A DNA stretch of 64,000 nucleotides, from positions 5,347,001 through 5,411,000 of the forward strand of contig NZ_CP025791.1 in NCBI RefSeq assembly GCF_002886045.1. The letters run 5' to 3'. The notes beneath the pieces are model-generated. The model had not been told where the DNA came from, searched no databases, and worked only from the letters and a program-made list of their open reading frames with translations. Both the position numbers and the translations under genes were made by a program. Positions within the stretch are counted from its first letter, which is position 1; each line of letters opens with the position of its first letter. This DNA is from Flavivirga eckloniae (lineage in GTDB: Bacteria; Bacteroidota; Bacteroidia; Flavobacteriales; Flavobacteriaceae). Below are positions 1 through 64,000 of this stretch, piece by piece.

Positions 1-2452
1 AAGTATTCGAATACGTGGTGCAGGCTCTATTAGAAGTGGAAATAACCCTTTGTTCGTGGTAGATGGAGTACCTCTTTCTGGTGACAATATAAACCCAGAA
101 GGGACAGATGGCGGTACTGGAGGTGGATCGAGAGCGGCAAGAAACCCTCTTAATTTTTTGAATCCGAATGATATTAGTAGTATTGATATATTAAAAGATG
201 CTTCTGCAACAGCAATATATGGTTCTAGAGGGTCTAATGGTGTAGTGATCATTACTACAAAAAAAGGATCAGGAAAAGCAACTCTCGATTATTCATATTC
301 GATAGGTATAAGTAATATAACCGAAAAATATGATGTGCTCAATGCTCAAGAATTTACGGATTTATATACTCAAATAGGAGGAACAGCAGATCTTAATTTT
401 GGTGGTAATACAGATTGGCAGGACGAAGTACTTAGGACTGCCATTACACAAACACATCAATTTTCTTATGGAGGAGGAACTGAGTCTGGAAATCATAGAT
501 TTTCCTTAAGCTATTCTGATCAAGAAGGTATTATTAAACAAAGTGGGCTTAAAAGGCTTACAGGTAGATTTAACGGATCTCAAAGTATTTTGGATGGACG
601 TGTTAAAGTTTCAACGCAAATGGCGGTGTCTAATATTGACAATGATCATGGAGATCCAATGAGTGCTGCGATAGTAGCTAATCCAACATGGCCACTTCGT
701 AATCCAGACGGCAGTACTTTCCAATCTACTAACCCTTTTGATGTCAGCCCAGTTGCTTTTCTGGAGTTAACTAGAGATTTTTCAAACACTCTAAAGTATA
801 TTGGTAATATTAGTGTCGATATAAAGATTACCGATTGGTTGTCATTTAAAACAATTTATGGGCTAGATAGATCGTTTTCGACTAGAAAAAATGCTACTTC
901 AAATGAATTTTTTGTTTCAAATGATCAAAATGGAAGTGCCATTATATCTAATATTCAGGCAAAAAACACGCTTTGGGAGAACTATTTTAATATTGAAAAG
1001 GAATTAACTAAGAACATTAACCTTAGTGCCCAGATCGGATATTCATACCAAAAATTTGAACGAGAAGGTCATTCCTTGAGAGCACAGGATTTTAGGACAG
1101 CGGATTTGGATATTATGTTAAATAATATTACATCTGCAAGCTTATCAGCTGCTAATGACTCCTTTAGAACTATTGATGAACTGCAATCGTACTTCAGTAG
1201 GTTTAATTTAAATTTTAATGATAAATACTTGCTAACTGGTACAGTAAGGGTAGACGGCTCCACAAAGTTTGGAGAAGATAATGTTTATGGTATTTTTCCG
1301 TCGGTTGCTTTCAAATGGAAGATTTTTAAAGAATCTTTTATGCCAGCTGGTTTTTCAGATTTAAGTTTAAGGACAGGTTGGGGTATCACAGGAAATCAGG
1401 AAATACCTCATGATTTGTTCACAAGAAGGCAGAGATTCGGAAATCCGCGTTTTGATACACCTAACGGCACGGTAGTACCAGGTGATCTTCAGACGGTAGC
1501 ATTTGAAAACAACCAACTGAAATGGGAAGAAACAGACCAATTCAATATTGGATTGGATTTTGGGTTCATGAAAAACAGGCTGAGAGGATCTATTAATTAT
1601 TATTACAAGTCAACAACTGATCTGCTTTTACGATTGGGGGCCGCTGAACCTGCACCACAAGAATTTGTATGGCAAAACCTTGATGCTAAGGTAATAAACA
1701 AGGGATTTGAAGTGGAATTGGAAACAGATGTGGTTCAAAATTCAAATTTTGATTGGACCATTGCTGCAAACGCAACTTTTAATGACAATACACTAAAAGA
1801 CTTTGCTTTCGGATTTATAAATACCGGAAATACTAGTGGAGGACCTGGACTGTCAGATACATTTGTACAAAGAATCCAATCTGGCTACCCGCTCAACTCT
1901 TTTTATATGCAAGAATTTTTGGGATTTGATAGTAATGGTATCGCAGAATATGGTGAAGAAGCATTTACTGGAGATTCAGCCTTACCAACTACTATAGTTG
2001 GTTTAACAAATACATTTAGATATAAAAATTTCGATTTAAATATATTTTTTAGTGGACAATTTGGACATTCTATTTATAATAGTAGTGCGAATTCTTTCTT
2101 TAGTATCCCAAACCTTAGTCAAGGAAGAAATATTACTCGTGACGTAGCGGCCAGTGGTGAATCAGTTGATAATCCAGTTGCCGTATCTACTAGGTATTTG
2201 GAAAAAGGAGATTATGTGAGACTACAGAACTTCTCTCTTGGCTATAGAGTAAACACAGGTGAGAATTCACTTTTATCATCTCTAAGATTCTCTCTTACAG
2301 GTCAAAATCTATTTACTATTACAGATTATAGTGGACAAGATCCAGAGGTGAATACAGATAGGGCTATTAACGGAGTTCCTTCTTTTGGAATAGATAACTC
2401 ATCTTATCCAAGAGCCAGAACTTTTCTTTTAGGTGTAAACGCAAATTTTTAA
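1..2452 (+). CDS. SusC/RagA-type TonB-dependent outer-membrane transporter (5' end outside window)
   Basis: The frame is open from the first bases, so the start lies upstream; about 816 codons are visible where the family usually has about 1000. The visible part begins inside the plug domain ([22 protein letters not shown]), followed by the hallmark plug end with [24 protein letters not shown], then a long beta-barrel closing with a C-terminal aromatic strand (LLGVNANF). In this family the barrel imports glycan oligomers across the outer membrane with TonB energy, with SusD as its lid. The susD gene starts 8 bp downstream, so the two form one transcript. Family assignment is certain; the substrate is inferred only from the neighbouring fucosidases and GH31. 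Confidence 0.97.
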
Positions 2453-2460
2453 AAAAAAAG

Positions 2461-3960
2461 ATGAAAAATATATTAAAAAAACCATTTTTAGGATTGGTAT
2501 TAGTAATCCTTTTTGTAGCCTGTACGAATCTTGAAGTTGAAAATGTAGATTCGATTATACCAGATGAAGAGGTGGCAGTGGATCCAGCCGAATTATTGAG
2601 TACAATATATTCGAATATGGAAGGAAATTACAATGGAGCACAGAATGGAGCCCATTCATTAGAGGTAGTCGTATCAGACCTTATGATCTCACCAACAAGA
2701 ACTACTGGCGATTGGGCAGATGGTGGTATCTGGAGAGCACTTCATGGGCATACATGGAATCCTACGAATTCACAGATAAATAAAGCATGGCAAGAACTGA
2801 ACCGTATGAGTTTTAGGGCTTCAGAAGTGATTTCCTTAGGCGGAACTCCTTTACAAACTGCTGAGGCCAAATTTATTAGAGCGTATGCTATGTGGCAATT
2901 AATTGATTTGTTTGGACTTGTACCTGTTAGACAGGTTGATGATCCTGCTACAGTTAATCCTGAAATTTTTCAAAGAAAAGAGGCGCTTAATATGATAATC
3001 GAAGATCTGGATGATGCTATTGCAGATCTACCAAGTGTTGGACCATCAAACCACGCAACAGCTACTAAAGAAGCTGCTTATGCCTTAAAGGCAAGGTTAT
3101 TTCTAAACAAAGCAGTTTATGAAGCCGATGCTCCGGGGAGTTATAATTTTTCTGCTGCCGATATGAACGAGGTGATCACAAGTGCGGACAACATCATTGC
3201 AGCAGGTTACACATTGGATGATGATTATTATGTGAATTGGAGAGGTGGCGGTAATGAAAATATATTCGTTTCCACCAATGTTGGGATGTCTTTTTGGTTC
3301 CCTTATTTACACGGTGCACAGGGAGGTTGGAATGGTTTTTCCGTTACAGCTGAATTGTACGATCTATATGAACCAGGTGATGATAGGTTGGGAAAAGGCC
3401 CTGGTACAACTGGATATACATTTGATGCGGCTGACTTTGACCCAAGCGATAATGATGTACTTATCCCTCAGGGATTTCTGGTAGGACAGCAGTACAGAAA
3501 AAATGGAGAAGAACTTGAAGGTGTAAATTACGTAAAGGAATCACAATTGAGTGGTGCCGATCCCAATGAAGGATACAATTTAATGGTACATACACCAGAT
3601 AGTCCATCCAATTATATTTATCTACGGTTTGGAGACGTTTTACTGATGAAAGCAGAAGCTATTTTACGGGGAGGATCAAGTGGTGATACAGCTTTAGATA
3701 TTGTCAATGATCTTAGAACAAAAAGAAATACGTCTACATTGGCTACCGTAACATTGGATGATATTTTGGATGAACGGGCACGGGAGATACAGTGGAGTGA
3801 TATCAGGAGAACCGATCAGATACGATTCGGAACATTCTTGAGTGGTACATGGACAGGGAAATCAACTGTATCGGAAGACTATCAATGGATATTTCCAATT
3901 CCAACAGTGCAAGTATCACTTAACCCTAATTTGGATCAGAACCCTGGATATGGTAATTAG
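2461..3960 (+). CDS. SusD/RagB-family glycan-binding lipoprotein
   Basis: A 499-residue protein with a lipoprotein signal (lipobox LFVAC, Cys21), so it should be anchored in the outer membrane facing outward. The TPR-rich N-terminal half includes RAYAMWQLIDLFGLVPV and KEAAYALKARLFLNKAVYE. The C-terminus has the usual RRTDQIRFG, then IFPIPTVQVSLNPNL and a terminal QNPGYGN. It pairs with the SusC directly upstream and is expected to capture oligosaccharide and cap the transporter. A strong hairpin follows the stop, so the SusC/SusD pair can end as its own transcript before the hydrolase genes. Confidence 0.97.
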   Translation: MKNILKKPFLGLVLVILFVACTNLEVENVDSIIPDEEVAVDPAELLSTIYSNMEGNYNGAQNGAHSLEVVVSDLMISPTRTTGDWADGGIWRALHGHTWNPTNSQINKAWQELNRMSFRASEVISLGGTPLQTAEAKFIRAYAMWQLIDLFGLVPVRQVDDPATVNPEIFQRKEALNMIIEDLDDAIADLPSVGPSNHATATKEAAYALKARLFLNKAVYEADAPGSYNFSAADMNEVITSADNIIAAGYTLDDDYYVNWRGGGNENIFVSTNVGMSFWFPYLHGAQGGWNGFSVTAELYDLYEPGDDRLGKGPGTTGYTFDAADFDPSDNDVLIPQGFLVGQQYRKNGEELEGVNYVKESQLSGADPNEGYNLMVHTPDSPSNYIYLRFGDVLLMKAEAILRGGSSGDTALDIVNDLRTKRNTSTLATVTLDDILDERAREIQWSDIRRTDQIRFGTFLSGTWTGKSTVSEDYQWIFPIPTVQVSLNPNLDQNPGYGN

Positions 3961-3989
3961 TTTAGTTTAATTTTCGAGTTGGTTAGTTC

Positions 3990-4028
3990 AATAAAGTAAC
4001 TTGTAGTTTCTACAAGTTGCTTTATTTA
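3990..4028 (+). terminator. Hairpin terminator after susD
   Basis: AATAAAGTAACTTGTAG, a short TTTC loop region, and CTACAAGTTGCTTTATT form a stem of about 17 bp with one G:T pair, followed by T-rich sequence. It lies 30 bp after the susD stop and before the FG-GAP gene. It may end transcription or tune it, giving more SusC/SusD than downstream enzymes. Confidence 0.7.
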
Positions 4029-4174
4029 ACCTCGTACGTTGGCTTTATTAAAACAAGACACAAATTTTGATTTGTATTAGGAAAATTCTACCACCTCAAT
4101 CTACTGTATGAAATAAACAATGAAATAGATAATGTACCAGGTAATTACTTGAAATGTATTAAGTGTGATAAAAT

Positions 4175-7100
4175 ATGAATAAAGGTTTTGGATTATATGC
4201 TTTCTCACTTGTTTTAGTTGTATTAACAGCCTGTGAGACTACAAAAAAAAAGGATATCACCCTATTAGAATTGGTACCCAGTGAGGAAACAGGGCTTGTT
4301 TTTTCAAACAACATAAAAGAGGGATTTGGTCTTGACAATAATGTACTCACTTACACCAATTTCTATAATGGAGGAGGCGTATCGATAGGTGATATTAATA
4401 ACGACGGATTGGTTGATATTTACCTCAGTGCCAATCAAAAAACAGGTAAACTCTTTCTTAACAAAGGAAATTTCAAATTTCAGGACATTACAAAAGGCTC
4501 AGGTTTAGATACTATTTCTGGTTGGAAAACAGGAGTCACCATGGTGGACATTAACCAAGACCAACTTTTAGATCTTTATATCTGCCGTTCTGGTCGCATG
4601 CATCCAAATCTTAGGACTAATCTTTTATTTGTCAATAATGGAGATATGACCTTTACCGAACAAGGCAGAAAATACGGACTTGACGATAGTAGCAACTCCA
4701 TTCATGCCACTTTTTTTGATTATGATTTAGATGGTGATCTGGACATGTATTCATTGAACCATGCTATCGATCCTATTAAGAAGCTTTCTAAGCGATTGTC
4801 TGATTATGAGTATAATAAGGATGCTGGTGATAAATTCTATGAAAATCAAAATGGACATTTTATAGATATCAGTAAATCCTTAGGTATTCATCAATCTTCA
4901 CTTGGAGCTGGCCTTGGAGTGGGAGTGAGCGATTTGTACAATGATGGTTATCCAGATGTTTATGTATGCAATGATTTTTTGGGTAGAGATTATCTATATG
5001 ATAATTCTGGGAAAGATGTCTTTAAGGAGAATGCTTTGGAAGCATTAAATCATATTTCCTATTCTTCAATGGGTGTGGATGTAGCCGATATTAACAATGA
5101 TGGTTGGCAAGACCTATTTGTAGTAGATATGAAGTCATCAACCAATTTTGGTCGAAAAACCAATATGACTTCCATGAATCCAAGAGCCTTTAACATCTTA
5201 GTTGAGGTAGGTGGTCACTACCAATACATGCGAAATACGTTGCAATTAAATAATGGAGATCGTACTTTTTCTGATATAGCGCCATTGGCAGGCCTAGCAA
5301 GTACAGACTGGAGCTGGTCACCTTTGTTCACAGACTTAGACAACGATGGGTATAAAGATTTGTTCGTTACCAATGGCATTCGAAAGAATACCAATAATAA
5401 AGATTATGAGAACTACAGGACTAAACGACTTAATGAGGAAAAGGTAAAAGCGGTTCCTGATATTAAAAGTACTGTAGCAGAAATATTGAACAACATACCA
5501 CCAGAAAAACCTGTTAATCAAGTGTATAAAAACATTAATGGATTGACCTTTGAAAAAAAGAATGACCATTGGGGGGTTAATGTACCTTCATTTTCAAATG
5601 GATCTGCCTATGCAGATTTGGATAATGATGGAGATATGGATTTGATTATAAACAACGTGGATGATATTGTTCATGTATATAGAAATAGAGCCACAGAGAT
5701 TAATGAAAATGGTTTCTTAAAAATAAAGCTTCAAGGTGACCATTTGAACGTTAATGGAATAGGCGCGAAAGTTATGATACAAACCGATGAAGGTAAGCAA
5801 TACCTAGAGCAGCAAGTTAGTCGGGGATATCAATCTAGTGTTGACTTTATACTGCATTTCGGAATCGGAGAAAGCAAAAAAATTGAATTAATTAAGGTCG
5901 TTTGGACAGATGGGAAAGAGAGTAAACTGGTAAATGTAGAAAGGAATCAACAAGTAGTTATAGACTACAAAAATGCTGTAAAACCATCTGGTAATGACGA
6001 GAAAAACAGACCCAAAATTTTCAAAGACGTTGCCAAGGCTTCAGGTCTTCGCCATGAGCACATGGAAAACGGATACGATGATTTTAAACGAGAAGTACTT
6101 CTTCCACATAAGATGTCAACATTTGGTCCTGCTTTGACTGTAGGAGATATTAACGGCGATGGTTTTGACGACTTTTTTATTGGAGGTGCTAAGAATTTTG
6201 AAGGCGCTGTGTATTTTCAAAATTCAGATGCAACTTTCAAAAAAACCATTCAGAAAGCCATTAGTGCAGATCGATCACAGGAAGATTTGGACGCCATTTT
6301 TTTCGATTCTGATGGGGATGGTGATTTAGATTTGTACGTAGTGAGCGGTGGAAATGAAAAAACTGCTGGAGATTCATATTACCAAGACAGGCTTTACTTG
6401 AATGATGGGAAAGGATATTTTACTAAGTCAAACACTTCTTTACCTGTCATGCATACAAGCGGAGGAGTCGTAAAAGCAAATGATTTTGATGAAGATGGTG
6501 ATCTGGATTTATTTGTAGGAGGCAGGTTGTTGCCAGGTCAATATCCTAAAACTGGACGAAGTTATTTACTAGAGAATGTAAACGGACAATTTAAAGATGT
6601 GACTTTAAGCCATACAGAAGATTTAACGTTTCCGGGAATGGTTACCGATGCCATTTGGTCAGACTATAATGGAGATGGAGCACAGGACTTGATCTTGGTT
6701 GGAGAATGGATGCCAATTACAATCTTTGAGAACGATGGTGGGAAACTCAAAAAAGTACCTCAGGATCCTACACTAAGCAAGAGTAATGGATGGTGGTTTA
6801 GTATAACCGAGGCAGATGTTAATATGGATGGTACGATGGATTATCTATTAGGAAATTTGGGAGAAAATTATAAATACACTGCCACACCAAAAGCACCTTT
6901 TAATTTATATGCCGGTGATTTTGATTCAAACGGATCTTCAGACATTGTATTGAGCTATTACGAAGATGATAAATTATATCCTCTAAGAGGAAAAGAATGT
7001 TCATCGCAACAAATTCCAGCTCTTAAAAAGAAGTTTAAAAATTATAACTCATTCGGAATGGCCACTTTGGTTGATGTTTATGACCCTGAGTTGTTGGGTA

Positions 7101-7510
7101 AAGCGACACATTTGGAAGCTATGACTTTTTCCAACTCTATATTGATTAATAATAATAATAATAATGGGTTTGAGCTGATAAAGCTACCAAAAGAGGCTCA
7201 AGTTTCAGCTGTTTTCGGTATTGTTTATGAAGATTTTGATGATGACGGTTTTAACGATATAGTTATTGGCGGCAATCTCTACAATTCAGAAGTGGAAACT
7301 CCGCGAAATGATGCTGGATATGGACTTTTCTTGAAAGGAAATGGCACAGAAAATTTTGTTCCAATAAAAAATTATGTTTCAGGACTCAGTATACCAGGAG
7401 ATGTAAAGAAAATTAAAACAATCAGATTAGGAAGTATAGACAATGGCCAAAGAGGCTTAATTGTAGCTGTAAACAATGATTTCATCAAGCTAATTGCTGC
7501 AAATAATTAA
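4175..7510 (+). CDS. FG-GAP/VCBS repeat lipoprotein with ASPIC/UnbV domain (CRTAC1-like)
   Basis: A 1111-residue lipoprotein (lipobox VLTAC, Cys20). The N-terminal half carries repeated Ca-binding FG-GAP/VCBS loops such as GDINNDGLVDIYLS, DYDLDGDLDMYS, DINNDGWQDLFVVD and DLDNDGYKDLFVTNG. An ASPIC/UnbV domain lies at about residues 513-598 (IGAKVMIQTDEGKQY, FILHFGIGESKKI). A second FG-GAP block fills roughly 660-1080. Such proteins fold as beta-propellers and often accompany SusC/SusD in marine Bacteroidota; their role is not settled, with glycan or protein binding at the cell surface the usual guess. A run of six Asn near residue 992 is coded by an (AAT)n tract. No catalytic motif was seen. 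Confidence 0.93.
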   Translation: MNKGFGLYAFSLVLVVLTACETTKKKDITLLELVPSEETGLVFSNNIKEGFGLDNNVLTYTNFYNGGGVSIGDINNDGLVDIYLSANQKTGKLFLNKGNFKFQDITKGSGLDTISGWKTGVTMVDINQDQLLDLYICRSGRMHPNLRTNLLFVNNGDMTFTEQGRKYGLDDSSNSIHATFFDYDLDGDLDMYSLNHAIDPIKKLSKRLSDYEYNKDAGDKFYENQNGHFIDISKSLGIHQSSLGAGLGVGVSDLYNDGYPDVYVCNDFLGRDYLYDNSGKDVFKENALEALNHISYSSMGVDVADINNDGWQDLFVVDMKSSTNFGRKTNMTSMNPRAFNILVEVGGHYQYMRNTLQLNNGDRTFSDIAPLAGLASTDWSWSPLFTDLDNDGYKDLFVTNGIRKNTNNKDYENYRTKRLNEEKVKAVPDIKSTVAEILNNIPPEKPVNQVYKNINGLTFEKKNDHWGVNVPSFSNGSAYADLDNDGDMDLIINNVDDIVHVYRNRATEINENGFLKIKLQGDHLNVNGIGAKVMIQTDEGKQYLEQQVSRGYQSSVDFILHFGIGESKKIELIKVVWTDGKESKLVNVERNQQVVIDYKNAVKPSGNDEKNRPKIFKDVAKASGLRHEHMENGYDDFKREVLLPHKMSTFGPALTVGDINGDGFDDFFIGGAKNFEGAVYFQNSDATFKKTIQKAISADRSQEDLDAIFFDSDGDGDLDLYVVSGGNEKTAGDSYYQDRLYLNDGKGYFTKSNTSLPVMHTSGGVVKANDFDEDGDLDLFVGGRLLPGQYPKTGRSYLLENVNGQFKDVTLSHTEDLTFPGMVTDAIWSDYNGDGAQDLILVGEWMPITIFENDGGKLKKVPQDPTLSKSNGWWFSITEADVNMDGTMDYLLGNLGENYKYTATPKAPFNLYAGDFDSNGSSDIVLSYYEDDKLYPLRGKECSSQQIPALKKKFKNYNSFGMATLVDVYDPELLGKATHLEAMTFSNSILINNNNNNGFELIKLPKEAQVSAVFGIVYEDFDDDGFNDIVIGGNLYNSEVETPRNDAGYGLFLKGNGTENFVPIKNYVSGLSIPGDVKKIKTIRLGSIDNGQRGLIVAVNNDFIKLIAANN

Positions 7511-7562
7511 CAATTTGTTGCAACCTTAGTAATTGTGAATATAAAAAAGATAGCTTAAAAAA

Positions 7563-9875
7563 ATGATTATAATAAAAGAATATAACCAATATGTTTTCAA
7601 CCCCTTAAGGTTATTAAGATCTATAAGTATGCTTTTAATGGCAGTGCTTTTTTCTTATTCTTCAATCTTAACCGCTCAAGAAAAAAGTGAAATACAATCA
7701 CTTTCTTCTGTTAATGGAACATTACAGGCGTTTGTAAGTAAAGATAGTACGCTTCAGTATAGCGAACGATTTACTATTGATCAAGGTGAAAATGAGGTGG
7801 TTTTGGATGGTGAGAAATGGAACTATACGGTGAAATATGAAAAAGTTGAAGGACACAAAAATGCTACAGATGTTGAGGTGATTATCCATCCCTCTAAAGA
7901 GAACCAGAAAGCAATAATGGGTGTTGAGTTCAATTTTGAAAACTGGTCTAAAGATAATTATGTTCTGGTTCCAGCATCTGTTTACAATGGTAATCGATTT
8001 AAAACGATTAACATGTCTTGGCCTGGAGTTATAGTGGATGAGGCCGATAAATATCATGATATCGATCCTATTATTCCCGATCATATACCTTATTTAAACC
8101 TAGAGGAAGGTACTTCTAAGTTAAGCATCAAATTAAATGACGCTAGCATACCAGCCATAGCCTTTTTTAGTCCAGAATTACAAAGAAGTTTTTTGTTACT
8201 TATAAAACCGACCAAGAATTTTGATATTGTTGTTAAAGAAAGTGAGGACAGGAAACGAGCTTCGTTTCTATTTTATTCCACGAACAAGCCAGATGTTTAT
8301 AGTAAAGAAAAAACAGATTTCTTTTCCATAAATTTTCGAATGTTCGATTTTCCTTCTCAGAATCCAATAGACCTGCTTACACATTTCTTTCCGCTCAGAA
8401 AGTCATTTACAGAGCCTAATGAGTTTGTGCATAGTATTCCATTTGGTAAGAGTTTTGAAATTCAAGAAACGCTTCATGACACAAATCGTTGGGATGAGTC
8501 TATGAAAATCTACAGGCAGTCAGGTTTAAAGGAGCGAGATAAGTTTTATGGTGGTGTTCAGTTAGGTTGGATAGGGGGTATGATTGAAGAGCAACCCCTA
8601 CTTACTGCTGGTAACGAACTGAGTAAAAAACGATCGGTACAAAATATCGAAACCATCCTAAATAATATGCAAGGTGAATCGGGTCTTATGTATGGTATGT
8701 TTAAAGATGACATAGTTTATAGCGATGATTTTCGTAATCCTTCAAAAAAGCCTTTGCTTGGAATGGCTAGGAAAAATGGTGATGCCCTTTACTTTTTACT
8801 TCAAAGTTTAATGATTTTAAAAGAATCAAAAGAATATGGATCTATGGTTGAAAAGTTTGAGTCTAAGGCTAGGAAATTGGCTGATGGCCTTTCGAACTTA
8901 TGGTTGAAGTACAATCAGTTTGGTCAATTTTTCGACCCAAACACAGGAGAACTTGTTGTTTATGGTTCCACATCAGGTGCTTCCGCTATCGGAGCGCTTG
9001 CTTTGGCTTGCGAATATTTTGGGGAGAATAAATATCTAGAAATTGCCGAAGCTGCTGGCGATTTCTATTACCGTCGCGATTTGCAGAAAGGGTACACAAC
9101 GGCTGGTCCAGGAGAAGCGCTTCAGTGTCCTGATTCAGAATCAGCCTTTGCTATTTTGGAGGGCTATATGGCTTTATACGATATAACTGGCAAAGAAAAA
9201 TACCTTAAGATGGCCGAAGAAGCAACAGCTTACTTTGCTACTTGGGTAACCTCGTATGATTTTGAATTCCCAGAACAAAGTGTGCTTGGTAAAATTGACG
9301 CAAAAGCCACAGGATCGGTTTGGGCAAATATTCAAAATAGACATGGTGCTCCGGCTATTTGTAATTATTCAGGCGATAGTTTATTAAAACTGTATAGAGC
9401 AACTAACAATCCTCTGTATATTGACTTGTTAAAGGATATTGCTCATAATGCCTTGCAATATGTTTCGACTACTGATAGGCCTTTGGCGCCCAATATGTTA
9501 CACGGCTATGTTTGCGAACGTGTGAATATAAGTAACTGGGAAGGAGAACAAAATGTAGGCGGAAATTTCTATGACTCATCGCCATGGGTAGAAGTTGCTA
9601 TTATGCAAACTGTAACTCAAGTTCCTAGCATTTATTTTGATGTAGAAAATAACACATTAGCCATTTTTGATCACCTTAATGCAAGTATTGAAAATACCAG
9701 CACCAAAGAAACTATTACCATAAGGATTAAAAACCCTACCGAGTATGATACAGTCTGTACTGTGTTTATTGATTCTGCCAAGGACAAACCGATGGGGTGG
9801 AACAATTATGCTGAATTTAAGAAAATTCAATTGTCCGCCAACGAAGAAAAAGTAGTTACCCTAAAAATAAAATAA
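7563..9875 (+). CDS. Secreted (alpha/alpha)6-barrel-type protein, family unassigned
   Basis: A 770-residue protein with a signal peptide ending near ILTAQ. An alternative start at 7629 (MLLMAVLFSYSS) gives a more typical signal. The N-terminal ~260 residues look beta-rich. From about 300 to 690 it is helix-hairpin rich in the style of six-hairpin glycosidases, with segments such as ASAIGALALACEYFGENKYLE, GPGEALQCPDSESAFAILEG and GAPAICNYSGDSLLKLYRA. A short beta domain closes it. It sits 10 bp before the GH31 gene, so the two are probably co-transcribed. Candidate acidic residues lie in the CPDSESAF segment. I cannot place it in a named GH or lyase family; a glycosidase or lyase role is inference from fold type and context. 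Confidence 0.75.
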   Translation: MIIIKEYNQYVFNPLRLLRSISMLLMAVLFSYSSILTAQEKSEIQSLSSVNGTLQAFVSKDSTLQYSERFTIDQGENEVVLDGEKWNYTVKYEKVEGHKNATDVEVIIHPSKENQKAIMGVEFNFENWSKDNYVLVPASVYNGNRFKTINMSWPGVIVDEADKYHDIDPIIPDHIPYLNLEEGTSKLSIKLNDASIPAIAFFSPELQRSFLLLIKPTKNFDIVVKESEDRKRASFLFYSTNKPDVYSKEKTDFFSINFRMFDFPSQNPIDLLTHFFPLRKSFTEPNEFVHSIPFGKSFEIQETLHDTNRWDESMKIYRQSGLKERDKFYGGVQLGWIGGMIEEQPLLTAGNELSKKRSVQNIETILNNMQGESGLMYGMFKDDIVYSDDFRNPSKKPLLGMARKNGDALYFLLQSLMILKESKEYGSMVEKFESKARKLADGLSNLWLKYNQFGQFFDPNTGELVVYGSTSGASAIGALALACEYFGENKYLEIAEAAGDFYYRRDLQKGYTTAGPGEALQCPDSESAFAILEGYMALYDITGKEKYLKMAEEATAYFATWVTSYDFEFPEQSVLGKIDAKATGSVWANIQNRHGAPAICNYSGDSLLKLYRATNNPLYIDLLKDIAHNALQYVSTTDRPLAPNMLHGYVCERVNISNWEGEQNVGGNFYDSSPWVEVAIMQTVTQVPSIYFDVENNTLAIFDHLNASIENTSTKETITIRIKNPTEYDTVCTVFIDSAKDKPMGWNNYAEFKKIQLSANEEKVVTLKIK

Positions 9876-9884
9876 TAGACATTC

Positions 9885-12455
9885 ATGAAAATTTATAAAT
9901 TATTCAACTATGCCATTGCGATTGCGCTCAGTCAAATCTTTTTTGCATGCAATGGTTCCGATATAAGTTACGAAAAAACAGATCATTCTGTCGTAATTCT
10001 GGGAGATAGTATTTCTACTGAAATTACCGTGATAAACGATAATATTTTACATATAAGGAAATATGGGAGCAATTCAAAAAGCAGCGACTTGCCCGATTAT
10101 GTCACCATTTTAGAACCGCAATCTGTTAGTTGGAAAGTATCTGAACAGAAAGACCGAATTACAATTAAAACCTCAAAAGTAGAGGCGACCATAAACATAG
10201 ATGGGGTGATTAGCTACCAATCAAGTGACGGAGAATCGTTATTACATGAAAAACCTGAAGAAACCTATATTAATAAGGAGGGCGTTGGAACGCATACTGT
10301 TTCACAAGCTTTTCATGCAAGAAATGAAGGTTTATACGGACTAGGGCAATACCAGAATGGCATAATGAACTGGAAAAATGAGCCAGTAAGGTTAATGCAG
10401 TATAATCAAGAAATTGCGATTCCCTTTTTGGTCTCGACAAAGAAATATGGTATATACTGGCATAATTACAGTGTCACAGATTTTAACTATCCAAAGAACG
10501 AAATTTCCTTTGTGGAAACAGCAGATGAAGACAACAATGTAAGTAAAACGACATTCACTCCAGAAAAAACGGGCGAATATTCATTTATAATAGATAGTGA
10601 ATGGCCTGATAATGCAAATAGGCGTGGAGAGAGGGTTCTCATGACCATTGATTCTGATACCGTAGTTCAGTATTCTACCGTTTGGATGCCCTCAACCTTT
10701 TCGGGAAAAATGAACCTCAAAGCAGGGAAAAAGTACGAAGTTGTATTTCATAACATAGGATCGGAAGTACCAGGCAAAATACTATACAATGAACCCGATT
10801 TCAATAAAACAGTATTCAGTAGCCGATATGGAAATGCTATTGATTACTACTTCATCCACGCTGAAAACCCCACTGATATTTTATCTCAATACAGCAATTT
10901 GACAGGAAAAGCCCCTATGTTTCCAAAATCAGCTTTTGGTTTTTGGCAATGTCGAGAAAGATACCATAACCAGGAAGAACTTTTAACAAATGCTAGGGAG
11001 TACAGAAAAAGAAACATTCCGATTGATAATATTGTACAAGATTGGTTTTATTGGCCAGAGGGTGCCAAAGGACCGGAATGGGACAGACAAAAATATCCGA
11101 ATCCGAAAAAGATGATTGAAGAACTGGATGCCCTCAACCTTAATTTAATGGTTTCCGTATGGCCAGAAGTGAAAAACCAGCCATTATTGAATAAATATAA
11201 TCTAGAAAAATCAATTATGGGGAATACGTCATTTATTGATATATATGATAAGAATGTACAAGAAAGATACTATAGAATGCTGAGTGACTCCATGTTTCAT
11301 ATTGGTGTTCAATCCATATGGTTAGATGGGACAGAACCAGAGGCAAAACCTAAAGATGACTATCAAACGGCAGTCGGCAAATTTGGGGAAGTAACAAACC
11401 CTTATTCGCTCATGGTAACTAAAACAATGTATGAAGGCAGACGAAACGAATATCCTAATGAAAGGGTCTTTAACCTTACGCGTTCGGCTTACGCTGGCCA
11501 ACAAAGATATGGTGCAGCCTCTTGGTCTGGTGATGTAGCTGCAACATGGGAGCAATTTGCAGAGCAAATACCAGCAGGTCTAAATTTTATGATGGCAGGT
11601 GTTCCTTATTGGACAACAGATATTGGTGGCTTTTTTAGGGATGCACAGTCCTTAAACCCTATATACAAGGATCAGTACACCAATCAAGAATTTATAGAGC
11701 TGCTTACGCGTTGGTTTCAGTTTGGTACTTTTAATCCAATCTTCAGGATTCATGGCTATGTTTCGGAAACTGAAATTTGGCGATATGGTCAGGAATTTGA
11801 AGATACTGCCCGGAAATATATTGATATGCGATATCAGTTTTTACCTTACATTTATTCGGAAGCATGGAAAGTCACCCAGAAAGGAAATCTTTTAATGAGC
11901 CCATTGGTGTATACATATCCTGATGATGAAAATACCTGGAAGATAAAAGATCAATTCTTTTTAGGAGAGAGCATGATGGTTTGCCCCGTTACAAAGTATA
12001 AAGCAAGGGAGAGAGATGTTTATTTACCAAAAGGAAATTGGTATCACTTTGAGACAAATGAAAAAATTAGTGGAGGAAAAACAATTGTAGCGAATGCTCC
12101 ATTAAACAGTGTTCCGGTCTATATAAAAGAAGGTACTATTTTGCCAATAGGCCCTAAAGTCCAGTATGCGACCCAAGAAACGGATAAACCGATTACTTTA
12201 AAAATCTATCCTGGAGTAGATGCAAGTTATACCTTGTATTTAGACGATAACGGGTCTTATGATTATGAGAAAGGCACGTATTCTGAGATTAATATATCTT
12301 ATTCCGAATCGGGAAAAGTTTTAACATTAGCTCAGGGTAAAGACGGGTTCGTTGGTTTTAATAACAATCCAATGATGTTTACAATTTCTGTAGTGGGTAC
12401 AGACACTCAAATACCGGTAACATTCAATGGAGAAGATATAAGTAAGGCATTATGA
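9885..12455 (+). CDS. GH31 alpha-glycosidase lipoprotein (alpha-xylosidase-like) with probable PA14 insert
   Basis: An 856-residue lipoprotein (Cys22 after SQIFFA). The order is an N-terminal beta domain, a probable PA14 domain at about residues 220-310 (TGEYSFIIDSEWPDNANRRG, then KAGKKYEVVFHNIG), the GH31 barrel at about 340-680, and C-terminal beta domains. The nucleophile is predicted as Asp481 in SIWLDGTEPE, and the acid/base as Asp550 in SWSGDV. The WLD-x-TEPE form with an inserted PA14 is typical of bacterial alpha-xylosidases such as those acting on xyloglucan, but alpha-glucosidase or transglycosylase activity cannot be excluded. The lipid anchor and its place between the (alpha/alpha)6 gene and two fucosidases suggest trimming of side chains at the cell envelope. 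Confidence 0.93.
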   Translation: MKIYKLFNYAIAIALSQIFFACNGSDISYEKTDHSVVILGDSISTEITVINDNILHIRKYGSNSKSSDLPDYVTILEPQSVSWKVSEQKDRITIKTSKVEATINIDGVISYQSSDGESLLHEKPEETYINKEGVGTHTVSQAFHARNEGLYGLGQYQNGIMNWKNEPVRLMQYNQEIAIPFLVSTKKYGIYWHNYSVTDFNYPKNEISFVETADEDNNVSKTTFTPEKTGEYSFIIDSEWPDNANRRGERVLMTIDSDTVVQYSTVWMPSTFSGKMNLKAGKKYEVVFHNIGSEVPGKILYNEPDFNKTVFSSRYGNAIDYYFIHAENPTDILSQYSNLTGKAPMFPKSAFGFWQCRERYHNQEELLTNAREYRKRNIPIDNIVQDWFYWPEGAKGPEWDRQKYPNPKKMIEELDALNLNLMVSVWPEVKNQPLLNKYNLEKSIMGNTSFIDIYDKNVQERYYRMLSDSMFHIGVQSIWLDGTEPEAKPKDDYQTAVGKFGEVTNPYSLMVTKTMYEGRRNEYPNERVFNLTRSAYAGQQRYGAASWSGDVAATWEQFAEQIPAGLNFMMAGVPYWTTDIGGFFRDAQSLNPIYKDQYTNQEFIELLTRWFQFGTFNPIFRIHGYVSETEIWRYGQEFEDTARKYIDMRYQFLPYIYSEAWKVTQKGNLLMSPLVYTYPDDENTWKIKDQFFLGESMMVCPVTKYKARERDVYLPKGNWYHFETNEKISGGKTIVANAPLNSVPVYIKEGTILPIGPKVQYATQETDKPITLKIYPGVDASYTLYLDDNGSYDYEKGTYSEINISYSESGKVLTLAQGKDGFVGFNNNPMMFTISVVGTDTQIPVTFNGEDISKAL

Positions 12456-12530
12456 TAAACCAATGTCTTATCACAAATTCATAATTAGTTGAATAATAGC
12501 TATTGAATCAAACTCTAATATCTATGGTTA

Positions 12531-14006
12531 ATGAAAAAATATAAAATTCTTTTTTCGACAATTGTCATCATACTAATATCTGGTGAATGTTTCTCTCAAA
12601 CCAGATATGAACCCAATTGGGAATCATTAGATAGTCGTCCAGTGCCTTCTTGGTATACTAATGCTAAGTTTGGGATCTTCATCCATTGGGGACCGTATTC
12701 TGTCCCTGCATTTTCCAAAGTTGGTGCCTATTCAGAATGGTACTGGATGAGTTTGGTTAGTCCAGAAAGAGATAAAGAGGGACATATGTTGACAAAAGAG
12801 TTTCATAATCGTATATACGGAGAAAATTTTACTTACCCTGACTTTGTACCTATGTTTACTGCTGAAATGTATGATCCTGATCAGTGGGCGGACATTTTTA
12901 AAAAATCTGGCGCAAAATATGTCGTACTCACATCCAAGCATCATGATGGGTATACCTTATGGCCAAGTGCAGAGTCCGATAAATCGTGGGGGCGGCCATG
13001 GAGTTCGACGAATTCTGGGCCTGGAAGAGACCTGTTAGGAGAGTTGACAGAATCGGTAAGGAAAACCGATTTAAAAATGGGCATTTATTACTCCCTGTAC
13101 GAGTGGTTTAACCCACTCTACACATCGGATGTTGATTTGTTTGTGGAAAAGCATATGTTTCCACAGTTTAAGGATGTAGTAGAAAAATATAAACCATCTT
13201 TAATCTTTTCAGACGGAGAGTGGGAGCATCCACACACCACATGGAAATCAAGGGAGTTGTTGTCATGGCTTTATAATGAATCAGCTAGCAAGGAAGATGT
13301 GGTGATTAACGATCGCTGGGGTATTGGAACACGGCACCATCATGGTGGATACTATACAACCGAGTACGGTTCTGGCATGCCTAACGCTGATGTACCATGG
13401 GAAGAAAATCGTGGTATGGCGTATTCATTTGGATACAGCAGAACTGAAAACTTTGAAGATTATAATTCCACACAGGAATTGTTATATATGCTTGTTGATA
13501 TTGTAAGCCGAGGAGGTAATTTTCTTTTGGATATAGGCCCAACTGCAGATGGAAGGATTCCTGTAATAATGCAAGAACGTCTGCTTGAGATGGGGGATTG
13601 GTTAGAAGTAAATGGAGAGGCTATTTATGGAACCAAACTTTGGCAGAAAACATGTCAATGGAGCAAAGGAAAAGTTCAAGATGCTGAAAGAGGAGAGTAT
13701 AACGTCACGTACGATATAATGAAACTCACAGTTTCTCCAGATAAAGGGTTTGCTGCCAAAGAAATCTTTTTTACTAAAAAAGGAAATACACTTTATGGTA
13801 TTTGCCCAGTATATCCTAAAAATCAACTTATTATAAAAGGAGTAAAATTAGGAACTGGTTCTACTGTAGAAATGCTTGGTACCTATAAAACGCTAAAGTG
13901 GAAGCAACAAGGTGAAAATGTAGTCATAGAGGTACCAGCTTTGAACCCTTCAGAAGTACCATGCGAGTATGCATGGACTTTTAAACTATCCAATGTAAAG
14001 GATTAA
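12531..14006 (+). CDS. GH29 alpha-L-fucosidase (secreted)
   Basis: A 491-residue protein with a signal peptide ending near ECFSQ. GH29 signatures are present in order: WYTNAKFGIFIHWGPYSVPA, VVLTSKHHDGYTLWPS, the probable nucleophile Asp228 in LIFSDGEWEHP, and NFLLDIGPTADGRIP. A C-terminal beta domain follows. GH29 enzymes release alpha-L-fucose with retention of configuration. Unlike the second GH29 it has no clear lipobox, so it is probably periplasmic. There is a 75-bp gap after GH31. Linkage preference cannot be read from sequence. Confidence 0.95.
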   Translation: MKKYKILFSTIVIILISGECFSQTRYEPNWESLDSRPVPSWYTNAKFGIFIHWGPYSVPAFSKVGAYSEWYWMSLVSPERDKEGHMLTKEFHNRIYGENFTYPDFVPMFTAEMYDPDQWADIFKKSGAKYVVLTSKHHDGYTLWPSAESDKSWGRPWSSTNSGPGRDLLGELTESVRKTDLKMGIYYSLYEWFNPLYTSDVDLFVEKHMFPQFKDVVEKYKPSLIFSDGEWEHPHTTWKSRELLSWLYNESASKEDVVINDRWGIGTRHHHGGYYTTEYGSGMPNADVPWEENRGMAYSFGYSRTENFEDYNSTQELLYMLVDIVSRGGNFLLDIGPTADGRIPVIMQERLLEMGDWLEVNGEAIYGTKLWQKTCQWSKGKVQDAERGEYNVTYDIMKLTVSPDKGFAAKEIFFTKKGNTLYGICPVYPKNQLIIKGVKLGTGSTVEMLGTYKTLKWKQQGENVVIEVPALNPSEVPCEYAWTFKLSNVKD

Positions 14007-14177
14007 GAATGTCAGGCTTTCATTGATGGCATGAGGGTGTTGATTTGTTTGGAACATCGAAAAGCAAAAAAGACAGCTAAAAAGTTCAAGATTCATTAGA
14101 ACGGAGATTAGCAAAAATAGAAACATGCGTACCGGTAATAGATGTAAGTTGATTGCTTTCATAAATGAATAAAAAAG

Positions 14178-15743
14178 ATGAAAATAAATAGAATAGCTTT
14201 AGTGTTAGGGATAATAGCCGTTTTAATGGGCTGTAAGAACGTATCCAAAAATGATGAACTGGAATCAAAAGAAGAGACTACACTTTTGAAATTTGAAGAA
14301 AATTGGGAATCGCTTTCAAAAATAGAAAGAGAACCAGAGTGGTTTAAAGATTCCAAACTCGGAATATATTTTCATTGGGGAGTTTATAGCGTACCTGCAT
14401 TTGATGGCGAATGGTATCCAAGATGGATGTATTTTCCTAATAGGGGAAATGAATGGGGTTGGGAAGTTTATCCCCATCATGAAAAAACATACGGTTCTGT
14501 TAAGGAATTTAATTATCACGACTTTATTCCCATGTTCAAGGCAGAAGAGTTTGATGCAAATGAATGGGCAACTCTATTTGACGATGCTGGAGCCAAGTTT
14601 GCTGGCCCTGTTGCACAGCATCATGATGGTTTTGCCATGTGGGGTAGTAAGGTTAACCCATGGAATGTAAAAGAGATGGGGCCAAAGAGAGATATTACAG
14701 GAGAATTATTTAAAGCGCTCGGTAAAAAGAATATGAAAACTATTGCCACATTTCACCACGCGAGAGTGGGGCAAAGGTATGCTAAAGATTCAACCAATTG
14801 GCTGGGAAAAGGACCAAATATTAGTAAAAATAGTCATTACCCTTATCATCCAGACTATATTACTTCTACCACCGATCCGAAGTTGAGGAAGTTGTATGGA
14901 AACCTTGAAGCCGAAGAATTCAATCAATATTGGCTCGACCAAATCAAAGAGGTGGTTGATGGCTATGCTCCTGATATTATTTGGTTTGATTCATGGTTAG
15001 ATATAATACCAGAAAATTACAAGCAACAAATGGTTGCTCATCATTTTAATACAGCTACCAATAGAAATCAAGAACCTCTGGCAATTCATAAACAAAAGGA
15101 TTTACCAGAAAGTGTGAGTTTGTTGGATATGGAACAAGGAGGCAAAACTGAAATATCTGAAGACTACTGGATGACGGATATTACCATTAGCGATGGTTCG
15201 TGGTGTTACACAAAGGATCAAGTATATAAAGAGCCTTCTTTGATTATTAGGAACATGATTGATGTATGGAGTAAAAAAGGGATTGTCTTGTTAAATGTTT
15301 CACCAACGGCAACTGGAGTCATTAATAAGGAACAACGTGACATTCTTAAGACCATTGGAGAATGGATTGACCTACATGAAGAAGCCGTTTATAAAACACG
15401 TGTACATTCAATATATGGCTATGGGATTGCCAATTTTGAGGAAGGACATTTTGGCGGACAATCGGCAACAACAAAGTATAATGAAAATGATTTTCGTTTT
15501 ACTACCTCTAAAGATGGTAATACTATTTACATCTATGCCTTGGGACTACCTAAAGCTAATTCTGATATACAGATAAAACATGTCTTCGATTCAAATAAGG
15601 AGGCATCAGTTAAAAATATTTCCGTTCTTGGTAGTAATACACAGTTAAAATGGTCAAGACATGATGAAACGATTACAATTACTACCCCCGAGAGCTCGGA
15701 CATGAATGAGTTAGCTACTGTTTTTAAGTTAGAATTTAAATAG
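14178..15743 (+). CDS. GH29 alpha-L-fucosidase lipoprotein
   Basis: A 521-residue lipoprotein (lipobox VLMGC, Cys19). GH29 motifs are WFKDSKLGIYFHWGVYSVPA, FAGPVAQHHDGFAMW, the nucleophile Asp271 in DIIWFDSWLD, and LLNVSPTATGVI. The sequence is clearly divergent from the fucosidase just upstream (for example QHHDGF against KHHDGY, and different C-terminal domains), so the pair probably splits linkages or cell locations between them rather than being a recent duplication. It is the last gene of the locus; a kilobase without intact genes follows. Confidence 0.95.
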   Translation: MKINRIALVLGIIAVLMGCKNVSKNDELESKEETTLLKFEENWESLSKIEREPEWFKDSKLGIYFHWGVYSVPAFDGEWYPRWMYFPNRGNEWGWEVYPHHEKTYGSVKEFNYHDFIPMFKAEEFDANEWATLFDDAGAKFAGPVAQHHDGFAMWGSKVNPWNVKEMGPKRDITGELFKALGKKNMKTIATFHHARVGQRYAKDSTNWLGKGPNISKNSHYPYHPDYITSTTDPKLRKLYGNLEAEEFNQYWLDQIKEVVDGYAPDIIWFDSWLDIIPENYKQQMVAHHFNTATNRNQEPLAIHKQKDLPESVSLLDMEQGGKTEISEDYWMTDITISDGSWCYTKDQVYKEPSLIIRNMIDVWSKKGIVLLNVSPTATGVINKEQRDILKTIGEWIDLHEEAVYKTRVHSIYGYGIANFEEGHFGGQSATTKYNENDFRFTTSKDGNTIYIYALGLPKANSDIQIKHVFDSNKEASVKNISVLGSNTQLKWSRHDETITITTPESSDMNELATVFKLEFK

Positions 15744-15920
15744 GCTTATTAATCTTATTACATTTTATTATTTCCCACAGAATAAGAGACTCGAATTTTA
15801 TAAATTTATTTCTGTCTTTTAGAATTATCAATAGTTTGGATGATAGTAATTAATGAATTTCCAAAATGGATGACACAAATTGTTTTTCCATAAGAGAAAG
15901 GAAATCGGTTAGTTAATAAA

Positions 15921-16122
15921 TTTAACCTGAGTTCGATTTAAAAGCAGTCTAATTTTAACGATAAATACACTAAAAATGTTACTTGTCACCTTGAGCGCAG
16001 TCGAAAGGTCATTAAAACCTATAATTTTAAATAGGTTTCGACTGCGCTCAACCCGACACTTAAGTTAAATCGCTGACATTCAGTATGATAATATTATGGT
16101 TACGTCGAATACGTTAAATTTA
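15921..16122. repeat. Intergenic repeat, copy A (inverted partner at 23680-23950)
   Basis: About 200 bp beginning TTTAACCTGAGTTCGA. The reverse complement of 23680-23950 matches most of it, including the shared core AACGATAAATACACTAAAAA and the segment with TAAATAGGTTTCGACT. It contains small inverted halves of the CTTGAGCGCAGTCGAAAG type. The ends resemble terminal inverted repeats. No ORF is present, so it looks like a non-autonomous, MITE-like element. The rest of 15744-16813 holds no intact gene: only this repeat, a hairpin near 16570-16625 with CTTCAGTTTAT / ATAAACTGAAG arms, and the leader-like motif at 16323. Confidence 0.75.
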
Positions 16123-16322
16123 AACTCGTCCATCGTTTTAAAACCGGGAAAACATTTTACCCATGGAGTAATGATGAAAATCGAGTCCTAATAGATTCTT
16201 TTTTGTTCAATACGACTGGAGAATATTGTCTTGCAAGAAAAGTAAAGAAAGATTTAAGTCTATATTAAAAAAACTACTTATTAAAGACTACGAAAAGATT
16301 CAGGTTAATTAAAAATTAAACA

Positions 16323-16379
16323 AAAACTTTTTATTTTTTTACCACTCCCTTTTATTCCTTCACGTTATAGTTATATATG
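16323..16379 (+). promoter_or_regulatory. Leader-like motif, copy 1 (upstream of the ECF sigma gene)
   Basis: The segment with TTTTTACCACTCCCTTTTAT and CACGTTATAGTTATATATG closely resembles the segment at 17343-17400 just before fecR. It lies about 430 bp upstream of the sigma-factor start. It could be a promoter or leader used by the same regulator, or the scar of a lost sigma/anti-sigma junction. Function is inferred from repetition only. Confidence 0.4.
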
Positions 16380-16813
16380 ACTGTACAAAATTGTTTACGG
16401 TTGTATATGGTTTAAAAATAATGTTATCAATACACTCTAACTCTGGTTGATAACTTTAAAGTCTTGTCTTTTAAGAAGGACAACATTACAGAATTTCGTG
16501 TTTTGATCCGAAAGGTTAAAACATGTGCTCAAATTTATTGGGTATGAAGCCAGCTAAACCCTACCAGGTACTTTAGCTTCAGTTTATCTTGAACAAAGTT
16601 GAAAGGCTTGACATAAACTGAAGTCGTAGTATATGCCTATGGATTTGCTAAGAAAATAGTTGGTTTTAAAAAGTTCTTTGTAATTCAGGAAGAACAGATA
16701 ATTATATTATCGAGTTTCCTGAGAATATATTTTAATACCCAAAAAAATATGGTGACTATGACTGTTATCACTTAAAATGGAAGTTTCCCTTTAGAACTTT
16801 TTTTAGCGAATAT

Positions 16814-17344
16814 ATGAATCAAAATAAAGCACACAAGTTAACATTAAAAGAGTTAGAAAAGATTTTTAATAGTGAATATAAAAAATTATGTCTTTTAGCG
16901 TATGGTTTTATTAATGATTTAGACCTTTCTAAAGACATTGTTCAGGATGTCTTTACGAAAGTATTAGAGAAGAGGGTGCCTCTTAAAAATAAAGACAATA
17001 TCGAAGGATATTTTTATACAGCAGTAAAGAATAAATGTTTGGATTTTAAGCGGAGTAAATATGCTAAAGATGTTAAAACCTATTCTTCGGAAGATTTAGA
17101 AGTTTTACAAAAGGAAAATTACCTTATATCAGAAATTATTACTCTTGAAACATCAGAGGTTGTTGAAAGAGCGATCGAATCTCTACCTGATAAATGCGCA
17201 GAGGTTATAAAATTAAGCATTGAAAATTATAAAAACCATGAAATAGCAGAAGAAATGAATATATCCATTAACACGGTCAAGGACCACAAGAAAAAGGCTT
17301 ATGAGAAACTTCGAAAAATTTTAAGTTGCTTAATAATTAAATAA
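16814..17344 (+). CDS. ECF RNA polymerase sigma factor, FecI-like
   Basis: A 176-residue sigma-70-family protein. Region 2 is at about residues 15-85 (LAYGFINDLDLSKDIVQDVFTKVLE, YFYTAVKNKCLDFKRSKY). Region 4 is at about 115-170, with helix-turn-helix HEIAEEMNISINTVKDHKKKAYEKL. In Bacteroidota such sigma factors are held by a FecR anti-sigma factor and released when an outer-membrane SusC with an STN domain senses substrate. The fecR and STN-SusC genes follow directly, giving the full trans-envelope chain. The target is most likely this unit and perhaps the adjacent glycan locus. Confidence 0.95.
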   Translation: MNQNKAHKLTLKELEKIFNSEYKKLCLLAYGFINDLDLSKDIVQDVFTKVLEKRVPLKNKDNIEGYFYTAVKNKCLDFKRSKYAKDVKTYSSEDLEVLQKENYLISEIITLETSEVVERAIESLPDKCAEVIKLSIENYKNHEIAEEMNISINTVKDHKKKAYEKLRKILSCLIIK

Positions 17345-17400
17345 AACTTTTTTAATTTCTTACCACTCCCTTTCTTTTTCTTTACGCTATTATTATATAC
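17343..17400 (+). promoter_or_regulatory. Leader-like motif, copy 2 (between sigma and fecR)
   Basis: CTTACCACTCCCTTTCTTTT followed by TTTACGCTATTATTATATAC starts at the sigma-gene stop and ends 25 bp before the fecR ATG. It is the second copy of the motif at 16323-16379. A site here would allow fecR to be transcribed separately from the sigma gene. Confidence 0.4.
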
Positions 17401-17424
17401 ATCTATTATTAATTCTTTAGAATC

Positions 17425-18612
17425 ATGGACAATTTAGATAAAATTAAATCACTTTCTAAGAAGATCGCTGCTTCACTATTAAAGGGTGCCCTCCCCATCG
17501 ATTTAGAAGAATTTGATACACTCACTAAAGAAGATAAAAAACGTATAATATTTAATGTTATTAATAAAAATAAAAGAGAGGAACGATTACAATTTAAAAA
17601 TAAATTAAATACGCAAGAAGCCTGGGATGCCATAATAATTAATCATAACAAGCAAAGAGCAATCAAACGAAGAACGTTTTGGTACAGTGCGGTTGCAGCA
17701 TCTTTGGTCATTCTACTTGGTATTACTTTTCTTTTAAATAAAGATTACGAATTGTGGATTGATACGGTAATTGCAGCTGAGAAAACAATAAAGGCAGGTA
17801 CGGACAAAGCAGTTTTAACATTGGCAAACGGTTCTGAAGTGCAATTAGAAAAAGACCAGCCTTACCAATCAAATACCATGACCAGCAATGGTGAAGAACT
17901 AATATACGTATCTAGAGAGCAGGTAAACAAAATAGAAACAGAAGCAAAGGGAATTGCCTATAATATGCTAACAGTTCCTAGAGGAGGGCAATTTCGAATA
18001 ATATTATCAGATGGCACTAAAGTTTGGCTAAATTCGGAATCCCAGCTTAGATATCCGATCATGTTTAATGATTTTGAAACTAGGCGGGTTGAACTTCTTT
18101 ACGGTGAAGCCTATTTTGATGTGTCCTCGAGTACATTACATCATGGTACTAAGTTTAATGTGTCTAACCAATTTCAGGAAATCGAGGTTTTAGGAACTGA
18201 GTTTAACATCAGAGCCTACAAAGAAGAAACAAACATTTATACCACCTTAATTGAAGGTAAAGTGGTTATTAAAAGTCAGGATAAGGAACAAGTTCTTGAG
18301 CCAGCTCAGCAACTAAATCTAAATACTAAAAATAATGACATTAATATAGAAACAGTCGATAATATGCATAATGAAATTTCATGGAAAGAAGGAGAGTTTA
18401 GTTTCCAAAACAAAACCTTAAAGGATATCATGAAAATCCTTTCTCGTTGGTACGACATGGAAGTGATATTTGAAAACAAAGATGTAGAAGTTAAAACGTA
18501 TACGGGATCGTTCAACAAAAGCAATTCAATAGAAGACGTTTTGTCTGTCATTAAATACACAAATGACATTAATAGCTATTATATAAAAAATAAAATGCTA
18601 ATTATTAGATAG
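17425..18612 (+). CDS. FecR-family anti-sigma factor
   Basis: A 395-residue inner-membrane protein. The cytoplasmic N-terminal part (about 1-84) should bind the sigma factor. One transmembrane helix lies at about 87-107 (FWYSAVAASLVILLGITFLL). The periplasmic FecR domain (about 170-275) has VPRGGQFRIILSDGTKVWLN and FNVSNQFQEIEVLGTEFNI. A C-terminal DUF4974-like domain (about 325-395) has FQNKTLKDIMKILSRWYDME, the part that contacts the STN domain of the partner SusC. Start and gene order match the family. It couples the outer-membrane signal from the 18.9-22.2 kb SusC to the 16.8 kb sigma factor. Confidence 0.96.
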   Translation: MDNLDKIKSLSKKIAASLLKGALPIDLEEFDTLTKEDKKRIIFNVINKNKREERLQFKNKLNTQEAWDAIIINHNKQRAIKRRTFWYSAVAASLVILLGITFLLNKDYELWIDTVIAAEKTIKAGTDKAVLTLANGSEVQLEKDQPYQSNTMTSNGEELIYVSREQVNKIETEAKGIAYNMLTVPRGGQFRIILSDGTKVWLNSESQLRYPIMFNDFETRRVELLYGEAYFDVSSSTLHHGTKFNVSNQFQEIEVLGTEFNIRAYKEETNIYTTLIEGKVVIKSQDKEQVLEPAQQLNLNTKNNDINIETVDNMHNEISWKEGEFSFQNKTLKDIMKILSRWYDMEVIFENKDVEVKTYTGSFNKSNSIEDVLSVIKYTNDINSYYIKNKMLIIR

Positions 18613-18896
18613 ATAATCGGGTAAAAAACCTAAAACACTGTTTTAATGAATGAGTTAATAGCCTATAAAGATTAACCAATGGTAAACTAATAAATAAATA
18701 ACCCTTACCAAATTAAAGTATAGAAAGTGGAACGTAGTTGATACCCAAAATAGTAAGATGCTGCACTCTTTCTTTTAGTATTTATTACTTAGTTAAAAAT
18801 TTAACTACGGTAGTAATTAAACTACAGAAATTACATTAACTAATATTTTATCTAACGAAAACTCTCTCAAAATATATTATACGCACATTAAAACTA

Positions 18897-21800
18897 TTGT
18901 TTTGTATCGCTTTGTTCATTTTTATACCGGGGCATACATACTCTCAAAATACCGAGGTTAAAATAGATTCAACCTTGGAAGTGACTGTAAGTCAGGTATT
19001 CGGTATTATTAAAAACCAAACAGGTTATTTATCTTTTTATAGTGAAAGTTGGTTTGACGATTGCCCTAAAGTAATACTCAAAAAAGGAACTATTCATTTC
19101 GAACATCTATTGAAGAAAAGTATTCCTTCAGAAGGTTTTAGTTATAGAGTAAAGGAGAAGAAAAAACGTATTTTAATTAGGAAGAAAGCGATTAAAAATA
19201 AACCAGAGGAAAGAATAATTTTTGGTGTTGTAAAAGATCGGTCAGGCCAGGTGATACAAGGTGTCAATATTTTTATAAAGGGGTCGACCAAAGAAGAAGC
19301 CGTTACCGGTTTGAACGGATCGTATTCAATCATGGTTACACATTCGAAGCCTGTTTTAGTGTTTTCATTAATGGGATATAAAACAAAGGAGGTTACCATT
19401 AGAGGTCGAAATAGTGTTAATGTAGCTCTTAAAGAAGATATTAAAGAACTGGATGTTGTGAAAATCACGAAGCGCAATAACAAAAGATCTCATCGAAAAA
19501 AACCGGGGAGTGTTTATAAGATAGATGCCAAAACTATTGGAAGGCAGCCGGTTAATAATCTGTTAGCGGCAATAACTGGCTACTTTTCCGGAGTCAATAT
19601 TACTCAAAAAACCGGGTTACCTGGAGGTGGTTTTGACGTAGCTATACGTGGTAAAAACTTTATAAATTCCACTTCAGAGCCGTTGTTTATTATAAATGAT
19701 ATACAGTACAGTTCCGAATCGTTATCACTTTCTGTAGTAAATGCAATTTTACAGAAAGAAAGCCCATTGGGTTTGATTAACCCTATGGATATAGAAAGTG
19801 TCGAAGTACTTAAGGGTGCCGAAGCCACAGCATTTTATGGTTCCCGGGGAGCCAACGGTGTGGTACTTATCACAACTAAAAGAGGAAAAGCAGGGAAAAC
19901 CCGGACTAAAGTAAAGATTACAACCGGGTTAGCGAACGTGTCACGCTATATAGATTTATTAAATACACAGCAGTATTTGGAAATGCGATCAGAAGCTCTT
20001 ACAAATGATGGCTTTGCACTTGAGACGGCACCTCATTTCATACAAGATATTATGCCGGACTTATTTGAGTGGGATCAAAATCGCTACACAGATTGGCAAA
20101 AAGTACTTATTGGAGGTACAGCAAACCGTAATATGGGGTACATATCTTTTTCCGGAGGCACTAAACAAACGCAATTTTTATTTAGTGGAAGCTATCAAAA
20201 TGAGACCACCGTATTTCCAGGAAACTCGAAATACTTAAAGGCATCTATGCAGAGTAATCTTAATCATCAGTCGTCAAATGGACGTTTTCAGGTAGATGTT
20301 TTAACAAACTATATTTTTGACGACAATCGCCTTCCGCTTGCTGATCTTACGAAAGAAGCTAATAATCTGGCACCAAATGCTCCAGAACCCTATAACGATA
20401 AAGGTGTTTTGAATTGGGAAGGATGGACTCCAACTTTGGTGGGTAATCCTTTTGGAATGTTAGAAGGGGAATATCGGACAAAGAATAGAAGTCTTTTATT
20501 AAATCTGGTAATTTCTTATCGCCCTATCCCGGATTTAGAATTTAGAACCAATTTGGGTTATACAGACTACCACAAGGAGGAGTATAAGGTATCTCTACAT
20601 ACAAGGTTTAATCCGGCTTTTGGATTAACAAGTACTACTGGGTCGTCTATTGTTACAAATAATGCTTCACGCCAATTCTGGAATGTGGAGCCACAAATTA
20701 AGTGGAAAAAGGATTTGGGTAAGGCAAATTTCATTGCCCTTTTTGGAACCACATTTCAGCAAAGTCTAACAAACCGTGTTTTCATATCTGCAGAAGGATT
20801 CCAGAACAACAGTCAAATCCTGAATGTTTTTGCAGCCGATAGAATCACAGATGGCTTTAATAATAAAACCAAGTATAATTATCATTCTGTATTTGGGAGA
20901 CTAAATTTTAATTGGGCAGGAAAATATACTATGAACCTTGTAGGGCGTCGAGATGGTTCCAGTAGATTTGGACCGGCGAAACAATTCGGTAATTTTGGAG
21001 CAGTTGGAGCGGCCTGGGTCTTTTCAGAAGAAGTCTTTTTAAGGAATCACCGGATTTTAAGTTATGGAAAACTACGCACCAGTTATGGAATAACAGGTAG
21101 TGATAATATTAAGGATTATGCCTTTTACAATACCTATAGGACTTTTTATAATGCAAACTATATTGGGGCGACACTATTACCGGACAAGTTGTACAACCCA
21201 GATTTAGGATGGGAAGAAACCAAAAAGTTTGAAGTTGGTCTAGAATTGGGCTTTCTAGATGATCATATATTATTTACGGCGGCATGGTATAGTAATCGTT
21301 CTTCCAACCATTTGCAGGGAATTCCTTTACCTCAAACAACAGGTTTTAATTCTTTGAAGGCTAACTTTGATGCTACAGTAAAGAATACAGGCTTTGAAAT
21401 AGATTTTCGTTCTGCAAATGTTATAACCCCCAATTTTAAATGGACCACGTTTTTTAATATTTCAATACCTAAGAATAAGCTGGTGAAATTTGACGCTTTG
21501 GAAGATTCTACTTTTGCAAATCAATATGTGGTAGGATGGCCATTAAATATTGAAAAGCTATACCATGTAACAGGTGTTAACCCCGAAACAGGTGTATATC
21601 AATTTGAAGATTATAATGAAGATGGGGTTATAGATCGAAGTGCTGCATCTCAAGATCGTCAATGGATTGAGGATATGGCTCCAAAATTTCATGGAGGTTT
21701 TAATAATGTTTTTAATTACAAGGCGTTGAACCTAGAGATTTTTCTCCAGTTTAAGAAACAAAGAGAAACCAATGTTTTTTACAATTTTAGACACCCTGGT

Positions 21801-22160
21801 GATTTTTCTAATCAGCATACGTCTATACTGAATCGTTGGCAAGAAAATGGAGATCAGGCTCCGATACAACGTTATACTTTAGGTCAAGGTGCTGAAGGAA
21901 TAGAAGCGATCACAGCTTCTTTCAATTATCGAAATAGTAATGCGCAGTATACAGATACATTCTTTGTTCGATTAAGAAATGTCTCATTAAGTTATACCAT
22001 TCCTAAACAGCCTTTTTCTAGTTTAGATGCCAGTATCTATCTACAAGCACACAATCTTTTAACAATTACCAAATCCTTAAAAGCAGATCCGGAACAATCC
22101 AGTACCATGACGCTTCCTATATTGCGATATTTAACACTGGGATTGGAGCTAGATTTTTAA
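18897..22160 (+). CDS. Signal-transducing SusC/RagA TonB-dependent receptor with STN domain
   Basis: About 1087 residues: signal peptide ending HTYSQ, STN domain at about 20-105, carboxypeptidase-like regulatory domain at about 115-190 (IIFGVVKDRSGQVIQGVNIF), plug at about 200-330 with GAEATAFYGSRGANGVVLIT, then the barrel. The STN domain marks it as the sensor for the FecR just upstream. The start is unclear: TTG at 18897 gives a signal peptide with no basic n-region, while the frame is open back to the stop at 18837 without any ATG. An ATT or ATA at 18876-18881 would give a normal basic n-region (IIRTLKLLFC). The gene is unusual in lacking an intact susD after it. Confidence 0.94.
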   Translation: MFCIALFIFIPGHTYSQNTEVKIDSTLEVTVSQVFGIIKNQTGYLSFYSESWFDDCPKVILKKGTIHFEHLLKKSIPSEGFSYRVKEKKKRILIRKKAIKNKPEERIIFGVVKDRSGQVIQGVNIFIKGSTKEEAVTGLNGSYSIMVTHSKPVLVFSLMGYKTKEVTIRGRNSVNVALKEDIKELDVVKITKRNNKRSHRKKPGSVYKIDAKTIGRQPVNNLLAAITGYFSGVNITQKTGLPGGGFDVAIRGKNFINSTSEPLFIINDIQYSSESLSLSVVNAILQKESPLGLINPMDIESVEVLKGAEATAFYGSRGANGVVLITTKRGKAGKTRTKVKITTGLANVSRYIDLLNTQQYLEMRSEALTNDGFALETAPHFIQDIMPDLFEWDQNRYTDWQKVLIGGTANRNMGYISFSGGTKQTQFLFSGSYQNETTVFPGNSKYLKASMQSNLNHQSSNGRFQVDVLTNYIFDDNRLPLADLTKEANNLAPNAPEPYNDKGVLNWEGWTPTLVGNPFGMLEGEYRTKNRSLLLNLVISYRPIPDLEFRTNLGYTDYHKEEYKVSLHTRFNPAFGLTSTTGSSIVTNNASRQFWNVEPQIKWKKDLGKANFIALFGTTFQQSLTNRVFISAEGFQNNSQILNVFAADRITDGFNNKTKYNYHSVFGRLNFNWAGKYTMNLVGRRDGSSRFGPAKQFGNFGAVGAAWVFSEEVFLRNHRILSYGKLRTSYGITGSDNIKDYAFYNTYRTFYNANYIGATLLPDKLYNPDLGWEETKKFEVGLELGFLDDHILFTAAWYSNRSSNHLQGIPLPQTTGFNSLKANFDATVKNTGFEIDFRSANVITPNFKWTTFFNISIPKNKLVKFDALEDSTFANQYVVGWPLNIEKLYHVTGVNPETGVYQFEDYNEDGVIDRSAASQDRQWIEDMAPKFHGGFNNVFNYKALNLEIFLQFKKQRETNVFYNFRHPGDFSNQHTSILNRWQENGDQAPIQRYTLGQGAEGIEAITASFNYRNSNAQYTDTFFVRLRNVSLSYTIPKQPFSSLDASIYLQAHNLLTITKSLKADPEQSSTMTLPILRYLTLGLELDF

Positions 22161-22179
22161 CATAAAAAATAAGATGTTT

Positions 22180-22278
22180 ATGAAATTATTGTGTTTAATT
22201 ATTTTGTCTCATATTTGTGCCTTTTGTATTGTTATCCTCTATAAAATAAGATATATTACTTTCGTAAACAGACAGTAA
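22180..22278 (+). pseudogene. Possible susD remnant (signal-peptide stub)
   Basis: A 32-codon ORF starts 20 bp after the SusC stop, where susD normally begins. It reads MKLLCLIILSHICAFC, a plausible lipoprotein signal, then runs through a few hydrophobic residues to a stop. No other SusD sequence follows before the next gene. It could equally be a chance ORF. The reading as a SusD leftover rests on position and on signal-like composition. Confidence 0.3.
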
Positions 22279-22472
22279 TTTTATTTGATATCATTGGAAT
22301 ACAATTAATTGCATTTTGTTTTTTTATCGAAAAAACGAACATATCTTCTTTAGGTCAGAGAAATAATTATATTTTTGAGTCAAAAAAAAATATCATCTTA
22401 AAAAAGTATCCAATTATTTGATTCTTTTTAAATATGATAATAAAAGCGAAAATAACCCCAATTCTTAATAAG

Positions 22473-23543
22473 ATGTACAAAATATTATTAGCTCTAATTA
22501 TTATTTTTCCTTTAAATGTATTCTCGCAAAAGCTTGGTTGTAAAGAAAAACTAGAAGCACAACTGCTGAGCAAAATAAAACCTTATAAATCTAAAAATCT
22601 TGTACCTTATTATTTAGAAAAAGATAAAAAATGGGGGTTTCTACATAAAGAATCAAGAAAAAAAATTACAGAGCCCATTTTTAAGAAGCCTATTTTTTTT
22701 AATCCAAGACTTGTTGCAGATCACGCTTTTGAAACAAAAGGCAATGAAGATGGTTGTTATACCATTTTACATGGCTCAAAAAAGAACTATGATGTTTATT
22801 ATGTTTCAGAAGGAGATTATGGCATCTCGGAGCAAGTACATAATGAGTCTTTTAAAGAAGCAGGAAACAATAGAGAAATGATTAATAATGACATTTCTGG
22901 TTTTGAAGTTAATGAAAAAGGAGCTATCATTTCTTATAATAGTAAATACTATGACTTTAACAATAATAAAGCTCGAATTGATAGATATGCCATCAAATTT
23001 AATGAAAAGTACTATGCTGTAGTGAACAAGCATGAAAATTATACAACCACTTATTCAATTATAAATCAAGACGGAAATGTAATTGAAGGATTTGAGAATA
23101 TGCGCAAACGTCCTATTTACAAATATACTTTCGCTACCCCAGAGGATTTATGGTTTTTGATTGAAATAGAGAATAATAGTTTAGGCTATGTTTTTAGATC
23201 TGTAAATCAAAAAGAATCCACCGAAAAATTTAAACATCCATATAGCATGACCATATTACCCAAAACCATTGGTTATGCAATTTTGGTTACAGAAAAAGGC
23301 TATGGCGTAATGGATTTAACAACAATGGAATGGAGAATTGAACCTTCATCAGAAAATGTATTCTACGCCTTATATTATGCTTCATCAGAATTGTTGTTAG
23401 ACAAAAATTATCCAGAGCATATTATCCCAGAGATTCCTGTTGAAAAGATAAACGAAAACAGAAAAAAATCGAACATTTATATTCTAAATTCTAAAGAGCA
23501 ATTTTATGATTTAGATCTTAATCTTTATACGGTCAAGAGGTGA
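22473..23543 (+). CDS. Secreted protein, WG-repeat-like, function unknown
   Basis: A secreted protein of about 356 residues. The start at 22473 is chosen because it gives a standard signal peptide (MYKILLALIIIFPLNVFSQ); an in-frame ATG at 22434 would add 13 residues. It contains KKWGFLHKESRKKITEPIF and later EKGYGVMDLTTMEWRIEP, resembling WG repeats, which are beta-rich binding modules. No catalytic motif was recognised. It stands alone between the SusC and the copy-B repeat, in AT-richer sequence than the glycan locus. Role unknown. Confidence 0.7.
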   Translation: MYKILLALIIIFPLNVFSQKLGCKEKLEAQLLSKIKPYKSKNLVPYYLEKDKKWGFLHKESRKKITEPIFKKPIFFNPRLVADHAFETKGNEDGCYTILHGSKKNYDVYYVSEGDYGISEQVHNESFKEAGNNREMINNDISGFEVNEKGAIISYNSKYYDFNNNKARIDRYAIKFNEKYYAVVNKHENYTTTYSIINQDGNVIEGFENMRKRPIYKYTFATPEDLWFLIEIENNSLGYVFRSVNQKESTEKFKHPYSMTILPKTIGYAILVTEKGYGVMDLTTMEWRIEPSSENVFYALYYASSELLLDKNYPEHIIPEIPVEKINENRKKSNIYILNSKEQFYDLDLNLYTVKR

Positions 23544-23679
23544 GTCTCTAATTATTTACTGAAGAAAAAATTAAAGCATTTTTTTATAATTTTAATTCGT
23601 TTTTATTTCAGTTCATCATTTTCTTTAAGAAAACCGAATATTTTTTTATCTACTTCAGATATAATGTTTAAATCTTTAT

Positions 23680-23950
23680 AATTTAACCTGAGTTCGACGT
23701 AACCATAACACTGTTATGCTGAATTCCAGTGATTTAATTTAAGTGTCGGGTTGAGCCTTTCGACTCCGCTCAAGACAGGCTAAAGTCGAAACCTATTTAA
23801 AATTATAGGTTTTAATGAGCTTTCGTTAAGCTTCGCTAGGTATCTTCAATATAAAATACATTTTATATTTCGATAATGCTCAAGGTGACAAGTAACATTT
23901 TTAGTGTATTTATCGTTAAAATTAGACTGCTTTTAAATCGAGTTAATTAA
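23680..23950. repeat. Intergenic repeat, copy B (inverted relative to 15921-16122)
   Basis: About 270 bp. Its reverse complement aligns with copy A along most of the length. It begins ATTTAACCTGAGTTCGA, the same terminal sequence as copy A, and shares the AGTGTCGGGTTGAG and AATTATAGGTTTTAATGAGC segments with the complement of A. It is longer because of extra internal sequence near 23825-23880. No ORF. It fills most of the 508-bp gap before the TPR-LuxR gene; nothing else was seen in that gap. Confidence 0.75.
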
Positions 23951-24051
23951 TACAAAGCCTGAGTAATAAAATGGAATATATGTAATTCGAATAGAATCAA
24001 ATCCATGTGAATTATAAATGCTCTGTAAATTCTAAATAGTTCTATACCAAC

Positions 24052-25608
24052 TTAATGTTCTTTAATTTTTTGAAGGAAATCTACTAAGACAACTGCTCGT
24101 TTAAGGTTCATCTTCTTTCGAATTCTACTTCTACTAGTATTTATTCCTTCTACCCCTATTCCCATGATTTGAGACATATCTTTACTTGAAAAACCTAACT
24201 TAACAAAGGCACATATTTTTAAATCTGTTTTTGTTAATAATGGAAACTCATCTTTTAAGATTTTAAAAAAGCTATGATTTAAGGCAGTAAAATGCATATC
24301 AAACTCTTCCCACTTTTTAGATCTATCTATTTTTAAAGATCTAATGATTTTTCTAATTATAGGTGTATTGGCTTCTTTAAATTCAATTTTATTGAGTTGC
24401 TCTTTAATATCTTCCTGTAAGTTTTCTTTTTCCATTAGTTGAAGAGCAGACGAAAGTAATTCCTTGTTTTTTAATTCTAATTCTTTTTTTTGCCTTATAT
24501 GCTCAGCTCTTTTTTCATCTTCTATAAACTCTTTCTCTATTTTTTGCTTTTTAATTTTCCTAAAAAAGTAAATTAATATCCCAATAATTAAAAGAACCAA
24601 GCTACTTATGTACATCACAGATTTTAAAAACCAAACATCTTTTTTACTTTTAAGAATTATAAGCTTTTGTTCTGCTATTTGTTTTGCATTTTTATCTCTT
24701 ATTTCAAATAATACTTTATTCTGCATACTTCTACTTCCAAATAAGCTATCATTCATAGATTTTGATTCTAAAAGATAACTATACGCTTTTTTAAGCATAT
24801 CTCTTTTATGGTACAATTCTGCTAAATTTTCTAAAAGTTCTACTTTAATATCTATATGTATTTTTTGCGAATTGATTTGTTGCAAACTTTTTTCATAATA
24901 TAGAATGGCATTTTCATAGTTTTTAGTTTTAAAAAAGAAATTTCCAAGACTTCTGTTTAGTAAACAATTAATATGATCTTTGGGGTCTGTAATTTTACCT
25001 TTTATATCTAACAGAATAGATTTTGCTTGTTCAAACTTATACATTAATATATAGCAATCTGCAAGTCCTAACTGGGTATATAAAAAGCTTAAACTGTTTT
25101 CAAGACCGTTTTGCTTTATATAATTAATGCTCTTTATTAAAATTTCTTCAGCTTTAATTAAGTTATTATTCCCTCTGGACTCTAACCAACTATGCATAGA
25201 GTTTAATTTATTGTTAAGTTGAATTTTATCTTGATGCTCATTAATATCTTTAGCAATAGATTCATAATTCGAATAAAAAACTGCGTTTGCTTTTTCTATT
25301 TGCTCAAAAATTAAATACAAACCCAATTGCTGATACAATAATTCTACTCTATAACTTATAAATTCTTGTTGTTTTATTTTAGGATTAATATTTTTAATCA
25401 AATCATAGGCCTTTTGATATTGACCTAATCCCATATAGCGTTTTACATCTAAAATTTTAGAATGAAATTCTTCTTTTAAATCTTTATGGGAATTATTAAT
25501 AACATCTTTTGCTACTATTTTTTGTTGCCCTATAATTGAATATTGGAAAGAATTAAAAAATAAAAAGAATAATATCAAAATTTCAATATGCTTATATTTA
25601 ATATTCAC
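24052..25608 (-). CDS. TPR-containing LuxR/GerE-type transcriptional regulator, membrane-anchored
   Basis: A 518-residue protein: signal-like N-terminus (ILFFLFFNSFQYSIIGQ), TPR-like helical repeats at about 45-300, one transmembrane helix at about 327-350 (SVMYISSLVLLIIGILIYFF), a coiled-coil stretch, then a C-terminal helix-turn-helix with LTKTDLKICAFVKLGFSSKD followed by MSQIMGIGVEGINTSRSRIR. This architecture of periplasmic TPR, TM and cytoplasmic GerE-like HTH is common in Flavobacteriia. No phosphoacceptor domain was seen, so signalling is probably direct. It is divergent from the SGNH hydrolase gene, which could be its target. Confidence 0.88.
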   Translation of the reverse strand: MNIKYKHIEILILFFLFFNSFQYSIIGQQKIVAKDVINNSHKDLKEEFHSKILDVKRYMGLGQYQKAYDLIKNINPKIKQQEFISYRVELLYQQLGLYLIFEQIEKANAVFYSNYESIAKDINEHQDKIQLNNKLNSMHSWLESRGNNNLIKAEEILIKSINYIKQNGLENSLSFLYTQLGLADCYILMYKFEQAKSILLDIKGKITDPKDHINCLLNRSLGNFFFKTKNYENAILYYEKSLQQINSQKIHIDIKVELLENLAELYHKRDMLKKAYSYLLESKSMNDSLFGSRSMQNKVLFEIRDKNAKQIAEQKLIILKSKKDVWFLKSVMYISSLVLLIIGILIYFFRKIKKQKIEKEFIEDEKRAEHIRQKKELELKNKELLSSALQLMEKENLQEDIKEQLNKIEFKEANTPIIRKIIRSLKIDRSKKWEEFDMHFTALNHSFFKILKDEFPLLTKTDLKICAFVKLGFSSKDMSQIMGIGVEGINTSRSRIRKKMNLKRAVVLVDFLQKIKEH

Positions 25609-25795
25609 TGTGCAATATTTAAAATTATATAATTAATTGTAAATCAACAATATATAATATTTTTTGTAAAAAAACATTATATGATAACATTAAAAAAATT
25701 AAACTGCTTAGTTAATACTAATATTTAAAATTAGAATCCATTATTGTATTTTCTCAAATTTACAATCAATTATATGATTTATTAATTTGATAATT

Positions 25796-27112
25796 ATGAA
25801 ACATAATATAAAAACCAATATTAAAAACTATTTTTTTTTATTACTCGTAATGATTTCTTTACCTTTTTTAGTTAACTGTTCTGATACTAAAGAACCCGAA
25901 TCTATAAAAAGCAATCCTATTGCAGAAGAAGAGGAAGAAGAAGAAACTACAGGTACTGATGATAGAGCAAATAGAATTTTTAATCTAAATCCTGAAATTC
26001 CTGAAGAATTTAGAGAACGTAACGGTCTCCCTAACTTTTTTTCTAAAGTAAAAACAGGTAAGGATGTTACCGTTGCTTATTTAGGAGGAAGTATTACCAA
26101 TCAAAATGGATGGAGACCTTTAACTTTTAACTGGATTAAAGAACAATATCCAACAGCCACATTAACTGAAGTTGAAGCCGCTATTTCGGGAACAGGTGTA
26201 GATTTTGCTGCTAGTAGAGCAGAAGTTGATCTTTTAGATTATAATCCAGATTTAGTCTTCGTTGAATTTAGAGTTAACGGTGGTGTTGCTGATATTTCCA
26301 GGTCAATAGAAGGTCTAGTTAGAGAAATCAGAGCTAAAAACCCTGAAACAGATATTTGTTTTGTATACACGATTGGAGAATGGATGTTAAATGATTTACA
26401 AAATGGGAAGCAATATTGGATTGGCAAGGTCATGGAAGAGGTTGCTAATAAATATGGAATTCCATCTATAGACTTTGGAGTAGAGGTTGTTAAATTACTT
26501 AAAGAAGATAAACTAACTTTTAAAGCTCCTGCTCCTGAAAGTGGCAAACTATATTTTTCCAAAGATGGAGTTCATCCTAAAAAAGATGGTTATGAGCTTT
26601 ATGCTAACACAGTGATTAAGTCATTTATAGCTATGGAAAATAACGATAAGCCTTTAACTCATGCTATGCCTACCCCAGTTAAAATCAATCATTTTCAAAA
26701 CGCATCTTTAATTCCAATTACTAATGCTACTACTAATACTAATTGGAGTACCGTTAACATTAATACAGATGCTATTTACAGAAGTGATCGAGACAGAACT
26801 AATGGTATGCTAAGAGGTGCTTTAAAAACAGATAAAGTAGGGGAAACACTAACAATAAATTGGGAAGGAGTTTTAATAGGCTTTACTACCATACCATTAA
26901 ATACTGGAATGGAAGTGGAAATAAGCACAGATGGAAGTACTCCAAAAAAAATAACACTGAATGATGGAGAGGGAACTATAAAGTTTGCGCAATTTTTTTA
27001 CGCTCCTGAAACTTCTCAAGGCTCACATACAACTACATTGAAAGTGACCAATTTACCTGAAGATACATCTTTTTATTGTGGACAATTTATCATTTTTGAT
27101 TTACCTAATTAA
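25796..27112 (+). CDS. SGNH/GDSL-family hydrolase lipoprotein (carbohydrate esterase-like)
   Basis: About 438 residues; ATG at 25796 is preferred over a TTG 9 bp earlier. Lipobox FLVNC (Cys28), then an acidic linker rich in Glu. SGNH blocks are GGSIT with nucleophile Ser99, the Gly block AISGTG, Asn161 in FRVNGG, and Asp257/His260 in DGVHP. A C-terminal beta domain of about 150 residues follows, possibly carbohydrate-binding. Such enzymes often remove acetyl groups from polysaccharides. Its place next to a TPR-LuxR regulator and near the glycan locus fits that, but no substrate can be read from the sequence. The last codon and stop lie in the end of a repeat element (27106 onward). Confidence 0.88.
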   Translation: MKHNIKTNIKNYFFLLLVMISLPFLVNCSDTKEPESIKSNPIAEEEEEEETTGTDDRANRIFNLNPEIPEEFRERNGLPNFFSKVKTGKDVTVAYLGGSITNQNGWRPLTFNWIKEQYPTATLTEVEAAISGTGVDFAASRAEVDLLDYNPDLVFVEFRVNGGVADISRSIEGLVREIRAKNPETDICFVYTIGEWMLNDLQNGKQYWIGKVMEEVANKYGIPSIDFGVEVVKLLKEDKLTFKAPAPESGKLYFSKDGVHPKKDGYELYANTVIKSFIAMENNDKPLTHAMPTPVKINHFQNASLIPITNATTNTNWSTVNINTDAIYRSDRDRTNGMLRGALKTDKVGETLTINWEGVLIGFTTIPLNTGMEVEISTDGSTPKKITLNDGEGTIKFAQFFYAPETSQGSHTTTLKVTNLPEDTSFYCGQFIIFDLPN

Positions 27113-27165
27113 CGTGAATCTTGCTTAAGAATTCAACTTTTAAAAAGGGAGGTGGATCCCGATGA
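27106..27165. repeat. Partial copy of the inverted-repeat element seen at 57846-58048
   Basis: TAATTAACGTGAATCTTGC followed by TTAAG matches the terminal repeat of the 57846-58048 element. A little further on, ATCCCGATGAGATCGGGAT forms a hairpin like the one inside that element. Only one end is visible, so this is a decayed or rearranged copy. It overlaps the SGNH gene stop codon. The rest of the gap 27166-27545 holds the next repeat and the Fic promoter. Confidence 0.55.
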
Positions 27166-27221
27166 GATCGGGATTCGGAGGGTTATATTTGTTTGTTATT
27201 TTTAATAAAACGCCTCTTTCT

Positions 27222-27382
27222 CCCGCTTCGCAAAGTCTCCCGACTTTGAGGTCACTATAATTCCAAAAATATTCACATAAAGTTTTCATTTTTAATACTG
27301 ATTATATTTTGTAATCTTCTTTCAAATTTTATACGCTTTGTTTATTAATGTTCCGCTAAGTCATGAGACTTTGCGGAGCGGT
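27222..27382. repeat. Direct repeat flanking the Fic gene, left copy
   Basis: About 160 bp, nearly identical to 28539-28699. It starts CCCGCTTCGCAAAGTCTCC and ends GAGACTTTGCGGAGCGG, so each copy also has inverted ends of about 17 bp. The middle (GGTCACTATAATTCCAAAAA, ATACGCTTTGTTTATTAATG) is the same in both copies. I see only a few differences, near the two ends and one C/T inside. No ORF. Confidence 0.88.
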
Positions 27383-27510
27383 GAAATTCGTTCTAGAGGG
27401 TAGAAAGTTTTATTATTTAGATTAAAAAGTCTAGTTTTTCGGGAGGAGGTGAATTGTGTAATTATTTTATTTATCATATGGGCTTCCCTAAAAATTAAAT
27501 AATATTCTTC

Positions 27511-27518
27511 TATCTTTG
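27511..27518 (+). promoter_or_regulatory. Bacteroidota -7 box for the Fic gene
   Basis: TATCTTTG matches TAnnTTTG, 27 bp before the ATG at 27546. No good -33 TTG was found at the usual distance, so this is a partial match. Confidence 0.45.
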
Positions 27519-27545
27519 TGATACTATCAAATGATACTATTATAA

Positions 27546-28505
27546 ATGAAGCCACCTTATCAGATTACCGATAACACTTTAAAATTAGTTGTAGCCATTT
27601 CAGAACGACTCGGTGAAATTAGTGCAACTCATTTATACAAACCACCGACCGAATTACGAAAAAAGAACCGTATTAAAACCATACAATCCTCTTTAGAGAT
27701 AGAGGGTAATACGCTAACAAAAGAACAGATTACGGCACTTTTAGAAAATAAGCGAGTAATTGCACCACAAAAAGATATTTTAGAGGTTCAAAACGCTATA
27801 AAAGTGTATGAGCAGTTACGAACGTTTAATCCAAATAAATTAAAAGATTTAGAAAAAGCTCACAAAATTTTAATGAATGGCTTGATTGATGGTGCAGGAA
27901 AGCTACGAACTATAAATGTTGGTATTGTTAAAGGCTCAAAAGTAGAACATCTTGCCCCAAGTGGAGATATGGTTAAAGGTCTCATGAATGATTTGTTTAA
28001 CTATCTTAAAACAGATAACGATGTTTTGCTTATCAAAAGTTGTGTATTTCATTATGAGTTTGAATTTATACACCCCTTTTTAGATGGTAATGGTCGTATG
28101 GGTAGATTATGGCAAACTCTAATTTTAATGCAACAATATCCAGTATTTGAATTTCTACCAGTAGAAAGTCTTATTAAAGAAAATCAGGAGGAATATTATA
28201 AGGTATTGAGTATGTCTGATAAATCGGGGCATTCTACGCCATTTATTGAGTTTATGTTAAATATTATACTTCAAGCCTTAGAAAACCTATTGAAAATGCA
28301 GAATAGAACGCTTACAACACAAGATAGGATTGAACTATATAAAGATATCATTAAAGAAAATCAATTTAGCCGCAAGGACTATTTGCAAAACTTTAAAGAT
28401 ATAAGCCAAGCTACTGCAAGCAGGGATTTAAAATGGGCTGTAGAACAACAAACGTTGTCTAAAACCGGAGATAAAAGATTAACTAAATATCAATTTAAAT
28501 TTTAA
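27546..28505 (+). CDS. Fic-domain protein, class II (AMP/NMP transferase-type)
   Basis: A 319-residue protein. The Fic motif HPFLDGNGRMGR (His176, Arg184, Arg187) is intact, so it should be active. An inhibitory helix motif, SSLEIEGN (about residues 48-55, Glu53), lies N-terminal to the core, which defines class II Fic proteins that hold themselves inactive. A C-terminal winged-helix-like domain (about 255-319, RKDYLQNFKDISQATASRDL) may bind DNA. Fic enzymes transfer AMP or other nucleotides to target proteins; the target here is unknown. The gene stands alone, with no antitoxin partner. It sits in 1.5 kb bracketed by direct repeats, which points to mobility. Confidence 0.95.
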   Translation: MKPPYQITDNTLKLVVAISERLGEISATHLYKPPTELRKKNRIKTIQSSLEIEGNTLTKEQITALLENKRVIAPQKDILEVQNAIKVYEQLRTFNPNKLKDLEKAHKILMNGLIDGAGKLRTINVGIVKGSKVEHLAPSGDMVKGLMNDLFNYLKTDNDVLLIKSCVFHYEFEFIHPFLDGNGRMGRLWQTLILMQQYPVFEFLPVESLIKENQEEYYKVLSMSDKSGHSTPFIEFMLNIILQALENLLKMQNRTLTTQDRIELYKDIIKENQFSRKDYLQNFKDISQATASRDLKWAVEQQTLSKTGDKRLTKYQFKF

Positions 28506-28538
28506 GGAAGTATAAGGTCATTGCTAGGGAATGTTATT

Positions 28539-28699
28539 CCCGCTCTGCAAAGTCCCCGACTTTGAGGTCACTATAATTCCAAAAATATTCACATAAAGTT
28601 TTCATTTTTAATACTGATTATATTTTGTAATCCTCTTTCAAATTTTATACGCTTTGTTTATTAATGTTCCGCTAAGTGATGAGACTTTGTGGAGCGGTG
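28539..28699. repeat. Direct repeat flanking the Fic gene, right copy
   Basis: Second copy of 27222-27382 in the same orientation, starting 33 bp after the Fic stop. It ends GAGACTTTGTGGAGCGG. The rest of the gap to 28936 holds only the promoter-like boxes at 28868-28897. The terminal GACTTTGCGGAGCGG sequence recurs at 62091-62126 and 62906-62931. Confidence 0.88.
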
Positions 28700-28867
28700 T
28701 CTTTATTTTGTAAATGTAGCTGCGTGTTTCTGTATGCTAGTGAGTATCCGAGAGTGTATTAAAGATGAGATTTGTTTTCTTTACTGTGGATTTAATTTCT
28801 ATAAGATGAAAATATATTAAAACTCCAATATAACTAAACAATTTTTTAGACCTTTAGTCGATGTAAC

Positions 28868-28897
28868 TTGCTTACGGTTTAGTTTCTGCTATTTTTG
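28868..28897 (+). promoter_or_regulatory. Promoter for the histidine-kinase operon
   Basis: TTG at 28868-28870 and TATTTTTG at 28890-28897 are 19 bp apart, fitting the Bacteroidota TTG-N19-TAnnTTTG pattern. They lie 39 bp before the kinase ATG. Confidence 0.5.
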
Positions 28898-28936
28898 TAT
28901 ATTTTGTATCTAAAATTCAAATCATAAAAACTATAT

Positions 28937-30958
28937 ATGATTATAAAACAATCTTTTTTTCTAATTATTCTTTTTTTAGGATTATCTATAAATGCTCAAA
29001 GAAATGATTTTGAAAAGAATATTACTGAATTAGAACTAAAAATTAAACAATCTGTAAACGCTGAACATCTTAAATGGTTGGATAGTTTAACCACTTTAGT
29101 AGAATTTGATGAAGCGCTTAAATATGATTCTATAGCAAGAAAAACCATTACATATGCTTTAAAGTTAGATTCCCTAAACATTGCAATAACAAATACAAGT
29201 AAACTTATTCATTACCATAGTAATATAATGGGAGATTCTGAAGAAGGGTTGCGAATATTTAAAGATTTTTTGAGTACTATAGAAGCGGTAACATCTAATG
29301 CTATTAAAGGAAGGTTTTATCTCTATGGCGCAGATTCATATGCTGGTCAGGTTGATTTTGATATGGCTTTTAAATATTATGATCTAGCTAAAGATTGCGC
29401 ATTGAAAGCAAGTAATCAGTCGTTATTGGGGACTATAGCTTTAAAAACTGGAGGTGTTTTAATGGAAATGGGAGAAGCAGTTGATGCCTCAAAACACATT
29501 CAGGAAGCTATTAGAATTTTTGCTATAGAGAAGGATACATTAAACTTAATAAATGCTAAAAATGACATTTCAATTTTATACAGTCAAAATGCATTTTATA
29601 AAGAAGCAGAAAAAGAGCGTAATGAAGCCATAGCTTTATCGAATACGTTTAAACAAGAAACTGCAGTATCATTACTTTATTATAACGCAGCGGCAGATTA
29701 TAGATTAATTGACGATCAAAAAAAACGTATATCAAACTTACGATTAGCACTAAGGCATAATAATTCTGAATTCAGACGTTTTTACGAACCTTTCTTTTTG
29801 TGTGATTTAACGATAGCTTTGGCAGAAAATGATAGTATAGAAAAAGCAGAACAATATTTCGATAAAATTAAGAGTGATCCAGATACATACTCCGAAGGTA
29901 TTCAAAAAGAGATGTATATCGAAGTTCTAAAACAAATGGCTTTAGGGAAAAATCAGTTTAAAGAAGCTATTGATTATGGAAAACAGCATTTAGCATTAAA
30001 AAGGGTGCACAAAGGGTATGTAGAAATAATGAATGCTGAAAAGTTTTTGTCTGATATTTACAAAAAGACTAATGATAATAGAAACTCAGAAAAACACTTA
30101 ATTAATTACTATAAAATAAAAGACTCCATATCTAAAGTTCAAAATGTAAAGTCATTAACTTATTATCAAACGTTGTATGAAACTGAAAAGCGTGATTTAA
30201 AAATAAAAGCTCAAGAAAGTGATATTGCCTTATTAGATGAAAAGAATAAAGTAAAAAATCAATGGCTATTATTTGGAGGTTTAGGACTTTTAGCAGTATT
30301 TGGCATTGTCTTGTTATGGCGATCTAGAAATGCAGCAAGAAAACGCGAACAATTGCAAGAACAATTTTCTCAAGACCTTTTAACTGCACAAGAAGAAGAA
30401 CGAACTAGGGTATCTAAAGATTTACATGATAGTGTTGGGCAGCAATTGACATTAATTAAAAAGAAGGCTCAGAATTTGAAGCAAGAAGAATTATCTACCA
30501 TGACAAATAATGCTTTAGAGGAGGTAAGAAGTATATCGAGAGGGTTATTTCCAGCTGCATTAAAGCAATTAGGTTTAACAGAAAGTATTCAACAATTATT
30601 AAATGATTTAGATGAAGAAACCGATATGTTTTTTTCTGTAGAGATTGATGATATTGATAACGAGTTTAATGAAACAGAAACACTTAATTTGTATAGATTT
30701 ATTCAAGAAACGGTAACAAATGCTTTAAAACATGCTAAGGCTAAAACACTAACCGTAAACATTATAAAACATAATAATACTGTAGAAGTTTTAATAAAAG
30801 ACAACGGAGTTGGTTTTGATAATGTGGCGTCTGTAAAGCAACATAGTCTAGGTTTAAAAACTATAGCAGAACGCATACGTATGTTAAAAGGCACCCTGTC
30901 AATAAAAAGTAAAAAAGAAAAAGGAACGCAGGTTCTAGCTCAAATACCAATAGTATAA
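28937..30958 (+). CDS. TPR sensor histidine kinase (HisKA_3/NarX type)
   Basis: A 673-residue protein with a signal peptide ending near LSINAQ, periplasmic TPR-like repeats at about 30-410, one transmembrane helix at about 443-461 (WLLFGGLGLLAVFGIVLLW), a dimerization helix with phosphoacceptor His497 in KDLHDSVGQQL, and a C-terminal ATPase domain (N-box ETVTNALKHA, GLKTIAERIRMLKG, ending KGTQVLAQIPIV). The ATP and His boxes are intact. The response regulator starts 2 bp after the stop, so they form one two-component pair. The sensed signal is unknown; TPRs suggest a protein or peptide ligand at the envelope. Confidence 0.95.
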   Translation: MIIKQSFFLIILFLGLSINAQRNDFEKNITELELKIKQSVNAEHLKWLDSLTTLVEFDEALKYDSIARKTITYALKLDSLNIAITNTSKLIHYHSNIMGDSEEGLRIFKDFLSTIEAVTSNAIKGRFYLYGADSYAGQVDFDMAFKYYDLAKDCALKASNQSLLGTIALKTGGVLMEMGEAVDASKHIQEAIRIFAIEKDTLNLINAKNDISILYSQNAFYKEAEKERNEAIALSNTFKQETAVSLLYYNAAADYRLIDDQKKRISNLRLALRHNNSEFRRFYEPFFLCDLTIALAENDSIEKAEQYFDKIKSDPDTYSEGIQKEMYIEVLKQMALGKNQFKEAIDYGKQHLALKRVHKGYVEIMNAEKFLSDIYKKTNDNRNSEKHLINYYKIKDSISKVQNVKSLTYYQTLYETEKRDLKIKAQESDIALLDEKNKVKNQWLLFGGLGLLAVFGIVLLWRSRNAARKREQLQEQFSQDLLTAQEEERTRVSKDLHDSVGQQLTLIKKKAQNLKQEELSTMTNNALEEVRSISRGLFPAALKQLGLTESIQQLLNDLDEETDMFFSVEIDDIDNEFNETETLNLYRFIQETVTNALKHAKAKTLTVNIIKHNNTVEVLIKDNGVGFDNVASVKQHSLGLKTIAERIRMLKGTLSIKSKKEKGTQVLAQIPIV

Positions 30959-30960
30959 TT

Positions 30961-31599
30961 ATGGAAATTTCTGTTTTAGTCGCCGATGACCACCCGATGT
31001 TACTCAGAGGTTTAGTAGATGAACTTAAATCGTTTAATTATAATATCATTTCTTCAGTAGAAAATGGTGCAAAAGCTTTAGATGACATTATTTCATTACA
31101 ACCAGATATTGCCATTTTGGATATAGAAATGCCTTTGTTATCAGGTTTTGAAGTTATTCAAAAATGTTTGGATAAGCAACAAACAACAAAATTTATCATC
31201 CTGACATCACATAAACAAAAAGGCTTTATTTCAAAAGCGCAAAAACTTAATATCCAAGGGTACATTTTAAAAGATGAACCATCAATCGAACTCCATAAAT
31301 GCATTCAGGAAGTTTTTAAAGGAGGCACATACTTTAGCTCAGAATTCAATAAAATACTTGAGAATCAGATTTCACCAGAAATTGAAAAAATTAAATTTTT
31401 AAGCCCATCAGAACGTACTATTGTCCGATTGGTGGCACAGGGGAAATCTTCTAAAGAAATTGGAGAGTTATTAAGCATATCCAGTAGGACTGTAGAAAAG
31501 CACCGCTCCAATATCATTCGTAAATTAGACCTTTCAAACGAAATGGATGCCCTTAGTTCTTGGGCTCAGGAACATAAAGAGCTTATACTTTCCATATAA
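30961..31599 (+). CDS. NarL/FixJ-family response regulator
   Basis: A 212-residue protein. The receiver domain (1-125) has the acidic pair DD at 9-10, phosphoacceptor Asp54 in AILDIEMP, and Lys in YILKDEPS. The C-terminal LuxR-type helix-turn-helix (about 147-200) reads LSPSERTIVRLVAQGKSSKE followed by IGELLSISSRTVEKHRSNII. It is the partner of the kinase directly upstream. A run of TACGTA palindromes begins 28 bp after its stop and precedes the collar-protein gene, which makes that gene cluster the likely target. Confidence 0.96.
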   Translation: MEISVLVADDHPMLLRGLVDELKSFNYNIISSVENGAKALDDIISLQPDIAILDIEMPLLSGFEVIQKCLDKQQTTKFIILTSHKQKGFISKAQKLNIQGYILKDEPSIELHKCIQEVFKGGTYFSSEFNKILENQISPEIEKIKFLSPSERTIVRLVAQGKSSKEIGELLSISSRTVEKHRSNIIRKLDLSNEMDALSSWAQEHKELILSI

Positions 31600-31626
31600 A
31601 TTCGGTAAGCAATTTTCATGTCAAAC

Positions 31627-31666
31627 GCTACGTAGGGTTACGTAGTATTTGCAAGTGATACGTATT
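31627..31666. promoter_or_regulatory. Ten-bp-phased TACGTA array (candidate response-regulator operator)
   Basis: TACGTA occurs at 31629, 31639 and 31659, with the intervening 10-bp unit being ATTTGCAAGT. Read as 10-mers: GCTACGTAGG, GTTACGTAGT, ATTTGCAAGT, GATACGTATT. A spacing of exactly one and two helical turns on one face of DNA is typical of a bound activator dimer array. It lies about 90 bp before the collar-protein ATG and directly after the NarL-type regulator. Confidence 0.65.
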
Positions 31667-31756
31667 GTTATAGAATACCCCTAGTTATACCTTGCACTAG
31701 CATTGGATGTATATCCTTTCCTCAAAAAAGAGTATAACGAATTAACAATAATAACC

Positions 31757-32671
31757 ATGAAAACAAAATTTACACTTTTAACGCTATTAATGCTTTTTAC
31801 AGCAACTTTTAATTATGCACAAACCTCTGCAGAAATAGCAGATATAGCTGTACAAGGTATAGCAAGAGATGGCAATAATACAGCTAAAACAAATGCTACT
31901 ATTTCTTTAACGTTTGAGTTGTATTATTTAGATGCCAATAACGGTAATACTAAAGTAGTTATTGGTAATCCAGAAACTGTTAATTTGACGACAGATGCCT
32001 TTGGCGTGTTTTCACATATTATAAGTCCAGCGGCAACTAATAATCCCATATTTGCAAACCAACAGGTGTATTTAAAAATAAGTGAAGGGCAACAGGTCAT
32101 TTCAGAAGAAAAGTTAAAACACGTGCCTTATGCTATAGCCGCCAATAACGGGGTGCCAACTGGGGCTATTATGCCTTTTGTAGGAACAACAGCTCCAACA
32201 GGTTGGGTGTTATGCGATGGGAGGTCTTTAGTAGGAATCAATGGCTCACAAAAACTTATTGACTTGTTGGGCAGTAACATTGCCCCAAATTTACAGGCCA
32301 TGTATTTGCGAGGTGCCGGTTCTCAAGCTTATGAAGGTACCAATTATGCTGGCATCGCTTTAGGAGTTAAACAAAAGGATGGCTTTCAATCTCATGATCA
32401 TACAGCGGGAAGCTTAGAAGCGGCCAATGCGGGGCAGCATACACATGATTTAAGACAACCTTTTCGTTTCTTTGAACCTAGAAATGGGGGTAGTTCTGGA
32501 GCCACAAATGCTTTTCAAAACCAATCTGCTGCTGGAACAGGAACAGTTAATGATGGTGCCCTAGCAGCTGGCATTCATTCTCATCAAATCACAGGACTAA
32601 CCGGGGCTACAGGTACACTAGGTGAAACACGTCCTGTAAGTTACGGTGTTAACTACATCATTAAACTATAA
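31757..32671 (+). CDS. Secreted phage-tail-collar domain protein
   Basis: About 304 residues. ATG at 31757 is chosen over an upstream in-frame start at 31703 because it gives a clean signal peptide (MKTKFTLLTLLMLFTATFNYAQ). The N-terminal ~110 residues form a beta domain (ISLTFELYYLDANNG, VYLKISEGQQVISEEKLKHV). A tail-collar domain starts at about residue 136 (GAIMPFVGTTAPTGWVLCDG, then LRGAGSQ). The C-terminus is rich in His/Gly (SHDHTAGSLEAANAGQHTHD) and ends in ETRPVSYGVNYIIKL, as in tail-fibre tips and microcystin-dependent-type proteins. It is a bacterial surface protein here rather than a phage one, since no other phage genes surround it. Confidence 0.9.
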   Translation: MKTKFTLLTLLMLFTATFNYAQTSAEIADIAVQGIARDGNNTAKTNATISLTFELYYLDANNGNTKVVIGNPETVNLTTDAFGVFSHIISPAATNNPIFANQQVYLKISEGQQVISEEKLKHVPYAIAANNGVPTGAIMPFVGTTAPTGWVLCDGRSLVGINGSQKLIDLLGSNIAPNLQAMYLRGAGSQAYEGTNYAGIALGVKQKDGFQSHDHTAGSLEAANAGQHTHDLRQPFRFFEPRNGGSSGATNAFQNQSAAGTGTVNDGALAAGIHSHQITGLTGATGTLGETRPVSYGVNYIIKL

Positions 32672-32682
32672 ACTATAGGGTG

Positions 32683-35600
32683 ATGAGAAAAAAAATACTA
32701 ACTCTGTGTTTAGGGCTACTGGTTACAGGACTCTGGGCGCAACAAGATGATGGTGCCAAAATGGTTACCACATCGCAGGCCGTACAAAACAATGGTTATA
32801 CCATTCAAGTTGGTGTACCTTATTTAGGAACCAGCAATGTTGCCAATAACACCGATGCCCGTTTTCCATGGGACATATTATACATTTTTGGAACATTTGC
32901 AGAGGAATCTTTTGATGTATCTAAAGGTTATTTCGGCGATAAAGTACTGCTGCAATGGGAGCTAAGAAATAACTTCAATTTAATTACAACCATAGAAATA
33001 TCACGTAGAGAACTAGGGAGTAGCTCACAATTTCAGTTTGTAGGCAGCGTATCACCTAACGAAACCCAATACGAAGATAAATATGTGGATGGTGGTGTAC
33101 TGTATGAATATAAAGTATTGGCAAAAGGTGTAAGCCAAACCGAAGAATTATATACTAACTTCATCACAGGTGTAGGGTTTAGAAACCCAACAGCCATAGT
33201 AACAGGAAATGTAAGTTATAAAGGCGGCAACCCGGTGCAAAATGTAACTATTACAGCAGAGTCTGATGGGAGCGTTGTAAGTTATGGCAGTGGTTTAATT
33301 GTACCAGAATCTAACCAACTAAGTATAGCTAACTTAAATAAGCCTATAGATAAGACTACAACTTTACAAGCATGGGTGCGACCCGATGTGCCTTATGTAG
33401 ATGATAGTGGAAATGCTATAAGATTGTTTAGACTCAACGAGAAAAACGGAAATAATATTGATGTTACCGTTAATTTAAAAGAAACCTCTAAAACTTTAGA
33501 AGTTAGTATTGGAGGTAACCTTTATATCATTCAAAACGTTTACCCATCTGGAGATATAGATGCTCGAGGGAATGATATCATGATACCAGTATCAGATTTT
33601 AACAGCAATTTTGTACATATTACTGCCCAGTTAGAAGATAATAAAGAGCCTTTATTGTTTATAAATGGGCGCCCTATGACTGCGGCTTATAGGGATGCAG
33701 CACATGCTGCCAGAGCTGAAGTAGATGATGAAGATACCTCGCCGTATTTAGAAATAACGGTTCTAACAGTAACAACAATGTTTAATGTAGGAAGCGGTAT
33801 TTGGGAAAATGTATTTATAGGAGGAGGAAAAACGGCGTTAATTGATGAAATACGTGTTTGGAAGAGTATAGAAGCCGCTTCAGATATTCGTACCGATTAT
33901 AAGCGATACATCAGTGGAAACGACCCGGATTTGGTGGCCTATTTAAGTGCTAACGAGAATACAGGAGGCTATGCTTATGATGCCTCACGAAACGGATTCA
34001 ATTATAACAAAAATCACGGTAGTTTAAACATCCAGGGTATAAGTAACGATATCTCTTTTGTGTCTGGCGCAGGCAATATTCCATCGTCCAGCCAATTAGG
34101 TATTTTGGGAGTTACCGATGTTAACGGTAATTATGAAATCAATGCGATTCCTTATACAGGAACAGGCGAATCATTTAAAATTACACCTAGTTTTGGACAA
34201 CATAAATTTGAGCCTAATCAGCAATTGGTGTTTTTAGGTGAAGGCTCCGAAGTGGTCAATAAAATAGATTTTACAGATACCTCATCCTTTATTTTTAAAG
34301 GCAAAATATTATATGATACCAGAGGTGTATTCCCATCAGTTGCAGAAGCAGAACAAAATATAGGTAACGGTAATACCATAGCTGGAGGTGCAGCTATTAT
34401 TGATGAGAATTACAATCAATACGAAATAAATGGAGCTTTTTATAACAAAGGCGAGTATTGGTTAAACGATTTAGGGACTACTGGAAATAATGAAAAAGAT
34501 GATGATCGCTTGGATTTATATGCGCGTATTCCGGTAGCAGGAGCCAACATTTATATAGATGGCAACATTGTTTTAGATGAAAATAACGTCCCTATAGAAT
34601 CGGATAGCGAAGGTAATTTTGATATTAGTGTGCCTATCGGTAATCACTTTATTCGTGTTGCTAAAACCGGACATGAATTTACTTATGAAGGTAGGTTTCC
34701 GGCAGAAACTGGCACCTTCCAAGAGTTCTTTGAAGATGCCCAGGAACAAGTGGTGTTTATTGATGAAACACGTGTAATCGCTGTAGGTCGCGTGGTTGGT
34801 GGCTCTGTAGAAGCTCAAAAACCTATAGGGTTTGGAGAAAACGGATTGTTTGAGGTGCCTTATTTGGCTCCAGGTGGAGATACAACTTTAAGGGTAAGTT
34901 CTAAAAACAATATTGGAACAGCTACTATAACTTTGGAATTACCAGGAAGTGTATCGGATGTTACAAAGTTTGAGTTTCAAACCAATGAAGAATCAGGAGA
35001 ATACCGTATTCAGGTAATGCCACTTAACTATGAAATTGTTGGTGGTAGTGGTTTACAAATTTCTAATGCCACTATTGGTACAAGCATAATAGCAGCAGGG
35101 ACTAAGGAGACTGTTAATTTTGCAAGTATACCTCCATTATTAACTCCCGAATTTAAATATCCCGATGATGAAATTCTTGAAGGTGTACCGTATCATTTTG
35201 AGAAAAGTTTTATTTACAGATCAACACCAGTGTTACGAGTTACAGACCAAACCTCAGAAAGTGAACTTGTTTTAAAAGATGTGAATGGTGTTGACCAAAC
35301 CATAAGCACTACAGGATTTAAACATCCAAACGGATCAGGAGATGATGTGCTCATTTATAAACAGTTTTCAAATTATGAAATTGTTTTAAGTACGTTTGAA
35401 CGTTATGAAAATAAAGATAATCTTAATGATATTATTGAAGATATTGTACCCATAGTAGATGGTCAACTCAGTATAACTAACAATTTGGCGATACCGGAAT
35501 CAGAGCTTACAGAGACCGACCCTAATGACAATAGTATTACCAAGTACTCATTTATTGGAGGTGTTCCTAATACCAATACACCTTTTACACGTAATATTAA

Positions 35601-38600
35601 CATTCAATATGTTATAGAGGGGATACCTTACGATGCCGAAAATTATATTAGCGAAGGGATCATTTTAGGAGGAGCGAGAGATGGAACACAATCCATCCTT
35701 TCAGAAGCACCAGAGATTCCAGATATTATTTTAAGAGATCCGCCAGGGTCAAATAGTTTCGCATCTATAGAAGCTGGAGAAAGTATTAGTTTTACCACAG
35801 ACAATAGTTTTTCAAGTGGAGGAGGCATTTCTCAAAGTGTGAAATTAATGTTGGGAGGTGATGTATCCATTGTTGCAGGGCCTCCGGGAGCGGGACTTAT
35901 TGTAAATACCGAAGTTACCAATAGTTTAACAGGAAATATTTCAGTAGAAGCCTCTTCTAAAGATGGCAATAGTATTACCAAAACCTATACATTCAATCAA
36001 ACCATATCAACCAGTGATGACCCGGAATTTGTAGGAGCTGAAGGTGATTTATATATAGGAAATTCTAAAAATTATTCTAAAGGTAGTTTTGATGATTTTC
36101 AAGCAACTTTAGATCAGGTAGGTGATCCTGGTGATAATTTTGAATTAACCAATGGCAATGGTGATAAAGTGTATTTAAATAAACAAAAAGCCTTTTATCT
36201 TGGAGAAAAGCCAACAAATACCTTCTTTGTGTATTCTCAAAAATTCATTATTACCGATTTAATTCCGGAATACGAAGCTATTGTAGAAACTTTATCAACA
36301 GGAGGTACGGTTGAAAATGCAAAACCTCAATCTTGGTATGAAAATCAAATTGATTTATGGCGCAGAATCATATTAAATAATGAACGTAGTAAATATACAG
36401 CGCTAAATGATCCTACTTTTATTGGATTAACGGCTCTAAATGCTATTAATGCATATACTGGAGACCTCCAGGACGAAATAAATAATGCACAAGTAGGTGG
36501 GCCTTATGAAAGCTTATTGCAAGAGAAATTAAAACTAGCGGATTCACAAAAAGCTTTAATCTCATCAAAATCGCAGGATAATATCACGTTCGATTCCGGT
36601 GTTGGTGAAGTGTCCAGAAGCATAGAATCTGTCGTTGTTAATACATCAACTTTAGAGTTTGATATTAACATAGAAGAAAGTTTACAATTACAGTTAGGCT
36701 TTAGTGTCAATAAATTGGGAATAGAATCTACAACAACAGGATTTGCAAGTCAGGCATTTAGTGCGTCCTTAACAGAAGAAGATACAAAGACCACTACTAT
36801 TAACTACACGCTTAAGGATAATGACCCAGCTAATGTATTAAGTGTAGATATTATCAATTTGTTTGATGGTAGCGGTCCTATATTTACAACTGTAGGAGGT
36901 AGAACATCTTGTCCTTATGAAGGTGCTGAATTATCACATTATTATAACCATGCAACTTATAACCCTAACAACCCAGTTATAGAGTTGGCTCAGGGAGATA
37001 GAGAAACATTAAGTAACGCAACAGAAAGGGCAGAAGACCCTAAAATTCTTGTTGAGGTTGCTGAAATTTTTAATATCCCGGAAAGTAACAACGCAGAATT
37101 TAAATTACTACTCTCAAATAATGCAGATGCTACAAGCGATGCCGCTAGCTTTAATTATTTTGAACTTATTGTAGATAATACCACCAATCCTAACAATGCA
37201 CTAATAAATGTAAGCCAGAATGGAACTGTAGTTTTTGTGCCATATGGTCAAACGGTTGAATATACGTTAACATTAGGGAAATCAGTATCCGATGTTAATG
37301 ATTACGAAGATATTCGCGTTATTTTACAATCGCAATGCGATCCAGTGAATGTTTTTGATGATGTATTGATTTCTGCGCATTTTGTACCATCCTGTTCTCG
37401 AGTAGCCGTTAAAGCACCATTAGATAATTGGGTGTATAATACTAGCAGTTCAACAAGTCCGCTAACGATTAACTTATCAGAATACAATCAAGCCTTTGAT
37501 AATTTTGAAAAGATAGATTTAGAATACCGTTTAGCAACAGCTCCAAATTGGACACGATTGCAAACGTTTTATAACGGAACCATACCAGCAGGTGCCACTT
37601 TGGCTTCTTCAATAACAGACGCAGAAGTTGTTTACGCTTTCGATATTGTAGAATCGGGACTGCAAGATGGTAATTACGAAATAAGAGCGCGAAGCACATG
37701 TACCAATGGTACAGAGTTTATTTCAGAAGTTATTTCAGGTAGTGTAGACTTAAAATCACCACAGCAGTTTGGAACCCCATTGCCAACCGACGGCATATTG
37801 GGTCCGGGAGAAGATTTGCGTGTGAGTTTTAATGAAAACATCTTTTATAACAGTGCCTTGAGTACCATTGAGATAAAAGGAGAAACCAATCAATTGCCAA
37901 TAGATAATAGTGTGTCCTTACGTTTTGAAGGTGCTAATAACACGGCAACAATAGAAAGTCCGAGATTAGTATCAGGAGACCTGTCAGTAGAATTTTGGAT
38001 GAACAATGCCACAATTGCATCAACAGCTGCTATTATCAATCAGCAAAACGGATTAAACATTCGTTTAGAAAACGGAGATATGTATGTGTCTCTTGGAGAT
38101 ATAATAGCCAATGGTACTATAGCAACAGATGGCTTGTTTCACCATTATACCATTACACACGACAATGCTTCAGGAAGCCTTAGTATTTATGAAGACGATA
38201 GAGATATTGGCGGTAGTACAGGGACTGCAAACACACAATTTACTAATAATAATCCATTAGTTATTGGAGGCAACACATTTATAGGGAATATGCATAGTTT
38301 ACGACTATGGACTAAATCCCTAAGTTTAAGTAAAGCCTATGCTAATATCTATACGAAGTTATTAGGAAACGAAGCAAATTTAGTTGGCTATTGGCCCATG
38401 AATGAAGGACGTGGGACTATTGCAAATGATTTAGCACGATTTAAACATGCAGCAGTTACAGCAGATTGGGACATTAAACCCAAAGGTACCTCTTATGAGT
38501 TCGCCAATGGACAGTATCAGGAGTTAGATAATGTTGGTTTTGTACAATTAACCAATGAGATGGATGCCACGATATCCTTCTGGATAAAAACAGGAACGGC

Positions 38601-41208
38601 CCAAGAAGCCACCATATTCTCTAACGGACGTGGAAATGGAGAAGATCCAATACAATCTGTTGGACTATCGAACAAATGGGCTATAAATATGAATAGTACT
38701 GGAGCCTTATCTTTTGCAAGTGAAGGTAATAGCTATGTGTTAACAGCAGCAAGTGTGGCCGATAATAATTGGCATCATATAACCTTATTATTCAACAGAA
38801 ATGGCTCTTTAAGAACCTATGTAGATGCACAACAAGTATCATCTAATCCTATTACAGATATAGGAGGTTTTTCAGGAAACCAAGCCTGGTTAGGAGCTAG
38901 AGGGTTTAAAGACCAAGGAGGTAATGAAACTGTAGACAGGGCATTTACTGGTAAAATTGATGAGTTTAGGTTATGGAATACCTTGCGTAATGTAGACCAA
39001 ATATCTAGAGACCGTTTTAACGAAATGGATGTGGAAAGCATTGGACTATTATTATACGCTCGTATGAATGCACCTGATCCTGCAACAGCTAATGGGCCAC
39101 GATATTATCATGCCTTTAGCAATCAAAGTGTCATACCAACAAATGCCGTATTAAGTGCAGGAGCTGTGAATTATTCAGATGATGTACCAGCCATTAAACC
39201 AGAGCGTAAGCTTATCAAATTCCAGGTGAATCATGTCATTAACGAAGATGATATGATTATTGAGCCTGCTATTTCCGACTGGGCAGCACTGGAAGGTCAA
39301 ATTCTTGATATTACTGTACACAGAATGTTTGACGCATCAAATAACCAACAACAATCACCAATTACCTGGACCGCGTTTGTTCAGAAAAATGAAATGAGCT
39401 GGTTTGTTGATGGCTTTAATAATGTGGTTGATATTGTTAAAACAGGAAATGAATCACCTTCGTTTGAAATTACTATTATCAATAAAGGTGGTTTAGTACA
39501 GCCTTATAATATTGCAGGAGTTCCTAATTGGTTGTCTTTAAGCAGTACATCAGGAAGTTTAGCTCCAGATAGTAAGGTAGTCATTACTGCCACTATTGAT
39601 GAAGGCCTCTCTGCTGGAGAGTATCTGGAAAATCTGTATTTGCAAACCGATTTTGGTTTAGATGAAAAACTACAATTAGAAGTTAGAGTATTAGCAGAAG
39701 AGCCAGACTGGGCGATAAACCCTAATGACTTTGATTTTAGTATGAATATTGTAGGACGTATTAGCGTCGATGGTGTATTCTCAGATGATTTATACGATAA
39801 AGTGGCTGCGTTTTCTAATGGAGAGCTTAGAGGTGTTGCGAATGTGGTTTATGATGAGTCGTATCAGGAATATTTTGTATTCCTAACGGTTTATAGCAAT
39901 GCGGTATCTGGAGACCCAATTAATTTTAGTATTTGGGATGCCTCAATGGGGCAGATTGTTCAGGCAACTATTGATGCTAATGCATCAGTAACCTTTACAG
40001 AAAATAATGTGCTAGGCACACTAAGTAGTCCATCGCTTTTTGAAAACACGAGCACTGTTGAACAGGAAATAAATTTAAATCAAGGCTGGACCTGGGTGTC
40101 GTTTAATGTTAATGATGCGAATTTCTCAGATTTAAATGCCTTAACATCAGGTATGAACTTAGAAACTTCAGACCGTATGTTGAGCCATTCACCAACTCAG
40201 TTAGAAACCTATTTTAAGGATGTAAACAATGCGGCAAATAGTTCATGGAGTGGAGCTATTAGTGCGAACTCGGGATTATCAAACAACTTTATGTACAAAA
40301 TGAAGTTTGCTCATGGCCAGCAATTAAGAGTTAAAGGAGGTCAAGTGGATATCGGTAGTTGGAGTTTCCCTATACAACAAAATTGGAACTGGCTACCCTA
40401 TCCTTTAAGTAAGAACGTATCAGTAAACGAAGCCTTATCCACTTTTGATGCCACAGATGGCGACATTATAAAATCACAAAACCTATTTGCCATTTACGAC
40501 CCCTTAAACGGATGGAGTGGAACTTTAAGCTATCTGGAAACTGGTAAGGGATATATGGTGAAATCTAGTAAAGATCAAACCTTTAAGTATGCTAATATTT
40601 TTGGAAAATCTTCAAGCACGAAGATTTCAAAAAATACTAACACGGCATTTGTGCACAAACGTACTGAACCAGAATTTGCAAAATATTCAGAGAATATGAA
40701 CGCTGTGGTTTTACTGCCTGAGGGATATCATGAACTCTTTATTTATGATGAAGATGGTGTGCTAAAAGGTGAGGCAACTAACCAAATAGTAAGCGATAGA
40801 GCACTAAGTTTTATTACCATATATGGTGAACAACCAAAATCGTTAACCTTTCACATAGGTAACGGTAATATTCAAAGACCAACACAAAAAACAGTAACCT
40901 TTAAAAGTAATGTAGTGTTAGGTACGGTGGCAGACCCAGTAGTGTTGGAATCTGATATTTTAGAAAGTCTTAAAATGTATCCAAACCCGTTTAAAAATGA
41001 ATTGATGTTACAGCTTAATTCTAACGAAGTAAGTAATATGGAGCTCAAACTATTCAATGTGGTAGGACAACTTGTTCATTCAGAAACACACAAAACAAAA
41101 AAAGGGCTAAATACAATTAAGCTGACTCCAAGAATTAGTAACGGCGTATACTTTTTAAAAGTGAATCTCAACAATGTAAATACAACCTATAGAATCATTA
41201 AAAACTAG
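32683..41208 (+). CDS. Giant LamG-domain surface protein with T9SS sorting signal
   Basis: A 2841-residue protein with a signal peptide (MRKKILTLCLGLLVTGLWAQ). It has a fibronectin-like region near 85-170, a LamG/concanavalin-type domain at about 200-430, two more at about 1735-1910 and 1935-2130, each ending in a DEIRVW or DEFRLW type motif, then a BACON-like beta domain near 2255-2340. A domain at about 2340-2446 is shared with the next gene. Tryptophan-rich repeats follow (INLNQGWTWVSFNV, IQQNWNWLPYPLS). A type A T9SS sorting domain (about 2765-2842) has MYPNPFKNELMLQL and GVYFLKVNLNN. It should be exported and attached to or released from the surface, probably as an adhesin or ligand-binding stalk. 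No enzyme motif was recognised. Confidence 0.93.
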   Translation: MRKKILTLCLGLLVTGLWAQQDDGAKMVTTSQAVQNNGYTIQVGVPYLGTSNVANNTDARFPWDILYIFGTFAEESFDVSKGYFGDKVLLQWELRNNFNLITTIEISRRELGSSSQFQFVGSVSPNETQYEDKYVDGGVLYEYKVLAKGVSQTEELYTNFITGVGFRNPTAIVTGNVSYKGGNPVQNVTITAESDGSVVSYGSGLIVPESNQLSIANLNKPIDKTTTLQAWVRPDVPYVDDSGNAIRLFRLNEKNGNNIDVTVNLKETSKTLEVSIGGNLYIIQNVYPSGDIDARGNDIMIPVSDFNSNFVHITAQLEDNKEPLLFINGRPMTAAYRDAAHAARAEVDDEDTSPYLEITVLTVTTMFNVGSGIWENVFIGGGKTALIDEIRVWKSIEAASDIRTDYKRYISGNDPDLVAYLSANENTGGYAYDASRNGFNYNKNHGSLNIQGISNDISFVSGAGNIPSSSQLGILGVTDVNGNYEINAIPYTGTGESFKITPSFGQHKFEPNQQLVFLGEGSEVVNKIDFTDTSSFIFKGKILYDTRGVFPSVAEAEQNIGNGNTIAGGAAIIDENYNQYEINGAFYNKGEYWLNDLGTTGNNEKDDDRLDLYARIPVAGANIYIDGNIVLDENNVPIESDSEGNFDISVPIGNHFIRVAKTGHEFTYEGRFPAETGTFQEFFEDAQEQVVFIDETRVIAVGRVVGGSVEAQKPIGFGENGLFEVPYLAPGGDTTLRVSSKNNIGTATITLELPGSVSDVTKFEFQTNEESGEYRIQVMPLNYEIVGGSGLQISNATIGTSIIAAGTKETVNFASIPPLLTPEFKYPDDEILEGVPYHFEKSFIYRSTPVLRVTDQTSESELVLKDVNGVDQTISTTGFKHPNGSGDDVLIYKQFSNYEIVLSTFERYENKDNLNDIIEDIVPIVDGQLSITNNLAIPESELTETDPNDNSITKYSFIGGVPNTNTPFTRNINIQYVIEGIPYDAENYISEGIILGGARDGTQSILSEAPEIPDIILRDPPGSNSFASIEAGESISFTTDNSFSSGGGISQSVKLMLGGDVSIVAGPPGAGLIVNTEVTNSLTGNISVEASSKDGNSITKTYTFNQTISTSDDPEFVGAEGDLYIGNSKNYSKGSFDDFQATLDQVGDPGDNFELTNGNGDKVYLNKQKAFYLGEKPTNTFFVYSQKFIITDLIPEYEAIVETLSTGGTVENAKPQSWYENQIDLWRRIILNNERSKYTALNDPTFIGLTALNAINAYTGDLQDEINNAQVGGPYESLLQEKLKLADSQKALISSKSQDNITFDSGVGEVSRSIESVVVNTSTLEFDINIEESLQLQLGFSVNKLGIESTTTGFASQAFSASLTEEDTKTTTINYTLKDNDPANVLSVDIINLFDGSGPIFTTVGGRTSCPYEGAELSHYYNHATYNPNNPVIELAQGDRETLSNATERAEDPKILVEVAEIFNIPESNNAEFKLLLSNNADATSDAASFNYFELIVDNTTNPNNALINVSQNGTVVFVPYGQTVEYTLTLGKSVSDVNDYEDIRVILQSQCDPVNVFDDVLISAHFVPSCSRVAVKAPLDNWVYNTSSSTSPLTINLSEYNQAFDNFEKIDLEYRLATAPNWTRLQTFYNGTIPAGATLASSITDAEVVYAFDIVESGLQDGNYEIRARSTCTNGTEFISEVISGSVDLKSPQQFGTPLPTDGILGPGEDLRVSFNENIFYNSALSTIEIKGETNQLPIDNSVSLRFEGANNTATIESPRLVSGDLSVEFWMNNATIASTAAIINQQNGLNIRLENGDMYVSLGDIIANGTIATDGLFHHYTITHDNASGSLSIYEDDRDIGGSTGTANTQFTNNNPLVIGGNTFIGNMHSLRLWTKSLSLSKAYANIYTKLLGNEANLVGYWPMNEGRGTIANDLARFKHAAVTADWDIKPKGTSYEFANGQYQELDNVGFVQLTNEMDATISFWIKTGTAQEATIFSNGRGNGEDPIQSVGLSNKWAINMNSTGALSFASEGNSYVLTAASVADNNWHHITLLFNRNGSLRTYVDAQQVSSNPITDIGGFSGNQAWLGARGFKDQGGNETVDRAFTGKIDEFRLWNTLRNVDQISRDRFNEMDVESIGLLLYARMNAPDPATANGPRYYHAFSNQSVIPTNAVLSAGAVNYSDDVPAIKPERKLIKFQVNHVINEDDMIIEPAISDWAALEGQILDITVHRMFDASNNQQQSPITWTAFVQKNEMSWFVDGFNNVVDIVKTGNESPSFEITIINKGGLVQPYNIAGVPNWLSLSSTSGSLAPDSKVVITATIDEGLSAGEYLENLYLQTDFGLDEKLQLEVRVLAEEPDWAINPNDFDFSMNIVGRISVDGVFSDDLYDKVAAFSNGELRGVANVVYDESYQEYFVFLTVYSNAVSGDPINFSIWDASMGQIVQATIDANASVTFTENNVLGTLSSPSLFENTSTVEQEINLNQGWTWVSFNVNDANFSDLNALTSGMNLETSDRMLSHSPTQLETYFKDVNNAANSSWSGAISANSGLSNNFMYKMKFAHGQQLRVKGGQVDIGSWSFPIQQNWNWLPYPLSKNVSVNEALSTFDATDGDIIKSQNLFAIYDPLNGWSGTLSYLETGKGYMVKSSKDQTFKYANIFGKSSSTKISKNTNTAFVHKRTEPEFAKYSENMNAVVLLPEGYHELFIYDEDGVLKGEATNQIVSDRALSFITIYGEQPKSLTFHIGNGNIQRPTQKTVTFKSNVVLGTVADPVVLESDILESLKMYPNPFKNELMLQLNSNEVSNMELKLFNVVGQLVHSETHKTKKGLNTIKLTPRISNGVYFLKVNLNNVNTTYRIIKN

Positions 41209-41213
41209 AAGCT

Positions 41214-42134
41214 ATGAAACGTATAATAACAAACATAATAGTATTCTTTTTTATAGGAATAACCGTTTATGGTCAAGAGCCAACATGGTCTGTAAACGAA
41301 AATGATTTTGAATATACCATGTCATTTGTGGCCTTTTTAAATGTAGATGGAGCAACATTAACCAGTACTAATGATAAAGTGGCGGCATTTGTAGGTGGTG
41401 AATGCAGAGGTGTTACTAACTTAATTTATGTATCAGGTAAAGATCGCTATTATGCTTACTTTAATGTGTTTTCAAACACCAATGGAGAAGCGTTGAATTT
41501 TAAAGTTTACGACTCCACCAACGATAATGTTGTGGATATAGTTAAAACAGTAAATTTTGAAATTAATGCTCTTTATGGCGATTTAGCACAAGCCTTTAGT
41601 TTTGCGAGCCCCGCTTTAAATGATAAAGCAGAACTCATTAGTTTTAATTTTAAAGATGTCACTATTAGTAATAGGAACATACAAGATAATGCCATGACAC
41701 TTTATGTAGATAATGGTATAAACGTATCAGCCTTAACTTCCATTTTTGAATTAAGCACAGGTGCGCAACTGTTTAGTGAAAGTCAAAAATTAATCTCAGA
41801 TAGCAACGTATTAGATTTTACCAATTCTGTCATAGTTGAAGTGCTTTCAGAAGATGAATCTACACGCAACGAATGGGAAATAACCGTAAGTTATAATGCC
41901 GTAATAGGGAATTTAACCTTTTATAAAAAAGATGCCGTGTGTTATAGTGGGGGTGCTATTAAGGTATTGTCTTCCGAAAATGGTAGCGAAGTGGTATTAC
42001 TTAAAAATCAGGTGGTACAAGCTGCTCAAACCTTAAATAACGGCGAAGTTATTTTTACCAGTTTAGGTGCAGGAGATTATACCATTCAAGTTAATGGATT
42101 TGAAAAACAGATAAGTATTAATTTAAAAGAATAA
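41214..42134 (+). CDS. Secreted companion protein sharing a domain with the giant protein
   Basis: A 306-residue protein starting 5 bp after the giant gene, with a signal peptide ending near TVYGQ. Residues about 22-135 (EPTWSVNENDFEYTMSFVAF, DKVAAFVGGECRGVTNLIYV) match residues about 2340-2446 of the giant (EPDWAINPNDFDFSM, DKVAAFSNGELRGVANVVYD). A further beta domain (about 140-235) and a C-terminal domain with CYSGGAIKVLSSENG follow. No T9SS sorting signal is obvious. The shared module suggests the two proteins bind the same partner or assemble together. Function unknown. Confidence 0.82.
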   Translation: MKRIITNIIVFFFIGITVYGQEPTWSVNENDFEYTMSFVAFLNVDGATLTSTNDKVAAFVGGECRGVTNLIYVSGKDRYYAYFNVFSNTNGEALNFKVYDSTNDNVVDIVKTVNFEINALYGDLAQAFSFASPALNDKAELISFNFKDVTISNRNIQDNAMTLYVDNGINVSALTSIFELSTGAQLFSESQKLISDSNVLDFTNSVIVEVLSEDESTRNEWEITVSYNAVIGNLTFYKKDAVCYSGGAIKVLSSENGSEVVLLKNQVVQAAQTLNNGEVIFTSLGAGDYTIQVNGFEKQISINLKE

Positions 42135-42138
42135 AGTA

Positions 42139-42552
42139 ATGCGAACAAAATATTATTACATAACCATAATAATCCTATGTTTTGTTTTAGGATGCTCAAA
42201 AAATGATGATGATCCGGTACCACCACCAGCCACTGTAGAAAGTTTTGATCCCGTGTCTATTGAATTTGTTCATGAAGACGGTACTGGTATTACAGCAAAT
42301 GATTGTATTACACCAGATGAGGCCTATGCTATTCAAATAACAACAACTAAAAATAGTAGTGGAACAACAAAAGTCTCTAAAATAGAATATACCATTAATG
42401 GTGCATTGTATAGCATGTCATTTTCAGAAGCAGGAACAAAAAGAAACCCTATTGTGTTGGTTTATGGAAGAAATGTAGCAGAATTATCCTCAACAGGTAC
42501 TTCTAATGAAGTAAACTATATAGAACAAGGGGAGTTTGAACTAGTTAATTAA
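42139..42552 (+). CDS. Small lipoprotein, last gene of the collar/LamG operon
   Basis: A 137-residue lipoprotein (lipobox FVLGC, Cys19) followed by a short acidic/proline linker (SKNDDDPVPPP) and a beta-rich domain with one further Cys. It starts 4 bp after the companion gene, so it is co-transcribed. No family was recognised. A small outer-membrane lipoprotein could anchor or help export the secreted partners. The stretch after it, to 42953, holds no gene that I can see. Confidence 0.75.
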   Translation: MRTKYYYITIIILCFVLGCSKNDDDPVPPPATVESFDPVSIEFVHEDGTGITANDCITPDEAYAIQITTTKNSSGTTKVSKIEYTINGALYSMSFSEAGTKRNPIVLVYGRNVAELSSTGTSNEVNYIEQGEFELVN

Positions 42553-42953
42553 TTGATAATTAGAAGTGATTCATACTATGCTTTTAATAAATGAAACCCA
42601 AGTTTTTTTGATATTAAGCTTCATTTATTTAATGGTGAATATTACGACCATATTCAAGACTGTTTTGTGTTTAGTAAATATAAGAAGTGTTTGTTTGTAA
42701 TGTTTTAACAATAAACATTGTGGCGCTAATAGTAATTGAACTATTCGTTTTGAATCAATTATTATTATGAAACATTTTGATTTATTTTGATGTTCAATGT
42801 ATCAAATTCGTACCGGAAATAGACTAGGTCTTGTGAATATTGTTTAGTTACTTTATGTATCGGGAAATAGCTAGTTGTTTTATTTCCAATAACTGTAAAT
42901 CAAAATAGTTGTTAATAGTTTCAAACAGATTATTACTCTAAAATATTAGAAAC

Positions 42954-42993
42954 AAAAAAGCCTTAACCTTTTATTTAAAGGTTAAGGCTTTTT
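42954..42993. terminator. Strong bidirectional terminator
   Basis: AAAAGCCTTAACCTTT, a short TATTT loop and AAAGGTTAAGGCTTTT form a perfect 16-bp stem with A and T tracts on both sides. It can end the plus-strand collar/LamG operon and the minus-strand GH16 remnant. Confidence 0.9.
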
Positions 42994-43045
42994 AAGTTAT
43001 TTGGGGCCTTTTTACTTATAATTTACTAAATATTTTAAGGGATAA

Positions 43046-43462
43046 TTATATATTCTGTCTTTTTAAATGTATTATTTTCATTTTGGTTTCAAAACGGCCA
43101 GAAGCAAATCTTCTATCTGTAAGCATAGCTGCTCCCATACGAGTATTATGTTCTCCATTAAAACTTGTTAAAGGACCATTATAGTAATCTTCTAAAGATC
43201 TCATAACTGCATTTCCATTTTCGGTATAGCAATTTTCTTGTATGACGCCTCCGTGTAAGTACAAATTACCGTTATATGTTGGCTGACCCCATATTCTATG
43301 TTCTACTTTCCAGGTATTTTCATGTAAAGGAGCTTCAAACTTATCATAAAATATACTAGGAGCCGATAAGTCTCCAATATCTGGATCTCCATCTATTTGT
43401 GCATTTACAGAAAAGACAAGTAAAAGCATTAAAAAAGAAAAACAGTGTTTGTTTTTTAACAT
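43046..43462 (-). pseudogene. Truncated GH16-like glycanase (N-terminal fragment)
   Basis: 138 residues with a signal peptide (LLLVFSVNAQ). The rest resembles the start of secreted GH16 agarase/carrageenase/laminarinase-type enzymes: FYDKFEAPLHENTWKVEHRI, QENCYTENGNAVMRS and FASGRFETKMKI. It stops right there with IIHLKRQNI, before the part that would hold the catalytic ExDxxE motif, and nothing matching continues towards the terminator. A full enzyme needs about 150 or more further residues, so this is a broken gene. Family assignment is from motif style. Confidence 0.65.
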
Positions 43463-43748
43463 AACAAAAAATTTAATTTTACCAAGATTGGCAATTAGTT
43501 AATTATTAATTGAATCTTAAAAATATGTGTTAATTTGATCTAAAGTTTACCTAATATTAAATATTTGTTGATGTATAATCTTACATGTTGGTTATTGTGG
43601 TCATAACCAGTATTATAGGCTATAAAAACTATATACCAATCATCGATTAATGACAGTTTTAATACATTTATTTATACTATTAGAAATAGTATGATTGTTT
43701 AAATATAAATTAGACCATTGAATTTGGGTTTTAATAAACATTTGAAAA

Positions 43749-44342
43749 ATGAATTATATAGAAGAAAAGTATATTGAATTATATAGCGATTATATAAATT
43801 CGTTTAGCCCTGTTTCTCAAGAATCTTTAGAACAATTACTTTCTTTAATGAAGATACGAGATGTGGACAAGGGCGAAACACTTGTTTTTAAAGGGCAAGT
43901 TGCTCGTAATATTTTATTTGTTTGCGAAGGGATATTAATTTCTCAATGGATGGATGATAAAGCCAATGTATACGTGAAGAACTTCTTTTTAAAAGGTTTT
44001 TATGCTGGTTCTACTGTATCAATGTTAAAATCTTTACCGTCACATTTTGGAGTTGAGTGTATAGAAGCTGGTAAAATTATAGAAATGGATTACCATAAAT
44101 ACAAAGAAGTAATATTCAAAAACGAAGACCTAAAGAGTTATTATATTAAACACATTGAGCAGAATTGGATTGTTGAAAATGAAAAAAGACAAATCTCGTT
44201 TGCTGCTCAAGATGCTAAAGAACGCTATTTTACTTTTTTAGATGAATACCCTGACCTCCCAGACAGAGTTCCACAATGGCAGATTGCTTCTTATCTAGGG
44301 ATAACCCCTACGCAACTAAGTAGAATAAGAAGAGATCTATAA
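43749..44342 (+). CDS. Crp/Fnr-family transcriptional regulator
   Basis: A 197-residue protein. The N-terminal cyclic-nucleotide-binding fold (about 15-125) has VDKGETLVFKGQVARNILFV. The C-terminal helix-turn-helix has VPQWQIASYLGITPTQLSRI. It lacks the arginine-bearing phosphate cassette of true cAMP binders and has no Cys cluster for an iron-sulphur centre, so the effector is unknown. It sits 79 bp before a DUF606 transporter gene in the same direction; in Bacteroidota, Crp-like genes often regulate an adjacent small transporter. Confidence 0.93.
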   Translation: MNYIEEKYIELYSDYINSFSPVSQESLEQLLSLMKIRDVDKGETLVFKGQVARNILFVCEGILISQWMDDKANVYVKNFFLKGFYAGSTVSMLKSLPSHFGVECIEAGKIIEMDYHKYKEVIFKNEDLKSYYIKHIEQNWIVENEKRQISFAAQDAKERYFTFLDEYPDLPDRVPQWQIASYLGITPTQLSRIRRDL

Positions 44343-44386
44343 AATTTCCATCGACATATGTAAATGTTTAAAAGTTTTTGCTGACC

Positions 44387-44394
44387 TAATTTTG
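44387..44394 (+). promoter_or_regulatory. Bacteroidota -7 box before the DUF606 gene
   Basis: TAATTTTG matches TAnnTTTG, 27 bp before the ATG at 44422. The -33 box is weak. Confidence 0.4.
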
Positions 44395-44421
44395 TTTTAA
44401 ATAATAAATCACTTAGGACTC

Positions 44422-44871
44422 ATGAGTCAGTATTATACAATTTTTTTAGCATTTATTGGAGGTGTTTTTCTTTCTATTCATGGTGGTTTCAATACACAAT
44501 TAAGTACTTTATTAAAAAGTCCAATACAGGCTTCACTAATAGCTTATATTTTTAGTGCTTTGATTGCTTTGGTTACTGTTATTGGTAGTATGAAGCAAAC
44601 TCCATCTTTAGTTCAGTTAAAAAGCATACCTACATATTTGTACTTTTCAGGAGCTGTATTTAGTTTTATTGGTATTAGCTTGTACTATTATACAATACCT
44701 AAACTGGGGATTTCAACTATGATTTCAATTGGATTAATTGGACAGATAGTTTTCTCATTAATTGCAGACCATTTTGGTTGGTTCGGCCTTAAAGTATTTC
44801 CATTAAGTTATAAGAGATTGATTGGAGTGATTGCAATGATTTTGGGGATATTTTTAATCAAAAACAAATAA
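44422..44871 (+). CDS. YdcZ/DUF606-family (DMT-like) membrane protein
   Basis: 149 residues, almost entirely membrane-spanning (about 4-5 helices): FLAFIGGVFLSIHGGFNTQL, ASLIAYIFSALIALVTVIGS, SIPTYLYFSGAVFSFIGISL, ISTMISIGLIGQIVFSLIAD, then LIGVIAMILGIFLI. This fits the DUF606/YdcZ half-transporter family, related to EamA drug/metabolite exporters, whose members usually work as pairs or dimers. The acetyltransferase gene starts 3 bp after it, so the two are coupled. The substrate is unknown. Confidence 0.85.
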   Translation: MSQYYTIFLAFIGGVFLSIHGGFNTQLSTLLKSPIQASLIAYIFSALIALVTVIGSMKQTPSLVQLKSIPTYLYFSGAVFSFIGISLYYYTIPKLGISTMISIGLIGQIVFSLIADHFGWFGLKVFPLSYKRLIGVIAMILGIFLIKNK

Positions 44872-44874
44872 AGA

Positions 44875-45612
44875 ATGAACTTAATAGAAGCTAATATCAA
44901 CAACCTAACTTCATTATGGAAGTTAGCTAATACAAAGTCTAATTTTCATAGTTCAGAAAAAACATTTGATTATGGTTTTATTGAGCATTCTAATTGGCCA
45001 AATAGATTGTGGTTTCATGAAGCTCCAGATAAGCATAGTATTGAAGAAGCAAAAAACAAAATCAAAAGGCTTAATAATAAATTAACGGTTCCATTTTGGA
45101 ATATATATAAAGATTTTGATAAAGAGATTTTTAATAATTCGGGTTTTGTTAAAGTATTAGAACAAACAGGAATGAGTCTTAAAGTTGACCCAGAATATCG
45201 AGAAACAGTTAATTTAAATTTTGAAAAGGTAAATAGTATTTTAAAGGCTAAAGAATGGGAAGTTTTATTTGAAAAAGCCTTTGGCTATAAAATTAATGGC
45301 GATGTAATATTCAAGAGTAGTCAATTTATAGACTACTTCATTGTAACAGATAACCACGAACCTGTTGGAACATGTGTTTTATATTATAGAGACAATACAA
45401 TTCTTGGGATTCATTCTATGGGAGTAATTCCAGAAATGAGAAGGAAAGGGTATGCTCTTAAAATAATGCAGTATGCACTTGATTGGACTTCGAAAATGAG
45501 ATTTGAATATGTTACTATTCAAGCTTCTGATATGGCTAAGGCATTATATATAAAACTAGGCTTTAAAGAACAATTTAAAATGATGAATTACGTGTTGAAA
45601 GAACACATTTAA
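44875..45612 (+). CDS. GNAT-family N-acetyltransferase
   Basis: 245 residues. The C-terminal half has the GNAT fold: GTCVLYYRDNTILGIHSMGV, acetyl-CoA loop EMRRKGYALKIMQ, and ALYIKLGFKEQFKMM. The N-terminal half is a divergent GNAT-like region, as in two-domain acetyltransferases. It lies between the DUF606 transporter and a nitroreductase, all in one direction with short gaps, so probably one operon. The acceptor is unknown; detoxification of a small amine is possible. Confidence 0.9.
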   Translation: MNLIEANINNLTSLWKLANTKSNFHSSEKTFDYGFIEHSNWPNRLWFHEAPDKHSIEEAKNKIKRLNNKLTVPFWNIYKDFDKEIFNNSGFVKVLEQTGMSLKVDPEYRETVNLNFEKVNSILKAKEWEVLFEKAFGYKINGDVIFKSSQFIDYFIVTDNHEPVGTCVLYYRDNTILGIHSMGVIPEMRRKGYALKIMQYALDWTSKMRFEYVTIQASDMAKALYIKLGFKEQFKMMNYVLKEHI

Positions 45613-45634
45613 ACAATAACCAATACTTAAAATT

Positions 45635-46264
45635 ATGAATTTAATAGAAAATTTAAAATGGCGCTATGCTACAAAAAAGTTTGACTCAACAAAAAAGATT
45701 CCACTTAAAAAGCTGGAGTACTTGAAAGAAGCTGTTCAACTTTCGGTTTCTTCCTATGGGTTACAATTGTACAAGGTTTTAATCATTGAAGATAAAAAGC
45801 TTCGAAAAAAATTAAAAGCAGCGTCATGGGATCAATCTCAAATTACAGATGCGTCCCAATTGTTTGTTTTTTGTCATTATAACGAAAGAGGGGATGAGCA
45901 TATTGATGAATACATCCAGTTAGCTGCAGAAACACAAAATATTCCTGTCTCGACTTTAAAAGGTTATGGTGATTTTATGAAGAATAGCTTATCTCGGCAA
46001 ACAGACAGTGAATGGGAATCTTGGGCAAAAAGGCAAACATATTTAGCGTTGTCAAATTTATTGATGGCAAGTGCAGAATTAAAGATTGATGCTTGTCCTA
46101 TGGAAGGTTTTGAGCCTGAAAAATATAATCAAATTTTGGGACTTGAAGAAAAAGGCTTAAGCGCATCTGTATTAGCGACAGTTGGTTATAGGTCAGGTGA
46201 TGATGAAACACAGTTCAGGCCTAAAGTTAGAAAACCTTTTGAGCGTTTGTTTGAAGAAATTTAA
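45635..46264 (+). CDS. NfsB-type nitroreductase family FMN oxidoreductase
   Basis: A 209-residue protein of typical family length. RYATKKFD near the N-terminus contacts FMN in this family; SSYGLQLYKVLIIED, QTYLALSNLLMASAELKID, ACPMEGFEPEKY and LATVGYRSGDD are the other usual blocks. It should reduce nitro-aromatics, quinones or similar acceptors with NAD(P)H in the cytoplasm. It lies 22 bp after the acetyltransferase. The gap of 252 bp after it holds nothing clear. Confidence 0.93.
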   Translation: MNLIENLKWRYATKKFDSTKKIPLKKLEYLKEAVQLSVSSYGLQLYKVLIIEDKKLRKKLKAASWDQSQITDASQLFVFCHYNERGDEHIDEYIQLAAETQNIPVSTLKGYGDFMKNSLSRQTDSEWESWAKRQTYLALSNLLMASAELKIDACPMEGFEPEKYNQILGLEEKGLSASVLATVGYRSGDDETQFRPKVRKPFERLFEEI

Positions 46265-46516
46265 TCTTCATCAGTAGATTAATAGTAGAAGAGAGGTTTG
46301 ATTTATTTGTTCTATACGTAAGCAACATTTTTATAGTATTCTTGGGTGAACTGTTAGAAACAGCACAGTTAATTTCTGTTTTAGCAAATAGTTTAAAAAA
46401 ATTATCCCGTATTTCTTGAAGTATTGATTATACATTTTTTTGTAACCAGTACTTTTTATGTAATATCATTCAATTCAAAATATTGTTTGTTATTTGTAAA
46501 ACAAAACAATTATTCT

Positions 46517-46870
46517 TTAAGATTTTAAACAATTACGTATATTATAAAAATGTCCAAGAATAATTGACGAAGAAAATAGAAACGTCCCATATTCAAAAAT
46601 TTCAGCACGTCCTTCTAGCGAAATTGATATTACAAAACCAATAAAAGCAACCCATAAAAAAATACTAATTCCTTTAATAAATTTTCCACTAGTAGCTTTA
46701 TAAATAGAAATAAAAGTTACTAAGATAAACAAGAAAGCAATTATTGGATTACTTAAAAAACCAATGCCCAACGCAAGCAATGTTGGCGCTGCAAGGCAAT
46801 GAACTATGCACAGTAAAGCATTAAATGCTCCTAATTTATCTGCCCAATATATCTTTTTTGTTTGTGTCAT
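46517..46870 (-). CDS. MerC-like membrane protein
   Basis: 117 residues with four probable transmembrane helices. The first carries the metal-type Cys pair in NALLCIVHCLAAPTLLALGI, as in MerC mercury-transport-like proteins. Its start overlaps the stop of the DUF3526 permease by 4 bp, making it the last gene of the ABC operon. Family membership suggests metal handling. True mercury transport is doubtful because no merA or merR is present. Confidence 0.88.
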   Translation of the reverse strand: MTQTKKIYWADKLGAFNALLCIVHCLAAPTLLALGIGFLSNPIIAFLFILVTFISIYKATSGKFIKGISIFLWVAFIGFVISISLEGRAEIFEYGTFLFSSSIILGHFYNIRNCLKS

Positions 46871-48180
46871 TTGTTAAGTATTTTATTGTATTCTAAATAT
46901 TTTGTTTTGTCCACTTTAACATTATCCCAAATATCCAAAATCATTATTTCAATGCGTTTATCAACCGAATTTTGAATATCGTTTCTATAAGTTTGGTAAT
47001 CGTCATAATGAGTTTTTGATGAATGATTTAGTTTATTTTGAAAGTAAGTTAAAGGGTTGAACCAATAGGTTTTTGAAATAAGTTCATTTTTAGTTCTATT
47101 ATCTTCTTCTAGCTTTGAAATTGCAATTTTCATAGCGACATTAATTAATGCTATCCTTGAATCATTTCTTGCCTCCTTTATGGCTATTGTATCTTGTGCA
47201 GTTTTAGTTTGCTTTAAACTTGGATATAAATTAAAAATTTGATTGTCGGTATCGGTGTTTGACTGCTCGTAGATTTCATCTGTCTTATCTCTTTTGATAT
47301 CGATTAGGTCAATCATTAAATTAGTTGGTTTTTCAATACTTATCCATTGGTGTACGACGGCAGGAATGATAAAAGCAAAAAGCAACCAAATACCTATCAT
47401 TTGTAAGGTGTTCGAAATGATGTTTTTTCCATATTTCAGAATTAAAAAGTAAAGAACTACCCAAAACACAAGATATATGGTTAGATATAAAAAAATAATC
47501 CAAAAGGTATTATCTGCCTCAAAAACCTTGGTAAGCGTAGCACCATAAAACATTAATCCAAGCAATGAAAATAAAAGTAGTATCGTGTAAAATAAAGTTC
47601 TTGATAGTATCCACCAATTTTTTGAACCCGTTTGTACAAAAATGAGTGGTAAAAAGCCTTGCTCTGCTTCTGAAGTTTTTATATTATAAAGTAATACTAA
47701 AAGTAATAGAGGCATAAGAAATAGCACAACAAATGAAAAATCTAAAGTGCCAGACTGTATGCGTTCTGGGTTAGCGATTTCCTTTGCCATATCTGCATCA
47801 TATGGGCTTGAATACAAACCAATTTTTTTATAAAAACCATATTGTTCAGTCTGACCTATATTGTAAACGATCGTTGGCGAAGGTTTTTTGAAATAATAAG
47901 TAGGTGTATACCAAATAGACCAGAAAGGTGTTGTAACATCTACCCAAGGCCTGTTTTCAGGCCCTTTTTCGTTTTTGTTGAAATAAGATAGTATGGTTTC
48001 TTTTTCTTCTTTTGCTTTTTGATTGAGTCTTTCAATCTCATTGCTTTGTTGCATATACAAATCTGCACCATTATGCAAACCATAAATGCTGGCTATTAAA
48101 AAGAGTAGTAGCGCTATAATTTTAAAAGGACTGCTAACAAAATGTTTCCACTCATAAAGAAATATGGATAAACTTCTCAT
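46867..48180 (-). CDS. ABC-2-type permease (DUF3526), second subunit
   Basis: A 437-residue protein with a transmembrane helix near 17-35 (FKIIALLLFLIASIYGLH), a large outside loop, and about five more helices (FVVLFLMPLLLLVLLYN, TLFYTILLLFSLLGLMFYG, IYLVFWVVLYFLIL, GIWLLFAFIIPAVVHQW). DUF3526-type permeases pair with NosF-like ATPases. It overlaps the upstream permease by 4 bp and the MerC-like gene by 4 bp, so translation is coupled. Substrate unknown; metal or envelope-related cargo is inferred from the Fur-like regulator. Confidence 0.85.
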   Translation of the reverse strand: MRSLSIFLYEWKHFVSSPFKIIALLLFLIASIYGLHNGADLYMQQSNEIERLNQKAKEEKETILSYFNKNEKGPENRPWVDVTTPFWSIWYTPTYYFKKPSPTIVYNIGQTEQYGFYKKIGLYSSPYDADMAKEIANPERIQSGTLDFSFVVLFLMPLLLLVLLYNIKTSEAEQGFLPLIFVQTGSKNWWILSRTLFYTILLLFSLLGLMFYGATLTKVFEADNTFWIIFLYLTIYLVFWVVLYFLILKYGKNIISNTLQMIGIWLLFAFIIPAVVHQWISIEKPTNLMIDLIDIKRDKTDEIYEQSNTDTDNQIFNLYPSLKQTKTAQDTIAIKEARNDSRIALINVAMKIAISKLEEDNRTKNELISKTYWFNPLTYFQNKLNHSSKTHYDDYQTYRNDIQNSVDKRIEIMILDIWDNVKVDKTKYLEYNKILNK

Positions 48181-49586
48181 ACGATTTGTATTTTTTTAGT
48201 TCCGAAATAGATGCCAACAGTAACAATAATTGACCAAACAATAAGCAAAGCTAAATCCAACAAATAATTTGAAAAGATTTCAGAAATTCGAGTTGGTTTA
48301 TAATCAAAATCTGGAACAGATTTAAAAAATGCATTATCTTCTTTCCATCCCCAATTACCTGTTTTAGAACCACCAAAAGTTTGTTTGTCGTTTAGCGTTT
48401 TAATAAAAAACCTTCTGTAGTTTTCCACTTGTAACAAAAATTCCTGATGATGTAAATTATCACTGGCCATAAAACCCATACTTGAATTTTGTAAGGAAAT
48501 AAAAGGGTTAACAATACCGGCAAATTGAAAGCTTTGTTTTTGTTTGCGAAGTATTTTACGATTATTACCAAAATGTTTATCCCAAACGCTATTTCCATAT
48601 TCTTCATCGGCTTGCATTCGCATACCGTCAAAATTTATAGGTAATTGAGACAAGCTATCCACACCATATTCTTTTAAAACTTTCTCTTTAAGTGCTATGG
48701 CGCGTTTATCTCTAGGGTTGTGTCCGTCAAGTCCTTTTGCGCGGTCTTCTTTCATAGCTGATTGAAATTGATTTCGACTAGGAAGAGGATACCATTTTTC
48801 GGCAGAACTCATTAAAATATTCGGTAAAAATATCGTCCAAATTATCCAAATGCCTAACATTGATGTCAACGCAAGTGTCGCATTTAGCCAACGTGCGGAA
48901 AAGTAAACCGTAATTGCGCTAATAATAAAGTAGTATAAGGTATAGGACAAAAAGAACAATCCTGTTCTGGTTAAAATTTCTAGAGTTAAACTTTGAAAAT
49001 TCAAAATACTATAGACCGAAAGTACAAAGGTTAGTAGGATCATACCATAAAGCCAGACAGATAATGTTTTAGACAAAATAATTTGTAATGGTTTTGCGCC
49101 TTGTAATATGAGTAATTTGAGTCTTCCACTTTGTTTTTCGTTACTAACAGAGTTAAATGCTAAAAAAATCAATAATAATGGAACAATATATTGTAATAAA
49201 AGTGAGGGCTTTAGTTTTCCAAATCTAGAAATAGCTTGCATTTGAGATGCTTCGGAATGCATTATTTCATTCTGAACGTGTCCTTCTACTCGAAGCACAT
49301 TTCCTGTAATGCTATTAACACCTTCATCGAGACTATTTAATAAGTTAGCAGGTTTAAATACATACGTTCCATAATGTGCAGCACTATGAGGGTTCATTTC
49401 GTCAATGCTTACCCATTGTTGCCGTACATGGTCTTTAGCACTTTGGTGTGTTTGCTCTTGCTTTCGTGTTTGATAATTTCCTAAAAAAACAGAGAGTAAT
49501 AAGATTGAAATAAAAGCAATGCTTATGCCTAAAAATATACGACTACGGATTAAAAACCGCCATTCGTTTTTGATGATTTGCAACAT
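48177..49586 (-). CDS. ABC-2-type permease (DUF3526), first subunit
   Basis: A 469-residue protein. Transmembrane helices lie near 18-37 (IFLGISIAFISILLLSVFLG), then a large extracytoplasmic domain, then a block with LLQYIVPLLLIFLAFNSVSN, LKLLILQGAKPLQIILSKTL and further helices, ending LALLIVWSIIVTVGIYFGTK. The SNEKQSGRLKLLILQG segment is the cytoplasmic coupling region typical of ABC-2 permeases. It is a paralogue of the next permease and is 10 bp after the ATPase gene. Confidence 0.87.
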   Translation of the reverse strand: MLQIIKNEWRFLIRSRIFLGISIAFISILLLSVFLGNYQTRKQEQTHQSAKDHVRQQWVSIDEMNPHSAAHYGTYVFKPANLLNSLDEGVNSITGNVLRVEGHVQNEIMHSEASQMQAISRFGKLKPSLLLQYIVPLLLIFLAFNSVSNEKQSGRLKLLILQGAKPLQIILSKTLSVWLYGMILLTFVLSVYSILNFQSLTLEILTRTGLFFLSYTLYYFIISAITVYFSARWLNATLALTSMLGIWIIWTIFLPNILMSSAEKWYPLPSRNQFQSAMKEDRAKGLDGHNPRDKRAIALKEKVLKEYGVDSLSQLPINFDGMRMQADEEYGNSVWDKHFGNNRKILRKQKQSFQFAGIVNPFISLQNSSMGFMASDNLHHQEFLLQVENYRRFFIKTLNDKQTFGGSKTGNWGWKEDNAFFKSVPDFDYKPTRISEIFSNYLLDLALLIVWSIIVTVGIYFGTKKIQIV

Positions 49587-49596
49587 AATATTCGTT

Positions 49597-50298
49597 TTAG
49601 TTTTGCATAAATTGCAGATATAATGTTTCTAGCTCATTAGCACTTACATCTTTGCTATACAATTCTTTTACTAAAATTCCATTTTTTAAAATACCGATAC
49701 GATTACAAACCTCGCGGACGCGAAAAATATCGTGGGAAGCCATCAAAATAGTAGCGCCTTCAGAAGCTAATTTTTTTAAAAGAACAGAAAGTTCATTACT
49801 GGCCAAAGGGTCTAAACCACTGGCAGGCTCATCTAATAAATAGACTTTTGCTTTTTTTGCATAGGCAATAGCGATGCCTACTTTCTGTCGCATTCCTTTA
49901 GAATAACCACTCACTTTTTTTACGTGTACTTTATTTTCCAATCCGCAAATTGTTAGGTAGTTTTCTAGTTCACTTTTAGAATATTTTAATCCTGCTAACT
50001 TGCAGAAATAATCTAAATTTTCTAAACCTGATAAATATGGATATAGATTAACATTTTCAGGAATATAACCAATGAGTTTTCTAGTCTCTTGTGAATTATG
50101 GTTAGTGTCTATATCATTAATATGTACCTCTCCTGAGTCTGGGTTAAGAAAACCTAATAACATATTTATAGTGGTAGATTTTCCTGCACCATTAGCACCC
50201 AAAAGCCCTAAAATTTCTCCTTTCTGAACTTCTAAATTTAAGTTTTGAATGGCAAGATTACCTTTAAATGATTTGCTAACGTTTCGTAATTGTATCAT
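49597..50298 (-). CDS. ABC transporter ATP-binding protein (NosF-like)
   Basis: About 233 residues. The start at 50298 (MIQLRNVSKSFKGNLAIQNL) is chosen over an upstream in-frame codon because the extra 56 codons would run through the operator region and look non-coding. Walker A is GLLGANGAGKSTT, the signature region is VSGYSKGMRQKVGIA, Walker B is KVYLLDEPASGLDP, and the switch His is in MASHDIFRVREV. The first gene of a four-gene operon with two DUF3526 permeases and a MerC-like protein, divergent from a Fur-family regulator. Confidence 0.94.
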   Translation of the reverse strand: MIQLRNVSKSFKGNLAIQNLNLEVQKGEILGLLGANGAGKSTTINMLLGFLNPDSGEVHINDIDTNHNSQETRKLIGYIPENVNLYPYLSGLENLDYFCKLAGLKYSKSELENYLTICGLENKVHVKKVSGYSKGMRQKVGIAIAYAKKAKVYLLDEPASGLDPLASNELSVLLKKLASEGATILMASHDIFRVREVCNRIGILKNGILVKELYSKDVSANELETLYLQFMQN

Positions 50299-50315
50299 GA
50301 GACTATTTTTGTTAA

Positions 50316-50330
50316 TGCAATTGAGTTGCA
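50316..50330. promoter_or_regulatory. Fur/Zur-like operator 1 (TGCAA-N5-TTGCA)
   Basis: TGCAATTGAGTTGCA is a palindrome with arms TGCAA and TTGCA. It covers the region around the expected transcription start of the minus-strand ABC operon and contains the TTG of the plus-strand promoter. It has the same arms and spacer length as operator 2. Confidence 0.7.
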
Positions 50331-50349
50331 AAAGTAGAAAATAATTTTG
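50321..50349 (+). promoter_or_regulatory. Promoter for the Fur-family gene
   Basis: TTG at 50321-50323 and TAATTTTG at 50342-50349, 18 bp apart. The start point would fall in operator 2. A second TAATTTTG at 50370-50377 is only 5 bp before the ATG and is less likely. Confidence 0.5.
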
Positions 50350-50358
50350 TAATTGCAA
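50329..50358 (-). promoter_or_regulatory. Promoter for the ABC/DUF3526/MerC operon
   Basis: On the minus strand TTG (complement of 50356-50358) and TACTTTTG (complement of 50329-50336) are exactly 19 bp apart, a full match to the Bacteroidota promoter. The -33 box lies inside operator 2 and the start point in operator 1. Confidence 0.65.
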
Positions 50359-50368
50359 CAATGTTGCA
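50354..50368. promoter_or_regulatory. Fur/Zur-like operator 2 (TGCAA-N5-TTGCA)
   Basis: TGCAACAATGTTGCA has identical arms to operator 1, 38 bp away centre to centre. It covers the -33 box of the ABC operon and the start region of the Fur-family gene, so one repressor could close both promoters. Confidence 0.7.
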
Positions 50369-50382
50369 TTAATTTTGTGATT

Positions 50383-50763
50383 ATGGGAATTATCAGAAAA
50401 ACAAAAGCTGTAGCTACAGTGCTCCAAATTTTTGAAGAAAAGAACGAAGCTAAATCGGTAGTACATCTAATAGAACTTGTAAAAGATAAGATGAATAAAA
50501 CTACGGTGTATCGTATTTTAGATAGACTTGAACAAGATGGTACTATTCATTCTTTTAACGGAAAAGATGGTTTAAAATGGTATGCTAAAAGTGAGGGATG
50601 TTCTGCTAGCTATCATTCGGATATGCATCCACATTTTCAATGTACAACATGCGATAAAGTTGAGTGTTTGCCTTTTGAAATTAAAATTCCTTCTATAAAA
50701 AATCATAAAGTAGATTCTACAGATATTCTCTTAATAGGACAATGTGAAGTTTGTTGCGTGTGA
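50383..50763 (+). CDS. Fur-family metalloregulator (Zur-like)
   Basis: About 126 residues; the start at 50383 (MGIIRKTKAVATVLQIFEE) is used because earlier codons fall in operator 2. The winged helix has MNKTTVYRILDRLEQDGTIH. The metal-binding C-terminal part has HSDMHPHFQC, CTTC in FQCTTCDKVEC, and CEVC at the end, i.e. the two CxxC pairs of the structural zinc site. Fur, Zur and PerR cannot be told apart with certainty; the divergent ABC/MerC operon and the TGCAA-type operators suggest zinc or another thiophilic metal, and self-regulation. Confidence 0.93.
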   Translation: MGIIRKTKAVATVLQIFEEKNEAKSVVHLIELVKDKMNKTTVYRILDRLEQDGTIHSFNGKDGLKWYAKSEGCSASYHSDMHPHFQCTTCDKVECLPFEIKIPSIKNHKVDSTDILLIGQCEVCCV

Positions 50764-50882
50764 GTATTGGTTACAATGTATTTGTGTATGGCTTTGTTGC
50801 TTTGGGATCTGGGGGAATTCGGAGAATTTTCCGATTGTTAGATAGGCTCTCTGGTAATGAACTATAGCATTGTTGGTAGCCG
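50764..50882. repeat. Imperfect palindromic spacer (cassette-boundary-like)
   Basis: The arm GGTTACAATGTATTTGTGTA near 50770 and the complement of the arm ending 50882 (GGCTACCAACAATGCTATAG) are related. The middle has GGGAATTCGGAGAATTTTCC, much like the core of the spacer at 56918-57058. It directly follows the stop of the minus-strand gene at 50883. Confidence 0.45.
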
Positions 50883-51296
50883 TTATTTTTTCTTTTTCCT
50901 TTTATAGAGTCCAACATAACTTCCTGTAGAGATTATACCCACGTCATAGTCGAAATAGTGATTTTCGGAACTGTCTAAGTATATCCTTAATTTCTTGATC
51001 TTTTCTTCAATCACCTCATATTTGAATTGATTTATAAGAGTCTCGCTCTTGGTCGTAGGATCATAATATTTTATTTGAATTTTCTCATTAAAGGTCCAAA
51101 TAAAAACTGGGCTTTTAATAGAGGCTTTTTCAATTCTTAGTTTATATAACCCTATTCCTTTTTGTTCGAAAGTTTTTAAACTATCAAAGTCAGCCAACAC
51201 CCACTGTGATTCATCTATGTTGTTAAAAAATAATCCCTGTGAATAGGAATAACTTAGAGTTCCAAAAAGGAAGAATATCGAAAGTATAAATCTCAT
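50883..51296 (-). CDS. Small secreted protein of unknown function
   Basis: About 137 residues; an upstream in-frame start at 51317 would add 7. A signal peptide (MRFILSIFFLFGTLSYSYSQ) is followed by a beta-rich domain (SQWVLADFDSLKTFEQKGIG, EKIQIKYYDPTTKSETLINQ) and a basic tail (YKRKKKK). It resembles lipocalin-like single-domain proteins in length and pattern, but I do not recognise the family. It lies alone between spacer sequences at both ends. Confidence 0.65.
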   Translation of the reverse strand: MRFILSIFFLFGTLSYSYSQGLFFNNIDESQWVLADFDSLKTFEQKGIGLYKLRIEKASIKSPVFIWTFNEKIQIKYYDPTTKSETLINQFKYEVIEEKIKKLRIYLDSSENHYFDYDVGIISTGSYVGLYKRKKKK

Positions 51297-51458
51297 TTTG
51301 TTATTTTTTTTGTGCATTGTTGGCTTTAGTTATTTTTATTTCCTTAAGTTATCGATAATTCTTTTGATAGAAAAGATATGCAGCATGTTGTTTATACTAT
51401 GAGGAGAGTTGTTGAAACCTTAAGGAGAGGAAGATCTGTAGTGTAAATATTATACTCA

Positions 51459-51558
51459 TTACTCAGAGTGTTTTTCTTTTAGAAGCTGTTTGGCTACTTC
51501 GACAGCTTCCTCCTGATATTTGTGTCTGCTCTCAATGATAAATTTCAGTTCTTTGCTC
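51459..51558 (-). pseudogene. C-terminal coding remnant
   Basis: On the minus strand 32 codons without a start, just after a TAG, read SKELKFIIESRHKYQEEAVE followed by VAKQLLKEKHSE, then a stop. The amphipathic, Glu/Lys-rich pattern looks like real protein and resembles the short helical segment found in many Bacteroidota membrane proteins (Y-Q-x-E-A-x-x-x-A). It is the only coding-like sequence in the 51318-51569 gap. It cannot be expressed as it stands. Confidence 0.35.
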
Positions 51559-51569
51559 TATGACGTTTT

Positions 51570-52637
51570 CTACTTATTAGAAATAATAATTAATTTTGAA
51601 AGATTGATTTGTTTTCCGAGAAGATTTAGAATGTAAGTTCCATTCGATAATGATGAAATATCAAGTTTCTCTTCTAAATTATTGCCTATTGTTTTATCTA
51701 TTATTTTTCTACTGTCTAAAGTAAATACTTGTAGCGAAGTTGTATTTGGAGGGATATTATTTAAATATATTATATTTTTTGCGGGATTTGGATAAATTAT
51801 CAAAATGTCGCTATTCAGGCTATTATCATTTATTGATAGAATATTAACTTCTTCAATACTAAAATTGGCAAAAGATACTATTTCATCTCTAAGGTCTTGG
51901 TCATTTAATAAACTTCTATAAATTCCCCATTTTGGTCTGACAAAATCTGCACCTGACCTCCAGTTAATAATATTATTGTTAGTGTAGGCCAGAAGAGTGG
52001 TATTGTCTTCTACTTTTTTTATCTCGATATTATAATTCCCAGACGTGCCATACTTAATAGTTTCTGTTACTTCTAGCCAGGTGCCAACAAAAGGAGCTAA
52101 ATCGGTTTGAGTTAATGTAATTTGAGTGTCTGTTTCTGCATAACGTAATTCAAGACGGTCTGGATTTCCTTTTCTAGTTGTTAACGTATACATTGGCATA
52201 CTTGCTAATGATCCTCCAACAGATTTTAATTGATGAAGATGAGTAAAATTAGGTGATGATTGAAATCCATTTTCAAGTTTAAATTTCCATTTATAAATTA
52301 TAGTTTCATTTTCTATACCTAGTAAGTTATCCGCCGATTTATCATAAGTTTTTATTTCGTTACGTTGCCTATCAAAATTAATACATCGGTCATTATCATC
52401 AGTTGTATGAATATGAAAACGAAAAACATGAGTATTTAATGTACTATCAAATATTTCATCTATATGTTCTCCGAATGAAGTATGACTACAATCTGGGGTT
52501 TCTATCGGGTTGAAACCTGGAGCCAATATAGACGTAATTAAAGAATAAGTATTTCCAGGTCCATCAGCATTTAACTCAACTTGGCCAAAGCTATACAGAG
52601 ATACAAAGAATAAAAAAGATAATATAAATATTCTCAT
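51570..52637 (-). CDS. Secreted polysaccharide lyase-like protein (heparinase I-like fold) with T9SS sorting domain
   Basis: A 355-residue protein with a signal peptide (FFVSLYSFGQ). Residues about 25-265 form a concanavalin-type jelly roll with IIYKWKFKLENGFQSSPNFT, THLHQLKS, LPFVGTW-like APFVGTWLEVTETIKYG and the typical RPKWGIYRSL, as in polysaccharide lyases of the PF14099 group (heparinase I and alginate/glucuronan lyase relatives). A type A T9SS domain (about 280-355) has LIIYPNPAKNIIYLNN and NGTYILNLLGKQINLSKL. The enzyme would be secreted. Substrate not determinable; it is isolated from the main glycan locus. Its neighbours are unrelated single genes. Confidence 0.78.
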   Translation of the reverse strand: MRIFILSFLFFVSLYSFGQVELNADGPGNTYSLITSILAPGFNPIETPDCSHTSFGEHIDEIFDSTLNTHVFRFHIHTTDDNDRCINFDRQRNEIKTYDKSADNLLGIENETIIYKWKFKLENGFQSSPNFTHLHQLKSVGGSLASMPMYTLTTRKGNPDRLELRYAETDTQITLTQTDLAPFVGTWLEVTETIKYGTSGNYNIEIKKVEDNTTLLAYTNNNIINWRSGADFVRPKWGIYRSLLNDQDLRDEIVSFANFSIEEVNILSINDNSLNSDILIIYPNPAKNIIYLNNIPPNTTSLQVFTLDSRKIIDKTIGNNLEEKLDISSLSNGTYILNLLGKQINLSKLIIISNK

Positions 52638-52732
52638 AGCCTGTTTAATTGGTTTTCCAAATTGGTTTACTAAATATAGTGAATATTAATGGTATGTATT
52701 TTGTTTAAATAAGTTCTCTTACTGATATGTTT

Positions 52733-52791
52733 TACAGCGTTTAGTCTAAGCGGTCGTCTTAATGCCGCTTGTACATTGTTGTGTGTTCGTT
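52733..52791. repeat. Hairpin spacer after the serine-hydrolase gene
   Basis: AAGCGGTCGTCTTAATGCCGCTT can fold as a 6-bp-stem hairpin (AAGCGG/CCGCTT), followed by TACATTGTTGTGTGTTCG up to the stop. The complement CACACAACAATGTACAAG is like other spacer arms here. A second arm is not clear. Confidence 0.35.
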
Positions 52792-53991
52792 TTATTGGGT
52801 TAGCATTTTAGCTATAATCTCTTCAATTTTTTTTGTAAAACTCATATAACCATTCCATCCTTTTACATTGGTTAAGATGGCAATTGATAGTTGTTTTTCG
52901 GGTATTAAAACCAAAATAGCAGAACCTCCTGCTTGCCTACCAGTATGTCCGAACCTTTTTGTGTCTTCTGAAGGAAATATCATCACTCCATAACCATAGC
53001 TTTCTTTATTGGGTATAGCAAAGCGCCATTCAGGTATTTTTTCATTGCTGTTCTCGTCACCTTTTAAATAGGTAGAAGACATTAACTGAATTGTTTCGGA
53101 TGAAAAAAAATGTTGATTTAAGAAGGCATTTGCAAACAGGATCAAATCTGAAGCCGTAGTCAAATGTCCTCCAGCAGGCAAATTTTCACTTACATCACGC
53201 ATGTCTGCTCTACGGATGGGTTTGTTCCTTTGTATACGATAACCTGAGGCTCGATGCGGAATAATTTCCCATGAATCATCTTCAAAGGTACTATTCATGG
53301 AAGTTGGTTCAAAAATATACTGTTTCGTAAGTTGTTGATAGGTTAAACCCGATGCTCCTTCAAGTACACAAGCTAGCACACGATAACCTTGTGAAGAATA
53401 GTGCCAATTCGTCCCTGGTTTGAAAATAAGTGAGTCATTCTTGAAATTGTCAAGAACTTTTCCTATTTCGGTATACCTAGTAAATTCACCTAATAATTCT
53501 TTATTATATCTATTTCTTATTTTTAAACTATCATCAGCAGTTTTCGCATCTTTTAACTCTTCCTCTAGATCCATATAAGAACGAATGCCACTTGTATGGG
53601 TAAGTAATTGTCTGGTTGTAATATCAAAAGGTTTTTTTGGAAAATTAGGGCAATACTCCTGAATTGGCAAATCAAGATTCAAGGCACCTTTGTCTACCAA
53701 TACCATAGCTACAGAAGCCGTCCATAATTTTGAGACTGATGCTGTTCTATATTTAGTATGTATTGTTGCAGGGACGTTATTCTCAATATCAGCTAATCCA
53801 TACCCCTCATTCAATATTAAGCTATCTTTTAAACTTACTGCTATTTGTAATGATGGCGCTTTGGAACTCTCTATTTCTAGTATCGCTAATTCTGATATTT
53901 TGTTTTTTAATGTGTCAACATTTATGCTAACTGTTTGAGCCGATAGATTTAATCCCAGATATAAAAATATAAGTTTCAATAAATATTTCAT
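52792..53991 (-). CDS. Serine hydrolase, beta-lactamase/PBP4*-type
   Basis: A 399-residue protein with a signal peptide ending NLSAQ. The serine beta-lactamase/DD-peptidase motifs are Ser85-x-x-Lys88 in TASVSKLW, a Tyr motif in HYSSQGYRVL, and HTGRQAGGSAI. Other family blocks are TTRQLLTHTSGIRSYMD and LPAGGHLTTASDLILFA. Members act as esterases, peptidases or, rarely, beta-lactamases, usually periplasmic. It is a lone gene with spacers at both ends. Specificity is unknown; true beta-lactamase activity is not implied. Confidence 0.93.
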   Translation of the reverse strand: MKYLLKLIFLYLGLNLSAQTVSINVDTLKNKISELAILEIESSKAPSLQIAVSLKDSLILNEGYGLADIENNVPATIHTKYRTASVSKLWTASVAMVLVDKGALNLDLPIQEYCPNFPKKPFDITTRQLLTHTSGIRSYMDLEEELKDAKTADDSLKIRNRYNKELLGEFTRYTEIGKVLDNFKNDSLIFKPGTNWHYSSQGYRVLACVLEGASGLTYQQLTKQYIFEPTSMNSTFEDDSWEIIPHRASGYRIQRNKPIRRADMRDVSENLPAGGHLTTASDLILFANAFLNQHFFSSETIQLMSSTYLKGDENSNEKIPEWRFAIPNKESYGYGVMIFPSEDTKRFGHTGRQAGGSAILVLIPEKQLSIAILTNVKGWNGYMSFTKKIEEIIAKMLTQ

Positions 53992-54216
53992 ATACTAACT
54001 ATTTAAACTAAAGATTATAAATTTCAGAAGATGTTACATTCTGTTTTTTCAGTCCATTTAAAATTCTTATTAACGTCAATTTATTATGTTGAAAATCAGT
54101 TATTTAGTATTTGGTCAATTTCTGCAAAAATACGCTCAATTTTCATTCTTTTTTGTTGACATTAGCTCAAGAAATTAATAGAGTTTCTTTATATGGGGAA
54201 TGACACACAACGATTT

Positions 54217-54250
54217 AAATAAACGCTCGTTTTAATGGCGTTTATTTTTT
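54217..54250. terminator. Hairpin terminator
   Basis: AAATAAACGC and GCGTTTATTT form a 10-bp stem around an 11-base loop, followed by TTT. It lies in the 314-bp gap between the serine hydrolase and the LRR gene, which otherwise holds nothing clear; orientation is compatible with plus-strand or symmetric use. Confidence 0.55.
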
Positions 54251-54305
54251 GTTGTAAATAGTTTTGTTTTGCCTTTTGCATAAACATCTCAGATTACACG
54301 CTGTA

Positions 54306-54971
54306 TTAAATATCACAATTTGGAAGAATATTTTTCGCTTGTTCTTCCAAATTTTCAGGAATATGTAAAAACTTCAACTCTGTTAAATTCTTAAATGAAT
54401 CAGGTAATTTTTTTAAACTATTATTTGTTAAATATAGACTTGTAAGCTGATTTAGATTTCCTATGGACTCAGGTAATTCTAAAATAGAATTATTTACTAA
54501 GTCAAGTTCTTCAAGATTAACAAGCCTGCCAAAATCTTTTGGTAGAGAATTTATTTTATTATTCCTTAAAGAGATAAAATTTAACTCAGAAAAATCACAA
54601 ATAAAATCAGGTAATGAAGTTAGCAATGTATTTCCCATTGCAAGCTGTTTTAATTTAATAAGTTGCTTAAATGAATTTGGAAAGCCTGTAATTGTATTCT
54701 CAGATAGATTTAAATATTCTATTTGATTTAAATCACCAATCCAATCTGGAAGAAAAGTAATCCTGTTATTATTTAAATTCAAAACTTTTAAGTTAGTTAG
54801 CTGTCTCATTGAATCAGGTAAGAAAGCCAGATTATTATAGTCTAAATGCAGAGTCGTTAGGTTTGTAAGTTCGCCTATATCCTCATCCAGTATTTCGATG
54901 TTTTGATTATTTAGGTCTAGTTCGAATACATTTTCTTTTTCTTTGAGAGCTTCTTTAATAGAGGTATGCAT
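54306..54971 (-). CDS. Leucine-rich-repeat protein
   Basis: 221 residues made of about eight 23-residue LRR units of the LxxLxxLxLxxNxLxxLPxx type (for example LTTLHLDYNNLAFLPDSM, LKVLNLNNNRITFLPDWI, LEELDLVNNSILELPESI). There is no signal peptide, so it is probably cytoplasmic. The N-terminal ~30 residues (KEALKEKENVFELDLNNQNI) start the first repeat. Such repeats bind proteins; no partner is suggested by context. It is a single gene between cassette-like spacers. Confidence 0.92.
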   Translation of the reverse strand: MHTSIKEALKEKENVFELDLNNQNIEILDEDIGELTNLTTLHLDYNNLAFLPDSMRQLTNLKVLNLNNNRITFLPDWIGDLNQIEYLNLSENTITGFPNSFKQLIKLKQLAMGNTLLTSLPDFICDFSELNFISLRNNKINSLPKDFGRLVNLEELDLVNNSILELPESIGNLNQLTSLYLTNNSLKKLPDSFKNLTELKFLHIPENLEEQAKNILPNCDI

Positions 54972-54990
54972 ATATCTATTTTTTTGTTTC

Positions 54991-55120
54991 TAACGGTAAA
55001 TTGTGTGAGTAGTGAAAGATTACGTGGCACTTCCTTGTCAAAACGGTACATAGTTTGAGTGAACCACTAACCTTGATATTTACCATATCTCTTGCAATTA
55101 CTTATACAAAGTGTTATGAG
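54991..55120. repeat. Imperfect palindromic spacer, 130 bp
   Basis: The left arm TAACGGTAAATTGTGTGAGT and the complement of the right arm (CATAACACTTTGTATAAGTA) share TGTRTRAGTART, with R differences that still allow G:U pairs. The right arm encodes the last residues (NTLYK) and stop of the gene at 55098. Same family as 56161-56293. Confidence 0.6.
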
Positions 55121-56138
55121 CTTTTATACCTCTCAATGTTAGAATTACATCTTCTATTTCTTTTAAGTCGGTACGGCTTATCCATTTACTTTTTATAAGT
55201 ATGCTATTTCTATTTATTTTAATTGAGTAGAACACTTCATGTTCGATGTCGTTTTTTGAAATTACTAACTTTCTATAAAGCTTACCATTTTGAAAGTCAT
55301 TAATCTGCTCAATCTTACTCAAAAGACCAAACCTACCCAAATACTGTTTTCCATCCCTGGCATTTGTATTTTCTTGAAGGTATAACGAAATAATTGAAGT
55401 AGTTTTCTCATTTTTCAAATAACATAGATTGATAAAATCTTCAATTTTCCCGAAGTTTTCATTATAAGTCCAGCCAGATGGAACATCCATTTTTATTCCA
55501 TAGTACTTATTAATATATTTCCCTTCAATCAATTTTCCGTGTTGCTGATTTCTTATTTTTTTCTTTTCAGTATCTGTTAAAGTATCAACTCTAATGTCAA
55601 AGTTATCTCCTATTAAAATAGATTGCAAAGTCGCATTTGCACCAATATTACGCATGGTTCCATTTTGATATACTTTTTTATCAAAGAACATCTGAAGATT
55701 ATTTAAGCTTTGTATATTACCAGAAATCAGTTTTGTTTCTGCCAATTCACATCTTAAACCTTCTCTATCACCGAAATGAATTAGAGTAAACCGTATTCCT
55801 TTATCAATCACCTGTTGTGCTGTATTTCCAACTCTAACTCCTTGCTTGGGAATAACATACTTATCATCATAAACTTTAATTCCATCAAGCTCGCCTCCTT
55901 GAAATTTAAGGTGCATTAATTCTTTACCATTTTTAGAAACTGTTTTAAACTTAATGAAATCAGGTAAAAATCCACTTTTATATGATTTAATCTCTAATCC
56001 GCTTAGTTTCTTGTCAACAGACAATTCATGATCTCCAATTTTAATTAATCCTGCTCTTTTTTCATTTATCAAGTAATCGTTCTTCATATTGCATGAGAAC
56101 AAAAAAATCAATGCTGCGAATATTATAATCTTTCTCAT
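55098..56138 (-). CDS. Lipoprotein of unknown function
   Basis: About 346 residues. The start at 56138 (MRKIIIFAALIFLFSC) gives a lipobox with Cys16; an in-frame start at 56201 would add 21 residues and spoil the signal. The N-terminal half has SVDKKLSGLEIKSYKSGFLP and VGNTAQQVIDKGIRFTLIHF; the C-terminal part (about 230-340) has IKMDVPSGWTYNENFGKIED, resembling the PsbP/DUF-type fold seen in small lipoproteins. No catalytic motif. The C-terminal residues are coded by the repeat arm. Confidence 0.7.
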   Translation of the reverse strand: MRKIIIFAALIFLFSCNMKNDYLINEKRAGLIKIGDHELSVDKKLSGLEIKSYKSGFLPDFIKFKTVSKNGKELMHLKFQGGELDGIKVYDDKYVIPKQGVRVGNTAQQVIDKGIRFTLIHFGDREGLRCELAETKLISGNIQSLNNLQMFFDKKVYQNGTMRNIGANATLQSILIGDNFDIRVDTLTDTEKKKIRNQQHGKLIEGKYINKYYGIKMDVPSGWTYNENFGKIEDFINLCYLKNEKTTSIISLYLQENTNARDGKQYLGRFGLLSKIEQINDFQNGKLYRKLVISKNDIEHEVFYSIKINRNSILIKSKWISRTDLKEIEDVILTLRGIKAHNTLYK

Positions 56139-56160
56139 TTTCAGTATTCTATTGTAATTA

Positions 56161-56293
56161 AGCACGTGTTTGTGTATAAGTAGTAGCAGATTTCTACTCA
56201 CAAACCTTTCGGTTTTGTACTGAATTTGTTTTATGCTTATACTTTTGTTTTGTCACTTAAACCGTTATTACTTATACATGTTGCTGGCATTAG
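56161..56293. repeat. Imperfect palindromic spacer, 133 bp
   Basis: The left arm GCACGTGTTTGTGTATAAGT (with AGTAGC after it) and the complement of the right arm (GCCAGCAACATGTATAAGTA, with ATAACG after it) share TGTATAAGTARTA. The whole gap between two minus-strand genes is this fold. Same arm sequence as the spacer at 54991-55120. Confidence 0.65.
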
Positions 56294-56301
56294 TTTTTCT
56301 T

Positions 56302-56883
56302 TTAAAAAGTTCTTTTCCAGTAGTTATGATATTTGGTTTTACCCATTAGTTTTTCAATAAAACCAGGGTAAGTATATTTTATTTCATATTCAAAAGAATT
56401 CGAAGGATCATGAACAAATTTACTGTCAATTCGCTTTGTCAAGAAATGAATTGTTAAGTTGTAAAATGAATCATCAACACTTTTCGGATTATTTTCTTCT
56501 GGTAATACTTGCCCCTCTTCGAATTTGAAATATTTTGAAGCGTGATCAGTATAAAGTCTTCTGATTGGTTTACTATTCCTGAAGAAATCAAATGACATTG
56601 CATTTATAGTATCGAATTGGTAGAATGTCATAATTTCATGATTCTTAGATAGCTTTGATTTAATGGGGTCACTTGAAATAAAATGGCTATCGCACCTTAT
56701 GATTGTTGCGTTTTTAAAAAATGAAAAAACTATCTTTCCTTTAGATTGAAAACCATTCCAATAATCATTCAAAGTACTTTTATTTATTAGTTTGAAAGTC
56801 TCTATTCCCAGTAACTCGAATAATTCATTTTGTTTAGTTTCAAAATTTTCATTTATGATTATTCCTTGAAGTTTGAGTCCCAT
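56302..56883 (-). CDS. Hypothetical cytoplasmic protein
   Basis: 193 residues, no signal peptide or membrane helix. Aromatic- and Lys-rich, with segments such as NDYWNGFQSKGKIVFSFFKN, DSHFISSDPIKSKLSKNHEI and KYTYPGFIEKLMGKTKYHNY. No family was recognised. The gene stands alone with palindromic spacers on both sides, as would a mobile cassette. Confidence 0.6.
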   Translation of the reverse strand: MGLKLQGIIINENFETKQNELFELLGIETFKLINKSTLNDYWNGFQSKGKIVFSFFKNATIIRCDSHFISSDPIKSKLSKNHEIMTFYQFDTINAMSFDFFRNSKPIRRLYTDHASKYFKFEEGQVLPEENNPKSVDDSFYNLTIHFLTKRIDSKFVHDPSNSFEYEIKYTYPGFIEKLMGKTKYHNYWKRTF

Positions 56884-56917
56884 TTTTTTAGTAGGTTAAA
56901 TATGTTCGTTTTCTAAT

Positions 56918-57058
56918 GACTGCCAACGTGGGTTCGTGTATGTTTAGTTGCGTTGACAAGAACTAAGTTAGCAAAAGAAAACGAACCAGAGGAAATTCCG
57001 AAGGAATTTCCGAGAAGGCGATAACCAGGCAATTGGCAATACATGTTGTTGTTGGTAT
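56918..57058. repeat. Palindromic spacer with nested GGAAATTCC hairpin
   Basis: The left arm TGCCAACGTGGGTTCGTGTA and the complement of the right arm (ACCAACAACAACATGTATTG) are related. The centre GGAAATTCCGAAGGAATTTC folds on itself and resembles the centre of 50764-50882. The gap 56884-57415 holds no gene; besides this it has only the hairpin at 57087. Confidence 0.5.
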
Positions 57059-57086
57059 CTCCGACTAATCTGGTAATGTAAAATAT

Positions 57087-57124
57087 TAAAACACTGCTAA
57101 TTGTATGACTAACAGTGTTTTTTG
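57087..57124. terminator. Hairpin with T tract
   Basis: AAAACACTGCTAA and TAACAGTGTTTTTT pair with one G:T. The sequence after it (GTTTTATACGGTAT) also follows a similar hairpin at 61898-61937, so it is a repeated terminator-like unit rather than a unique one. Confidence 0.5.
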
Positions 57125-57415
57125 TTTTATACGGTATTAATTAATATCGTATATTTTCTTTAGAAAAGAATCAAGAAGCAATTCCAATAAACCTTCTTTA
57201 ATTGTACATACTGGGATTGAGCAAATTTTACTCAACTCAATACCTAATTACACACATTTTACACAAAACATGTTTTAGTAAATAAAAGCACTTGTTTTTT
57301 AATGTATTGATAGTGAGTGTTTTGGTTTGTTTAGTTGATTGGGTAATCATTTATGGCATATTTGTTTCTGTATACTTAATCGTAAAATAATTAATAATAT
57401 TAAAAATCTCAAATC

Positions 57416-57727
57416 ATGAAAAAATTAATTTTATCCGTAGCAATTTTAACTTGTGGAATGTCAACTTTTGCATTGTGTAACAACATAGAGCCTAATGCAG
57501 TAATTACTATTGCAAAGAATGAGGCGTTTAAAGAAATTTCTTTAGACAAATTACCAGAAGCTGTTACAAAAGCTGTTAAGAAAGATTTTGCAAAAGCGAC
57601 TATTAGTAAAGCTTATGTAAATAGTAGTGAGCAATATAAACTTTTGCTTACTATCGATAAGAGCGAAAGTACCTTCTACATAGATAAAGATGGGAATTGG
57701 TTGGAAAAAGATAGTATTAAATCGTAA
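57416..57727 (+). CDS. Small periplasmic PepSY-like protein
   Basis: 103 residues with a signal peptide (KLILSVAILTCGMSTFALC). The mature part (FKEISLDKLPEAVTKAVKKD, FYIDKDGNWLEK) follows the beta-alpha pattern of PepSY-like/DUF2874 proteins, where a helix with LPxxVxxAVxKxF precedes strands. Role in the family is unclear; several are induced with two-component systems. It precedes an NtrC-type regulator in the same direction, with a terminator and a repeat element in between. Confidence 0.78.
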   Translation: MKKLILSVAILTCGMSTFALCNNIEPNAVITIAKNEAFKEISLDKLPEAVTKAVKKDFAKATISKAYVNSSEQYKLLLTIDKSESTFYIDKDGNWLEKDSIKS

Positions 57728-57778
57728 AAATTGAGTGACTAAGGGGAGTAAAAAATCTTCAACCTAAATTTTGCTAAA

Positions 57779-57815
57779 TAAAAAAGGACGTTTTAAATTA
57801 AAACGTCCTTTTTTG
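57779..57815. terminator. Terminator after the PepSY-like gene
   Basis: AAAAAGGACGTTTT and AAAACGTCCTTTTTT form a perfect 14-bp stem ending in a T tract, 52 bp after the stop. Confidence 0.9.
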
Positions 57816-57845
57816 CGTTTCTATAAATATAAGAATCAGTTTATC

Positions 57846-58048
57846 TTAATTAGCGTGAATCTTGGATAAGAAAATTTATGTCAGTTTGAGTGATCCCGAT
57901 TTTCTTCGGGATCGTATCGAAAACAAGTAAATTTTTGACTGAAAAAAGCTTCTCGATAGTTCTGTTGAGCGTAGTCGAAGTGCTAAATTCTTTCAGAATT
58001 TTACTCGAAGTGACTTCCGAACTCTTAGGCAAGATTCACGTTAATTAA
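57846..58048. repeat. Element of about 203 bp with 25-bp terminal inverted repeats (MITE-like)
   Basis: The left end TTAATTAGCGTGAATCTTG and the complement of the right end TTAATTAACGTGAATCTTG match at all but one position; over 25 bp I count three mismatches. Inside is a perfect hairpin GATCCCGA/TCGGGATC and a GTTGAGCGTAGTCGAAG half-repeat. No ORF of its own. It stops 27 bp before the NtrC-type gene. A partial copy lies at 27106-27165. Confidence 0.8.
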
Positions 58049-58074
58049 TATTATTATCAGTACGAGAAGATTTT

Positions 58075-59415
58075 ATGAAATATATCCTATTAGTTGAAGA
58101 TGATGTAGCGTTTTCGGAAATGCTTAAGCAGTTCCTTAAACGGCATCAATATGCAGTTGATGTTTGTTATAATATTCAGAAAGCCACTATTCAGTTAAAA
58201 AAAGAAAACTACGATTTACTTTTTACTGATTTACGTCTTCCTGATGGCGATGGAATTTCCTTACTAAAACAAATAAAACATAGTAAAAACCCAATTCCTG
58301 TGGTTTTAATGACTGGTTACGCAGAAGTCTCTACGGCTGTGCAAGCTATGAAACAAGGTGCTTTTGATTATATTTCTAAACCCTTTAATCCAGATGAAGT
58401 TTTAGAAGTTATCGGTAATGCTTTAGAAGAAAAAGCCACCAGTTCATTAATTCCTCAAGAAGAAAATAAAAAAGAAGCAGGCAAATCGACTTTAGACATT
58501 GTTAAAGGTATAAGCACCGCCTCAAGAATGTTAAACGAATATATTGATTTGGTAGCACCAACCAATATGTCAGTCCTTATAAATGGAGAAAGTGGAACAG
58601 GAAAAGAGGTGGTTGCTAAAGCCATTCACTTAGAAAGTTTACGTAGAGATAAGCCTTTTATTGCTGTAGATTGCGGTGCCATACCAAAGGAAATAGCATC
58701 CAGTGAGTTTTTTGGACATAAAAAAGGGGCTTTTACAGGTGCTGAAAATGATAGGATAGGACATTTTGAATCGGCTAACGGTGGGACCCTTTTTTTAGAT
58801 GAAGTAGGCAATTTAACTTATGAAAATCAAGTTCAATTATTACGAGCTTTACAAGAAAGAAAAGTGAAACCTGTTGGAAGTAGCGACGAAATTAACGTTG
58901 ATATTCGTTTGATTACAGCTACCAATGACGATTTAATTCGTGCGGTAGAAAAAGGTGATTTTCGAGAAGACTTATACCATCGTTTAAATGAATTTTCTAT
59001 AAAAGTCCCCAATTTAAAAGATAGACATGACGATTTAATTCTTTATGCCGATTTCTTTTTAGATAAGGCTAATAAGCAGCTTAATAAATCAATTTTGGGG
59101 TTTTCAAAAGAAGTGTTAACCATTTTTCAGAATTATCAATGGCCTGGTAATTTAAGGGAATTATCTAACGTTATTAAAAGAGCTACTTTATTAACTCAAT
59201 CAGAAATTATTAATGTAAATGTTTTACCTACCGAATTAACACAAACTAATGACAATAAGGTTTCGCTAAATAAATTTTCAACTAAAGAAAATGAAAAAGA
59301 GCTTATTATAAATGCTTTAAAAGAAGTTGATAATAACAAAACCCAAGCAGCAAAGTTGTTAAACATCACAAGAAAAACACTATATAACAAAATGAAGGAA
59401 TACAAACTTAATTAA
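58075..59415 (+). CDS. NtrC-family sigma-54-dependent response regulator
   Basis: 446 residues. Receiver domain (1-115) with Asp8-Asp9 acidic pair region and phosphoacceptor Asp52 in LLFTDLRLPDG; AAA+ domain (about 140-370) with Walker A GESGTGKE (171-178) and the sigma-54 contact loop GAFTGAE (218-224); C-terminal Fis-type helix-turn-helix (NNKTQAAKLLNITRKTLYNK). It activates sigma-54 promoters on phosphorylation. Its 3' end overlaps the convergent hybrid kinase by 8 bp; that kinase is the likely phosphodonor. Confidence 0.97.
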   Translation: MKYILLVEDDVAFSEMLKQFLKRHQYAVDVCYNIQKATIQLKKENYDLLFTDLRLPDGDGISLLKQIKHSKNPIPVVLMTGYAEVSTAVQAMKQGAFDYISKPFNPDEVLEVIGNALEEKATSSLIPQEENKKEAGKSTLDIVKGISTASRMLNEYIDLVAPTNMSVLINGESGTGKEVVAKAIHLESLRRDKPFIAVDCGAIPKEIASSEFFGHKKGAFTGAENDRIGHFESANGGTLFLDEVGNLTYENQVQLLRALQERKVKPVGSSDEINVDIRLITATNDDLIRAVEKGDFREDLYHRLNEFSIKVPNLKDRHDDLILYADFFLDKANKQLNKSILGFSKEVLTIFQNYQWPGNLRELSNVIKRATLLTQSEIINVNVLPTELTQTNDNKVSLNKFSTKENEKELIINALKEVDNNKTQAAKLLNITRKTLYNKMKEYKLN

Positions 59416-61831
59416 GATACGTTTCCAACGAAGAAATAAAATTGTTGAGACCTTTTTCAAAATCAATAAAAGATTGATTATCAATTTCTTCTGTAGTTTC
59501 AAATACTTCTAGAAAAGGGATAATCTCCTTAACTTCTAATAGTTTAAACATACTAATCATTTTATGACTAATGCTATTAAATAAACTAGTATCGTTATTT
59601 TTTTTTGCTTCTTTTAATTGTAAATAATTCATTTTGGTATCCTCTAAAAAAGTATGCATTGTATTTTTTATAGCCGTAGCATCATAGTTTAAAAAAGATC
59701 TTATAGACACCATATTAAACCCTTCTTTTTTTGTGTTTTCATTAGTTAAAGTATTGCCATTTGCTAACAATGGTTTATTACTAAAAAATTCCTGTAAAAC
59801 ATTTTGAATTTTTTTAGAATTGAATGGTTTTATTAATACTTCTGAAAAGCCACTATCCATATAATCTTCTCTAGATATGTTTGCGCGCCCAGTCATGGCA
59901 ATAATAGGCTGCTTATTATATGATTTGTGATTTTTTAGTGTTTCCATAAAATGTAGGCCATTCATTTTTGGAAGCTGAATATCAGTTAAAACAAAATCGT
60001 AATCTATATCATGAATTGTTTTAAGAGCGGTTTGGGCATTATTAAAAACATAAGTTTCAATATCATACTGTTTTAAAAGATTTTTTAAAAGTTGTTGTAT
60101 AGAAGCATCATCTTCAACAATGATAGCCTTTAAATTAAAAATCGATTCATTTTTAGCTTCTATAGGTTCGTTAAGTGGCTTATTTAAAAGCGTTATTGGT
60201 ATTTTTAAAGTGAAAGTACTTCCTTTATTTACTTCGCTTTCTAAAGTTAATTTACCGCCTAATAATTCGGCTAGCTTTTTTGAAATAGTCAATCCTAATC
60301 CAAATCCTTTTTGCTTGTTTTCTTCGTTACTCTCGGCTTGAGTAAACGCTTTAAAAATATTTTCTTTTTGATCTTTGCTAATACCAATACCGGTATCATT
60401 AACAGAAATTTCTAACATATTTGTGTCTGTATATTGCTTTAAAGAGCTTTCAATTGTAATAGTCCCCTTGTTAGTAAATTTATAGGCATTTATAACTAAA
60501 TTATATAGAATTTGTTTCATTCGAAACGGATCACTAATAATAGGTTTATTGATAGCCTTATCATGTTTAACAACAAAATTTATTGGTTTATCTTGAACAA
60601 TGTTTTTGGCATTTTGGACAATTTCACCTAAAAGTTTTTCTAAGTTGAAAGGAACCGATTCCATAGATATATTGCCATTTTCAAGTTTAGAAAACTCCAG
60701 AAGGTCATCTACCAATTTCCACATATAGTTTGAGGCACTTTTAATATGGTCTATGTAATTATTGTTTTTTATGTTAAGAGTAGATTTTTGGAGTAATTCA
60801 CTAAAGCCCGTAATAGTACTCAATGGTGTTCTTAAATCATGGCTTACCATAGAAATTAACTGTTCTCTACTTTTTAAAAGCGCCGATGTAATTTCATTAG
60901 CTTGCTCTAGTTTTTTTCGGTATCGTTGCGCTTTCCAAAAATCATTTAAAATAATAACTGAAAAAAGAATAATGATAATAAAACTGATTCCTGCCGCAAA
61001 TAAAATAATATTTTTACTATGGTTTAGCGTCTTTTCTCGTTGCTTATTCATATTGCTGGCGTAAAGAATAACGCCCTTTTCTAAATTACTTAAAAGCTCT
61101 TGTAGCTTTCTCGAAATAGTTAAGTCATTTTCTATGAGTTCGCGTTCTTTTTTTTGGAGAGATATACGTTGGTTGTTGAACTCCATTTGAGCATCTTTTA
61201 GCATATTTTTGGAAATAGATAATAAAGAATCTATTTGTTTTTGCTCAATATTATTAATGGCATCTTGAGGGTTATACTTGTTTAGTATTCTAACATATTC
61301 TTCAAATTGTCTACGCGTTTTATTATCTAAAGCATTGGGGTTTTTAACAAGATCACCTAAGGTAACTTTTCCTAAAAGTGAATCGATGGAACTTAATTTA
61401 TTGATTGCAGTATTGATTGATTCTTCTGAATTATCATTGTGTTTTAAATTCTTTAAGTCGGTAATGTTATTTAGTTTTTTATCGATAATTAATTTAATAC
61501 TGTCTAAAATAAATTCCTGTGCGGTATCATAAACCATAAGGTTTAGCGAATCTATTTTTAATAACAAGTTTTCATTTTCATCAAGATATTCATTGAATTT
61601 TGTGCTAGAATTGAGTTGTAATGCAGCCCTTGCTAAATTTTCATTTTTATAAATATCCGCTATTAAACTACCCGTTTTAATAATTTTATTTCGGTCTGAA
61701 ATATCTTGTTTTTTAGTGAACGTTTTGATTTCAGAAAGTACTAAAAACCCAGAAATTGTGGCTAAAATACCAAGGATACTATAGCCTATTAAAACTTTAA
61801 AAGTAATTCTGTTTTTGTATGAGTATTTCAT
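59408..61831 (-). CDS. Hybrid sensor histidine kinase with receiver and Hpt domains
   Basis: 807 residues. Transmembrane helix near 12-35, extracytoplasmic coiled helical sensor to about 270 with a CHASE3-like pattern, second helix at 274-296 (NIILFAAGISFIIIILFSVI), HisKA with His331 in SHDLRTPLS, ATPase domain to about 545 (NDTGIGI, KGFGLGLTI), receiver with Asp617 in VLTDIQLPKMNG, and C-terminal Hpt with His756 in SISHKMISM. The full His-Asp-His relay could pass phosphate to the convergent NtrC-type regulator. Convergent order with an 8-bp overlap of ends is unusual for a cognate pair. Confidence 0.96.
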   Translation of the reverse strand: MKYSYKNRITFKVLIGYSILGILATISGFLVLSEIKTFTKKQDISDRNKIIKTGSLIADIYKNENLARAALQLNSSTKFNEYLDENENLLLKIDSLNLMVYDTAQEFILDSIKLIIDKKLNNITDLKNLKHNDNSEESINTAINKLSSIDSLLGKVTLGDLVKNPNALDNKTRRQFEEYVRILNKYNPQDAINNIEQKQIDSLLSISKNMLKDAQMEFNNQRISLQKKERELIENDLTISRKLQELLSNLEKGVILYASNMNKQREKTLNHSKNIILFAAGISFIIIILFSVIILNDFWKAQRYRKKLEQANEITSALLKSREQLISMVSHDLRTPLSTITGFSELLQKSTLNIKNNNYIDHIKSASNYMWKLVDDLLEFSKLENGNISMESVPFNLEKLLGEIVQNAKNIVQDKPINFVVKHDKAINKPIISDPFRMKQILYNLVINAYKFTNKGTITIESSLKQYTDTNMLEISVNDTGIGISKDQKENIFKAFTQAESNEENKQKGFGLGLTISKKLAELLGGKLTLESEVNKGSTFTLKIPITLLNKPLNEPIEAKNESIFNLKAIIVEDDASIQQLLKNLLKQYDIETYVFNNAQTALKTIHDIDYDFVLTDIQLPKMNGLHFMETLKNHKSYNKQPIIAMTGRANISREDYMDSGFSEVLIKPFNSKKIQNVLQEFFSNKPLLANGNTLTNENTKKEGFNMVSIRSFLNYDATAIKNTMHTFLEDTKMNYLQLKEAKKNNDTSLFNSISHKMISMFKLLEVKEIIPFLEVFETTEEIDNQSFIDFEKGLNNFISSLETYLN

Positions 61832-61897
61832 AAAGTGGGGCAGTAGTCTTAAAATTTAGATCTATTTAAAAACGGTTTTGTTTGTAGTTTTGTTGCT

Positions 61898-61937
61898 TTA
61901 AAAACACTGTTAATGGTATTATTAAAAGTGTTTTTTG
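61898..61937. terminator. Hairpin with T tract (repeat of the 57087 unit)
   Basis: AAAAACACTGTTAA and TTAAAAGTGTTTTTT pair imperfectly, followed by the same GTTTTATACGGTAT seen after 57122. It is upstream of the hybrid kinase start and downstream of nothing on the plus strand, so its role is uncertain. Confidence 0.4.
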
Positions 61938-62061
61938 TTTTATACGGTATGGCCCGCTAGCGTGGAAATGTTTTCCGTGCCCGTAAGAAAATAAAAGAAA
62001 GCTTTTGTAGTGAGATGATAGCTTTGTATAATGGGCTATACTTGAGGTAAAGAATCAGGTA

Positions 62062-62397
62062 TTAAAAATCTGCGCTATCAGGGTTGATTAGTGTTCCGCT
62101 AAGTCGGGAGACTTTGCAGAGCGGGGTAAGGTCAGAATACATACAATTACCACCAGCTATACATTCTATTTTAGTAGATAATAGAATATAATTATTTGTT
62201 TTGCATATTATCCTATCAGCATAGATTTTACCTTGTCTATTATTTAGAGTAAAATCAAAATATTTTTTTGATAAATCAACAGGAATTTCATGGCCCTTTG
62301 AATCAAAAATATTTAATAATCTATCGAAATCCGTAGATGATTGAGCATGGCTAAAAGTGATTAATAATATAACTATGGTATTGATAAATAATCTCAT
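62062..62397 (-). CDS. Small secreted protein, C-terminus replaced by repeat sequence
   Basis: 111 residues with a signal peptide (MRLFINTIVILLITFSHAQ). The mature part has VDLSKKYFDFTLNNRQGKIY and KTNNYILLSTKIECIAGGNC, with no family recognised. The last ~20 residues (PLCKVSRLSGTLINPDSADF) are coded by the repeat at 62091-62126 and the bases after it, so the original end was lost when that repeat arrived. It may be a non-functional fragment. Confidence 0.6.
   Translation of the reverse strand: MRLFINTIVILLITFSHAQSSTDFDRLLNIFDSKGHEIPVDLSKKYFDFTLNNRQGKIYADRIICKTNNYILLSTKIECIAGGNCMYSDLTPLCKVSRLSGTLINPDSADF
62091..62126. repeat. Copy of the GACTTTGCGGAGCGG repeat family
   Basis: TTCCGCTAAGTCGGGAGACT with TTGCAGAGCGG after it matches the right end of the repeats around the Fic gene. 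It lies inside the coding frame of 62062-62397. Confidence 0.75.
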
Positions 62398-62406
62398 TTT
62401 AGGTAA

Positions 62407-62493
62407 TGTTCGTTAAGGGACATGTTTTGCACAAGTTAAAGATTAGACTTTAACTAAATTAGTTTCTAACCTTATGTTTGTTTTTTTTATTTT
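62407..62493. mobile_element. Isolated insertion-sequence end (IS481-type relic)
   Basis: GTTCGTTAAGGGACATG and the following ACAAGTTAAAGATTAGACTT, TTAGTTTCTAACCTTATG match 63485-63568, the end of the transposase gene at the window edge. There is no transposase frame here, so this is a leftover end. Confidence 0.7.
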
Positions 62494-62598
62494 AAAGCCA
62501 AATTTAAAAATTTGGCGGTCATCTCAAATACACACAATCTTTTCATTTTAGCACTTATTAGCTATGTTTTATACATTTTATTGGCATTTCGTTATTTA

Positions 62599-62883
62599 TT
62601 ATTCTTTTTTGTTAAATACCCTGTAAAGAAATTTTCCAAAAATCAAGAAAATAAGAAATACTGTTAATGCACCTCCAAAAATTCCATTGTTAAGAATCTC
62701 GTTTATTCCATATTTGTAGATGAACAATCCCAATGAAATTGCAATATTCAAAATTCCGTAAGCAATGTTTTGAGTATTACCATAACCAAAGGAAGTTAGC
62801 ATTCGTCCTTTCCAAAAACCAAGAGCTAAGTGAAGCATAGCGTTCATTAATGTCATTCCTATTAAAAAATCAATAATTGTCAT
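62599..62883 (-). CDS. Small three-helix membrane protein
   Basis: 94 residues with three probable transmembrane helices: FLIGMTLMNAMLHLALGFW, NIAYGILNIAISLGLFIYKY and GIFGGALTVFLIFLIFGKFL. Gly-rich loop GRMLTSFGYGN between the first two. Not assigned to a family. The sequence after the stop (ATGCCAATAAAATGTATAAA on the minus strand) resembles the cassette-like spacers at 50.8-57 kb, so it may belong to the same class of loosely held genes. Confidence 0.7.
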   Translation of the reverse strand: MTIIDFLIGMTLMNAMLHLALGFWKGRMLTSFGYGNTQNIAYGILNIAISLGLFIYKYGINEILNNGIFGGALTVFLIFLIFGKFLYRVFNKKE

Positions 62884-62905
62884 ATTATTTTCACTTTAAA
62901 TTATA

Positions 62906-62931
62906 CTAAGTCGAGGGACTTTGCGGAGCGG
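62906..62931. repeat. Copy of the GACTTTGCGGAGCGG repeat family
   Basis: CTAAGTCGAGGGACTTTGCG then GAGCGG matches the right end of the repeats around the Fic gene. It sits in the gap between two minus-strand genes, 23 bp upstream of the membrane-protein start. Confidence 0.7.
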
Positions 62932-62988
62932 GAGTGACCAGTTTTGCTGGGCATGACCGTCATATGCTTTGTTAGCGGCTGGCTTTAA

Positions 62989-63447
62989 TTAATTTTCCTT
63001 TTTCAATATTTTTTGAAAGCAAATTGCTTCATTATTTCCAATATATTTCCCATAATTCGGAATTACTTTATATCTATTTTTTAAATAAAAATCAACAGCT
63101 CTCTTATTTACTTTTCTGGTTTCTAGAATTAGAAATTCATAACCTAATTTGATTGCTCTTATTTCTAATTCAGTCAAGATTTGTTTACCAACTCCAGGTA
63201 ATTTTGAATACATTCTTTTTATTTCACCCACTTTATTATCGATTTGTCGAATTGAACCACATCCTACAGGATTATTGTATTTATTTCTTGCAATTAAGAA
63301 AAACGAATTGCAATTATTTAAGTCATCGATACTAAAAGAAGATTTTCCACTATCTCCTGTAATCGATTTTAAAATTTCTGAGAGTTCCTCCATTAGCATT
63401 AAAGTATCTTTAGTTGTGGGATTCTCTTCTGTAATTGATAACTGCAT
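62989..63447 (-). CDS. GNAT-family N-acetyltransferase
   Basis: About 152 residues. The start at 63447 (MQLSITEENPTTKDTL) is preferred over 63510, since the earlier 21 residues run into the insertion-sequence end and are Lys-rich without pattern. GNAT blocks are NPVGCGSIRQIDNKVGEIKR, MYSKLPGVGKQILTELEIRA (acetyl-CoA loop, slightly divergent PGVGKQ) and DFYLKNRYKVIPNYGKY. The acceptor is unknown. It lies between two copies of the same insertion-sequence end, a position that would let it move as a unit. Confidence 0.9.
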   Translation of the reverse strand: MQLSITEENPTTKDTLMLMEELSEILKSITGDSGKSSFSIDDLNNCNSFFLIARNKYNNPVGCGSIRQIDNKVGEIKRMYSKLPGVGKQILTELEIRAIKLGYEFLILETRKVNKRAVDFYLKNRYKVIPNYGKYIGNNEAICFQKILKKEN

Positions 63448-63484
63448 TTTGCCTTTCCTATTTTTGATTTTTTCTTTCCTGCTG

Positions 63485-63568
63485 TTCGTTAAGAGACATG
63501 GTTTACACAAGTTAAAGATTAGACTTTACACTAAATTAGTTTCTAACCTTATGTTAGTTTTTTTATTT
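63485..63568. mobile_element. Insertion-sequence end (attached to the transposase)
   Basis: GTTCGTTAAGAGACATGG through TTAGTTTCTAACCTTATG. It includes the last codons (IRLETNLV) and stop of the transposase. The same end occurs alone at 62407-62493. The outer limit is taken as the point where the two copies cease to match, near GTTCGTTAAG. Confidence 0.7.
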
Positions 63569-64000
63569 CTTAATTCATTTTCATTAAAGAAACCTAAAAA
63601 TACGTTTCTGTAAAACACTTTCCAAATACCGTTACCAAGATTTTGGATTCCTACATATTTACCTTTTAGAGCACTTGTTAAATATACCCAATAATAGGAC
63701 CTCCATCTGATAGCTCCGTTTTGAGTTACTTTAAGAACTTTATGGTCTAAATCATAATCAAAGAGAGGTGTTTTTTCGGGAAAAGGTCTGGTCTCAAAAT
63801 TATGGACAGAAGCGGGTGTTTTCATGCCTAAAGCCTCATGGGGTCTTATGTGATTATATTCCTTTACAAAATGGTTTAATCTGCGTTGTTGGGCTTTTAG
63901 ATCATAAGCAGAAGGTCTGGCACATGCCGCCTTTAAGTCACGGTGCATGCGTTCGTGCCTTCCGTTTTGCTCAGGGTGGGCAGGGTCAGAAAACACAGGG
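63526..64000 (-). CDS. IS481-type transposase, C-terminal part (5' end outside window)
   Basis: The frame is open to the window end, so the start lies beyond it. The visible ~158 residues begin VFSDPAHPEQNGRHERMHRD, the end of the DDE/integrase core with its catalytic Glu in PEQNGRHER, followed by LNHFVKEYNHIRPHEALGMK TPA. A C-terminal beta-strand domain (WRSYYWVYLTSALKGKYVGI) follows. This is the retroviral-integrase-type core of IS481 transposases. The visible part is intact, so the element may still be active if its N-terminal half is complete. Confidence 0.93.
   Translation of the reverse strand, partial: PVFSDPAHPEQNGRHERMHRDLKAACARPSAYDLKAQQRRLNHFVKEYNHIRPHEALGMKTPASVHNFETRPFPEKTPLFDYDLDHKVLKVTQNGAIRWRSYYWVYLTSALKGKYVGIQNLGNGIWKVFYRNVFLGFFNENELRNKKTNIRLETNLV

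What the first reader, a model, noticed from the sequence alone, without database searches (positions are those of the whole stretch)
28937..42552. Self-contained sensor, tail-collar and giant LamG surface locus
A TPR histidine kinase and NarL-type regulator are followed directly by a secreted tail-collar protein, a 2841-residue LamG/T9SS giant, a companion sharing one domain with the giant, and a small lipoprotein. Gaps between the last four genes are 4-11 bp. A strong terminator follows. The tail-collar fold, normally at phage fibre tips, combined with a T9SS-exported giant and its own sensor suggests a regulated surface fibre or adhesin apparatus. I know of no named system with this content.
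Basis: partly seen in the sequence, partly recalled or inferred. Interest (0 to 1): 0.75.

Follow-up and report, generated by a model that had tools for sequence, protein, structure and literature searches.

The report
Conserved surface locus with phage-type tip
A bacterium carries a gene set for a giant outer-surface protein, a small phage-tail-like tip protein and helpers, apparently switched by its own sensor, and much of the set recurs in very distant relatives, which suggests an undescribed bacterial surface device.

Summary
In detail: kinase, NarL-type regulator, secreted collar protein, 2841-residue LamG/T9SS giant, companion and lipoprotein lie where stated. Much of the set is conserved. 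Of 13 giants read in the window's family, 11 have the collar gene directly upstream and 12 the companion directly downstream; 9 also have the lipoprotein. In a wider sample a gene with the collar protein's N-terminal domain lies directly upstream of 41 of 66 giants; that domain also carries other phage-fibre ends (gp10-type, S74 chaperone). The two-component pair is separable: adjacent in 3 of the 11 collar cassettes. In exactly those three, phased TACGTA repeats lie between regulator and collar, and the 16-bp pair occurs only once or twice in each genome: good, indirect evidence of dedicated control. No Pfam or NCBIfam family was listed for the giant's 770-residue core, yet one scan confirmed 542 related stretches in GTDB genomes. 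As a family the core shows two long alternating beta-hairpins whose best matches, all weak, are oligomeric beta-barrel proteins. Best reading: a regulated, T9SS-exported surface scaffold with a phage-type receptor-binding tip. Pore formation is possible but unproven. Nothing functional was tested.

The parts
28937..30958 (+). Sensor histidine kinase, 673 aa, HisKA_3 + HATPase_c, below-cut-off TPR match in the sensor half
30961..31599 (+). NarL/LuxR-type response regulator, 212 aa
31629..31664 (.). Three phased TACGTA repeats (31629, 31639, 31659): proposed regulator binding sites; phased repeats also in the two other cassettes that have the kinase/regulator pair
31757..32671 (+). Secreted collar protein, 304 aa: N-terminal 'VQGxxRD' domain (about residues 30-128) followed by phage Tail Collar domain (136-173) and C-terminal fibre end
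32683..41208 (+). Giant T9SS substrate, 2841 aa
35686..36939 (+). DPPG module of the giant (residues 1002-1419): two long beta-hairpins around a helical part; no Pfam or NCBIfam family listed for it
36940..38001 (+). Ig-like part of the conserved core (about residues 1420-1773)
38509..39006 (+). Best LamG-type (Laminin_G_3) domain of the giant, residues 1943-2108
39682..40167 (+). Domain of the giant shared with the companion, residues 2334-2495
40975..41199 (+). T9SS type A sorting domain, residues 2765-2839
41214..42134 (+). Companion, 306 aa: signal-peptide-like start, one shared domain (23-130), no T9SS sorting domain by my profile
42139..42552 (+). Small lipoprotein, 137 aa, lipobox-like LGC followed by SKNDDD (by eye); relatives in the same position in 8 further family loci
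42955..42993 (.). Palindromic terminator-like site, 17 pairs

Best explanation
A regulated cell-surface apparatus. The response regulator, switched by its kinase, binds the phased TACGTA sites and turns on collar-giant-companion-lipoprotein. The giant is exported by the type IX system and forms the scaffold on the cell surface. The collar protein is a Sec-exported, probably trimeric tip of phage-fibre type: its conserved N-terminal domain docks on the scaffold and its exchangeable C-terminal fibre end recognises a target. The companion carries a domain that the giant also has and, with the lipoprotein, ties or matures the complex at the outer membrane. Shown here: gene content, conservation of order, exchange of tip modules, phased and near-unique motif that goes with the regulator pair, sorting domain, homology of the core across phyla. 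Inferred: docking, trimerisation, surface assembly, target recognition, binding of the regulator to the motif.
For: Collar directly upstream of 11 and companion directly downstream of 12 of the 13 giants read in the window's family. Wider sample, one duplicate removed: gene with the collar N-terminal domain directly upstream of 41 of 66 giants, companion within four genes downstream of 37 of 70. In 13 whole genomes, 9 of 20 giants have such a gene in front (my comparison of the coordinates), against 0.02 expected from the density of 22 such genes. Tip modules on the same N-terminal domain: Collar, Gp10_C, Peptidase_S74; three tandem tip genes in front of one giant in L075, L082, L086, L102, L138, L152. 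HK or RR within 5 kb upstream of 19 of 48 giants against 1 of 49 downstream. Phased TACGTA in 3 of 3 collar cassettes with the regulator pair, 0 of 8 without; 2, 2 and 1 occurrences of the 16-bp pair in those genomes, the second one in G000 lying inside an ORF. Independent annotation 'tail fiber protein - LamG-like giant - T9SS type A protein' in Flammeovirga kamogawensis.
Against: Two of 13 family giants (G002, and the second one of G855) have no detected tip gene, nor have the giants of G148 and G187 in other families of the order. 25 of 66 giants have no such gene directly upstream; giants without the shared domain had none (0 of 7, against 34 of 43 with it), but that contrast is clade-level (2 changes). 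Five of 13 whole genomes hold giants and no such gene at all. The regulator pair is missing in 8 of 11 collar cassettes. In Aureibacter tunicatorum giant and companion lie together without an annotated tail-fibre gene upstream. The core is rare: 7 of 395 genomes of the order, 2 of 12 of the genus, so it is dispensable. None of 64 tip proteins has a T9SS sorting domain by my profile, so how the tip leaves the cell is unexplained. No expression, localisation or interaction data.
Confidence: 0.6

Rival explanations
1. Contact-dependent pore-forming device: the DPPG module of the giant is an oligomerising beta-hairpin module that inserts into a target (or own outer) membrane, and the fibre-type tip aims it. 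An aggressive rather than adhesive function.
For: Two segments with strong period-2 hydropathy alternation averaged over 58 sequences (0 and 1 of 20000 permutations reach them), weaker elsewhere in the core. AlphaFold model of the module of a relative (L077) with hairpin strands of 30-33 residues. Foldseek's best 32 matches are secretins or secretin-bearing machines; proaerolysin is rank 33 and Cry23Aa rank 35. Profile search of the PDB: the three best, weak matches are 7y79/7y78 'Toxin' (E 0.02, 0.05) and hemolytic lectin CEL-III (E 0.17), all on hairpin 2; that CEL-III has an aerolysin-like stem there is recalled.
Against: All these matches are weak: E 0.02 or worse by sequence; TM-scores up to 0.18; VIA Z at most 6.8, with rmsd of 4 to 18 for the secretin rows. 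Rank 34 in Foldseek is an unrelated MHC-like protein. The window's own first hairpin does not alternate significantly (5239 of 20000), only the second does (208 of 20000). In the window's own model both hairpin tips are below pLDDT 50 (residues 38-101, 321-362); in the L077 model residues 31-100 average 47-68 per block of ten. Ser/Thr-rich alternating strands can arise by convergence.
Confidence: 0.25
2. Glycan- or polymer-capture surface protein in an ordinary T9SS adhesin locus; the collar protein is a neighbour of similar secretion route but works apart from the giant.
For: LamG domains often bind glycans or matrix (recalled); Pfam names little else in the giant. The N-terminal domain of the collar protein also occurs away from giants: 11 of 22 copies in 13 genomes.
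Against: Adjacency kept in 11 of 13 family giants and in distant classes; chance adjacency is negligible.
Confidence: 0.12
3. Remnant of a prophage or tailocin that captured a host surface gene.
For: Collar, Gp10_C and S74 domains are phage-tail modules; the collar protein matches PHROG tail families (E 2e-18) and phage tail fibres at 29-35% identity.
Against: Of 10 window ORFs scanned with PHROGs (between 25787 and 45612, the giant and some small ORFs not included), none besides the collar matched a phage structural family except a weak tail-fibre match of 25787-27112 (E 9e-5). Neighbours in relatives were judged by eye only. None of 11 candidate stretches in viral contigs encodes the core.
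Confidence: 0.03

Closest known systems
T9SS-exported surface adhesins with type A sorting domain (SprB-like giants; Por_Secre_tail TIGR04183)
   Same: Signal-peptide-like start, very long multidomain ectodomain, C-terminal T9SS sorting domain
   Different: Has an unnamed 770-residue core and a linked phage-type tip gene and companion; SprB comparison is recalled, not run
Grappling hooks of ixotrophic predators (Lien et al. 2024; seen only as a passage of a review, PMC11205867)
   Same: T9SS-secreted protein that builds an oligomeric (heptameric) surface device for catching other cells
   Different: No PDB chain matched the giant or its core significantly by sequence (best E 0.03), so no homology was seen to a deposited chain; tip gene and regulator sites are not in the passage I saw
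Phage short tail fibre / baseplate gp12-gp10 type proteins (PF07484, PF21939)
   Same: Collar domain and C-terminal end; PDB best hit 'Short tail fiber' 9cuy E 2e-8; PHROG tail collar fiber E 2e-18
   Different: Fused to an N-terminal domain behind a signal-peptide-like start and encoded with a cellular T9SS giant
Aerolysin-type beta-pore-forming proteins and secretins
   Same: Long amphipathic hairpins in the core; weak sequence and fold matches
   Different: No convincing match; the module sits in the middle of a giant protein
TANFOR polymorphic toxins of Bacteroidetes (PMC7073777, passages read)
   Same: Large secreted Bacteroidetes proteins, T9SS-linked neighbourhoods
   Different: No TANFOR match in the giant and a sorting domain, not a toxin, at the C terminus

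Membership tests
T9SS type A substrate | C-terminal Por_Secre_tail domain above curated cut-off | tested here: met
   PF18962 43.6 bits against 27; TIGR04183 43.6 against 23
T9SS type A substrate | Exported across the outer membrane by T9SS | not testable with these tools
   needs a T9SS mutant and surface proteomics
Phage tail collar protein (PF07484) | Collar domain above gathering score | tested here: met
   29.5 bits against 24, residues 136-173
Prophage or tailocin part | Linked phage structural genes | tested here: not met
   10 window ORFs around the cassette against PHROGs: tail families only for the collar and, weakly (E 9e-5), for 25787-27112; no head, sheath, tube or baseplate family. 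ORFs further out were not scanned
Prophage or tailocin part | Giant core encoded in viral contigs | tested here: not met
   11 pattern matches, none confirmed; the pattern is narrow
TANFOR polymorphic toxin | N-terminal TANFOR domain (TIGR02542) | tested here: not met
   NCBIfam scan of the giant gave only TIGR04183 at E 0.01; TIGR02542 is held, and its only match in the window's genome is weak, below cut-off and elsewhere
TANFOR polymorphic toxin | C-terminal toxin domain | tested here: not met
   C terminus is the T9SS sorting domain
Aerolysin-type beta-pore-forming protein | Sequence match to a known member | tested here: inconclusive
   best E 0.02
Aerolysin-type beta-pore-forming protein | Fold match | tested here: inconclusive
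   proaerolysin at rank 33, E 0.005, TM 0.07
Aerolysin-type beta-pore-forming protein | Pore formation | not testable with these tools
   needs permeabilisation assay
Grappling-hook protein of ixotrophs | Sequence homology to the hook protein | tested here: inconclusive
   no significant PDB match; whether the hook protein is in that copy was not checked
NarL-type two-component control of the operon | Phased sites in front of the operon, going with the regulator gene | tested here: met
   3 of 3 with pair, 0 of 8 without
NarL-type two-component control of the operon | Regulator binds and activates | not testable with these tools
   needs binding assay and expression data

The most novel reading that the evidence does not exclude
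A previously undescribed class of bacterial surface machine, spread over the FCB group: a T9SS-exported giant whose DPPG core oligomerises through double beta-hairpins into a barrel, aimed by exchangeable phage-fibre tips borne on a common docking domain, with its own companion and swappable sensor. It would be a cell-anchored, non-phage equivalent of a receptor-guided pore or spike.
Probability: 0.22. Interest if true: 0.93.

Novelty: new variant of a known kind. Interest (0 to 1): 0.7.

Why it matters
The linked, exchangeable phage-fibre tips give a testable idea of what such giants bind and how targets are switched. The near-unique regulator sites give a concrete handle: a two-component pair with one predicted target operon, so the stimulus and the surface phenotype can be tied together in one strain.

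Tried and rejected
Pfam and NCBIfam gave no name for the core, companion or lipoprotein. Full-giant phmmer against the PDB gave only E 0.04-0.06 matches; profiles of the N-terminal domain of the collar and of the shared domain gave nothing better than E 0.42 and 0.24. The 772-residue model was dominated by Ig-like matches, so I folded the first module alone. MACPF was considered from recall for the two-hairpin layout; it and proaerolysin were not among the 50 VIA rows shown. The promoter scan was at chance level (79 found, 75.7 expected) and is not used. The correlation of shared domain with tip gene (Fisher 4e-5, with one duplicate row) is confounded by ancestry (2 changes on the tree, 1-2 independent pairs), so I do not count it as evidence of docking.

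Paper searches (open PMC library only) found no description of this locus. Searches returned none; the single papers of 49, 51 and 97 and the 20 and 10 rows listed by 66 and 80 (of 145 and 339) were seen only as listings with abstract starts, except PMC7073777 (passages read). PMC11205867 came (passages read). Most subscription papers are not held, so absence in print is not shown.

Rows dropped or biased: the 78 genome-contig loci are the best of at least 542 and lean to the query's kind. L064 and L121 are the same record; L064 was dropped (and the total of 102 giants still hold both); other duplicates were not looked for. Giants whose contig ended too near were left out of each flank count. 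Two giants with a kinase just downstream (L078, L083) fall outside the 5-kb count; with a 1.2-kb limit it is 26 of 69 upstream against 3 of 70 downstream. One further family locus, of which a fetched stretch reads N in part, was left out of all counts. The tree is a quick FastTree.

Full report
What is there. The six genes are as described, with small corrections. The collar gene probably starts at ATG 31757; the regulator-collar gap is 157 bp; the last four genes are 11, 5 and 4 bp apart. Collar, giant and companion begin with signal-peptide-like stretches and the last gene has a lipobox-like LGC followed by SKNDDD (by eye; that such a charged stretch can mark surface lipoproteins in this phylum is recalled). 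The giant ends in a T9SS type A sorting domain above both curated cut-offs. The domain shared by giant and companion is supported at E 8e-18.

Conservation in the family. The giant's core was found by profile in 7 of 395 genomes of the order, 2 of 12 of the own genus and 6 of 101 of the genus of G347, the window's genome or G347 itself counted in each. A single-sequence search of 120 family genomes also found a relative of about 3,380 residues in G002. I read the neighbourhoods of 13 giants in this family. In 11 the collar gene is immediately upstream: the window, G347, G791, G811, G815, G855 (one of its two giants), G867, G875, G900, G902, G918. G002 and the second giant of G855 have no detected tip gene. 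The companion is immediately downstream in 12 of 13 (not the second giant of G855). The small lipoprotein is present in 9 (not G867, G902, G002, second G855). Giants in two other families of the order stand without a tip gene: G148 alone, G187 with a 1024-residue companion.

Regulators in the family. The kinase/regulator pair is directly upstream in 3 of the 11 collar cassettes (window, G855, G875). In G347, G791 and G811 a gene that matches my LuxR-type helix-turn-helix profile stands divergently upstream, in G900 downstream. In the one of these that I scanned with Pfam (G347), only TPR families and the like were listed, all below their cut-offs, and no helix-turn-helix, so the label is weak. 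G867 has an AraC-like gene by eye; none was recognised in G815, G902, G918. G002 has two genes with my LuxR profile before giant and companion, the one scanned being 7TMR-DISM plus GerE. So tip, scaffold and companion are the unit, and the sensor is swapped.

Conservation beyond the family. A single-sequence search with the core found 12 of 395 genomes of the phylum, the window's and G347 among them. Among 101 giants (one duplicate removed), the gene directly upstream has the collar-type N-terminal domain in 41 of 66 with 1.5 kb upstream known (43 of 66 within 5 kb), and a companion with the shared domain lies within four genes downstream in 37 of 70. Tip linkage within 5 kb changes only 4 times on a quick core tree over 66 scored giants, companion linkage 15 times over 70, two-component linkage 14 times over 48: the tip is an old partner, the regulator a recurrent one. 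In Flammeovirga kamogawensis NCBI's annotation reads tail fiber protein, LamG-like giant, T9SS type A protein in that order; in Aureibacter tunicatorum giant and T9SS protein are adjacent but no upstream gene is annotated as tail fibre.

Controls. In 13 whole genomes that hold a giant there are 22 genes with the collar-type N-terminal domain and 20 giants. Comparing the coordinates with the neighbourhoods, 11 of the 22 lie in front of 9 of the 20 giants, against 0.02 giants expected from their density. Five of the 13 genomes have giants and no such gene at all, so the link is not universal. HK or RR genes lie within 5 kb upstream of 19 of 48 giants and downstream of 1 of 49 (Fisher 2e-6); with shorter flanks admitted, 26 of 69 against 3 of 70. 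The sequences are related, so these p-values overstate the number of independent events; the 14 changes on the tree suggest that there are many.

The tip. Ten tip proteins were scanned with Pfam. The same N-terminal domain carries Collar plus Gp10_C (L114; in L072 Gp10_C passes its cut-off and Collar does not), Peptidase_S74 (L068, L073, L078; below cut-off in L100) or ends without a Pfam match (L075, L081, L082, L093). Six loci have three such genes in tandem before one giant. Collar and S74 are known from phage fibres, where such proteins are trimers (recalled). None of 64 tip proteins in the wide set and none of the 10 labelled in the last family set has a T9SS sorting domain by my profile, while 77 of 102 giants do, many of the others being cut by contig ends. 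This suggests that the tips are held or carried by a partner; that is inference. The N-terminal domain as such is not peculiar to this system: half of its copies in the 13 genomes lie elsewhere.

The switch. Between regulator and collar the window has TACGTA at 31629, 31639 and 31659. G855 has the same spacing (0, 10, 30) in a gap that is otherwise diverged by eye; G875, of another genus, has two at a 10-bp step. The other eight collar cassettes have none in the gap before the collar gene (3 of 3 against 0 of 8, p 0.006). The pattern TACGTANNNNTACGTA occurs 2, 2 and 1 times in those three genomes, one of them each time in this gap of 146-182 bp, chance about 5e-5 each if sites fell evenly. The other site in G000 lies inside an ORF that looks like shikimate dehydrogenase (name by eye); the other in G855 lies between short ORFs. 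The 18 other genomes that I searched have 0-6 sites elsewhere, so the word itself is not peculiar to this system. A 10-bp step fits tandem NarL-type dimers on one face of the helix (recalled). G000 and G855 share a genus, so the three are not fully independent.

The core. Alignments of 21 and then 58 cores show invariant DPPG and nearly invariant downstream positions, among them the CP and E of a TSCPxE motif. The first module has two stretches with strong period-2 hydropathy alternation: windows of 60 columns reach 1.4 and 1.0 there and stay at 0.61 or lower away from them, and permutations reach the observed values in 0 and 1 of 20000. In the window's own sequence the second hairpin alternates (208 of 20000), the first does not (5239 of 20000). 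In the window's own core model the two hairpin tips are below pLDDT 50. The model of the module from L077 (pLDDT 75, pTM 0.61) has hairpin strands of 30-33 residues. Foldseek's best 32 matches are secretins or secretin-bearing machines, rank 33 proaerolysin, rank 34 an MHC-like protein, rank 35 Cry23Aa, all with TM-scores of 0.18 or lower; VIA Z is 6.8 at most, a level that its notes call possibly just a common arrangement. The profile's best PDB sequence matches are two 'Toxin' entries and CEL-III at E 0.02-0.17 on hairpin 2. Together these point to an oligomeric beta-barrel type, but no single structural or homology line is convincing.

Judgement. I read it as a regulated T9SS surface scaffold with a phage-type receptor-binding tip (0.6), with a receptor-guided pore as the main rival (0.25). 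It does not look like a prophage and is not a TANFOR toxin. It belongs with T9SS giant surface proteins by its sorting domain, but the core, the tip partnership and the apparent dedicated switch make it a new variant; if the barrel reading holds it would be a new kind.

Noticed in passing
window 59408-61831 (-): Protein of 807 aa matching my kinase and receiver profiles, another signalling gene in the window.
   Followed up: no
window 27546-28505 (+): Fic/DOC-family protein (PF02661, E 3e-20) 431 bp before the kinase gene.
   Followed up: no
window 25787-27112 (+): ORF of 441 aa with a weak PHROG tail-fibre match (E 9e-5) and a somewhat better match to a PHROG of unknown function (E 3e-7).
   Followed up: no
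L159 (G855), 5898-14543: A second, divergent giant in a genome of the window's genus, without a detected tip domain upstream but with a 361-aa secreted-looking protein ending in a coiled-coil-like tail, a gene with my LuxR profile nearby and two related lipoprotein-like genes downstream.
   Followed up: partly
L156 (G811), 6049-7763 (-): The regulator-like gene next to the cassette appears as two ORFs, whereas it is one ORF in G347 and G791; left as it is.
   Followed up: no
L073, L075, L077, L081, L084, downstream of the giant: Companions grow to about 1700-2200 aa with four copies of the shared domain at steps of about 260 and 310 residues plus a T9SS sorting domain.
   Followed up: no
L066 (G386) and L069 (G520): Giants of about 4,900 aa, core near residue 3,470, with no tip gene beside them.
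   Followed up: no
L063 (G501) 6619-7020 and L062 5503-5910: Small proteins of 133 and 135 aa, LytTR-like by eye, directly before giants that lack the sorting domain by my profile.
   Followed up: no
L167 (Flammeovirga kamogawensis plasmid p1) 1-9186: Beside the cassette, on the other strand, a LruC-domain protein, a large T9SS protein and a caspase-family protein.
   Followed up: no

What the first reader, a model, noticed from the sequence alone, without database searches (positions are those of the whole stretch)
31627..31666. Helically phased TACGTA operator array
Four consecutive 10-bp units, three of them with TACGTA at the same phase, precede the collar gene and follow the NarL/FixJ-type regulator. 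Phasing at exact helical turns is hard to explain by chance in AT-rich DNA, and CG-containing palindromes are otherwise scarce here. It is the natural candidate for the binding site of the regulator next to it.
Basis: partly seen in the sequence, partly recalled or inferred. Interest (0 to 1): 0.65.

Follow-up and report, generated by a model that had tools for sequence, protein, structure and literature searches.

The report
Conserved operator of a flavobacterial response regulator
Three copies of TACGTA at fixed spacing, just after a two-component regulator gene and just before a surface-protein operon, recur at the same distance from the promoter in dozens of related marine bacteria, so they are almost certainly the switch through which that regulator turns on its neighbouring genes.

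Summary
The array is real. TACGTA occurs at 31629, 31639 and 31659; the unit at 31649 (TTGCAA) is not a site. TACGTA itself is at background frequency in the window (10 found, 9.86 expected). Conservation is what makes the array significant.

Twelve of 15 orthologues (60% identity or more) of the adjacent NarL/FixJ-type regulator carry an exact TACGTA-N4-TACGTA pair 3' of the gene, and two more carry degenerate versions. The full layout TACGTA-N4-TACGTA-N14/15-TACGTA gave 19 hits in 301 family genomes, 0 with the reversed control pattern; 15 hits in 14 genomes lie beside this regulator. A -7 promoter box TAnnTT starts exactly 29 bp after the last TACGTA in 32 of 33 regulator-linked arrays (window: TACCTTGC, 31688-31695). 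This predicts sites at -41, -61 and -71, an activator position.

Downstream cargo varies (collar, YadA-head, HYR, BspA-repeat or cytolysin-like proteins) but always looks exported. A sister clade, including a paralogue in the same genome, has 10-bp-spaced doublets before tandem copies of a ~70-nt sRNA-like element absent from Rfam. Operator type follows regulator phylogeny.

This is a new member of a known kind, with an unexpected sRNA branch. Binding and activation are inferred, not shown.

The parts
28937..30958 (+). Sensor histidine kinase: signal-peptide-like N-terminus, weak TPR match, HisKA_3 and HATPase_c
   Evidence: Pfam (TPR_12 below its cut-off); found immediately upstream of the regulator in 28 of 32 array-type loci checked
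30961..31599 (+). NarL/FixJ-type response regulator (receiver + GerE HTH), the likely binder of the array
   Evidence: Pfam; PDB hits to NarL, VraR, EsrB, FixJ; orthologues in 152 of 301 family genomes at E<=1e-30
31629..31634 (.). TACGTA site 1 (predicted -71 to -66)
   Evidence: conserved layout
31639..31644 (.). TACGTA site 2 (predicted -61 to -56), 10 bp from site 1
   Evidence: conserved layout
31659..31664 (.). TACGTA site 3 (predicted -41 to -36), 20 bp from site 2
   Evidence: site 3 start to -7 box start is 29 bp in 32 of 33 arrays
31688..31695 (+). -7 promoter box TACCTTGC, matching the TAnnTTGY (SM5) motif of F. psychrophilum; predicted transcription start about 31700
   Evidence: motif and its -12 to -5 position from PMC9723704; transcription start not mapped
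31700..31756 (+). Predicted 57-nt leader without notable structure
   Evidence: fold z-score 0.19
31757..32671 (+). Secreted protein with phage-tail-collar domain; first gene of the predicted target operon
   Evidence: Pfam Collar; same gene behind the same array in L146, L226, L231 and collar homologues in L189, L221
32683..41208 (+). 2841-aa secreted protein with LamG domains and a type IX secretion sorting domain
   Evidence: Pfam
41214..42134 (+). 306-aa protein with signal-peptide-like N-terminus, 5-nt gap, likely same operon
   Evidence: no Pfam or NCBIfam match
42139..42552 (+). 137-aa predicted lipoprotein, 4-nt gap, likely last gene of the operon
   Evidence: no Pfam or NCBIfam match

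Best explanation
The three TACGTA boxes are the operator of the adjacent NarL/FixJ-type response regulator. When the upstream TPR histidine kinase phosphorylates it, the regulator dimerises and binds the 10-bp-spaced pair at about -71/-61 and the single box at about -41. That places it next to RNA polymerase bound at the TACCTTGC -7 box and activates transcription of the collar / giant LamG / 306-aa / lipoprotein operon. Shown here: the sites, their conservation and spacing, their genetic linkage to this regulator clade, and the fixed distance to a promoter box. Inferred: binding, phosphorylation dependence, activation rather than repression, and the transcription start.
For: Layout conserved 3' of regulator orthologues: 12 of 15 at >=60% identity have an exact 10-bp pair, and L030 and L035 have degenerate ones. 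Unbiased pattern scan of 301 family genomes: 19 hits against 0 for the reversed control; 15 hits, in 14 genomes, lie beside a regulator of this clade. The -7 box lies exactly 29 bp after the start of the last site in 32 of 33 arrays (shuffle maximum 4). Operator types cluster by regulator clade: 24 changes on the tree against 55.9 for shuffled labels. The histidine kinase is adjacent in 28 of 32 loci. Other NarL-type regulators of the same genome lack the pair. Precedents: FixJ SELEX consensus GTAMGTAG and FxkR GTTACA-N4-GTTACA (PMC4999443); StyR activates from a site at about -40 (PMC2442086).
Against: No binding or expression data. Orthologue L029 lacks the array, and 24 of 96 regulator loci in the tree lack a recognisable strict operator. 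Some arrays without a nearby regulator precede other exported genes (Dokdonia L190, L213; Winogradskyella L189), so the adjacent operon is not always the only target. At RNA level the palindromes can form a hairpin (z-score -2.5).
Confidence: 0.86

Rival explanations
1. The array is bound by the adjacent regulator but represses, or both activates and represses, the operon.
For: StyR, a response regulator that activates from about -40, also represses when an upstream site is occupied and two dimers contact each other (PMC2442086); the -71/-61 pair could play that part.
Against: Sites end upstream of the -7 box and none overlaps it or the predicted start. The distance to the box is fixed at 29 bp in 32 of 33 arrays, as expected for contact with polymerase rather than for occlusion.
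Confidence: 0.12
2. The array is the site of another DNA-binding protein (global regulator or alternative sigma factor) and the nearby regulator is a bystander.
For: Some arrays stand without a regulator within about 8 kb. SM5-type boxes also occur at promoters in F. psychrophilum where no such regulator was proposed (PMC9723704).
Against: Operator types partition with regulator clades; the array-regulator link is same-strand, mostly within 50 bp and spans many genera; in the window's own genome the only two credible operators lie beside the only two regulators of this family.
Confidence: 0.07
3. The inverted repeat acts as RNA: an intrinsic terminator of the kinase-regulator operon.
For: TACGTA-GGGT-TACGTA can fold as a hairpin. 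In the sRNA-type sister loci the doublet is flanked by A and T runs (AAAAAATACGTAGAAGTGCGTATTTTTT) and looks like a terminator.
Against: The window array has no T run and is not called a terminator (0 found). A third box 20 bp on and a constant distance to a promoter box have no role in termination. Tandem copies between the sRNA units keep the same distance to the box. The terminator shape may be an extra function in the sister clade.
Confidence: 0.03
4. Chance alignment of AT-rich hexamers.
For: TACGTA is at background frequency in the window and phased pairs are not enriched over the control within the one genome.
Against: Conserved in dozens of genomes with zero control matches.
Confidence: 0.005

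Closest known systems
FixJ of Sinorhizobium meliloti and its sites (SELEX GTAMGTAG; fixK promoter)
   Same: NarL/FixJ-type regulator with GerE HTH; the site core TACGTAG matches 7 of 8 letters of GTAMGTAG; degenerate relatives here use TAAGTA, the other M variant.
   Different: The regulator is not a FixJ equivalog (63 bits against a cut-off of 255); the sensor is a TPR kinase, not FixL; three boxes with 10 + 20/21 bp spacing; surface-protein target.
FxkR of Rhizobium, GTTACA-N4-GTTACA upstream of fixKf
   Same: Six-base boxes repeated with a 4-bp spacer, one helical turn apart (PMC4999443).
   Different: Different hexamer; here the hexamer is itself palindromic and a third box lies 20/21 bp on.
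StyR / PstyA of Pseudomonas fluorescens
   Same: Response regulator that activates from a site about -40 from the start, with a further upstream site (PMC2442086).
   Different: Phylum, signal and target; the upstream StyR site lies much further away (-110 to -90).
SM5 promoters (TAnnTTGY) of Flavobacterium psychrophilum, for example remFG-sprCDBF
   Same: Window box TACCTTGC matches; 21 of 33 arrays use this box; the remFG-sprCDBF operon also encodes a T9SS-exported adhesin.
   Different: No TACGTA array or response regulator is described in the passages read.
Rfp18 sRNA of F. psychrophilum
   Same: Conserved flavobacterial sRNA; a possible relation to the sRNA-type sister loci.
   Different: Rfp18 is described as having at least three stem-loops (pairing by the third); the element here has two. 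Identity was not tested, because its sequence is not in the text held.

Membership tests
NarL/FixJ-type response regulator (for the adjacent protein) | Receiver domain followed by GerE/LuxR-type HTH | tested here: met
   Response_reg 7e-21, GerE 8.8e-16
NarL/FixJ-type response regulator (for the adjacent protein) | Acidic pair and phospho-acceptor Asp in the receiver | tested here: met
   ADDHP and AILDIEMP in the translation, aligned with NarL DDHP and LLDLNMP
FixJ (as an orthologue) | Meets the NCBIfam FixJ equivalog cut-off | tested here: not met
   63 bits against 255: it works like FixJ but is not FixJ
FixJ-type operator | Core GTAMGTAG | tested here: inconclusive
   Window sites 1 and 2 are CTACGTAG and TTACGTAG (7 of 8 letters); site 3 is ATACGTAT (6 of 8). 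Consensus from PMC4999443
Class II-type activator site | Site at a fixed distance just upstream of the core promoter | tested here: met
   29 bp from last box to -7 box in 32 of 33 arrays
Class II-type activator site | Regulator binds and activates | not testable with these tools
   Needs footprint and reporter
SM5-type flavobacterial promoter | TAnnTTGY at -12 to -5 | tested here: inconclusive
   TACCTTGC present; transcription start not mapped, so its position is assumed
Intrinsic terminator | GC stem followed by a T run | tested here: not met
   0 terminators called in 30900-32000
Known Rfam sRNA (for the sister-locus element) | Reaches a family's gathering score | tested here: not met
   No match at gathering score in 28 loci

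The most novel reading that the evidence does not exclude
The window locus belongs to a family-wide regulatory module of Flavobacteriaceae: one clade of NarL-type regulators keeps its own TACGTA operator and promoter directly 3' of its gene while the cargo behind it is exchanged. Cargo is an unrelated exported protein (adhesin, collar, cytolysin-like), a small membrane protein, or tandem copies of an undescribed ~70-nt sRNA. The same signalling logic would then act through surface proteins in some lineages and through an RNA in others.
Probability: 0.45. Interest if true: 0.72.

Novelty: new member of a known kind. Interest (0 to 1): 0.55.

Why it matters
Few response-regulator operators are known in Bacteroidota, where promoters are atypical. 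The operator, the promoter box and the exact spacing between them give a ready-made, testable promoter architecture. It also gives a motif that finds the targets of a whole regulator clade, including surface adhesins, cytolysin-like proteins and a multi-copy sRNA that Rfam does not hold.

Tried and rejected
Genome-wide enrichment of phased pairs in the window's own genome: none over the reversed control, so the case rests on conservation. A fourth hidden half-site at the -51 position: no resemblance to TACGTA. Terminator reading in the window: none called. Autoregulatory site upstream of the kinase: no exact TACGTA in 28505-28937. Rfam match for the sister-locus sRNA: none at gathering score. 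Published description of this operator: none found in four searches of the open-access library, which lacks most subscription papers. Identity of the sRNA with Rfp18: could not be tested. Collar-protein homology alone as a route to orthologous loci: only 2 of 150 other family genomes matched, and neither locus shows the array.

Full report
WHAT IS THERE. The window lies in a 5.67-Mb flavobacterial genome (the family placement rests on named relatives such as Gaetbulibacter, Lacinutrix and Winogradskyella). A sensor kinase (28937-30958) and a NarL/FixJ-type response regulator (30961-31599) are followed after 29 nt by TACGTA at 31629, 31639 and 31659. Then come a -7-like box TACCTTGC at 31688-31695 and a tightly spaced operon: collar-domain protein (31757-32671), 2841-aa LamG/T9SS protein (32683-41208), 306-aa exported protein (41214-42134) and a lipoprotein (42139-42552).

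IS IT MORE THAN CHANCE? The hexamer alone is at background in the window: 10 copies against 9.86 +/- 3.03 in shuffles. TACGYR-N4-YRCGTA pairs are not enriched in the genome: 3 places against 6 for the reversed control. Conservation decides. In 111 loci of regulator homologues exact TACGTA density is 4.4/kb in the 400 bp after the gene, against 0.27/kb at 500-900 bp and 0.34/kb inside the gene. There are 55 exact pairs at spacing 10 (simulation mean 0.02) and 18 at spacing 20/21. Of the 15 orthologues with at least 60% identity, 12 have an exact pair; L035 (one substitution) and L030 (TAAGTACCCCTACTTA) have degenerate ones; L029 has none.

UNBIASED SCANS. The three-box pattern with N4 and N14/15 was searched without reference to the regulator. 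In 301 family genomes there were 19 hits in 17 genomes and none for the reversed control. Fifteen hits, in 14 genomes, lie 3' of a regulator of this clade; one of those genomes (L267) reads as a match on both strands. There, sites with a G/C-only spacer had the regulator within 600 bp upstream on the same strand in 23 of 33 cases; sites with at most one G/C in the spacer, which look like AT-rich coincidences from many phyla, in 3 of 56. Nearest relatives L146, L216 (Gaetbulibacter sp. 4G1) and L226 have the array at the same 33-bp distance from the regulator's reading frame as measured in that analysis. L146, L226 and L231 carry the same collar gene.

POSITION RELATIVE TO THE PROMOTER. In 33 distinct regulator-linked arrays a TAnnTT[TG] box begins exactly 29 bp after the start of the last TACGTA in 32 (shuffle maximum 4). 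In 112 doublets of the wider set it does so in 39 (shuffle maximum 8). In 21 of the 33 the box is TAnnTTGY, the SM5 motif mapped at -12 to -5 in F. psychrophilum (PMC9723704). Carrying that numbering over gives a start near 31700 and boxes at -41, -61 and -71. This is established knowledge plus inference; the start is not mapped here. The unit between sites 2 and 3 is not a degenerate box.

LINK TO THE REGULATOR. A tree of 96 regulator homologues needs 24 changes of operator/cargo type against 55.9 for shuffled labels. Triple arrays lie almost wholly in the window's clade; TACGTAGAAGTGCGTA-type doublets and TACGTG-type inverted forms belong to sister clades. Seven NarL-type regulators of other clades in the same genome have no such pair in the 400 bp after the gene. 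The histidine kinase precedes the regulator in 28 of 32 loci of the window's type.

CARGO. Of 21 first genes read behind arrays, all begin with what looks by eye like a signal peptide or lipoprotein signal (no signal-peptide predictor was run). Families include collar (L189, L221), YadA-head with S74 chaperone (L249), HYR with type IX sorting domain (L161, L223), BspA-type repeats (L243), Big_2 (L230) and thiol-activated-cytolysin-like proteins (L153, L188). The regulator and operator are constant while the exported product changes.

SISTER LOCI WITH A SMALL RNA. The paralogous regulator of the same genome (44% identity, G000:C1:2408260-2408883, L008) is followed by two units, each a doublet, a box 29 bp on, and a ~70-nt element GCUAUUAAUUAGUUCUUAGGGAGAAUUAU plus a terminator-like helix. 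Thirty-five copies align. RNAalifold gives 17 pairs, 15 of them with at least one two-sided compensatory change, strongest in the terminator helix. That helix would be kept in any terminator, so its covariation shows a terminator rather than a specific sRNA function. A covariance model finds the element in 22 of 60 relatives, including all 12 genomes of the genus. Two copies (L292, L296) lie behind other upstream sequences. No Rfam family reaches its gathering score. The paralogue has no kinase next to it but a CHAT protein and a retropepsin-like protease.

MECHANISM. Most likely the kinase phosphorylates the regulator, which binds the -71/-61 pair and the -41 box and contacts polymerase at the atypical flavobacterial promoter. 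Shown: sites, conservation, spacing, linkage. Inferred: binding, phosphorylation, activation. The nearest precedents are FixJ (GTAMGTAG) and FxkR (GTTACA-N4-GTTACA) for site form (PMC4999443) and StyR for activation from about -40 (PMC2442086). The protein is not a FixJ orthologue.

VERDICT. Corrections: three boxes, second interval 20 or 21 bp, hexamer not rare in the window. The array is a new member of a known kind (response-regulator operator). The exchangeable cargo and the sRNA branch raise its interest. No earlier description was found in the open-access library searched, which does not hold most subscription papers.

Noticed in passing
L008 2129-2420 (G000:C1:2408888-2409170): Two tandem ~70-nt sRNA-like units behind the paralogous regulator, each with its own TACGTA doublet and promoter box; conserved in all 12 genomes of the genus searched and not matched by Rfam at gathering score.
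   Followed up: partly
L292 and L296: Copies of the same sRNA-like element without the TACGTA operator, preceded by other inverted repeats (TACGGAATCCCGTA; ATACTCAATTTGAGTAT), so the RNA family may answer to several regulators.
   Followed up: no
L008 1-1444: The paralogous regulator is preceded by a CHAT-domain protein and a retropepsin-like aspartyl protease instead of a histidine kinase: an unusual neighbourhood for a response regulator.
   Followed up: no
L070, L072-L074, L077, L081, L082, L088-L092, L094, L096-L099, L102: A further clade has an inverted form (TTACGTGTTAACACGTATTT) before a ~55-aa predicted single-span membrane protein gene, whose transcript ends in a conserved CAACTAACTAACCAAA stretch and a terminator.
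   Followed up: no
L153 3771-5690, L188 4273-6303: Lipoprotein-like proteins with a thiol-activated-cytolysin domain are the first cargo gene behind the array in Spongiivirga citrea and a Flavobacteriaceae genome.
   Followed up: no
L186, L190, L213, L232 (Dokdonia): Several arrays within one gene cluster, each before a large exported repeat protein and only one next to the regulator, suggesting that the cargo gene was duplicated together with its operator.
   Followed up: no
L114-L135 (doublets): In the sRNA-type loci the first doublet sits a few nt after the regulator stop codon and has the A-stem-T shape of an intrinsic terminator (fold z-score -4.0 in L008), so one element may serve as both operator and terminator.
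   Followed up: partly
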